Assembly (NCBI GenBank): GCA_036387335.1 | Contig: DASVTZ010000152.1 | Span: 1-32,547 of the forward strand | Length of the DNA stretch: 32,547 bases | Direction of reading: 5' to 3' | Origin: Longimicrobium sp. | Lineage (GTDB): Bacteria; Gemmatimonadota; Gemmatimonadetes; Longimicrobiales; Longimicrobiaceae | Shown: positions 1 through 32,547 of the stretch, piece by piece | Layout of the letters: each line of letters starts with the position of its first letter | Numbering within the stretch: the stretch's first letter is position 1 | Made by a program: the position numbers and the translations under genes | Notes under the pieces: generated by a model | Seen by the model: only the letters and a program-made list of their open reading frames with translations | What the model was told of the DNA's origin: nothing | Databases searched by the model: none

Positions 1-3000
1 TGCTGTCCTGGCGCGAAGCCCAGCGCACCGCGTAGCGCGCGCCGATCTCGGTGCCCTGGCGCACGGCCCACAGCGCGTCCGTGGCGCCGATCAGCCGCCG
101 CTCCGAAAGGGCCGGCGAGCCCACGCCCCCGGCGAGGAGCGGGTTGACCGTGTTCCGCCACTCCAGCTTCGCGAGCACGTTCAGGTCGTTGTGCTGCGCC
201 GGGCGCATCGCCAGGCCGAGCACGGAGCGGTCGCGGCGGGCGAGCTGCATCCCGTTGCCCACGTTGCGGTTGTCCTGCCACCAGTCGTGCCGCGTGAGGA
301 GCGCAGCGGACGAGCCGATGGGAAGGTCGCCGGCCACGTCGATGCGGTAGCCCTGGGCCTCCGCGCCGCCGTGCAGTTCCGCGCGAGCCGAGAAGCGGAG
401 CGCGCTGTCGGTGGGGAGGTACTCGACCCCGGCGCCCGTCGACCAGCGGTCGCGCTCCGTCTGCGCGAAGGGAAGGGCTCGCGTCGGATCCAGGAGCGAC
501 GCGCGGTTGAGGCCGAAGTGGCGCTCGGCGAGCACGTTGAGCGCCCAGCCGCCGTTCAGGCTCAGCCGCTGGTTCCACCCCAGCACCGCGGAGTGCGAGG
601 CGCGCTCGGCGTCGGCGCGCTCCAGGCCGCCCCACATCTGGCCGCCCAGGATGGCGCCGGTCCGCACGTTCACGGAGGTGAGGCCGTAGCTGCCGGCCGA
701 GTCGCCGTGCGTGGTCACCCAGCGGTGCGTGCCCTCGATGCGCGTGCTGCCGAAGACGCGGTACGATGCGCCGAGGCCCATCTGGTCCGGCCGCGAGGGG
801 AGCGTCGCGTTCCCCAGCAGCGGGCGGCGGTCGGAGAGGACGTGCGCGCCCTCGAGCCACACGTCCGCGCGCGGCGTAAGCGACAGCGTCATCTTGCCCA
901 GCGCGGAGGCGGCGGTGCCGTTGCCGTCGTTGTCGCTCGTCATTCCCGCCTCGGTCACCAGCGGGCGGCCGGCCACCACGTTGCGGCTGCGCAGCATGGT
1001 GCTGGCGCGCTCCATCCCGAAGCCGTCGAAGCGCTGGCGGTCGTGCGTGATGCTGAAGGTGTTGGCCGGCGAAAGGCGGAGCTCGCCGATGGCGCGGATC
1101 TCCTGCACGCCGGCGCTGAGGCGCGGGTCGGTGCCCGGCGCGAAGCCGGCGCCCACCTTGAGCCACTCGGCCCCGATCCGCGCGCGGTCCTTGAACAGCG
1201 ACACGGAAGCTTCGGCGCGGCCCGCGAAGGCCGACGAGTCGGGACGCTGCGAACGGAGCATCTCCCCGCGCAGGGAGAGGGAGCCGCGGCGCATGCGCAC
1301 CCCGGTGCCCAGCAGGTCCTGCCCGCCGAAGCCGGAGGTCGGCTCGCCGCCGTCGCGCACGCCCATCACCGAGAAGGCCAGCGAGTCGCCGGTGGCGCCC
1401 ATGCGCAGGATGCGGCCGGCATCGACTTCCATCCGCACACCGCCCACGAAGCGGGCCTCGCCGCCCGAGCGGCTCTCCAGCATCGCCACCACGAACACCG
1501 GGTTGCCGGCGAGGTCGTTGGTGGGCACCGGGTGCTGCAGGAGCACCTCGCCCGTGGCGTAGTCGATCTGGTAGTCGGACCAGCGGACCAGCTCCTGGCG
1601 CGAGATGACGCGGGCCGCGTTCTCACGGGCGCGCACCTCAACGGCCACCCGGTCGGTGCCCGGGCGCACGGAGGTTCCGAAGCGGTACGGGCCGGAGGTG
1701 CCGTTGCCGCGCACCTGGCGCTGGGCGAGCACCTGGTCGGTCATGCTGCCGAAGGCGCGCCACGTCACCGCGCCGGTCGCCACGCGCCCGGTCACGCCGG
1801 TCAGCGAGCGGCCGTACGTGCCAAGCCGCGGATCGCCGCCGAAGTCGCCGGTCTCCACGTCTCCCATCGCCACCCAGTCGTACCCGCGCTCCACGCGCGC
1901 CGAAACCTTTTGCGTGGAGGAGGAGAGGACGCGGCGCTCGCTGCCGTCGCCGAAGGTGGGGTAGCGCGACTCGTCGTTGGGGTCGTAGCCGCGGGCGAAG
2001 AAGTCGTCCGCCTGGCTGCCGCGGCGCGAGTCGTAGGAGACGCTCACCGTGGTCTCGCGGCCGACCGCGCCGCGCACCGTCACCGCGCCGAACGCGTCGG
2101 GCGCCGCGCCCACGCCGATCTGCCCCACGCCGGTCGCGATCAGCGGGCGGGTGGAGGGAAGGACGCGCAGCGGGATGCGGGCGGCGGCCTTGCCGCTCGC
2201 CAGGCGAAGCTCGCCGGGGCCGACGATGTGGCCGGGGCGCACCGGCACGAAGAGCATCCCTGCGCTGTCGGCGCGCAGCTGCTGGCCGGGGGAGGCGGGC
2301 TCGCGGTCCACGCCCAGCGGCTCGGCGCCGGAGCCCTCGACCGTCACGGCGACGCCGCCGGCCAGCGGCACGCCCCACGTGTCCAGCACCCGCACCCGCA
2401 CCGTGTCGGCGCGCGGGGCGCCGGCGTGCAGCGCGGCGACGGTGCCGTCCACTTCGAAGCGGCCGGCCTCGCCGGAGACGTGCAGGGCGAGGCTGTCCGC
2501 GCGCTGCTGGCCCCACGAGTTCTTCATCTCCACGCGCAGGCGGTGCGGACCGGCGCCCACCTGCACGCCGATGAAGTCCGCCACGCCGTCGGGGCGCAGG
2601 GTGGCCTCGGCGATCGCGGAGTCGCCGTCGAAGAGGCGCACCGTGGCGCCCGGCTCGCCGCGCACGCCCACGAAGACGCGGTTGGTGGCGATCACCGCGC
2701 CGTCCGCCGGGGCGAAGAAGCGCACCGCGGGTCCCGTGGCGAAGCTGCCGGCGGCGTCCGCCTGGCGGGCTTCCTCGGTGCGCGCCGGAGCGACACGCGG
2801 GGCGGCGGCGGGGAGCGAGTCCTTCTTCACCGGCGCGTCGGCGGAGAGCGAGGCCGGCGCGGCGGGGCCGCCGCCGACGGTGCGCTCGGCCGGGGCGTTC
2901 GGGCCCGTGACAGTCACGCTCGCGGCGCCGCCGCGCGGCACCAGGCGGAAGTCCACGCGGGGCGTCGTCCACCCTTCCATCCGCACGCGCACCACGGCAT

Positions 3001-5017
3001 CGGAGGGGCGGGCAAAGCCGAAGCCGGCCGGCACGCCCACCGTGTCCACGCGCAGCGCGTGCGTGCCGATGCGGACGTCGCGGAAGGAGAAGCGGCCCTC
3101 GCGGTCGGTGGTCACCACCTCGCCGTCGGCGCTCCACACGTCCACGCCCGCCACGCCGCGCTCGCCCGCTTCCTGGCGGCCGTTGTCGTTGGCGTCCATC
3201 CACACCTTGCCCACAAGGGTGCGCACCTGCACCGCGAAGCCGCCGCGCATGCGCACCCAGGCGCTGGCCGTGTCGCTGCGCAGCGTGCCGCCCTCGGCCG
3301 TGGCCGTGGCGCGGTTCTGCAGCGCCCGCGCGTCGCCCGGCGAAACCACCGTCGCCGCGTACGAGACGGTGCGCGTGGACAGCGCCGGCAGCTCGCCGAT
3401 CCAGAAGCGCACGGTGTTCCCCTCCACGCGCGCGCTGTCGGCGCCGGTGAGGCGGCCTTCCACGTAGCGCAGCCCCGCGGGAAGGATGTCGACCACCTGG
3501 ACGTTGCGCAGCGACACGCTCGCCTTGTTCTGCACGGCGACCGTGTAGGGGATCGCCTCGCCCATGGCGGCTTCCAGCACGCCCGCCGTCTTGGTGACGA
3601 CCAGCTCGTCGCCGTTGAAGCCGAGCGCCTTGAGCCCGCCCGCCTCGGCCGTTACAGGTGACGCGTTGGCCGCGCGCAGGTTGGCGCGGTTGACGATGGC
3701 CGCGTCCTGGGGACGCGCCACGACGCGCACCGTCAGCACCGCGCTGCCCGTCTCGCCGGGCCGCAGCGAGCCGAGGCTCCAGCGGACCACGCGGCCGGTC
3801 ACTTCGGCGCCGCGGTCGGCGCGGACGAACTCGAGCCCGGCCGGCAGGGTGTCTTCGAGCACCACCCCGCGGGCGGTGACGGCGGAGCTGTTCGTCCAGG
3901 TCAGCCGGAACTCGGCCGTCTGGCCCACGCGAACCGTGTCCGACCCCACGAGTTCCTTGGCCAGCGCGAGCTGCGCGCGGACGAGCTGCGTCTCCACCAC
4001 GGGCGAGCTGGCGCCCATCGGCGGAGTGTCGGGGAGGCGCTCCACGTTCATCGTGGCGGAGTTGCGGACGGGCTCGGAGCCCGCGTCCGCGCCGACCACC
4101 GCGCGGAAGGAGATGCCGCCCGCCGCGCCGGCCGCGATGGCGCCGATCCGGACGCGCACGAGCTGGCGGCCGCCGGCGATGCGCTCCACCGAGCCCGCGT
4201 CGCCGTCGGCCGCGTCGGTCAGGGCCGCGCCGTTCAGCGTCAGGGAGCCGGGGACCGCGGTAAGCACGGAGGCGAGAGTGTCGGTGACCTCGGCCGCGCC
4301 GGAAGCGGCATCGCCGGCGTTGGCGTAGGTAAGGGTGTAGCGGAGGGTGTCGCCCGGCGTCGCGTCGGAGCGGTCCACCGACTTGCCGAGCGAGAGGGCG
4401 GCGAGCGGGCGGCGCACCGTTACGGTGTCGCGCACGGAGTCGCTGACGGTGGGGTCGGCCGTGCTGGTCGCCTTCACGTCGATCGCCGTGGAGCCCATGT
4501 CGGGCGCGTTGTTCGGTACTTCAACCACGAGCAGGAGCGCCGCGGACTCGCGCGCCCCCAGGGGGACGGGACCCGAGACGGGGAGATCCCCCGCCCCGAG
4601 CACCCCATTTCCATCGGTGTCCAGGTACAGGCGGATGGTCCACCCCGACGGCCCGCTGGCCGCCAGGGTGTACCGGTCCGGCCCATTGCCCACGTTCTCC
4701 AGCCGGTGCGCGAAGACACGCCGCTCGCCCGGGACGAGCGCCGCCGACTGGGGCGCGGTGATCCGCACCCCCGCCGTGATCTTCACCACCACCGTCGCCG
4801 TCGCCTCCGCCGTGCCCACGAACCCTTCCTGGGTGCCGAAGGTGGCGGAAACGCGGTTGACCACGAGGACCGTGTCCCCGGCCTGGGCCGTGGCGGCGCT
4901 CGGCGCCCCCACGGTTGCCAGGCCGGCCACCCATGCGGCGGCCAGGGCCCGGCGGACCCAACGGGTCCGGCTCGGGTCGCGGGCGACCATGCGGGTGAGA
5001 GTGCCGGTGAAGGACAT
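1..5017 (-). CDS. Giant DUF11 / SdrD_B-like protein with C-terminal beta-barrel-like region (3' end outside window)
   Basis: At least 1672 residues are visible and the C-terminus lies beyond the left edge. The ATG at 5017 has AGGA 8 nt upstream and is followed by an arginine-rich N-terminus, a hydrophobic stretch and an AxA-type cleavage site (ATAQA) near residue 45, so it is exported. Three DUF11-like repeats follow, starting near residues 200, 340 and 470; each opens with a K-x-V/G-like strand, a 'Y.L.Y.N' core and a 'DTLP.GL.FV' strand. Near residue 602 is a prealbumin-like SdrD_B domain (GKVWMDANDNGRQ, then TTDREGRFSF). After Ig-like segments, from about residue 960 the sequence becomes alternating aromatic/charged beta strands (DYQIDYATGEVLLQ) like large outer-membrane barrels. 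It is the last visible gene of a set with 5055-6308 and 6354-6860 (37-nt gap). The barrel assignment is inference from strand pattern. Function is unknown; a surface-display or envelope role is likely. Confidence 0.85.
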   Translation of the reverse strand, partial: MSFTGTLTRMVARDPSRTRWVRRALAAAWVAGLATVGAPSAATAQAGDTVLVVNRVSATFGTQEGFVGTAEATATVVVKITAGVRITAPQSAALVPGERRVFAHRLENVGNGPDRYTLAASGPSGWTIRLYLDTDGNGVLGAGDLPVSGPVPLGARESAALLLVVEVPNNAPDMGSTAIDVKATSTADPTVSDSVRDTVTVRRPLAALSLGKSVDRSDATPGDTLRYTLTYANAGDAASGAAEVTDTLASVLTAVPGSLTLNGAALTDAADGDAGSVERIAGGRQLVRVRIGAIAAGAAGGISFRAVVGADAGSEPVRNSATMNVERLPDTPPMGASSPVVETQLVRAQLALAKELVGSDTVRVGQTAEFRLTWTNSSAVTARGVVLEDTLPAGLEFVRADRGAEVTGRVVRWSLGSLRPGETGSAVLTVRVVARPQDAAIVNRANLRAANASPVTAEAGGLKALGFNGDELVVTKTAGVLEAAMGEAIPYTVAVQNKASVSLRNVQVVDILPAGLRYVEGRLTGADSARVEGNTVRFWIGELPALSTRTVSYAATVVSPGDARALQNRATATAEGGTLRSDTASAWVRMRGGFAVQVRTLVGKVWMDANDNGRQEAGERGVAGVDVWSADGEVVTTDREGRFSFRDVRIGTHALRVDTVGVPAGFGFARPSDAVVRVRMEGWTTPRVDFRLVPRGGAASVTVTGPNAPAERTVGGGPAAPASLSADAPVKKDSLPAAAPRVAPARTEEARQADAAGSFATGPAVRFFAPADGAVIATNRVFVGVRGEPGATVRLFDGDSAIAEATLRPDGVADFIGVQVGAGPHRLRVEMKNSWGQQRADSLALHVSGEAGRFEVDGTVAALHAGAPRADTVRVRVLDTWGVPLAGGVAVTVEGSGAEPLGVDREPASPGQQLRADSAGMLFVPVRPGHIVGPGELRLASGKAAARIPLRVLPSTRPLIATGVGQIGVGAAPDAFGAVTVRGAVGRETTVSVSYDSRRGSQADDFFARGYDPNDESRYPTFGDGSERRVLSSSTQKVSARVERGYDWVAMGDVETGDFGGDPRLGTYGRSLTGVTGRVATGAVTWRAFGSMTDQVLAQRQVRGNGTSGPYRFGTSVRPGTDRVAVEVRARENAARVISRQELVRWSDYQIDYATGEVLLQHPVPTNDLAGNPVFVVAMLESRSGGEARFVGGVRMEVDAGRILRMGATGDSLAFSVMGVRDGGEPTSGFGGQDLLGTGVRMRRGSLSLRGEMLRSQRPDSSAFAGRAEASVSLFKDRARIGAEWLKVGAGFAPGTDPRLSAGVQEIRAIGELRLSPANTFSITHDRQRFDGFGMERASTMLRSRNVVAGRPLVTEAGMTSDNDGNGTAASALGKMTLSLTPRADVWLEGAHVLSDRRPLLGNATLPSRPDQMGLGASYRVFGSTRIEGTHRWVTTHGDSAGSYGLTSVNVRTGAILGGQMWGGLERADAERASHSAVLGWNQRLSLNGGWALNVLAERHFGLNRASLLDPTRALPFAQTERDRWSTGAGVEYLPTDSALRFSARAELHGGAEAQGYRIDVAGDLPIGSSAALLTRHDWWQDNRNVGNGMQLARRDRSVLGLAMRPAQHNDLNVLAKLEWRNTVNPLLAGGVGSPALSERRLIGATDALWAVRQGTEIGARYAVRWASRQDS

Positions 5018-5054
5018 TCGGATCGGTTCCTGTTTACGTGATCGTCGGTTTCGA

Positions 5055-6308
5055 CTACTTGATCCGCACGCGAATCCAGAAGAACCGCGTCGCGCCCGGC
5101 GCCAGCGTACCGGTGAGCGCCGCGCTCACGGTGCCGCTGCTCTCGCTGATCGTCCACCCCGCCGCATCGGCCGACGTGGAGACGTACGTCACCTGGCTGG
5201 GCAGCGCGTCGGTGATGCCGAAGCCCGTGCCCGTGAGGGTCGCCGCGGCGCCGCCGGTGTTCGTGACGGTCACCTTGTACTGGATGTACTGCCCCGGAAG
5301 TACGCGGTCGGTGGACGCGGGCCCGCCGATCACCGTGGTCTGGTCATCCATGTACGCTTCCTTGGTCATGCTGATCGCGGCGCGGACCACGCGGACAATC
5401 CGGTTGCCCGGATCGCTCTTGGTGTTGTCGTTGCCCGAGGTCGCCGTCAGCACCAGGCTCTCCGTGGCGCCGGCGACGGCGCTGTTGGAGACGGTGTAGA
5501 CCACGTCCACCGTGGTGGAACCGCCCGCCGCGAGCGAAACGGAACCGCCGGTCCCGGCCACGCCGTTCACCGAGACGATGCTCACGATGCTGCCGGCCGA
5601 GGCCGAGAGCGAGAACGTGTCCGAGCGGTTGCCGGTGTTCTGGACCGTGAACGTCTCCGTGTACGTCGTCGGCCCCGTGCCGCTGGGAAGCCGGTCCACC
5701 GTGCCGCCGTCCGGCGTTACGACGACCGACGCGGCGACTCCCGGAATCACGTTGGTGGTGGAGCTGTCGGTGGCGCCCGTCGCGGCCGGCGTGCGGCGCG
5801 AAGTCGCGGTCAGCGACACGGGGATCGTCTGGCCACCCTGGCCCGGCGCCACCGTGTAGACCACCGTCACCACGATGCTGCTCCCCGCCGAGATCGGCGT
5901 GCTGGCCAGCGCCACGTTCAGCGCCGCGAGAGTCGGGTAGGTGGTGCTGCCGATCTTGTAGCCGGTGATCGTCACGCCGGTGGCCGCCGTGGTGGAGGCC
6001 GTCACGCTGTCGATACCGTTACCAGTGTTGACGATGGTGAACCCGATCTCGTTGCCCGTGCTGGGCGACGAGGGAGTCACCGACGCCGGCGACTGCACGT
6101 CCGGCCCGGCCTTGAAGCCGACCAGGACGCTGACGCTGGCCGTGGCCGGCGAGTACGTGTTGCCGTTCGCGTCGGTCCAGGTCGCGCTCGCCGTGTTGGT
6201 GATCGTCGTCCCTTCCGGGGTCGGCGTCACCTGGGCGTGAGCGGGCCTGGCCGCGAACGGGGCGAGCAGCAGCCCCGCAAGGGCTACCCGCCGCAGAGTC
6301 TTGTTCAT
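5055..6308 (-). CDS. Secreted DUF11 repeat protein, 417 aa
   Basis: The protein begins with a classical signal peptide: MNKTLRR, a leucine/alanine core, and cleavage after AHA near residue 25. The mature part opens with a 'TNTASATWTDANGN' segment typical of DUF11-type surface proteins. It is then a chain of immunoglobulin-like beta domains rich in Thr, Ser, Val and Gly with almost no cysteine. The last ~105 residues are a full DUF11 domain (ISMTKEAYMDD, Y.VTVTNTG, ALPSQVTYVS), ending in a terminal beta strand and the tail WIRVRIK. AGGAG touches the ATG, which is unusually close, and an AAGG lies 9 nt upstream. The gene is 45 nt downstream of 6354-6860 and 37 nt upstream of the giant DUF11 gene, so the three are probably co-transcribed. 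The partner or ligand is not evident; a periplasmic or surface structural protein is the best inference. Confidence 0.88.
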   Translation of the reverse strand: MNKTLRRVALAGLLLAPFAARPAHAQVTPTPEGTTITNTASATWTDANGNTYSPATASVSVLVGFKAGPDVQSPASVTPSSPSTGNEIGFTIVNTGNGIDSVTASTTAATGVTITGYKIGSTTYPTLAALNVALASTPISAGSSIVVTVVYTVAPGQGGQTIPVSLTATSRRTPAATGATDSSTTNVIPGVAASVVVTPDGGTVDRLPSGTGPTTYTETFTVQNTGNRSDTFSLSASAGSIVSIVSVNGVAGTGGSVSLAAGGSTTVDVVYTVSNSAVAGATESLVLTATSGNDNTKSDPGNRIVRVVRAAISMTKEAYMDDQTTVIGGPASTDRVLPGQYIQYKVTVTNTGGAAATLTGTGFGITDALPSQVTYVSTSADAAGWTISESSGTVSAALTGTLAPGATRFFWIRVRIK

Positions 6309-6353
6309 CTCCTGTGACCTTGGACTGGGGAGTGGGGATGGGATGGGATGGGA

Positions 6354-6860
6354 TTACCGCCGCTCGGGAGCGGAGCCCCCGAAGCGGGTATCGAACTCCG
6401 CGACGACCGTGGCCCCGGGAGCCACGAAACCGCCGACGGTCCAGCGCACGTGCGTGTACTTCTCCGGCGCGGCGGCGCGCTGCACCTGCCGGCCGTCCAC
6501 GACTACCGTCTCCATCGGCTGGACGGAGAAGGTCTTCCCCCCGTCGATGGAGTACTCCGCCCGCGCGTCCGTGCGGGCCGTCCGCGCCGAGCCGGCCACG
6601 AAGGCCATCCCCGGCGCGATGGGGTTCGCGAGCACCGGACGAACCGGCGTACGCTGCGGGTTGGTGAAGGCGATGCGGTAACGCACCACGTCGCCCGGCC
6701 GCACGCGGTCGTCGCCGCGCGGCGTGCCGCGGGCGGCCAGCTCGATCGCCGTGCGGTTCTGCGCCGTCACGCGGAGCGGGCCGGGCGCGGCGGGCTGCTG
6801 CGCCGCTGCGGGGGCTGCGGCAAGGGCAAGCAGTACCAGGAGGCGTGCGATCGACTTCAT
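6354..6860 (-). CDS. Small secreted single-domain DUF11-like protein, 168 aa
   Basis: The signal peptide (MKSIARLLVLLALAAAPAAAQ) is cut after about residue 20. The mature chain holds one DUF11-like fold: 'RPGDVVRYRIAFTNPQ', then 'LANPIAPGMAFVAGSA', then 'YSIDGGKTFS' and a closing 'VAPGATVVAEFDTRF'. The start ATG has GAGG at good spacing. It is the first gene of the three-gene minus-strand set running to position 1, and the only short, single-domain member. It could be a minor subunit or cap of whatever the two larger DUF11 proteins build, but that is inference. No catalytic motif is seen. Confidence 0.85.
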   Translation of the reverse strand: MKSIARLLVLLALAAAPAAAQQPAAPGPLRVTAQNRTAIELAARGTPRGDDRVRPGDVVRYRIAFTNPQRTPVRPVLANPIAPGMAFVAGSARTARTDARAEYSIDGGKTFSVQPMETVVVDGRQVQRAAAPEKYTHVRWTVGGFVAPGATVVAEFDTRFGGSAPERR

Positions 6861-7073
6861 GGGAACCTCGCTTCAGGGATGAAATCGGTCCGGAGAGACC
6901 GGTGAGTGTGCTCTTTTGGTGTTTTCGCGGGGCCCCATGAAGCGTGTCGTTCATGGTCCGGCCCGGCGTGCGAAATGGGAGCTTCGCACGTGTACTGCTA
7001 ATACAAGCAGCGGGCCGTGGCGCCCGCCGCCGTAAGTCATTGCTGGTCAGTCACTTAGGGGAGAACGACGGAG

Positions 7074-7088
7074 GTTCCGGCTAGGAAC
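7074..7088. promoter_or_regulatory. GTTCC-N5-GGAAC palindrome, possible operator
   Basis: A perfect 5-bp dyad (GTTCC, 5-nt spacer, GGAAC) lies about 215 bp upstream of the ATG at 6860 and directly beside the large hairpin at 7089-7131, which itself contains GGGAAC and GTTCCC. The same motif with a 6-nt spacer occurs twice at 11084-11123, upstream of the second DUF11 operon. Shared placement suggests a protein-binding site, but a repeat-derived origin is equally possible. Confidence 0.35.
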
Positions 7089-7131
7089 GTGTGCCCAAAC
7101 GGGAACGGGGGACGTTCCCATTTGGGCACAC
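7089..7131 (-). terminator. 19-bp inverted repeat after the barrel-protein gene
   Basis: Arms 7089-7107 and 7113-7131 pair over 19 bp with one mismatch, which becomes a G-U pair in the minus-strand transcript; the loop is 5 nt. It starts 13 nt past the stop codon at 7145, where an intrinsic terminator would sit, but no U-tract follows. It could be a U-less terminator, an mRNA 3'-end stabiliser or a DNA-level binding site. Confidence 0.5.
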
Positions 7132-7144
7132 CCGATTGGAGGGG

Positions 7145-8554
7145 CTACCCGCGGACGGCGCCTACCTTGACTTCGAGCTGGTACGGCTGGAGCTCGCAGC
7201 CGGAGCCGGTGGGGAGGTAGATGACCTCCGTCCGCCGCACGTTGGGCTCGGCGAAGACGCCCACCCCGCGGAACTCGCCGACCCTGACGACGTCGCCGGC
7301 GCGCAGCAGGCGCGGCAGGCCGAACTTGACGAAACGCCGCCCGCCGAACGTCACCGGCTCGTCCGTGACGAACCAGGGCGCGGAGGCCGCGGACTCGCTC
7401 TGCGGAAGCGCCGCGGTGAACGGCTGCCCCGCGACGGTGGTGTCGCCCGAGACCGGGTCGCGCTGCGCGGCCACGTCCGCCAGCGTGCCGTTACTGATCA
7501 CGCACACCTGGATCTGCTCCAGCTGCGGCGTCACGGGCTCGGGAGCGGGCGGCACGGGCGCGGGCGGCTGCGGCGCGGGGAGCGGAGCCGGTGGGGGGAT
7601 GCGCCTGGCGGCCGGCGTGGCGCGACGGCCGAGGCCGACCTTGAGGCCGATGACGGCGCGCGGGGTGAACGTCAGGCGGTCCTTTCCCGCGGCGCCGTCG
7701 GCCACGTGGGCGGGCGAGTCGTACGCGTGCACCGCGATCTCGCCGAACGCTTCGACGTCATCGGTAACGCGGGCCAGACTGATCCCCGCCCCCGCCACCG
7801 CCATCCCCGTCGTCGAGTAATCCGGGTCGGTCGAGACGCAGACACCCGCCGGCGTCCACGACTCGTGGGGGATGCACGCGCCTTCATCGCCGGGCGCCAT
7901 GAAGTCGCCGATGTCGGCCGTGTAGCCGCCGGCACCCACGTAGAGGTAGACCGTCTGCAGGAGCGTGTTGGGCGTGGAGAGGATGAACGGACGCAGCACC
8001 AGGTCCACGTCGTACAGGTAGCTGTTGACGACGCGCGTGCTCTGGTCGAGGGCGCCCTGGTTGGGGAGGTTCTCCGGCAGATACGTCCCCTGGACCCTCA
8101 CCCCGAAGCGCGGGTCCAGCCAGAGTTGGGCGAATGCGCCAAAGGTCGGCGCGTACCCCGGGTCCCAGCCCTCCTCGCCTTCCACGCCCGGAGTGGTGAA
8201 CCAGTTGGTGGTGTACGACCCGCCGGTGTGGATCCCCACGTCCACCAGCGCCGTGTGCCCCGCCCCGCCCTCCTCCTCCGGCGCCCTGTACCCGGCGCCG
8301 CTCTCCTCCCGCGCCACCGTGTCTCCCGCCTCGCTCGACTCCTGCGCCGCCGCCTTCCCCGCCCCGCTCTCCTCCTGCGCCGCCGCGTTCCCCACCGCGC
8401 CCGCCGCGAGCGCGAAGGCGAGCGCCACCCGCAGCCACCTGGCGCGCGGACGCACGGAGACGCAGAGCGCGCGCGGGGAGCTCTCGCTCGCGCCGCTGCA
8501 CGTCTGCGTCACGTCCGTGGCCCTGGGCACGCGCACGGGTGGGGAGGGGTTCAT
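7145..8554 (-). CDS. Outer-membrane beta-barrel-like protein with Pro-rich linker and C-terminal domain, 469 aa
   Basis: The ATG at 8554 overlaps the stop of the upstream DUF11 gene (ATGA), suggesting coupled translation. However, 33 residues precede the hydrophobic signal peptide (ALAFALAAGAVGNAAAQ), so a GTG at 8455 (436 aa) is a plausible alternative start. After cleavage come four 11-residue Glu-rich repeats (residues 57-100). Residues about 103-300 look like a small OmpA/porin-type barrel: alternating strands, many Tyr/Phe/Gly, segments such as DVGIHTGGSYTTNWF and FAQLWLDPRFGVRVQGTYL. A proline/alanine linker (about 312-335) leads to a compact C-terminal domain with WFVTDEPVTFGGRRFVKFG and two cysteines. 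No enzyme motif is visible. The barrel may anchor or export its DUF11 partner; that is inference from gene pairing. Confidence 0.8.
   Translation of the reverse strand: MNPSPPVRVPRATDVTQTCSGASESSPRALCVSVRPRARWLRVALAFALAAGAVGNAAAQEESGAGKAAAQESSEAGDTVAREESGAGYRAPEEEGGAGHTALVDVGIHTGGSYTTNWFTTPGVEGEEGWDPGYAPTFGAFAQLWLDPRFGVRVQGTYLPENLPNQGALDQSTRVVNSYLYDVDLVLRPFILSTPNTLLQTVYLYVGAGGYTADIGDFMAPGDEGACIPHESWTPAGVCVSTDPDYSTTGMAVAGAGISLARVTDDVEAFGEIAVHAYDSPAHVADGAAGKDRLTFTPRAVIGLKVGLGRRATPAARRIPPPAPLPAPQPPAPVPPAPEPVTPQLEQIQVCVISNGTLADVAAQRDPVSGDTTVAGQPFTAALPQSESAASAPWFVTDEPVTFGGRRFVKFGLPRLLRAGDVVRVGEFRGVGVFAEPNVRRTEVIYLPTGSGCELQPYQLEVKVGAVRG
8255..8386 (-). repeat. Four tandem 11-residue repeats in the barrel protein
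   Basis: Directly after the signal peptide the protein reads AAAQEESGAGK, AAAQESSEAGD, TVAREESGAGY, RAPEEEGGAGH, giving four degenerate 11-mers (132 nt). They share an E-E-S/G-G-A-G core. A flexible, acidic spacer between the cleavage site and the barrel is the likely role. Confidence 0.7.
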
Positions 8555-10914
8555 TTTATTCGCGCTATGAAGGCGAACTGCCCGTCCGAGAGGGATGCGC
8601 CCGCGGGGAGATCGCCAGACAGGGTCCACACGATCCGCCGCACGCAGCTGTCGTAGCCGCCGGCCACGATGCACGCAGCGTTCCCGCCCGGCGTGATCGC
8701 CGCCCCGGTGCTGTCCCGGTAGGCGACGGCGGCGGTCAGCCCGGACGGCAGCGACTGCGAAACGCTCCCCACTTTGAACATCACCTGCGTGGGCACCGAG
8801 TCGGTGACGGTCACGGAGCGCGCCGCGTACTCGCCCACGTTGGCAATCTTGAGCGTGTAGGTAAGGTCCGTTCCCGATGCGAGGGTGCCGGTGGGCGACA
8901 CCGTCTTGCTGAGCGTCAGCACCGGCCGCACGCGCCGCACCTCGGCGTAGCCGTCGTCGCGCAGCAGCGTGTCGCTCACGGCGCGCGCCCTCAGGAACTG
9001 CGTGTTCACCGCCGTGTCGCCCGCGAGCACGCGGTACCAAACCGTGTAGACCGTCGTCGTGCGTCCGGCCAGCGGCACCGTGGCGGTAGCGTACGAGGCC
9101 GGCGTCGCGATCCCCGGGCCCGTCACGCTGTCCACCGCGATGAACACCGATGCGGCGCCGCTCGCGGTGGTGCGCAGCGACAGGGAGTACGTCCCCGACG
9201 CCGGCGACAGGTTCTGCACGTTGAACGCCTGCCCGTACGCGCCGCCCGGCAGCCGCGGCGTCGGCGAGACGAGCCCGTCCGGCGTCACGGAGATCGAGGA
9301 CTTCATCGTGGTCGTCACCCGCGAGGCCGACGAAGTGCCGTTGTTGTTCGTCGCGTCGTTGTCGTAGCTGCTGGATGACGCGGCTCCCACGTTCACCACC
9401 GACCCCAGCGCTGCCGGCGCCACCACCACCACCGTGTCCGTCCGCGCCACCCCCACGTCGAGCGACGCGAGCGACGGCCAGGTGAGCACCCGTCCCACCA
9501 GCGTGGGGGTGCGCGTGGCGCGCACGAAGGTCACGCCTACCGGCAGGGTGTCGCTCAGTACGACGCCGTATCCTCGCTCCGGCCCCAGGTTCTGGACGGT
9601 GAGGACGTACTTGATGGTGTCGCTCACCACCGCTGAGTCGGGCCCCGTCTTGGTGACCGAGAGGTTCGCGGTGCCCACCGTCACGGTGGCCGAAGCGGTC
9701 TGGCCGAGCTGCGTGTTCCCCGTGATCGCCTTGACGCTGTTCGTGTACTGGCCCGCCGCCGCGATGGTGGCGGTGTACTTGAGCGTCAGCGATCCCTGCG
9801 CCGGGAGGGCGTACGGCGTCGGCTGGGTACCCCGCCACACGATCGTCCCCGTGCTTCCGGTGGCGGGAAGCGAGCCCGTGGTCACCTGGCTCCCCGCCGC
9901 GATCCCGCCGTAGACCACCCCCGTGGGAAGCACGTCGACGATGGAGTCGACTTCGGACTTGTAGGGAGATGGATTGGAGATGACGACGGTGTAGGTGACG
10001 GTGCTGCCGGACGGGACCGCGCTCGGCGTGACGGACTTCGTGACGACGAACGGGTTCGTGGCGCTCATAAACTCGATACCCACCCCCCCCGCGAAGGTCT
10101 GGTAGTTCGACGAGTACTTGAGCTGCGTGCCGCTAGTCTGGTTAGAGTACGGCCTCGCAAGCGTGGTGACCCCCGTGCACAGGTACTTGAAGGAGTACTG
10201 CATCCTAATGGTGTACCCGTTCCCCGTGGCGTTCGACGTGGCCGTGAAGAACTGCAGGTTTTGGACTCCCATCGGGACAGCGGGGACGTTGGAGGCCGTC
10301 ACCGTGGTGCCAACCAGCTGGAAGCACCCGCCGCTGAAGGTGTTGTTGCCCGCCGGCTGCAGGTTGTACGTGTCGCCCACGCTGGCGCCGCCGAAGTCGT
10401 ACGACACGTCCAGCGTGATCGTCTGCCCCACCACGGCGCCAGCGCCGAGCGTCGAGCTGTTGACGATGCCGCCAGCCTGGGCGCTGATCATGCTACTAGT
10501 GGTAACCGTGTCCGAGCCCGCGGTCGACCCAGTGTCGTCGCTCACCGACACCTCAAGCACGTTCTTGATCCCGAAAGTGCACGGATAGCTGACAAACCAC
10601 CACAGCGTCCGCGAGGTGCCCGGGGCGAGCGTACCGATCCACTGCCCGGCCGCCTGCCCGCCCGCCAGAGCGATTCCTCCCGAGAAGCCCGAAATTGTGC
10701 TGCGCAGGCTCGTCTGCGTCGCCCCGGAGGTGTTGTTGACCCGGAACGACACGTACGCGGCCCGGGGTCCCGTGCAGGGGCTGTTGCTGTCCAACGTGAG
10801 TTGCTTGCTGCTCACCATGGTCACCGACACGCCTGGCGCGGCCCACGCGCCGGGCGCGATGGCCAGCAGCGCGAACGCCACGGTGAACAGGATGGTTCGG
10901 AGTCTCGCAGACAT
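8551..10914 (-). CDS. Secreted DUF11 multidomain protein, 787 aa
   Basis: The frame stays open upstream to 11163, but the ATG at 10914 is chosen because it begins a textbook signal peptide (MSARLRTILFTVAFALLAIA, cleavage after AWA at residue 25). The first ~300 mature residues are an atypical beta-rich region with several cysteines (NSPCTGP, SYPCTFG, SGGCFQL, YLCTG). Then come DUF11-like domains beginning VTKSVTPSAVPSG, LSVTKTGPDSAVV and LTLSKTVSPTG, each with a Y-x-V/L-x-I/V-x-N core and a 'DTLP/DVLPTGV' strand. The C-terminus ends in FIARIK, resembling the VRIK tail of the 417-aa protein at 5055-6308. It is the first gene of a two-gene operon with 7145-8554 (ATGA overlap). No strong Shine-Dalgarno is seen. 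A structural surface or extracellular role is inferred. Confidence 0.87.
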   Translation of the reverse strand: MSARLRTILFTVAFALLAIAPGAWAAPGVSVTMVSSKQLTLDSNSPCTGPRAAYVSFRVNNTSGATQTSLRSTISGFSGGIALAGGQAAGQWIGTLAPGTSRTLWWFVSYPCTFGIKNVLEVSVSDDTGSTAGSDTVTTSSMISAQAGGIVNSSTLGAGAVVGQTITLDVSYDFGGASVGDTYNLQPAGNNTFSGGCFQLVGTTVTASNVPAVPMGVQNLQFFTATSNATGNGYTIRMQYSFKYLCTGVTTLARPYSNQTSGTQLKYSSNYQTFAGGVGIEFMSATNPFVVTKSVTPSAVPSGSTVTYTVVISNPSPYKSEVDSIVDVLPTGVVYGGIAAGSQVTTGSLPATGSTGTIVWRGTQPTPYALPAQGSLTLKYTATIAAAGQYTNSVKAITGNTQLGQTASATVTVGTANLSVTKTGPDSAVVSDTIKYVLTVQNLGPERGYGVVLSDTLPVGVTFVRATRTPTLVGRVLTWPSLASLDVGVARTDTVVVVAPAALGSVVNVGAASSSSYDNDATNNNGTSSASRVTTTMKSSISVTPDGLVSPTPRLPGGAYGQAFNVQNLSPASGTYSLSLRTTASGAASVFIAVDSVTGPGIATPASYATATVPLAGRTTTVYTVWYRVLAGDTAVNTQFLRARAVSDTLLRDDGYAEVRRVRPVLTLSKTVSPTGTLASGTDLTYTLKIANVGEYAARSVTVTDSVPTQVMFKVGSVSQSLPSGLTAAVAYRDSTGAAITPGGNAACIVAGGYDSCVRRIVWTLSGDLPAGASLSDGQFAFIARIK

Positions 10915-11256
10915 AGGCAGAGGCTTACTCAGGTACCGAGGGGCCGGGCGGAAGGATGTGCGGGCCGCGGGTGGGACCGGCGCGGAAGAGTCATACAAGA
11001 TGCGCACCGTTTGGCCCACGTCGCGCAACGTGTTGTGCCGCCACTGTTTGCGCGTTCTATCCGCGCCGGGAACCAGGGTCCGCGTTCCCGTCAGGGAACA
11101 TGCCTCCGTTCCCGAATCGGAACGAGCCCTGGCCGTCTTTCGGCCCACACGGTCACTTGTCACACGATCGCGATCGTTCCCCTTGCGACGAGGGCACCTG
11201 ATCGCTTAACTATTGAACGCCTGGCATAACTTGTAACCAAGCACTCCGGAGTGACG
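10915..11256. other. Divergent intergenic region between the DUF11 operon and the RHH-like gene
   Basis: This 342-nt region separates divergent starts at 10914 (minus) and 11257 (plus) and should hold both promoters. It contains an array of GGGAAC/GTTCCC half-sites (11068-11123) and a CACGT-N6-ACGTG dyad (11017-11032). Promoter hexamers could not be assigned with confidence. Confidence 0.5.
11068..11123. promoter_or_regulatory. Array of GGGAAC/GTTCCC half-sites, candidate operator
   Basis: Five alternating half-sites lie in 56 bp: GGGAAC at 11068, GTTCCC at 11084, GGGAAC at 11094, GTTCCC at 11108 and CGGAAC at 11118. They form two dyads of the form GTTCC-N6-GGAAC with centres 24 bp apart. 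The array lies 154-209 bp upstream of the minus-strand DUF11 start and 134-189 bp upstream of the plus-strand start. The related palindrome at 7074-7088 precedes the other DUF11 operon. The adjacent RHH-like protein is an obvious but unproven candidate binder. Confidence 0.4.
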
Positions 11257-11979
11257 ATGTCGAGCGATCCGACGGACGTGGAAGCGGCAAGGCGCGCCGC
11301 GCAACGGGCAGCCGCACGCAAGCGCCAGGCGAACTTCCGGGCCCGCGAGCGAGCCCGCGGACTCGAGATGATCACCATCAAGGTACCCGCTCCCATGCGC
11401 GGCGCGTTCGCCCGTCTCGCCATGGCAGTGCAGTCCGACGACGGCGCGCTCGACGACTCGTTCGACGAGATCCGCGAGGCGCTCGCGAAGTGGCGCGCCC
11501 GCCCGTCCTCCGCCGAGGCCCCCGCCGCCGAGCCAGCGGCGGCAGCGCCGCAGCCGGCCGCTGTCGCTCCTCCGCCGGCTCCCAAACCGGCCGCGGCTCC
11601 TCCTCCGAAGAAGGAGACCGGTCCGGTACCCCACGACGCGTGGGTGGACCTGGCGGGGCTCTGGTCTTCCTCCGCCATCGTCGGCTCGCTGACCGACTTC
11701 ACGGTAGTCGTGGCCGATCTGGAGGGCTCCCTCTACACCCGGTGGACCGCGCAGCAGCGGCGCCCGAGCGGCTACGTGACGGTCGACGCCTACGTCCGCG
11801 GTGCCCGGAGCGGCCCCCAGGACGCCGTCGTGAGCACCGGCCGCATGATCCTCGGCGGCCGCGACCTGGAGCTGCGCGCCGTCGTCACCTCCCCCCTGCG
11901 CATGGAGGCGACCCTAACCGAGCACTCCGCGGACGGCTCTCAAACCATCCACGACGCGGTCTTCACCCGTGCCGGGTGA
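11257..11979 (+). CDS. Protein with RHH-like basic N-terminus, Pro/Ala linker and unknown C-terminal domain, 240 aa
   Basis: The ATG at 11257 is preferred over a GTG at 11251 because CCGGAG lies 5 nt upstream of it. Residues 11-36 are strongly basic (ARRAAQRAAARKRQANFRAR). Residues 37-58 (EMITIKVPAPMRGAFARLAMAV) have the strand-turn-helix look of a ribbon-helix-helix DNA-binding segment, followed by an acidic helix to about 80. Residues 84-122 are a low-complexity Ala/Pro linker. Residues 127-240 form an apparently globular beta-rich domain (DLAGLWSSSAIVGS, TDFTVVVADLEGSLYTRW) that I do not recognise. It is divergent from the DUF11 operon across the GTTCC-motif array, a common layout for a local regulator. 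The DNA-binding assignment rests on pattern only. Confidence 0.75.
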   Translation: MSSDPTDVEAARRAAQRAAARKRQANFRARERARGLEMITIKVPAPMRGAFARLAMAVQSDDGALDDSFDEIREALAKWRARPSSAEAPAAEPAAAAPQPAAVAPPPAPKPAAAPPPKKETGPVPHDAWVDLAGLWSSSAIVGSLTDFTVVVADLEGSLYTRWTAQQRRPSGYVTVDAYVRGARSGPQDAVVSTGRMILGGRDLELRAVVTSPLRMEATLTEHSADGSQTIHDAVFTRAG

Positions 11980-11988
11980 ATCCACCCC

Positions 11989-12187
11989 TTTGTCATCCTG
12001 AGCGACGCGCCCCACCGTCCTCTCCCCGGCTCCAGCCTCTGGCGCGGAGCGAAGGATCTACTGCGCGTTGCGAGGGCTCCGGTGTAAGGCGCGATCCCCG
12101 GCCCAGCTCCGGCTAGATTCTTCGGTCGCCGCCCGAGCTGAAGCGAAACGCGGACGATGGTGCAGGCGGCTCCCTCAGAATGACAAA
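11989..12187. repeat. ~200-bp composite palindromic intergenic repeat
   Basis: The ends are inverted: TTTGTCATCCTGAG at 11989-12002 and CTCAGAATGACAAA at 12174-12187 (one mismatch). An inner pair GAAGGATCTA (12051-12060) / TAGATTCTTC (12114-12123) is nested inside. This outline matches a class of dispersed intergenic palindromes (REP/MITE-like), and no transposase is present. It begins 9 nt after the stop of 11257-11979. Confidence 0.65.
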
Positions 12188-12194
12188 AGCGCGA

Positions 12195-12245
12195 GACCGC
12201 TTCAGCGGTCTTCCCGTGGTTCCAGCCGGGGGATTCATCCCCCGG
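12195..12245. repeat. Two adjacent short hairpins
   Basis: GACCGC (12195-12200) pairs with GCGGTC (12205-12210), and CCGGGGGAT (12226-12234) pairs with ATCCCCCGG (12237-12245). They sit between the composite palindrome and the tRNA terminator and look like a second intergenic repeat type rather than a coding or regulatory element. Confidence 0.5.
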
Positions 12246-12261
12246 CAACCAGCCCCGAAAG

Positions 12262-12297
12262 CGACGAAGGGCACCCCCTGCGAGGTGCCCTTCGTCG
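12262..12297 (-). terminator. Terminator-like hairpin downstream of tRNA-Leu
   Basis: Perfect 14-bp arms (12262-12275 and 12284-12297) enclose an 8-nt loop. It starts 7 nt beyond the 3' end of the minus-strand tRNA-Leu. On the minus strand the stem is followed by CTTTC, only a weak U-run. The plus-strand side has GTTTCC, so it may also act bidirectionally. Confidence 0.65.
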
Positions 12298-12304
12298 TTT
12301 CCGA

Positions 12305-12386
12305 TGCCCGGAGTCGGACTCGAACCGACATGCCTTGCGGCGGCAGATTTTGAGTCTGCTGCGTATACCGATTTCGCCATCCGGGC
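12305..12386 (-). tRNA. tRNA-Leu (anticodon CAA)
   Basis: The minus-strand sequence folds as a class II tRNA. Acceptor arms GCCCGGA and TCCGGGC pair. The anticodon stem GCAGA/TCTGC encloses the loop CTCAAAA with anticodon CAA. A long variable arm (GCC-GCAA-GGC) follows, then a T-arm GTCGG-TTCGAGT-CCGAC. The 82 nt include the discriminator A; CCA is not encoded. The gene lies 37 nt downstream of the stop codon of the gene at 12424-13182, on the same strand. Confidence 0.95.
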
Positions 12387-12423
12387 GGCGAGCCCACCAA
12401 TGTAACCGGCGGCGGGTGCGGAT

Positions 12424-13182
12424 TCAACGTCCGCGCGCGCCGCTCTCCTGCTCGATGAGCTGCAGCGCGTAGGTGGCGCGCTGCAGCGCGCGCATCGGCT
12501 CGCCCATGGCCACGCCCTCGCGCGCACCGCGAAGGAGATGCCGCGCGCGCAGGAGGTTGGCGGAAGGGTTTGGCGTCGAGTCGATGCGCCGCTCGGCGTC
12601 ACGCACCGCGCGGAGAGCGACGGCCAGCGGAGCCCACGCGCGCGCCGTCTCGCCCAGCAGCACGACCTCGCGCACGGCGCCCGCCGTATCGCCCGCGGCC
12701 ATCAGGGAGCGGGCCTGGGCGCTCCCCTCGCGCATCGCCAGCTCGGCGCGAGCGAGCTCCGGAAAGCGCCCGCCCTCGGTGCGCAGCGCGGCGCGCTCCA
12801 CCCATTCATCCGCCGCAGCGAGCGCGACCAGCAGGAGGCGCGCGTCCGGGTGCCGCAGGGCGGCGGAGGCCTCGCGGGCTGCGCGGTCCTCCAGCAGGAG
12901 CGCGCCCTCGATCTCCCCTGTCCTACGCACGCGCGAGGCATCGGCCAGCAGCGTGCGCGCGGACGCACCTTCCGGCGCGCTCCCGGGAAGCGAGCCCAGC
13001 CAGGTGCGCGCCGTGGGGAACCCCGCCGGCTCCACCACCGCCACCCACACCGAGCCCCCCGCCTCCCGCACGAACGACTCGGGCGCGGTGGGAAGGTCGG
13101 CGCAGGCGGACGCGGCGCACGCGAGCGCGGCGGCGAGCGCCTGGCGCGGACGGCGGAAGCGGTACGGCATACGGATCGCCAT
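12424..13182 (-). CDS. Alanine-rich exported or lipoprotein of unknown function, 252 aa
   Basis: The N-terminus has basic residues (MPYRFRRPRQ) and a short hydrophobic stretch ending in ALACAASACADLP, so it is probably exported; either cysteine could be a lipidation site, though neither fits the lipobox perfectly. An ATG at 13170 (MPYRF) is an alternative start and neither has a clear Shine-Dalgarno. The rest is an Ala/Arg/Glu-rich helical protein with repeated helix-turn-helix periodicity, for example EDRAAREASAALRHPDARLL and MRALQRATYALQLIE, suggestive of a helical-hairpin (TPR-like) scaffold. No catalytic motif is recognised. It is divergent from the TetR gene. Function unknown. Confidence 0.7.
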   Translation of the reverse strand: MAIRMPYRFRRPRQALAAALACAASACADLPTAPESFVREAGGSVWVAVVEPAGFPTARTWLGSLPGSAPEGASARTLLADASRVRRTGEIEGALLLEDRAAREASAALRHPDARLLLVALAAADEWVERAALRTEGGRFPELARAELAMREGSAQARSLMAAGDTAGAVREVVLLGETARAWAPLAVALRAVRDAERRIDSTPNPSANLLRARHLLRGAREGVAMGEPMRALQRATYALQLIEQESGARGR

Positions 13183-13260
13183 TGGAACGGGGCCCTGCCG
13201 GGGAGAAAGTCCAAGCTAAACAGGGGTTTGCCCCCCGTCAAGCAAGGGGCGGGCCGTGGC

Positions 13261-13303
13261 TTGACACCCCTTCTCGGCGCGGGCTAGGTTGTTCGGACGT
13301 TCG
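13261..13303 (+). promoter_or_regulatory. Sigma70-like promoter of the TetR-led gene cluster, with possible operator
   Basis: TTGACA (13261-13266) is a consensus -35 box, followed by an 18-nt spacer and TAGGTT (13285-13290) as -10. Four bases after the -10, CGGACGTTCG (13294-13303) is a near-palindrome (8 of 10 positions), overlapping a GTTCG-N3-GTTCG direct repeat (13291-13303). That is a natural place for autorepression by the TetR protein whose ATG is at 13329. Confidence 0.6.
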
Positions 13304-13328
13304 ATACATCCGCCCACTCAACCGGAAC

Positions 13329-13988
13329 ATGACGGACGAGCGCAGCGCATACGACGAGAAGCTGGAGAGCATCCTGCGGACGGCCGCGGCGATCTTCGCC
13401 GAGAAGGGCTATCACCAGGCCAGCATCCGCGACATCGCGCGCGCCACGGGCGTATCGCTATCGGGGCTGTACTACTACTTCAACAGCAAGGAAGAGCTTC
13501 TCTTCCTCATCCAGGACCACGCCTTCGGCACGCTGCTGGACAACCTGGAACGGCTGGTGGCGGACGAAGTGGACCCGCAGCGCCGCCTGCGCCTGCTGAT
13601 GGAGAACCACCTGCGCTACTTCATCGCCAACACGCCGGAGATGAAGGTGCTCTCGCACGAAGGCGAGTCGCTCACGGGCGACTTCCGGCGGCGGGTGAAC
13701 GCGAAGAAGCGGCGGCTCACGGAGCTCGCCATGGAAATCCTGCGCGAGCTGCGGCCGGACGGCGGAGTGGACCTGCGGGTGGCCACCTTTTCGCTGTTCG
13801 GGATGATGAACTGGCTGTACAACTGGCACCGCCCGGAGGTGGACGTCCCCATCGACCAGCTGGTGGACGACATGCACCGGATCTTCGTGGAGGGCTTCCT
13901 CCCCCCGGGCGCCGCCATGTCCGACGCCGCCCGCGCAGCCGCGCCGGGCGACGCGCACCCCGCGATGTGGCGCTCCGAGCTGCCCTGA
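13329..13988 (+). CDS. TetR/AcrR family transcriptional regulator, 219 aa
   Basis: Residues about 10-56 form a canonical TetR helix-turn-helix: ILRTAAAIFAEKGYHQASIR, then DIARATGVSLSGLYYYFNSK, where the 'GLYYYF.SKEELL' signature is diagnostic. Residues 57-205 are an all-helical ligand/dimerisation domain with many aromatic and Met residues (MENHLRYFIANTPEM, LFGMMNWLYNWHRP), as in the acyl-CoA or fatty-acid responsive regulators (FadR/KstR/PaaR type). It is the first gene behind the promoter at 13261 and lies 44 nt before an enoyl-CoA hydratase. It is therefore probably the repressor of this catabolic cluster, relieved by an acyl-CoA. The ligand is an inference. Confidence 0.95.
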   Translation: MTDERSAYDEKLESILRTAAAIFAEKGYHQASIRDIARATGVSLSGLYYYFNSKEELLFLIQDHAFGTLLDNLERLVADEVDPQRRLRLLMENHLRYFIANTPEMKVLSHEGESLTGDFRRRVNAKKRRLTELAMEILRELRPDGGVDLRVATFSLFGMMNWLYNWHRPEVDVPIDQLVDDMHRIFVEGFLPPGAAMSDAARAAAPGDAHPAMWRSELP

Positions 13989-14032
13989 CCGGCGCGCACA
14001 CACCGTTACTTATTACAACACCCGGAGCAAAG

Positions 14033-14860
14033 ATGGCGAACGCGACCACCGAGACGCAGAGCGACACTAGGACGCTGGTACACTACGAAGTGCAGGAAGG
14101 CGTCGCGATCTTTACGCTGGACGATCCGCCGGCGAACACGTACACGCACGAGATGATGGTGCAGATCGACGCCGCCATCCTCCGCGCGCGCTTCGACCCG
14201 GCGGTCGACGTGATCGTGATCGTGGGCAAGGGGGAGAAGTTCTTCTGCGCGGGGGCCAACATCAACATGCTCCAGCAGGCGGACCCCACCTGGAAGTACT
14301 ACTTCTGCCTGCACGCCAACGAGACGCTGCTGCGGCTGGAGCACACGCCCAAGCTGGTGATCGCGGCGCTCAACGGCCACACGGTGGGCGGCGGGCTGGA
14401 GATCGCCATGGCGGCCGACCTGCGCATCGCGCGGCGCGGCGCGGGCAAGGTGGGGCTCCCCGAGGTGGCGCTGGGCGTGCTGCCGGGCACGGGCGGCACG
14501 CAGCGCCTCACCAAGCTGGTGGGCACCTCCAAGGCGATCCAGCTGATGGTGGAGGGGACCAACTTCGAGTTCGAAGAGGCCGAGTCGCTGGGGATCGTCA
14601 ACAAGGTGCTGGACGCGGGCTCGCGCGACGAGTTCCTGGGCCAGGTGCTGGAGTACGCGCGCCAGTTCACGCGTCCCGGCAAGGCGACCTTCGCGGTGGG
14701 CAACATCAAGCGCTCCTGCCAGAGCGGGGCCGAGCTCCCGCTGGAGCAGGGCCTCGCGCTGGAGCGCGAGCTGCAGGCGCTCCTCTTCAACTCGCAGGAC
14801 GCCAAGGAAGGCCTGAACGCGTACGTGCAGAAGCGGGCGGCGCAGTTCACGGGCAAGTAA
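14033..14860 (+). CDS. Enoyl-CoA hydratase/isomerase family protein, 275 aa
   Basis: This is a crotonase-fold enzyme. The CoA/oxyanion-hole motifs are present: FFCAGANINML (about residues 71-81) and ALNGHTVGGGLEIAMAADLR. Both glutamates of active hydratases are kept: Glu123 in GGGLEIAM and Glu144 in GLPEVALG, followed by PGTGGTQRL. Hydration of a trans-2-enoyl-CoA to the 3-hydroxyacyl-CoA is therefore expected. GGAGCAAAG precedes the ATG. Length is normal for the family. It differs from the other two crotonases here in the 'DDPPANTYTHEMM' N-terminus and the 'WKYYFCLHANETLLRLEH' loop, so its substrate is probably different. It follows the TetR gene by 44 nt. Confidence 0.92.
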   Translation: MANATTETQSDTRTLVHYEVQEGVAIFTLDDPPANTYTHEMMVQIDAAILRARFDPAVDVIVIVGKGEKFFCAGANINMLQQADPTWKYYFCLHANETLLRLEHTPKLVIAALNGHTVGGGLEIAMAADLRIARRGAGKVGLPEVALGVLPGTGGTQRLTKLVGTSKAIQLMVEGTNFEFEEAESLGIVNKVLDAGSRDEFLGQVLEYARQFTRPGKATFAVGNIKRSCQSGAELPLEQGLALERELQALLFNSQDAKEGLNAYVQKRAAQFTGK

Positions 14861-14865
14861 CGACC

Positions 14866-14938
14866 GTGGGGAATGGGGAACGGGGAATGGGGAACGGCCA
14901 GGAGCACGCCGTCGCCGTTCCCCGTTCCACGTTCCCCC
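14866..14938. repeat. Iterated GGGGAAC/GGGGAAT inverted repeat in the operon spacer
   Basis: The left arm (14866-14897) is four iterations of GGGGAAT/GGGGAAC and the right arm (14915-14938) is the complementary GTTCCCC-type series. The transcript could form a long slipped hairpin. It fills most of the 108-nt gap between the hydratase and the aldehyde dehydrogenase. It may reduce read-through or be an inert intergenic repeat. Confidence 0.6.
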
Positions 14939-14968
14939 GCTGTTTCCAGTAACGGAGTCTCAGGACAA

Positions 14969-16435
14969 ATGGCAGACCACATGATGGACATCCAGCCCGG
15001 GAAGCTCTACATCGGCGGCGAGTGGCAGGCCGCGGAGTCCGGGGACACCTTCGACACGATGAACCCGTCCACGGCCGAGCCGCTGACGCAGGTGGCGTCG
15101 GCGGCGGAGGCGGACGTGGACCGCGCCGTACGCGCCGCGCGCGAGGCGTTCGAGAACGGCCCCTGGCCGGGGATGGACGCCCGCGCCCGCGGCCGCATCC
15201 TGTACGCCATCGCGGACGGGCTGGAGGCGCGCGCCGACGAGCTGGCGCGCATGGAGGCGATGGACAACGGCAAGCCCCTGCGCGAGGCGCGCATGATCGA
15301 CGTCAAGGAGTCGATCGACTGCTTCCGCTACTACGCGGGGTGGGCGGACAAGATCGAGGGCGACGTCATTCCCGTGCCCGGCCCGTACCTCAACTACACG
15401 CGCCGCGAGCCGATGGGGGTGTGCGGGGCGATCATCCCGTGGAACTACCCGCTGCAGATGGCCGCGTGGAAGGTGGCGCCGGCCATCGCCTGCGGGAACA
15501 CGATGGTGCTGAAGCCGGCCGAGCAGACGCCGCTCACCGCGCTGGAGCTGGCGCGCGTCGCGTCCGAGGCGGGGCTCCCGGCGGGAGTGCTGAACGTGCT
15601 CACCGGCTTCGGCGAGTCGGCGGGGGCGGCGCTGGTGAGGCACCCCGACGTGGACAAGATCGCCTTCACCGGCTCCACCGAGGTCGGCAAGATCATCCAG
15701 CGCGAAGCCGCGGGGTCGCTGAAGCGCGTGTCGCTGGAGCTGGGCGGCAAGAGCCCCAACATCGTCCTGGCCGACGCCGACCTGGACGCCGCGGTCAAGG
15801 GCGCCGCGATGGCCATCTTCTACAACGCGGGCCAGGCGTGCACCGCCGGCTCGCGCCTCCTGGTGGAGGAGTCGATCCGCGACGAGTTCGTGGAGAAGCT
15901 GCTGAAGCGCGCGGGCGGCATGAAGGCGGGCGACCCGCTCGACCCCAAGACTCGCCTGGGGCCGCTGGTGTCGCAGGAGCAGATGGACCGCGTCCTCGGC
16001 TACGTCGAAATGGGGAAGGCGGAGGGCGCCGAGCTGCTGACGGGCGGCGAGCGGGTGGAGGTCAACGGGATGCGCGGCTACTTCCTGAACCCCACCATCT
16101 TCGACCGCGTGACGCCGGAGATGACGATCGCGCGCGAGGAGATCTTTGGCCCGGTGCTCGGCATCACGACGTTCAAGGACATGGACGAGGCGATCCACAT
16201 CGCCAACTCCAGCATCTACGGCCTTGCCGCCGCGGTGTGGACGCGCGACATCGGCAAGGCGCACCGCGCCGCGCACCGCCTTCGCGCCGGCACCGTCTGG
16301 ATCAACACCTACCACAACCTGGACACCGCTTCCCCCTTTGGCGGCTACAAGCAGAGCGGCTACGGCCGCGAGCTGGGGAAGCACGCGCTGGACCTGTATA
16401 CGCAGGTGAAGAGCGTGTGGGTGAGTCTGGGGTAA
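14969..16435 (+). CDS. NAD(P)-dependent aldehyde dehydrogenase, 488 aa
   Basis: A full-length class 1/2 ALDH. Motifs in order: IPWNYPLQMAAWKVAPAIA (cofactor and substrate channel), KPAEQTPLTALEL, FTGSTEVGK (Rossmann), general base Glu257 in LELGGKSPN, nucleophile Cys291 in GQACTAGSR, EEIFGPVLG, and the C-terminal PFGGYKQSGYGRE. All catalytic residues are intact, so it should oxidise an aldehyde to the acid. The family (betaine-aldehyde, phenylacetaldehyde, aliphatic) cannot be settled by eye. It is a stand-alone ALDH without the MaoC-like domain of PaaZ. In this cluster it could supply the carboxylate that is then CoA-activated, or act on a ring-cleavage semialdehyde; both are inference. Confidence 0.95.
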   Translation: MADHMMDIQPGKLYIGGEWQAAESGDTFDTMNPSTAEPLTQVASAAEADVDRAVRAAREAFENGPWPGMDARARGRILYAIADGLEARADELARMEAMDNGKPLREARMIDVKESIDCFRYYAGWADKIEGDVIPVPGPYLNYTRREPMGVCGAIIPWNYPLQMAAWKVAPAIACGNTMVLKPAEQTPLTALELARVASEAGLPAGVLNVLTGFGESAGAALVRHPDVDKIAFTGSTEVGKIIQREAAGSLKRVSLELGGKSPNIVLADADLDAAVKGAAMAIFYNAGQACTAGSRLLVEESIRDEFVEKLLKRAGGMKAGDPLDPKTRLGPLVSQEQMDRVLGYVEMGKAEGAELLTGGERVEVNGMRGYFLNPTIFDRVTPEMTIAREEIFGPVLGITTFKDMDEAIHIANSSIYGLAAAVWTRDIGKAHRAAHRLRAGTVWINTYHNLDTASPFGGYKQSGYGRELGKHALDLYTQVKSVWVSLG

Positions 16436-16440
16436 ACTGA

Positions 16441-16519
16441 AAGTGCTAAGTCCTGAGTGCCAAGTGCTGAACTACGTACCAGCACTCAGCACTTAGGACT
16501 TAGCACTTAGGACTTTTTT
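16441..16519 (+). repeat. Iterated AAGTGCT/AAGTCCT inverted repeat with T6 tail
   Basis: The left arm (16441-16470) iterates AAGTGCTAAGTCCTGAGTGC and the right arm (16481-16515) is its complementary series, ending in TTTTTT (16514-16519), two bases before the thiolase ATG at 16522. As RNA this is a strong hairpin followed by a U-run, i.e. terminator-like, in the 86-nt gap after the ALDH gene. It leaves no room for a Shine-Dalgarno sequence in front of the thiolase. Confidence 0.65.
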
Positions 16520-16521
16520 CC

Positions 16522-17724
16522 ATGACCGACGCATTCATCCTCGACGCCGTCCGCACCCCCGTGGGGCGCTATGGCGGCTCGCTCGCTTCCGTGCGGCCGG
16601 ACGATCTGGCGGCGCACGTCATCCGCGCGCTGGTGGAGCGCACGGGTGTCGATGCCGCGCGCATCGACGACGTGATCTTTGGGTGCGCCAACCAGGCGGG
16701 CGAGGACAACCGCAACGTCGCGCGCATGGCCGGGCTCCTGGCTGGGTTACCAGTAACGGTGCCGGGGCAGACGGTGAACCGGCTCTGCGGGTCGGGGCTC
16801 CAGGCCGTCCGCTCCGCGGCACATGCCATCCGCGCCGGCGAGGGGGAGCTGTTCGTGGCCGGCGGGGTGGAGAGCATGACCCGTGCGCCGTGGGTGATGC
16901 TCAAGCCGCAGGAAGGCTATGCGCGCGGTGTCCCCGAGATGGCGGACTCGCTCCTGGGGTGGCGCTTCGTGAATCCGAAGATGCCCAAGGAGTGGACCGT
17001 CTCCCTGGGCGAGACGGCGGAGATCGTGGCGGAGGAGTTCGGCGTGTCCCGCGCGGACCAGGACGCCTTCGCGCTCGCCAGCCAGCAGCGCGCCGCCGCC
17101 GCCATCGCCGCCGGCCACTTCGCGGGCGAGATCGTCCCCATCGAGATCCCGCAGCGCAAGGGTCCGCCGAAGGTGGTGGACACCGACGAGCACCCGCGCG
17201 CCGACACCACGCTCGAGTCGCTGACCGCCCTCCGCGCCGCCTTCCGCACGGAGCGCGGCACCGTGACGGCGGGGAACGCGTCCGGCCTCAACGACGGCGC
17301 CTCCGCTCTCCTCGTCGCCTCGGCCGCGGTGGCGGAGGAGATGGGGCTGCGGCCGATGGCGCGCGTGGTGGCGAGCGACGTGGCGGGCGTGGAGCCGCAG
17401 CGGATGGGGATCGGGCCGGTGCCCGCCACGCGAAAGGCGCTGGCCCGCGCCGGGCTGCGCATCGAGGACATCGGGCTGGCGGAGATCAACGAGGCCTTCG
17501 CCGCGCAGTCCGTCGCCTGCGTCCGCGAGCTGGGGCTGGATCCGGAGATCGTGAACGTCTCCGGCGGAGCGGTCGCGACGGGCCACCCGCTGGGCTCCTC
17601 CGGCGCCCGCATCCTCACCACGCTGGTGCACGAGATGCGGCGCCGTGGCGTGCGCTACGGACTCGCCACCATGTGCATCGGCGTGGGCCAGGGGATCTCG
17701 ATGATCGTGGAGCGCGCCGAGTGA
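16522..17724 (+). CDS. Thiolase (acetyl-CoA C-acyltransferase), PaaJ/PcaF-like, 400 aa
   Basis: A complete thiolase: nucleophilic Cys89 in NRLCGSGLQ, NEAFAAQ, His355 in GGAVATGHPLGSSGARI, and Cys385 in MCIGVGQG. The N-terminal FILDAVRTPVGRYGG and GCANQAGEDNRNVARMA segments resemble the 3-oxoadipyl-CoA / 3-oxo-5,6-dehydrosuberyl-CoA thiolases PcaF and PaaJ more than acetoacetyl-CoA thiolase; that judgement is from memory of family patterns. It would cleave a 3-oxoacyl-CoA with CoA to release acetyl-CoA. A repeat hairpin plus T6 ends two bases before the ATG, so no Shine-Dalgarno is visible. Its stop overlaps the next gene's GTG start (GTGA). Confidence 0.94.
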   Translation: MTDAFILDAVRTPVGRYGGSLASVRPDDLAAHVIRALVERTGVDAARIDDVIFGCANQAGEDNRNVARMAGLLAGLPVTVPGQTVNRLCGSGLQAVRSAAHAIRAGEGELFVAGGVESMTRAPWVMLKPQEGYARGVPEMADSLLGWRFVNPKMPKEWTVSLGETAEIVAEEFGVSRADQDAFALASQQRAAAAIAAGHFAGEIVPIEIPQRKGPPKVVDTDEHPRADTTLESLTALRAAFRTERGTVTAGNASGLNDGASALLVASAAVAEEMGLRPMARVVASDVAGVEPQRMGIGPVPATRKALARAGLRIEDIGLAEINEAFAAQSVACVRELGLDPEIVNVSGGAVATGHPLGSSGARILTTLVHEMRRRGVRYGLATMCIGVGQGISMIVERAE

Positions 17725-18509
17725 GCGACACCGTCCTGCTGCGCGTCGAGGACGGCGTCGCCTGGATCACCCTCAACCGCCCGGAGCGCCTCAACGCCTT
17801 CGCCGGCACGATGCGCGACGACCTCCACGACGCCATCGCCCGCGCGGCGGAGGACGCGGCGGTTCGCGTGCTGGTCGTCACTGGTAACGGACGCGCCTTC
17901 GGCACCGGCGCGGACCTGGAGGTCACCGGCGACCTCGTGGGCCGCGGCGACGACGAGGCGTTCGAGCGGCTGGTGGAGTCCGGGATGCGCGCCGTCCGCC
18001 GGCTGCGCGCTGTGCGCCAGCCGGTGATCGCGGCGGTGAACGGACCCGCCGCGGGCGCCGGCGCGTCGCTGGCGCTGGCGTGCGACATCCGCATCGCGTC
18101 GGAGAGGGCGTCGTTCGGGCTGACCTTCAACCGCATCGGCCTGCACCCGGACTGGGGCGCAACCTGGTTCCTCCCCCGCCTGGTGGGCGCCGGCCGCGCC
18201 GCGGAGCTGATCCTCTCCGCCCGCATGGTCCCCGCCGACGAGGCGCTGCGCATCGGCCTCTTCGAGCGGGTCGTCCCCGCGGGCCGCTTCGAGGAGGAGG
18301 TACGCGCATTCGCGGCGGAGCTCGCGGCCAAGCCGCCGCTGGCGCTGGCGGCGGCCAAGCGCACACTGGCACGCTCCCTCGACGCTTCACTCGACGAGAT
18401 CCTCGCCGCCGAGCGCGACGAGCAGATGGCCTGCTTCCGCTCCGCCGACGCGCGGGAGGGAATCGCCGCCTTCAACGAAAAGCGCACCCCCGTCTTCCGC
18501 GGCGAGTGA
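17721..18509 (+). CDS. PaaG-like enoyl-CoA isomerase (crotonase superfamily), 262 aa
   Basis: It starts with GTG at 17721, overlapping the thiolase stop, so translation is probably coupled. The fold is crotonase, but both hydratase glutamates are absent: the usual GGGCE position reads AAGAGASLALACDIR. Instead it has Asp144 in GLHPDWGATWFLPRLVG, the arrangement of PaaG (1,2-epoxyphenylacetyl-CoA isomerase) and related delta3,delta2-enoyl-CoA isomerases, where that Asp is the catalytic base. It should therefore isomerise rather than hydrate. Position directly after a PaaJ-like thiolase supports a phenylacetyl-CoA-type lower pathway. The precise substrate is not proven by sequence. Confidence 0.9.
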   Translation: MSDTVLLRVEDGVAWITLNRPERLNAFAGTMRDDLHDAIARAAEDAAVRVLVVTGNGRAFGTGADLEVTGDLVGRGDDEAFERLVESGMRAVRRLRAVRQPVIAAVNGPAAGAGASLALACDIRIASERASFGLTFNRIGLHPDWGATWFLPRLVGAGRAAELILSARMVPADEALRIGLFERVVPAGRFEEEVRAFAAELAAKPPLALAAAKRTLARSLDASLDEILAAERDEQMACFRSADAREGIAAFNEKRTPVFRGE

Positions 18510-18525
18510 CCGCCTCCCTACCCCG

Positions 18526-18942
18526 ATGACGAAACTCCATCTTCTCGCATCCGCCCTACTGGTCGGCTCCGCCGGCTGCGGATCGGGGCTCCCCGATCCG
18601 CCCGCCCCCTGGGTCGCTTTCCACGAGGGAGGTGGCGCGCTCGCCTCGATGGACACCTCGCGCCTCTCGGTGCGCGATGGCGTAGCGGACGTGTGGCTCC
18701 GCTTCGACTTCGTGCAGCCGGATTCGATGGAGGGCGGCGAGCCGTTCCACCGCGTCGACGTCCACCAGCGGATCACCTGCGCCGCCGAACGCGTGGACGA
18801 CATCGTGATGGAGATACGGGACAGCACGGGGTGGTTGATCGATCGGGGTCCCGGCACACGCTGGCACACCTTTCGTGAGCACCCGTTCGGGGAGTACGTC
18901 TTCCCTGCCCTGTGCAAGCGTCTCCCCGAACTGGCACGATGA
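18526..18942 (+). CDS. Small lipoprotein, possible surface-adhesin E-like, 138 aa
   Basis: The N-terminus MTKLHLLASALLVGSAGC is a lipoprotein signal with the lipidated cysteine at residue 18. The mature part reads PAPWVAF, then SMDTSRLSVRDGVADVWLRFDF, then HRVDVHQRITCAAERV, then GTRWHTFREHPFGEYVFPALC. The order W...DTSRL...VWLR...C...W...C resembles the Adhesin_E (surface-adhesin protein E) layout; this is my pattern match, not a search. It starts 16 nt after the PaaG-like gene and overlaps its own paralogue downstream by ATGA. Why an envelope lipoprotein lies within an acyl-CoA catabolic operon is unclear. Confidence 0.8.
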   Translation: MTKLHLLASALLVGSAGCGSGLPDPPAPWVAFHEGGGALASMDTSRLSVRDGVADVWLRFDFVQPDSMEGGEPFHRVDVHQRITCAAERVDDIVMEIRDSTGWLIDRGPGTRWHTFREHPFGEYVFPALCKRLPELAR

Positions 18943-19343
18943 AGAAACACATCCTGGGCGCTGCGTTACTGCTGACGATGGCCGCGTGCAAGGCGCGCGA
19001 CGTGCCACGCTCGCCCGCGCCGTGGATCACGCTGGGCGCCAGCAACAACGTCGTCACCTCGCTCGACACCTCGCGCATCCTCCTGGAGACGGGGACGCGC
19101 GTCGTCTGGATCCGCCAGACCGAGGGGGTCCGCACCGCGCCCGATGCGCCCGCGACCTCCACGGTTAAAACTGAATCACGCCATCGCGTCAACTGCGGAA
19201 CGCGCGTGGTGACCGACCTGGGCGCCACCGGAGATTCCGCGGGCGCGCCGCAGCCGTTCGCGGAGCACCCGTACGGCAAGCGCGTATTCGGAACCGTGTG
19301 CAACGCGCTCGGCAACCTCCCGGCGCGCAACTCCAGGAGCTGA
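18939..19343 (+). CDS. Small lipoprotein, paralogue of the preceding gene, 134 aa
   Basis: The lipoprotein signal MKKHILGAALLLTMAAC has its lipidated cysteine at residue 17. The mature chain repeats the layout of its neighbour: SPAPWITLGAS, SLDTSRILLETGTRVVWIR, a central HRVNCGTRVV, and EHPYGKRVFGTVC at the end. The two conserved cysteines probably form a disulfide in both paralogues. Its ATG overlaps the upstream stop (ATGA), and 3-hydroxyacyl-CoA dehydrogenase starts two bases after its stop, so it is firmly inside the operon. No enzymatic motif is visible. Confidence 0.8.
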   Translation: MKKHILGAALLLTMAACKARDVPRSPAPWITLGASNNVVTSLDTSRILLETGTRVVWIRQTEGVRTAPDAPATSTVKTESRHRVNCGTRVVTDLGATGDSAGAPQPFAEHPYGKRVFGTVCNALGNLPARNSRS

Positions 19344-19344
19344 C

Positions 19345-20214
19345 ATGAGCGAGCTGTCGATCTCCCGCGTCGCCGTGATCGGCGCGGGCACCATGGGGCA
19401 CGGGATCGCGCAGGTGTGCGCGATGGCGGGCTACGGCGTGGCGCTCTTCGACCCCATGCCCGGCGCCGTCGACCGCGCCCTCGCCCGCATCGGCGAGAAC
19501 CTGGACAAGGGCGTGGAGCGCGGCAAAGTCGCCGCCGCCGATGCCGCCGCCGCGCGCGGCCGCCTGCGCGCCGCCGGGACCCTCCGCGACGCCGTGGCGG
19601 ACGCGGGGCTGATGATCGAGGCCGTGCCCGAGGCGATGGAGCTCAAGGAGAGCATCTTCCGCGAGGCCGACGAAGCCGCCCCCGCGGAGGCGATCCTGGC
19701 GAGCAACACGTCGTCGCTGAGCGTGTCGCGGATCGCGGCGGCCACGGGGCGGCCGGAGCGGGTGGTGGGGCTGCACTTCTTCAACCCCGTCCACATCATG
19801 AAGCTGCTGGAGGTGGTGCGCGGCCGCGACACGTCACAGGTGACGGTCGATGCCTCGCTCGCCTTCGCCGCGCGCATCGGCAAGGAGCCGATCGTGGTGA
19901 CGGACACGCCGGGGTTCGCCTCGTCGCGCCTGGGCGTCGTGCTGGGGCTGGAGGCGATGCGGATGGTGGAGGAGGGAGTCGCCTCGCCGCAGGACATCGA
20001 CCGCGCCATGGAGCTGGGCTACAACCACCCCATGGGCCCGCTCAAGCTGACCGACGTCGTGGGGCTGGACGTGCGCCTGGGAATCGCGGAGTACCTGCAC
20101 GGCGAGCTGGGCGGTGAGCAGTACCGCCCGCCGGAGATCCTGCGCCGCATGGTGGCCGAGGGGCGGCTGGGGAAGAAGAGCGGGCGCGGCTTCTACGACT
20201 GGGAGGGGAAGTGA
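19345..20214 (+). CDS. 3-hydroxyacyl-CoA dehydrogenase (3-hydroxybutyryl-CoA type), 289 aa
   Basis: The NAD-binding Rossmann motif is GAGTMGHGIA near residues 13-22, with acidic Asp in ALFDPMPGAV. The catalytic part has SNTSSLSVSRIA and HFFNPVHIMKLLEVV with catalytic His144. The C-terminal domain carries TDTPGFASSRLG, MELGYNHPMGPLKLTDVVGLDV and the closing KSGRGFYDW. All family signatures are intact and length is normal. It oxidises (S)-3-hydroxyacyl-CoA to 3-oxoacyl-CoA with NAD+, between the hydratase and thiolase steps encoded in the same operon. AGGAG lies 5 nt upstream. The stop TGA shares its A with the ATG of the next gene. Confidence 0.96.
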   Translation: MSELSISRVAVIGAGTMGHGIAQVCAMAGYGVALFDPMPGAVDRALARIGENLDKGVERGKVAAADAAAARGRLRAAGTLRDAVADAGLMIEAVPEAMELKESIFREADEAAPAEAILASNTSSLSVSRIAAATGRPERVVGLHFFNPVHIMKLLEVVRGRDTSQVTVDASLAFAARIGKEPIVVTDTPGFASSRLGVVLGLEAMRMVEEGVASPQDIDRAMELGYNHPMGPLKLTDVVGLDVRLGIAEYLHGELGGEQYRPPEILRRMVAEGRLGKKSGRGFYDWEGK

Positions 20215-20987
20215 TGGAGACCGTCCGCATCGAGCGCGACGGCGCCGTCGCCATCCTGACCGTCGACCGCCCCGAGAAGCGCAACGCCCTCAACGCCGCC
20301 GTGCGCCGCGAGCTGATCGCCGCCCTCGACGAGCTGCGCGACGACGCCGAGGTGCGCGTCCTGGTGCTCACCGGCGCGGGGGAGAAGGCGTTCGTGGCGG
20401 GCGCGGACATCGCCGAGTTCGCGGAGCGCACGCCGCTGGAGCAGCGCGCCGCCATGACGGGGCGCCGCGTCTTCGACGAGATCGCCGCGTATCCCAAGCC
20501 GGTGATCGCCATGATCAACGGCTTCGCGCTCGGCGGCGGGTGCGAGCTGGCGCTGGTGTGCGACCTCCGCATCGCCGCGGACACGGCCAGGCTGGGGCAG
20601 CCGGAGATCAACCTCGGGATCATCCCCGGCGGAGGCGGCACGCAGCGGCTTCCGCGCGTGGTGGGCACCGGCCAGGCGATGCGCCTCGTCCTCACCGGGG
20701 AGATCGTCGACGCCGCCGAGGCGCTGCGCATCGGCCTGGTGGACCTGGTGCACCCCGCGGCCGAGCTGCGCGAGCGCACGCTGGAGATGGCGCGCGGCAT
20801 GGCCGGCAAATCTCCCGTCGCGCTGCAGATGGCCAAGTCCGCCGTCCGCGCCGCCGCCGAGATGCCACTGGCGGCCGGGCTCGCCTACGAGACCGAGCTC
20901 TTCGCCACCTGCTTCGCCAGCGACGACAAGCGCGAGGGTGTGGCCGCCTTCCTGGAGAAGCGCCCGGCGAGCTTCACGGGACGATAA
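20214..20987 (+). CDS. Enoyl-CoA hydratase, PaaF-like, 257 aa
   Basis: The ATG at 20214 overlaps the preceding stop by one base and has GGAGG/GGGGAAG upstream; a GTG one codon earlier is possible. The crotonase signatures are canonical: DRPEKRNALN, FVAGADIAEF, then INGFALGGGCELALVCDLRI with Glu111, then GQPEINLGIIPGGGGTQRL with Glu131. Both catalytic glutamates are present, so it hydrates 2-enoyl-CoA. The C-terminus EKRPASFTGR is typical. It is the last gene of the operon and closest in pattern to short-chain hydratases such as PaaF and crotonase. Together with the dehydrogenase and thiolase it completes a beta-oxidation spiral. Confidence 0.95.
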   Translation: METVRIERDGAVAILTVDRPEKRNALNAAVRRELIAALDELRDDAEVRVLVLTGAGEKAFVAGADIAEFAERTPLEQRAAMTGRRVFDEIAAYPKPVIAMINGFALGGGCELALVCDLRIAADTARLGQPEINLGIIPGGGGTQRLPRVVGTGQAMRLVLTGEIVDAAEALRIGLVDLVHPAAELRERTLEMARGMAGKSPVALQMAKSAVRAAAEMPLAAGLAYETELFATCFASDDKREGVAAFLEKRPASFTGR

Positions 20988-21017
20988 AGGATACGGTGGC
21001 TGCCACGGAGGCCCGGA

Positions 21018-21029
21018 GCAAGCGCTTGC
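21018..21029. promoter_or_regulatory. Perfect 12-bp palindrome GCAAGCGCTTGC
   Basis: It lies in the 142-nt gap after the hydratase gene, about 100 bp upstream of the ATG at 21130. It is a candidate operator for the 120-aa protein and DUF6916 pair, but with GC-rich sequence a chance palindrome is possible. No intrinsic terminator for the catabolic operon was found in this gap. Confidence 0.25.
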
Positions 21030-21129
21030 ACGTTTCGGCGCATCCGGGGCCAAGGCTGGCCGTGCGCGCGCGGGGGGTGCATGTTCAGCGCGCAGCCCAC
21101 CTGATCCCATCCCTCCAGGAGCCCGCCTC

Positions 21130-21492
21130 ATGTACACCCTGAACGTCACGAACCACTTCTGGCGCCCGATCGTCGTGGCCAACAGCGCCGGCGCCAGCTT
21201 CACCGTCCAGCCGGGGTCGAGCGGGCACCCTGCGGGGGCGCTCGGCGACGCGACCATCACCGTGCCGGGGCTCGGGGAGATGATGGTGCACGACATCGGG
21301 GACCGTCAGATCGGCGGGTACAGCAAGGCCACGTGGGGCGTGCTCCTGTCCTACCAGGGCGAGGAGATGGTCTTCCGGTACGAAGGCGGCGGGCAGCTCA
21401 CCATCGCCTTCAACGACTTCGGGCAGGCGGAGCTCCAGTCCAACGGCGGCATCTCGCAGATCAACCTGGGCGCGTTCGTCCTTCCCGGCTAA
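21130..21492 (+). CDS. Beta-rich protein of unknown function, 120 aa
   Basis: AGGAG lies 8 nt before the ATG. There is no signal peptide or membrane segment. The chain is a series of short strands with many Gly: YTLNVTNHFWRPIVVAN, FTVQPGSSGHPAGALGDATI, TVPGLGEMMVHDIGDRQIG, GVLLSYQGEEMVFRYEGGG, QINLGAFVLPG. I do not recognise the family. It lies 17 nt upstream of a DUF6916 gene, and both are soluble-looking small proteins, so they are probably co-expressed. Proximity to the tail-collar cluster suggests a shared process; that is inference. Confidence 0.8.
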   Translation: MYTLNVTNHFWRPIVVANSAGASFTVQPGSSGHPAGALGDATITVPGLGEMMVHDIGDRQIGGYSKATWGVLLSYQGEEMVFRYEGGGQLTIAFNDFGQAELQSNGGISQINLGAFVLPG

Positions 21493-21509
21493 CCCTCCAC
21501 CGCAGATCC

Positions 21510-21803
21510 ATGCTCGATACCTTCACCGCCGAGACCTTCCAGCCTCACGTGGGCAAGACCTTCCGCGTGATCGTGGACGAGCGCCAGTACATGCCCGCGG
21601 AGCTCATCTCGGTCACCCTCTGGGGCGACAGGAGCGACGGGGGGCGCCAGCCCTTCACCCTGCTCTTCCGCGCCGACCGCGGCCACATGATCCCGCAGGC
21701 CACGTACACGGTCGACACGGAGGGGATGGAGCCGTTCCCGCTCTTCCTGGTCCCGCTCCAGCCCGAGAGCGACGGGACGCGCTACGAGGCGGTCTTCGCC
21801 TGA
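21510..21803 (+). CDS. DUF6916-like protein, 97 aa
   Basis: The chain matches the DUF6916 pattern as I know it: FTAETFQPHVGKTFRVI at the start, a central strand 'ELISVTLWG', 'PFTLLFRADRG', then 'IPQATYTVDTEGM', 'FPLFLVPLQP' and a final 'YEAVFA'. It has no signal peptide. Such proteins are commonly annotated next to phage-tail-collar (microcystin-dependent) proteins, and three of those lie 750 bp away on the other strand. The biochemical role is unknown. Confidence 0.8.
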   Translation: MLDTFTAETFQPHVGKTFRVIVDERQYMPAELISVTLWGDRSDGGRQPFTLLFRADRGHMIPQATYTVDTEGMEPFPLFLVPLQPESDGTRYEAVFA

Positions 21804-21812
21804 ACAGCGCCT

Positions 21813-21897
21813 CACACAGAGCCACAGAGGGGCACCGAAAGAACGGAGGAAGCTTTTCTCCGCGTCTTTCAGTGCCCCTCCGTGTTCTCTGTGTGAT
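21813..21897. repeat. CACAGAG-type inverted repeat between convergent genes
   Basis: TCACACAGAG (21813-21822) and CTCTGTGTGA (21888-21897) are perfect inverted ends. The interior continues to pair with interruptions (GGGGCAC with GTGCCCC, GAAAGA with TCTTTC, CGGAG with CTCCG) around a small central loop. It lies between the convergent DUF6916 and GNAT genes and could serve as a bidirectional terminator or be a dispersed intergenic repeat. Confidence 0.6.
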
Positions 21898-21905
21898 GGT
21901 TTTTC

Positions 21906-22403
21906 CTACGCCGCGCCCGTGAGCGGCCTCTTCATCAGCAGGTATACGCCCTTGTCTTCCACGAGCTCGAAGCCGAGCCGCTGGTAGAGGCGCAGCGCCG
22001 GGTTCATGCGCTCCACGTGGATGCTGACCGGCTTCCCCGCCGCGTCGCCGCGGTCCAGGACGCCGCGGAGGAGCTGCGTGCCGTACCCGCGCCCGCGGTG
22101 CTCCGCGAGCAGCGCGATGTCCACGATGCGGATCTCGCGCGGCCACTCGTCCACGTACAGCCGCCCGGCGGGGCGCCCGCCCACCAGCACGAGGTCGAAC
22201 GTCGCGCCGGTGTAGTGCTCCCGCCACCACGCGTGCTGCGCCTCGAACTGCTGCCGCAGGAACGCCTCCTTCTGCTCCGCCGTCCAGGGCACCTGCGCGA
22301 GCTCCTCCTCGCGCGACTCCGCGTACACGCGCAGCAGGAAGGGCAGGTCGTCGTCCCCCGCCGGCCGGAGCGTCACCTCCTCCACCTGTCGCCCCACGAT
22401 CAT
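21906..22403 (-). CDS. GNAT family N-acetyltransferase, 165 aa
   Basis: A complete GNAT fold. The N-terminus VTLRPAGDDDLPFLLRVY is the usual first strand and helix. Residues about 100-125 contain the acetyl-CoA pyrophosphate loop IALLAEHRGRGYGTQLL (R-G-x-G-Y-G type). The end has VERMNPALRLYQRLGFELVED, the typical N-P-A-x-x-L-Y-x-x-L-G-F motif, followed by a last strand. It transfers acetyl from acetyl-CoA to an amine; the acceptor cannot be predicted. It lies convergent to DUF6916 and downstream of the collar genes, with a hairpin in between, so it is probably a separate unit. Confidence 0.93.
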   Translation of the reverse strand: MIVGRQVEEVTLRPAGDDDLPFLLRVYAESREEELAQVPWTAEQKEAFLRQQFEAQHAWWREHYTGATFDLVLVGGRPAGRLYVDEWPREIRIVDIALLAEHRGRGYGTQLLRGVLDRGDAAGKPVSIHVERMNPALRLYQRLGFELVEDKGVYLLMKRPLTGAA

Positions 22404-22433
22404 CGCTCACAAGAATTCAGGGTGGACCGAAAC

Positions 22434-22467
22434 GGGTGCGGCCGCGCAGGAACACGCGGCCGCACCC
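22434..22467 (-). terminator. 13-bp GC-rich hairpin after the tail-collar operon
   Basis: Perfect arms GGGTGCGGCCGCG (22434-22446) and CGCGGCCGCACCC (22455-22467) enclose an 8-nt loop about 83 nt beyond the stop of the last collar gene. On the minus strand the stem is followed by GTTTCGG, a poor U-tract, so it is only a probable terminator. Confidence 0.55.
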
Positions 22468-22549
22468 CTCACTTTTCGCGCTTACATGTACTCACGCTGG
22501 CGCCAAGCGCGCGGCAGACCGGCCGTGCCTCGCCACCAGCCGCCCCCGC

Positions 22550-23074
22550 TCAGCCGCGCGGCGGGAACACGCCCTGGAGCGCGATGTTGAAGTTGAGGGT
22601 GAGGTACGGCATCATGTTGTTGTGCGGTAAGCTTCCCCCGGCGGGCGCCAGCGCCTGCGCGGCCATGCTGACCAGCGCGGGCGATCCCCCCACGTACGCG
22701 GGCGCGCCCGTAGAGCCCGCGAGCGAGATGGTGGGGCCGGGCTGCAAGTTGTCACCCGCGAAGCTGTTGGCCCGCAGCGTGTGGGAGTGCGCCGGAATCT
22801 CCGTGACATCGAGCGTCACGGTTTCGGAGCCGCCGACCTCGCCCAGGTCGTGCAGCGAAAGGCCGGGGCCCTGGCCCGGGTGCATGGGCGCGCTTCCCTC
22901 CAGGTCGGGGAGCGCGAAGGTGCTCTTGCCGTCGCCACCATAAGTGGTGCCGAGCAGGGAGAAGAGCGCGGTGTTCTGCGAGATGGGCAGGATCTGCCCA
23001 TTGCAGAACGCCCATCCCTTCGGAGCGAAGGTGAAGGGGAAGATGCGGATCTCCGCGACAAACGGATCAGCCAT
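22550..23074 (-). CDS. Phage tail collar domain protein (microcystin-dependent type), 174 aa
   Basis: The ATG at 23074 is preceded by GAGGAG, which overlaps the upstream gene's stop region. The protein begins MADPFVAEIRIFPFTFAPKG and continues WAFCNGQILPIS, NTALFSLLGTTYGGDG, TFALPDLEG, the conserved tail-collar (Collar/MdpB) sequence. Then come GSETVTLDVTEIPAHSHT and a variable Gly/Ala-rich middle. It closes with PYLTLNFNIALQGVFPPRG. No signal peptide. It is the third of three tandem paralogues and has diverged most in the collar motif (PMHPGQGPG in place of PIHxGNG). In phages these form receptor-binding fibre tips; in non-phage bacterial loci the role is unknown. Confidence 0.92.
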   Translation of the reverse strand: MADPFVAEIRIFPFTFAPKGWAFCNGQILPISQNTALFSLLGTTYGGDGKSTFALPDLEGSAPMHPGQGPGLSLHDLGEVGGSETVTLDVTEIPAHSHTLRANSFAGDNLQPGPTISLAGSTGAPAYVGGSPALVSMAAQALAPAGGSLPHNNMMPYLTLNFNIALQGVFPPRG

Positions 23075-23085
23075 GGGTGCGCTCC

Positions 23086-23592
23086 TCAGGTGGGGCTCGG
23101 GAAGATGCCGAACAGCGAGATGATGAAGTTCAGGCACAGGTACGGCTGGAAGTTCGTGTGCGGCTGGCTTCCCCCGATCGGGGGAATGGAGCCCGCGGCC
23201 ATGTTGACCGTCGGGGTGTCTTCCACGTACGGCTGCACCGTCCCCGGATTGGTGGCCAGCAGGTTTCCACCCGGGTTCGGGTTGTTCCCCGTCGCCGTGG
23301 TCGCCACCAGCGGGTGCGTGTGGACGGGAATCTGCTGCGTCGTGAGCGTGATCGACTCCGCTCCGCCCGCCTCGGCCAGCAAGAACCCGTTCCCCTGGTG
23401 GATCGGGATGCGCCCGCGAAGGTCGGGAAGGGCGAAGGTGCTCTCGCCGTCGCCGCCGTAGGTGGTGCCGATCAGCTGGAAGAGCGACTCGTTCTCGCTG
23501 ATCGGGATGAGCTGACCCTCACAGAACAACCACCCCGCGGGGGCGAAGTTTCCGGCAAAGATCCGGATCTCGCCGATATAAGGTTGCGCCAT
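23086..23592 (-). CDS. Phage tail collar domain protein, 168 aa
   Basis: The middle of three tandem paralogues: MAQPYIGEIRIFAGNFAPAG, WLFCEGQLIPISENESLFQL, TYGGDGESTFALPDLRGRIP and IHQGNGFLL cover the N-terminal collar region. SITLTTQQIPVHTHPL is the conserved His-containing strand. The last ~50 residues include the variable PNPGGNLLATNPGTVQPYVED loop region (split here from its flanks) and end FIISLFGIFPSPT. It is 11 nt from the downstream and 16 nt from the upstream paralogue, so the three form one operon. The variable loop between the His motif and the C-terminal strand is where the paralogues differ most. Confidence 0.92.
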   Translation of the reverse strand: MAQPYIGEIRIFAGNFAPAGWLFCEGQLIPISENESLFQLIGTTYGGDGESTFALPDLRGRIPIHQGNGFLLAEAGGAESITLTTQQIPVHTHPLVATTATGNNPNPGGNLLATNPGTVQPYVEDTPTVNMAAGSIPPIGGSQPHTNFQPYLCLNFIISLFGIFPSPT

Positions 23593-23608
23593 TTCGCTCT
23601 CTCGCGGG

Positions 23609-24106
23609 TCAGTTGGGAGACGGGAAGATGCCCTGCAGCGCGATGCAGAACGTCAGGGTGAGGAACGGCTGCATGTTGAGGTGCGCCTGGCTCCCGCCCG
23701 TATTGGTGACGGACTGCGGAGTCATGGTGGTGAGCGGCGCCACGTTGTTGTACCCGCCGCTGAACGCCGCCAGGTAAGCATTGTTGGCCGAGTTGGTGGA
23801 GCCGTTCGTGTTCGTGGCCTGCAGGAAGTGCGTGTGCGTGGGCATCTCGGCCATACTCACCGTGTGGTTCTGCTCGCCCCCCTTCTGGCCGAGCGTGAAA
23901 CCATTTCCCACGTGGATGGGAGTGTTGCCGCGCAGATCGGGGAGCGCGAAGGTAGTCTGCCCGTTGCCGCCGTACGTAGTGCCCAGGAGGGAGAAGAGCG
24001 CCTGGTTCTGGTTGATGGGAAGCTGCTGCCCGTTGCACATCGCCCATCCCTTGGGGGCGAAGTTGAAGCTCATCAACCGAATTTCCGAAAGGAACGGTTC
24101 TGCCAT
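23609..24106 (-). CDS. Phage tail collar domain protein, 165 aa
   Basis: First gene of the collar operon, with GGAGA 4 nt before the ATG. It has the full family signature: MAEPFLSEIRLMSFNFAPKG, WAMCNGQQLPINQNQALFSL, TYGGNGQTTFALPDLRGNTP, IHVGNGFTLGQKGGE. Next are HTVSMAEMPTHTHFLQA and a distinct Asn/Ser/Thr-rich variable segment. It ends LTFCIALQGIFPSPN. It shares all strands with its two neighbours but not the variable segment, consistent with duplication followed by diversification of an exposed tip. No phage structural gene is visible around it. Confidence 0.93.
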   Translation of the reverse strand: MAEPFLSEIRLMSFNFAPKGWAMCNGQQLPINQNQALFSLLGTTYGGNGQTTFALPDLRGNTPIHVGNGFTLGQKGGEQNHTVSMAEMPTHTHFLQATNTNGSTNSANNAYLAAFSGGYNNVAPLTTMTPQSVTNTGGSQAHLNMQPFLTLTFCIALQGIFPSPN

Positions 24107-24175
24107 CTGGTCTCCTCGATGGGGAGGTGGGGGAGGTAGACTGCGGCACTGCGCGAGGGTACTCGTCCTGCGGCG

Positions 24176-24217
24176 CGGCCCCGCCGCCTCCTTCGGGGAA
24201 GAAGGGCGGCGGGGCCG
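24176..24217 (-). terminator. 13-bp GC-rich hairpin after the 1147-aa surface lipoprotein gene
   Basis: Arms CGGCCCCGCCGCC (24176-24188) and GGCGGCGGGGCCG (24205-24217) pair perfectly, beginning 7 nt after the stop at 24225, with a small CTTC/GAAG inner stem in the loop. There is no U-run. It separates the giant lipoprotein from the collar operon and may act as a terminator or mRNA end stabiliser. Confidence 0.55.
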
Positions 24218-24224
24218 GCTTCGG

Positions 24225-27200
24225 TCAGGGGGTGGCGCAGGCGGAGCCGCCCACGAACCCGCCGCCCCCGGAGGCGGAGGTGCTGCTTGCCGTGCCCGCC
24301 GCCCCGCCGTTGTTCGCCTGCACGAACGCGGCTGCCGCGGCGTTGTCGAACGCCCCGCCCGCGTAGCCGGGGAGCCGCACGGTGGTGGCGAAGCGCTGGC
24401 GAAGGCTGAAGTCGGCGCCGCCCGCCACGCCGGAGCCCGTGAGGGAGTTTCCGGCGATGTGCGCGCACACGGCGTACGCGTCGGGCGTCCCGCTTCCGGC
24501 GTTGGAGTTGGTGCCGGCGTTCACCTGGATCCCGTTCCCCGGCAGGGCGCCGAATGTGCCGGGGTTGGCGATGGTGTTGCCCGTCACCGTGGCGTTCAGC
24601 GCTGCGTCGTGCTCCGTGAAGCCGGTGCCGGACTTGGCCGCGCCGCCCGCCTGCAGCAGGATGCCGAAGTTGTTGTACTGGTAGAGATGGTTGCCGGTGA
24701 CCGCGACCGTGTGGCTGCCGCGGCCGATGGCCAGGATGTTGATGGCGGAGCCGGAGCGCGAGCCGGAGTTGGCGATCGCCGCCGCGCCCACCACGTTCCC
24801 AGAGATCGTGCCGCTGAAGGAGCCCCCCGCGATTCCCTTGTTCACCACCAGCGCGGAGCCGTCCGCGTCGCGGAAGGTGTTGCCGGTCACCTGGTAGCTA
24901 AGGGTGGGCACCGCGCCCGCCCCGCCCGACGCGGCCAGCAGCACGCTCCCACCGCCCGAGAGCACCGCCGGGTGGTTGTTGCCGAGCGTGTTACCGGTGA
25001 ACACCAGGTCGGCCGTGGGGCTCCCGAGCATGTTGAGCATGAAGAGCTGATCGCGCGACGCCGTGAAGCGGGTGTTCTGCACCGTCACGCGCATCACCGC
25101 CGATCCCTGGGGCTGCACCAGTACGCTCTGCAGGCCGGTGGGCCCGTTCGCCCCCAGGGTATCGCCGCTCAGGGTGAGCCGGTCCAGCGTCCCGCCGGTG
25201 TTCACCACGCGCAGGTTGTTGAGCCGCCCGCCGCTGATGCTGGACCCGGTGATGAGGGCGGAGCCGGTCAGCTCCTCGAACGAGATGCTCCCCTCGAAGT
25301 AGGGCGCCGCCTCGTTCGTGCCGTTGCTCCCTTCCACCCGGGTCCCGGCCAGTTCGAAGCCGTTCACGGTCGTTCCACGGATGGCGTAGTTGGAGTGGTT
25401 TGCGAGGGTCATGTACGAGAGTTCCACGCGGCCCGTGTGGTCCAGCCGCACCCCGGCCCCGCCCGTCGTGCCGTCCGCGCCCATCGTCCCCTCCAGGGTG
25501 CCGCCCGAGCCCGGAGCGCCCGTACCGGTCACCTGCAGCCCGCCGGCGCCGGTGTGGTCGAGCACGATCCCATTGCTGCCCCCGGTGGCCGTGATGGAGC
25601 GGAAGGTGAGGCCGGACGCGCCGATGGTGGTGCCCGCGATCCGCAGCGCGACCCCTCCCGCGCTACCGATCGCATTGTTGGAGCCGGTCACGGTCACCGT
25701 TCCGCCGCCCGTGGCGAGGAAGGCCGTGCCCGTGGTGGTGGTGAGCGAGAGCCCGCCGCCCGCTAAGCGTACGTTCGCACCGGGGTTGTCCGCAAGAGCT
25801 ACGGCATCGCCGGCCCCCGTGTTGAGAACTTTGCTCCCGCCCGTGAAAGCGATTGTCCCCCCCGTGTTCTCGGCCACGCGGATGCCGGCGGCGGACGCTA
25901 GGAGGTCGCCGGCCAGCGTCACCGTTCCGCCGGTGCGGTGCATCACCGACACCACGTGCCCGGCCGCGTTCACCACCTCCGCGCCGATCGTTACGTCACC
26001 CGCGCCGCCGTCCACCTCCACCCCCGCGCCTGCCGCGCCGGCGATGCGCCCCGCCGCCGCGCTCACCACCCCCTGCACGCCCGTGAGCCGCACGCCCGCA
26101 CCGGCGCTCGCGTCGGAGGAGAGGACGGAGAACGAAGCGCCCGCGTTGCCACCCTGCAGGTCCAGCGCCGGGCCTCCCGCGGCCTGAACCGACACGGCCG
26201 CCGCCGTGAAAGTGCCGAACGCGCTGCCGCGGATCGCGGCCCCCGCGGTGGAGGCGACGTCCACGCCCTGCACGGTGTTTCCGGTCGCCAGCAACACCGT
26301 GGTGCCGGCGGTGGAGCGGGTGATCTGCGGCGCGGTCCCTGCGGCCAGCAGCACCACCGTGGACCCGTTCAGCTCGGTGGTCACGTTCGCGGGCACCCCC
26401 TGTCCGGTGAGCATCTGCGAAGGCTTCAGCACCAGCCCCTCGTCGTACCCCGCGCTCCCCCCGTTCCCCGCCAGCACGAAGATGGTCTCACCCGCGGCGC
26501 TCGCGGCTTCGGCCGCCTTCAGCGTGGCGAACGGCGAGGCGTCGCGCCCGTCGCCCGGTGCCGCGGCGGTGTTGGCTACGTACCACACCCGGGAGCCCAC
26601 TGTGAGCTGCACCTGTGCGCTGGCCGTCGCCTGCCCGTCCGTGGCCTGGTAGGTGAACGAGTCGGCGCCGGTGAAGCCGGGCGCGCTCAGGTAGGTGAAG
26701 CCGCCGTCCGCGGCCAGCGTCACCGTGCCGCCGGCCGTCGTCGCGATGGTGCCGGGCACCGCGGAGAGCTGCGTTCCTTCGGCGTCCGTGTCGTTGCCCA
26801 GCACGCCGGGCGCGGCCACCGGGACGGTCACGTTGCCGATGGCGGCGAAGCTGTCCGCCACCGCCACCGGAGGCGTGTTCGGGTTCAGCACGCGCACCGT
26901 GGCCGTGGCGGACGCGCCGCCGCTGCGCGCGGTGATGGTGGCGCTCCCCGGCGCGACACCCAGCGCCACTCCCGTCGCTCCGATGCGCGCCACCAGGGTG
27001 TCCGAAGAGGACCACACGACGGTGGCCGCCACCGGGTCGCCGTGCAGGTCCGTGGCGGTGGCGGTGAACTGCTGGGTTCCGCCCGTCGGCACGGTGGCGG
27101 AGTCGGGCTCCACGTCCAAGGCGCCCACGATCCCCTTCTCCACCCGGAACTTCACCGGCAGCGTGCGGCCGTCCAACAGCGGGATGTACTGCTGCGTGTC

Positions 27201-27668
27201 GACGTTCTTGAGCTCCTTTCCGCTCGCCACCGGGTCCACGTCGGCGAAGCCCAGCCGCACCGCGCCCACGAAGACGCTGATGCGGTAGTGCTTGGCCACG
27301 TCGAGGTTGAACTGGTCGGTGCGCCAGTTGAAGGCGTAGCTCTGCTGCGCCGCGTCCACCCGCACCACCTCCCCCCCCGCGCCGGTGGTGGTGGTGTACT
27401 GCGCGATCACGGCGCCGCAGGAGGTGCCGGACAGCACGCAGATCTCGGCACGCGGCGCCAGGGCGGCATCGAAGCTCCCGGAGAAGGAGGGGGCGGGCAC
27501 CACCGGCGGAAGGAAGTAGAAGCCGGGCACCGCGCCGCCGTGCGCGGCGTCGGAGAGCTGCTCGGCGGGACCGCTCGGGGTGGGCGCCAGGGGCGAGCCA
27601 CCGTCGGCCGTGCAGGCGGCAACGGAGGCGAGCAATGCTGCGCGAAGAACGATCTTGAGGGATGGCAT
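24225..27668 (-). CDS. Giant surface lipoprotein: Big_2, cadherin-like and right-handed beta-helix domains, 1147 aa
   Basis: The ATG at 27668 is chosen because it begins a lipoprotein signal (MPSLKIVLRAALLASVAAC, lipid Cys19); the frame is open further upstream without one. Residues 50-178 form a distinctive module ending LGFADVD...SGKELKNVDT...LPVKFRVEKG. Residues 181-260 are a bacterial Ig-like Big_2 domain (ALDVEPDSATVPTGGTQQFT). Residues 265-357 are cadherin-like (ADSFAAIGN, GVLGNDTDAEG, GFTGADSFTYQATDG). From 360 (VWYVANTAAAPGDGRDASPF) to the end there are repeated short strands with T-G-N and G-G-G turns, typical of a right-handed parallel beta-helix. The end carries RFATTVRLPGY and GGSACATP. 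The second half is clearly paralogous to the gene at 28131. Likely an outer-membrane-anchored, surface-exposed adhesin or polysaccharide-binding protein; this is inference. Confidence 0.87.
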   Translation of the reverse strand: MPSLKIVLRAALLASVAACTADGGSPLAPTPSGPAEQLSDAAHGGAVPGFYFLPPVVPAPSFSGSFDAALAPRAEICVLSGTSCGAVIAQYTTTTGAGGEVVRVDAAQQSYAFNWRTDQFNLDVAKHYRISVFVGAVRLGFADVDPVASGKELKNVDTQQYIPLLDGRTLPVKFRVEKGIVGALDVEPDSATVPTGGTQQFTATATDLHGDPVAATVVWSSSDTLVARIGATGVALGVAPGSATITARSGGASATATVRVLNPNTPPVAVADSFAAIGNVTVPVAAPGVLGNDTDAEGTQLSAVPGTIATTAGGTVTLAADGGFTYLSAPGFTGADSFTYQATDGQATASAQVQLTVGSRVWYVANTAAAPGDGRDASPFATLKAAEAASAAGETIFVLAGNGGSAGYDEGLVLKPSQMLTGQGVPANVTTELNGSTVVLLAAGTAPQITRSTAGTTVLLATGNTVQGVDVASTAGAAIRGSAFGTFTAAAVSVQAAGGPALDLQGGNAGASFSVLSSDASAGAGVRLTGVQGVVSAAAGRIAGAAGAGVEVDGGAGDVTIGAEVVNAAGHVVSVMHRTGGTVTLAGDLLASAAGIRVAENTGGTIAFTGGSKVLNTGAGDAVALADNPGANVRLAGGGLSLTTTTGTAFLATGGGTVTVTGSNNAIGSAGGVALRIAGTTIGASGLTFRSITATGGSNGIVLDHTGAGGLQVTGTGAPGSGGTLEGTMGADGTTGGAGVRLDHTGRVELSYMTLANHSNYAIRGTTVNGFELAGTRVEGSNGTNEAAPYFEGSISFEELTGSALITGSSISGGRLNNLRVVNTGGTLDRLTLSGDTLGANGPTGLQSVLVQPQGSAVMRVTVQNTRFTASRDQLFMLNMLGSPTADLVFTGNTLGNNHPAVLSGGGSVLLAASGGAGAVPTLSYQVTGNTFRDADGSALVVNKGIAGGSFSGTISGNVVGAAAIANSGSRSGSAINILAIGRGSHTVAVTGNHLYQYNNFGILLQAGGAAKSGTGFTEHDAALNATVTGNTIANPGTFGALPGNGIQVNAGTNSNAGSGTPDAYAVCAHIAGNSLTGSGVAGGADFSLRQRFATTVRLPGYAGGAFDNAAAAAFVQANNGGAAGTASSTSASGGGGFVGGSACATP

Positions 27669-28047
27669 GGCTGGTTCTCGCGGGTGGCGGGGTGGCGCGC
27701 GCGGCTCGCCGCCTGGATGGCGGAAACCGGTACGCGCCGCTCTGTGGATCCAGGGGGAGGGATCGGAAAGCGGAGGCAGAGCGTTTTCGCTCGCCCCGAC
27801 GCAGCCGTCAGGGCACGAAACGCACCCCCGCCGGAGCCCCGCCCACACAGCAGATAACCCGATGCAGCCCAACGGCTTACCATTCACCCGCAACTCCGTT
27901 CTCCCGGCCGCCGCAGGCATTTGTGTGGCTGCGATGCCACGGCATGGGTACTGAAAGTCCCACCGCGAGCACTCGCATACTTGTGGTGGCTAAAAAGGAG
28001 TGGCGCAATTTCACTCTATGCGGCCCCCCACCGCGCCGAGTTGCCAG
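27669..28047. other. Intergenic region upstream of the 1147-aa lipoprotein gene
   Basis: About 380 nt lie between the lipoprotein start and the terminator of the preceding gene. It should contain the minus-strand promoter and a 5' leader. I found no convincing promoter hexamers, tRNA or structured RNA, and no coding frame with a credible start. The part near 27960-28020 is the most AT-rich and is the likeliest promoter site. Confidence 0.4.
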
Positions 28048-28090
28048 AAAAAAGCGGAGGCACGGAGAGAGTTGATCTCCGTGCCTCCGC
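28048..28090 (-). terminator. Canonical intrinsic terminator of the upstream giant gene
   Basis: Perfect 15-bp arms (28054-28068 and 28076-28090) enclose a 7-nt loop. In the minus-strand transcript the stem is immediately followed by six U (28048-28053). It begins 40 nt after the stop at 28131. The arm sequence GCGGAGGCACGGAGA resembles other iterated-word repeats in this window. Confidence 0.88.
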
Positions 28091-28130
28091 GTGCATCCCC
28101 GGGCCGCCCCTCAGAGCGGCGCCGGGCTCA

Positions 28131-31100
28131 TCAGGACGTGGGGCAGGACGCGCCCCCCGCCGTGTTCTGGAAGTTCGTTCCCGACTGCGACGAGTAGCCG
28201 GTGGTGAACGCCCCGTTGGTGCGCGGAACCAGGTAGCCGGGAAGCCCGGAACCGTCCGCCGCGCCCGTGTACCCCGGGAGGCGCACGGTGGTGACGAAGC
28301 GTCCACGGAAGTAGTAGTCCTGGCCCACGCCGCTCCCGTTGTCCTTGCCGGAACCGGTCAAGGTGTTGTTGTTCAGCCCAAGGCACACCTGGTAGGCGTC
28401 GCCCGAGTTGGTGCCGGAGTTCAGGTAGATCCCGTTGATGTCCAGCGCCCCCAGCGTTCCCGGGTTGGCGATGGTGTTCCCCGTGACCGTGGCGTTCAGC
28501 GTGGCGTTGTGAGTGACCCCTGTGGCCGCCACGCCGCCGGTCTGCAGGCTGATGCCGAAGTTGTTGTACTGGAAGATCTGGTTGTTCGTGATCGAGGTGC
28601 TGTGCGTACCCTGCACGGCCCAGATCAGCGAGATCCCGCTCCCGCCCGCGGAGCCCGAGTTGGCGACGCCGGCGGTGCCGATGATGTTCGAGCCGATCGT
28701 GCCGACGTAGCTGCCGGTGGTGTTCGGCTTCGACACGATGAGCGCGGAGGCCTTGGCGCCCTGGATGTTGTTGTTGCTGATGTTGTAGGTGAGCGTCGGG
28801 TTCGTGCCGGCACCGCCACCGCTCACCAGCACGCCACCCGCGAGCGAGTTCGAATGCGAGTTGGTGAGCACGTTGTTGGTGAAGACCAGGTCGTTGGCGC
28901 CGGTGCCCACCATGTTGAGCTGGAACTGCTGGTCGCGCGAGCCGGTGAAGCGGCTGTTCTGCACCGTCACCTTCATCACCGCCGTGCCCTGGGCCTCCAC
29001 GAGCACCGACTGGCCGCCGAGCGTCCCGTTGTGCCCCAGCGTGTCGCCGTCCATCACCAGGCGGTTGAGTGTGCCCGTGGTGTTGATGAACCGGATGTTC
29101 TCGAGCGTCCCGCCGCTGATGTTGGACCCCGTCACGGCAGCCGCGCCGACCACGTCGGTGAGGGAGATCGCGCCCTCGTAGTACGGCCCGTTGATGTTGT
29201 TGCCGCTCGTGCCGGTGATGCGCGTCTTCACCAGGGTGAAGTTGGTCAGCCCGGAGCCCTTGATGGCATGCCCAGCGTGGTCGTTGAGCTGCATCCAGGA
29301 GAAGGACGGATTGACGGTGTTGTTGAGGTAGATCCCGATCCCGGAGGTACTTCCGTCCGTTCCGGTGGTATTCTGGATCGTGCCGCCCGTGCCTGCGGGC
29401 GTGGCGGCGGCCCCGTTGCCGGTCACCGTCAGGCCGGCCGTGCTCCCCGTGTTGTTCAGGAAGATGCCGTTGGCGCCGCCGTTCGCGGAGATGCGAGTGA
29501 AGTTGAGCCCGCCGGCCGCGATCGTCGTGCCGGACACGCTGAGCGCGACGGCCGCGTTGCTGCCGGTGGTCAGGTCGATCACGTTGTTGCTCCCCTGCAC
29601 CGTCACGCTGCCGCCGCCCGAGGCGGTGAAGCCCGTGGCGTTGCTGCCGCTCACGTCGATGTCCAGCCCGCCGCCCGTGAAGAGGATCGTCGCGCCGTTG
29701 CCCGTGATGTTCACCGCCGCGGACGTCCCGGTGCTGAAGACCTTGCTGGTGCCGCTGAAGGTGATGGTGCCGCCCGTGTTGGAGCTCAGCGTGATCCCGC
29801 TGCCGGAGTTGTTGGTCTTGCTCAGCGTGCCCGCGTAAGTGAAGGTCGGCGCGCTGTTGCTGATGGCCACCGTCTCCGCCGTCGGGTTGGTGATGCTCGC
29901 CGTGCTGGGGAAGGTGAAGGTGCCCGACGACCCGTTGCTCACGTCGATCCCGGCGTTGCCGCCGGCGAGCGTCGTGGTGCCGCTGAAGGCGTAGGTGCCG
30001 TCCGCGTTGTTGAACTGCAGGCCGGTGCCGTTGGTGGCGCTCACCGTCCCCGTCTGGAAGGTCAGCGTGCCGCTGTGGCCGCCGCTCACGTTCACCGTGG
30101 CCGCGTTGCTGGCCTGCGTCAGGTTGCCGGAGTAGGTGAACGACCCCGTTCCGCCCGCGACCACGAAGGCATCGCCCGTGGCGCCGGAGAGCACGTCACC
30201 CGCGCCGCCCAGCGTGGAAGTGCCGGTGGTCGCCACTCCCGTGAGGGACACGTTGTTCGTGCCACCCGTGGAGCGAAGCTGCGTGAAGCTGCCGTTGAGC
30301 GTGCCCGTGGTCAGGTTCAGCGCCTGGCCCGTGGTGTTGATCCCCACGTTGGTCACCACTACCGTGCCGAAGCTGCTGCCGATCAGCGCCGCCCCGGTCG
30401 TGTTCCCCAGGTTGAAGCCGCGCAGCGTGTTGCCGCTACCCAGCGTCACACCCGTCGTCGCGGAGGTGATGCTGGGCGAAGTGCCGTTGATCGCGGGCTC
30501 CGGGCCCGAATCCGCCGGCCAGGTCACACCGAGCACCGAGGAGAAGGAGCTTCCCGTGGCGCCCTGCCCCACGAACTGCTGCCCGTTCAGCAGCGTCACC
30601 GGGGCGGTGTAGGCACCGGTGTACAGGAAGATGCGGTCGTTAGCGGCCGGGTTGTTCCCCGAGCCGTTGTTGATCGCGGCGAAGCTGGAAAGCGCGCTGA
30701 ACCGGGAGTCGAAGCGCCCGTCACCGCCCGCGGAGGCGCTGGCGTCGATGAACCAGACCGGGTTCGCCACCGTCATCGAGACCGTCGCCGCGGCGGAGGT
30801 CCCGAAGCCGTTGGTCACCGTGTACGTGAACGACGCCGACCCCTCGAAGCCCGGGTTCGGGCGGAAGGTGAAGGTGCTGTCCGCGTTCAGCGTCGCGGTG
30901 CCGTTGCTCTGGCCCGTGATCGCCAGGACCTTGCCGTCGCCCGCGTCGTTGGTCGTCACGCGGAACTGAGTGCTGGTGGCCGTGTTGATCGGCACGTTGC
31001 CCAGCAGGACGGGCGAGTACGTGTCGTTCACCGCGGCCGGGCGCGCACCTACGGCGATCGTCACGATCCCGTCCGAGGTGCCGCGCACGTTGGTGAGGCG

Positions 31101-32547
31101 GTACCGGAAGACGTAGTTGCCGGTGAAGCCGTCCGGCGGGGTGAAGGTGACGCTGCCGTCAGCGCCCACCGAGAGCGAGCCCGTGGTGCGGCCCGTCCCC
31201 GGCAGCGGGTTTACGGTAGTCCCCGCCGCGTACGTGGTCACCGACCCGCCCAGGCTGTCCGCGCCGAACGAGGTGATCGTCGCGGCCGGGAAGCCGAGGT
31301 TGTCGTTGGTCAGCAGGCCGGGCGCCGCGAGCGTGTACGTCTGCGGGTTGCCGGCGGTGCTGTAGAAGGCGTGGAACGGCTGCCCCGGCGCGCTGCCCGC
31401 CGCGGGACCCTCGTTCACCGCCGTCGGCGGCGCCTGCACCTCGAAGGAGTTGCTGGTGCCGCTCTCCGTTCCGCCGCTGCTGCGCGTCGCCGTCAGCGTG
31501 AAGCTGCCCGGCGTCCCGAAGGTGATGGCGTGCGAGGTGAGCACGCCCGCCGTGAAGGCGCCGGAGGTGCCGCCCGCCGTGATCCCGCCGCTCGGCGTGG
31601 AGGTGAAGCCCACCGTGCCGGTGAAGCTGGTGACCGTATTGTTGTACTCGTCCTGCGCGGTCACCTTGACGTTGAACGGCGTTCCGGAGAGCTGGGGGCC
31701 GATCGGGCCGCCGCCTGCCGCCTCCACCAGGAAGTGGTGCAGCGGGCCGTGCGTCACGTTGAAGGCGCTGCTCATCGCGCCCGTGAGCGAACCCGAGGAG
31801 GCAGTCAGCGTGTAGCCGGTGCCCACCAGGTTGATGCTCAGGTTGGAGAAGGTGGCCACGCCGTTCACCGCCGCCACCGTGGTGGTGCCGCTGAGCGTGC
31901 CGCCCGACGGGTTGGTGCCGATGGCGATCGTCACGTTGTCCGTGGCGGTCGTCACCAGGTTGCCGTTGGCGTCCACGATGGACACCTGCACCGCCGGGGT
32001 GATGGGGGCGCTGGCGACCACGTTGGAGGGCTGGACCGTGAAGGCCAGCGCCGCCGGGGCGCCCGGTGTGATGTCGAAGGGGCCGCTCGTGGCGCCCGTG
32101 AGGCTGCCGGAGCTGGCGGCCAGCGTGTAGCCCGCCCCCGCCTTGTTGATCGACAGGTCGGAGAAGGTCGCGATGCCGTTCACCGCCGCCACCGTCGCCG
32201 TGCCCGAGAGAGTGCCGCTCGCCGGGTTGTTGCCGATGGCGATGGTCACGTTGTCCGTGGCCGTCGTGACCGTGTTGCCGTTGGCGTCCTGGATGGCCAC
32301 CGTCACGGCGGGCGTGATCGACGCGCCCGCCACCGTGTTCGACGGCTGCTGCACGAAGCCCAGCTTGGCCGCCGCGCCCACCTTGGTGGTGATGTCGCCG
32401 CTCGTTCCGGACACGGTGCCGTCGTTCGCCGTCACCGTGTGCACCGTGCCGGCCGTCGTGCTCGTGGTGAACGACACCGTCGCCACCCCGCTCGCGTTCG
32501 TCTGGCTGGTGGGAGTGGCGAAGGAGCCGCCGTTGGTGCTGCTCCAC
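28131..32547 (-). CDS. Giant surface protein: Ig-like repeats, cadherin-like domains and beta-helix (5' end outside window)
   Basis: The frame runs to the right edge without a real start (an internal GTG at 32486 is not credible as the start), so more than 1470 residues and an unseen N-terminus exist. In protein order: two near-identical 105-residue Ig-like repeats (32375-31746); a third Ig-like domain with 'VKVTAQDEYNNTVTSFTGTV'; two cadherin-like domains (LLTNDNLGFP, GFTGNYVFRYRLTN; PGFEGSASFTYTVTNGFGTS); then from about 30770 (VWFIDASASAGGDGRFDSRF) a right-handed beta-helix of some 880 residues rich in Thr, Gly, Asn and Ser. The end has RFVTTVRLPGY and GGASCPTS, matching its neighbour at 24225-27668. 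A surface-exposed or secreted adhesin-like protein is likely. Termination is by the hairpin at 28048-28090. Confidence 0.88.
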   Translation of the reverse strand, partial: WSSTNGGSFATPTSQTNASGVATVSFTTSTTAGTVHTVTANDGTVSGTSGDITTKVGAAAKLGFVQQPSNTVAGASITPAVTVAIQDANGNTVTTATDNVTIAIGNNPASGTLSGTATVAAVNGIATFSDLSINKAGAGYTLAASSGSLTGATSGPFDITPGAPAALAFTVQPSNVVASAPITPAVQVSIVDANGNLVTTATDNVTIAIGTNPSGGTLSGTTTVAAVNGVATFSNLSINLVGTGYTLTASSGSLTGAMSSAFNVTHGPLHHFLVEAAGGGPIGPQLSGTPFNVKVTAQDEYNNTVTSFTGTVGFTSTPSGGITAGGTSGAFTAGVLTSHAITFGTPGSFTLTATRSSGGTESGTSNSFEVQAPPTAVNEGPAAGSAPGQPFHAFYSTAGNPQTYTLAAPGLLTNDNLGFPAATITSFGADSLGGSVTTYAAGTTVNPLPGTGRTTGSLSVGADGSVTFTPPDGFTGNYVFRYRLTNVRGTSDGIVTIAVGARPAAVNDTYSPVLLGNVPINTATSTQFRVTTNDAGDGKVLAITGQSNGTATLNADSTFTFRPNPGFEGSASFTYTVTNGFGTSAAATVSMTVANPVWFIDASASAGGDGRFDSRFSALSSFAAINNGSGNNPAANDRIFLYTGAYTAPVTLLNGQQFVGQGATGSSFSSVLGVTWPADSGPEPAINGTSPSITSATTGVTLGSGNTLRGFNLGNTTGAALIGSSFGTVVVTNVGINTTGQALNLTTGTLNGSFTQLRSTGGTNNVSLTGVATTGTSTLGGAGDVLSGATGDAFVVAGGTGSFTYSGNLTQASNAATVNVSGGHSGTLTFQTGTVSATNGTGLQFNNADGTYAFSGTTTLAGGNAGIDVSNGSSGTFTFPSTASITNPTAETVAISNSAPTFTYAGTLSKTNNSGSGITLSSNTGGTITFSGTSKVFSTGTSAAVNITGNGATILFTGGGLDIDVSGSNATGFTASGGGSVTVQGSNNVIDLTTGSNAAVALSVSGTTIAAGGLNFTRISANGGANGIFLNNTGSTAGLTVTGNGAAATPAGTGGTIQNTTGTDGSTSGIGIYLNNTVNPSFSWMQLNDHAGHAIKGSGLTNFTLVKTRITGTSGNNINGPYYEGAISLTDVVGAAAVTGSNISGGTLENIRFINTTGTLNRLVMDGDTLGHNGTLGGQSVLVEAQGTAVMKVTVQNSRFTGSRDQQFQLNMVGTGANDLVFTNNVLTNSHSNSLAGGVLVSGGGAGTNPTLTYNISNNNIQGAKASALIVSKPNTTGSYVGTIGSNIIGTAGVANSGSAGGSGISLIWAVQGTHSTSITNNQIFQYNNFGISLQTGGVAATGVTHNATLNATVTGNTIANPGTLGALDINGIYLNSGTNSGDAYQVCLGLNNNTLTGSGKDNGSGVGQDYYFRGRFVTTVRLPGYTGAADGSGLPGYLVPRTNGAFTTGYSSQSGTNFQNTAGGASCPTS
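31746..32375 (-). repeat. Two tandem 315-bp Ig-like repeat units
   Basis: Units 32375-32061 and 32060-31746 each encode 105 residues and share runs such as TTATDNVTIAIG, GTLSGT(A/T)TVAAVNG and SSGSLTGA. The DNA is also very similar, implying recent duplication and possible copy-number variation. More copies may lie beyond the right edge. Confidence 0.75.

Follow-up and report, generated by a model that had tools for sequence, protein, structure and literature searches.

Organization of the locus

The window analysed here (32,547 bp) is one entire contig (C152) from the soil bacterium Longimicrobium sp., whose Gemmatimonadota genome comprises 5.8 Mb in 265 contigs. As the initial annotation had reported, one part of it encodes on the minus strand a 787-aa and a 469-aa protein, followed by a small, a medium-sized and a giant protein, here called A, B, C, D and E (Table 1). 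Matches to DUF11 (PF01345) above the Pfam gathering score of 24.6 bits were obtained for A, D and E; C matched only a DUF11-type repeat model (6.6e-4), and too weakly to reach that model's cut-off. Genome-wide, all DUF11 matches are confined to this one contig. The giant protein is read from its N-terminus as donor strand, DUF11 stalk, SdrD_B domain, two Ig-like domains and barrel-like region. The end of another contig of the genome, C245, overlaps window positions 1-664 with scattered differences and extends E by 111 residues to a stop codon, which gives a total of ~1783 aa. Between positions 4900 and 11400, no promoter-like sites were found and terminator-like sites showed no excess over shuffled sequence.

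Table 1. Features of the A–E locus (window coordinates)
Feature	Position	Strand	Description
Gene A	8551-10914	minus	787 aa, secreted; three DUF11 stretches (3.9e-27); tip candidate
A acceptor domain (open DUF11)	8554..8937	minus	residues ~660-787; Lys670; terminal FAFIARIK; HMM end position 84/121
Gene B	7145-8554	minus	469 aa, small outer-membrane-type protein; judged outside the system
Inverted repeat	7089-7131	none	19 nt, loop 5 nt; B/C intergenic; possible transcription end
Gene C	6354-6860	minus	168 aa, secreted; one DUF11-like domain, lacking both donor strand and Lys; candidate chaperone or cap
Gene D	5055-6308	minus	417 aa, secreted; one DUF11 (2e-8); N-terminal donor and C-terminal open acceptor
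D donor strand	6177..6221	minus	residues 30-44, TPEGTTITNTASATW; Asn38
D acceptor domain (open DUF11)	5058..5375	minus	residues ~312-417; Lys316, Asp367; model end 92/121
Gene E	2-5017	minus	1672 aa in window, open at contig edge; three DUF11, SdrD_B
E donor strand	4838..4882	minus	residues 46-60, AGDTVLVVNRVSATF; Asn54
E complete DUF11 domains (three)	3257..4414	minus	residues 202-587
E SdrD_B domain	3011..3208	minus	residues 604-669
E barrel-like region	2..2155	minus	from ~residue 955, cut by contig edge

Several neighbouring genes were also recorded. A Pfam-checked receiver-domain response regulator gene lies directly after E on C245 (L060:15911-16318), and response regulator genes occupy the same place in two other loci of the Longimicrobium lineage (L080:7556-7963 and L081:3189-3584). 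At the other end, an NtrC-type sigma-54 regulator is encoded directly upstream of A in L085, and proteins resembling it precede A in L088, L090, L093, L094 and L096. Elsewhere in the window, three tandem genes (22550-24073) encode short similar proteins (FAPKGWAxCNGQ...LPDL) that resemble phage tail-collar proteins. A long Thr/Ser-rich, repeat-like protein is encoded on the minus strand at 28131-32546, open at the right contig edge, and adjoins a gene for another long secreted-looking protein (24225-27920).

Conservation of the gene set

The E barrel region was searched against 150 genomes of the phylum and matched 20 of them, 11 closely. The close E loci share one gene order, namely a first gene with the C-terminal domain of A, then C, D and E, and the C-terminal 250 aa of A are kept in gene 1 of related loci. 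Scanning 84,980 species genomes yielded 25 loci, which are partly on the same contigs as the hits in the 150 genomes; L068 (same genus) and L076 add two. Thirteen of the 25 reach far enough upstream of E, the other 12 beginning inside E or too near to it. The order C-D-E was present in 12 of these 13, the exception (L100) being an E fragment with neither C nor D within its 10 kb of upstream sequence. In 10 of the 11 loci with room for it, A lay upstream of C in the same orientation; in L089 it is on the opposite strand. Strong C matches (E < 1e-30) occurred in nine of the 150 genomes, all of them among the 11 with a close E, and the remaining 139 gave none; for the two close-E genomes that gave no C, the contig ends at E. 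The closest named relative found is a Longimicrobium MAG (L080), with 94% identity over the last 913 residues of E in the window. Gene order and similarity thus indicate that A-C-D-E is one conserved set in Gemmatimonadota and Latescibacterota. The proposal that DUF11 chains and a barrel-like protein act together was accordingly upheld in the form of this conserved gene set.

Sequence comparison also indicates that the set has relatives in Pseudomonadota, Deinococcota and Cyanobacteriota. The open domain ends and donor-type starts described below were seen in a Latescibacterota genome (L103), in Pacificitalea (L116, with C-D-E), in Deinococcus ficus (L118), in Thermus brockianus (L119) and in Synechococcus NIES-970 (L117); in Acinetobacter (L114) and D. 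radiodurans (L115) the ends were partly recovered, and some genes look broken up. A plasmid search gave no match with D alone as the query and 53 records with E, eight of which were examined. In the cyanobacterium, Deinococcus and Thermus, stalk and barrel are separate genes with a four-base overlap (L117:6797-12954, L118:7594-13526 and L119:7663-15680), and these pairs are the true split form of E.

Gene B and the A–C junction

The initial annotation had seen two adjacent modules at this locus: a split one, with A and B as its DUF11 and barrel halves, and beside it a fused one, represented by E. Two modules were not borne out, since A directly precedes C in other loci and the genes make up a single set in which A is gene 1. 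B was absent between A and C in all 11 other loci where A precedes C on the same strand (L068 included). Nor could B be retained as a barrel paired with DUF11 chains: it has no Pfam match at 0.1, and its relatives sit away from DUF11 genes. They occur on seven other contigs of the same genome (C110, C31, C7, C245, C253, C206 and C146) and in related genomes, with housekeeping-type neighbours in the loci examined. OMP_b-brl (PF13505) was matched weakly in two of six members of the family (best E-value 0.0074) and was not matched in B of the window. The B family is expanded. Its members carry a linker rich in Pro, and their conserved C-terminal domain contains two Cys and has no Pfam match.

Because B is missing from the A–C junction elsewhere and its paralogues lie away from DUF11 genes, we judge it to be an unrelated lineage-specific insertion and a bystander to the system. 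The ATG of B does overlap the TGA of A (ATGA), but the translational coupling read from it is uncertain, because a signal-peptide-like stretch lies ~40 residues inside B. This adjacency and overlap are what speaks for B as the barrel partner of A in a two-module arrangement; set against the synteny of the other loci and the paralogues that lie elsewhere without DUF11, we regard that arrangement as very improbable. With the 19-bp inverted repeat lying between B and C, transcription of A-B separately from C-D-E is possible in this lineage. In the closest relative (L080), the contig starts within this repeat, immediately before C, and so does not bear on B.

D-type proteins end in an incomplete DUF11 domain

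DUF11 is described in PMC12617251 as the CLIPPER domain of fibrillar adhesins, with a crystal structure (9ifr) and a triad formed by Lys715, Asp748 and Asn806. The last DUF11 domain of D covers positions 9-83 of the 114 positions of the Pfam profile, and there the protein stops. In order to compare domain ends between species, we used a local DUF11 model of 121 positions, for which 124 complete domains from the loci were aligned. Proteins of the D type, from several phyla, ended at model position 92-94 in all 21 rows, a count that leaves out one row cut inside a fusion. The internal DUF11 domains of E reach positions 109-121 (window and L068). On this alignment D-type ends lack the final strand, where the isopeptide Asn resides. 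The last domain of A is poorly mapped by the HMM (end at 59-109), and the assignment of an open end to A rests partly on a shared terminal motif.

The triad appears by sequence to be divided between proteins, with Lys and Asp in the A and D acceptors and Asn in the D and E donors. The acceptor Lys was present in 13 of 14 D proteins and in nine of 11 Gemmatimonadota A proteins, being lost in those of L086 and L094. The Asp was found in 21 of 22 D and D2 rows, D2 being an extra chain of some loci and the fusion-cut row being included here, as well as in 16 of 16 A rows. C has neither the Lys nor a donor strand, and its Asp is replaced by Asn in five of 13 cases. TTHA1873 (7wrk) was considered as a relative of C and rejected, the match being one of fold only, with no sequence match.

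Putative donor strands and their fit to the open ends

Directly after the signal peptide, D and E begin with a segment resembling the last strand of DUF11 (Table 1). The start motif of this segment was detected in 13/13 D, 0/12 A and 0/13 C proteins, and in 2/283 other proteins of these loci. Of 43 donors, 38 have Asn in the place of the isopeptide residue (D 20/20, E 18/21, D2 0/2); it is lost from the E donors of L093, L103 and L076 and from D2 of L090 and L095. Because some species lost either the Asn or the Lys, covalent locking is, as read from these sequences, not universal across species. The spacing in model positions (Lys-34-Asp and Lys-91-Asn) agrees with Lys715, Asp748 and Asn806 of the solved CLIPPER domain (PMC12617251).

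Acceptors were joined in silico to donors and scored against DUF11. Joins to D donors gained a mean of +7.8 bits (n=24), with at least 7.7 bits for 13/13 D-type acceptors, and joins to E donors a mean of +5.0 bits (n=24). Control joins to other N-termini averaged 0.2 bits (n=840, of which 19 reached 5 bits), and joins to shuffled donors -2.0 bits (n=1440, of which 20 reached 5 bits). The joined score with a D donor falls for two of 11 A acceptors (L092 and L089). E donors fit worse than D donors, and D donors fit D acceptors best.

Natural fusions join the same ends. D is fused to D2 in L095 and to E in L076, and in both the last acceptor strand is followed by a short linker and then the donor strand; in L090 and L095 the first DUF11 domain of E itself is split at the same boundary. 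The L095 fusion piece was modelled with AF2 (mean pLDDT 89.5): its D part ends at residue 109, and linker and donor follow. The composite domain (model range 4-150) superposes on CLIPPER 9ifr with 120 of 123 residues aligned (2.1 A, Z-score 13.8). It is the only composite domain modelled, a natural fusion in cis, and it carries Gln in place of Lys and Ser in place of Asn. Because this fusion has neither Lys nor Asn, the model supports the composite fold and not the bond.

The N-terminal strand could alternatively serve only the chain that carries it, by capping the first Ig-like domain there, the short DUF11 ends then being a truncated variant and no joint existing between chains. The weak E donors of some species would suit such capping. 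It does not account for the precise shared terminus of D-type proteins (model position 92-94 in all 21 rows), for natural fusions and an AF2 model that place the strand on the preceding domain, or for the partnerless E genes described below, which are without the donor strand; we consider it improbable. Complementary ends, their conservation, natural fusions and a composite fold are what sequence comparison and modelling show. The initial annotation had missed the split DUF11 domain, which would account for the joint action of the chains.

The putative tip and the one-piece giants

In four loci an E-type gene with its N-terminus in view stands without C or D beside it, and all four of these genes are without an N-terminal donor. 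Two of them (L106 and L109) are from Gemmatimonadota; the other two (L120 and L121) are from Alphaproteobacteria and have DUF11 and barrel as adjacent genes. The N-terminal part of the L109 giant is similar to A of Thermus (45% over 347 aa, 5e-67) and to A of L068 (32% over 229 aa, 7e-17). In L089 and L090, A contains lectin-like Laminin_G_3 and DUF2341 domains, and in Deinococcus ficus a beta-helix. Because the L109 N-terminus resembles A and A carries lectin-like or beta-helix domains, A looks like the tip of the chain. The split set, compared in this way, resembles a one-piece giant cut into locking parts.

That one-piece giants with the same tip and base exist would also be in keeping with a fixed chain of one A, one D and one E, a giant adhesin supplied in parts, with donor-strand joints that are non-covalent, no polymer, and a triad inherited from CLIPPER ancestors. 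The species in which Asn or Lys is missing point in the same direction. The invariance of the Asn in D donors (20/20) and the near-invariance of the Lys in D acceptors (13/14) argue against this, and so does the preference of D donors for D acceptors, which favours D-D joints and a bond. We therefore hold a fixed, non-covalent chain to be a possible but rather unlikely alternative.

The putative base: a barrel-like region in E

The two Ig-like domains and the barrel region of E from L080 (1024 aa, 26 sequences) were modelled with AF2 at a mean pLDDT of 73 and a pTM of 0.59. The model has 42 strands of at least seven residues between model residues 199 and 1009 and supports a barrel-like C-terminal part in E. 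Of the barrel that had been predicted in the giant protein, the strand-rich C-terminal part was thus recovered in this relative, whose E is full-length, but not a closed single barrel. Against the PDB, the model retrieved generic large barrels or porins. Its best Foldseek match is SlpA, the S-layer protein of Deinococcus radiodurans (8ae1, 8agd and 7zgx), although with a TM-score of only ~0.26 and no sequence match. Porins head its structure-neighbour (VIA) list (Z 14.2, 245 residues at 7.2 A), in which FimD (9fw9) comes at rank 35 (12.4 A over 355 residues). Searches of E gave no SprA-like or usher-like NCBIfam match and no match to the autotransporter barrel PF03797, the barrel-like region being ~830 aa long; the E profile had no sequence match among PDB chains.

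In the Latescibacterota E (L103), an OmpA domain (residues 1148-1247) precedes the barrel region, and OmpA-family genes lie directly downstream of E in all six loci tested (L105, L106, L107, L108, L110 and L114). Such a domain and such genes would suit a tie to peptidoglycan, and because of them the stalk could lie partly or wholly in the periplasm. In that case the system would be a periplasmic or envelope-spanning scaffold, running from the outer membrane to peptidoglycan, instead of a surface fibre. The lectin-like or beta-helix domains on A tips do not sit well with a scaffold, nor does the role of DUF11 as a typical stalk domain of fibrillar adhesins, as described in PMC12617251; we consider the scaffold unlikely. 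The surface filament with its own outer-membrane anchor that was suggested at the outset is consistent with the conserved set, although its location at the surface is inferred.

Proposed assembly

Taken with the modelling, the sequence data make it probable that one long adhesin chain is built from A, D and E, each secreted on its own and joined to the next through split DUF11 (CLIPPER) domains. Beyond this, we infer inter-chain assembly, covalency, polymerisation of D, the role of C, the export route and the surface location, as follows. A, C, D and E would be exported by Sec. C, which is acceptor-like and has no Lys, would hold or shield a donor strand reversibly as a chaperone or cap. E would insert into the outer membrane, its C-terminal barrel-like region anchoring the chain. 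The donor of D would enter the open domain of A and the donor of E the open domain of D, giving a head-to-tail order A <- D <- E, with D as linker or shaft; because D has donor and acceptor on the same protein, it may repeat. Lys, Asp and Asn would then meet as in an ordinary CLIPPER domain, and an intersubunit Lys-Asn isopeptide would probably form spontaneously. Such assembly would need neither usher nor sortase.

A bolder form of this proposal is that the loci represent a widespread unrecognised fibre class of five phyla, in which a split-CLIPPER polymer with a covalent Lys-Asn lock is combined with a huge outer-membrane barrel, a peptidoglycan-binding partner and C as a reversible cap or chaperone, and which would do without usher and sortase. 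We advance it tentatively, as a serious possibility that falls a little short of being the expected outcome.

Relation to known fibre systems

SpyTag and SpyCatcher form a split isopeptide pair, of which the proposed joints would be a natural counterpart. In chaperone-usher pili, the tip subunit has no donor strand. An incomplete Ig-like domain is completed in these pili by the N-terminal donor strand of the next subunit (PMC9715654), and D, with its incomplete end and its N-terminal donor-like strand, would be analogous to the subunits of type 1 and P pili so described. The present system differs from them by a barrel-bearing base subunit, a predicted covalent lock and the DUF11 fold. No Pfam match to an usher or a PapD-type chaperone was found within A-E, and no LPXTG-type sorting signal, a feature of sortase-assembled pili, at the C-termini of A, C, D and E. 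On the features tested, the system would fall outside both of these classes of pili, although it would work like donor-strand pili.

With the CLIPPER adhesins described in PMC12617251, the chains share the domain, the Lys-Asp-Asn spacing and the role as a stalk, and the composite domain superposes on their structure. In those adhesins the domain is complete in one chain and the bond is intramolecular, whereas here the last strand would be supplied by the neighbouring protein. Neither "split" nor "SpyTag" appears in the main text of PMC12617251. A parallel in assembly mode is offered by the archaeal threads (Saci_0406), portrayed in PMC9715654 as a head-to-tail donor-strand filament with proposed intermolecular isopeptides and no known sortase. 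Isopeptides between subunits, proposed there, are predicted here, where they would likewise need no sortase. According to the same source, the alpha-amine of the N-terminal Asp24 of Saci_0406 joins Asn57 two subunits along. The donors of the window, unlike that N-terminal Asp, start with Gln, Ala or Val-type residues and have an internal Asn, the Lys being carried by the acceptors. The present system would thus differ in drawing on the Lys-Asp-Asn triad of a split CLIPPER domain, in being bacterial and in having a barrel-like outer-membrane base. TasA, as presented in PMC9674648, forms a donor-strand fibre of the Gram-positive matrix outside the chaperone-usher pathway; unlike the present system, it is not DUF11 and has no barrel base.

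Searches of open-licence PubMed Central papers gave none that links DUF11 with donor strands. PMC12282271 deals mainly with DUF1194 and mentions DUF11 a single time, and PMC3711429 was discarded as a false word match, its text concerning DUF111.

The proposal gives a group of DUF11 proteins of Gram-negative and related bacteria a concrete, testable function as modular fibre subunits. It comes with a rule that can be searched for in any genome, namely a C-terminus left open after strand F together with an Asn-bearing strand right after a signal peptide. If true, it would explain why DUF11 genes occur in sets of a small, a medium and a giant protein with a barrel, would add a class of donor-strand fibres covalently locked without sortase, and would provide natural split isopeptide pairs useful for protein coupling.
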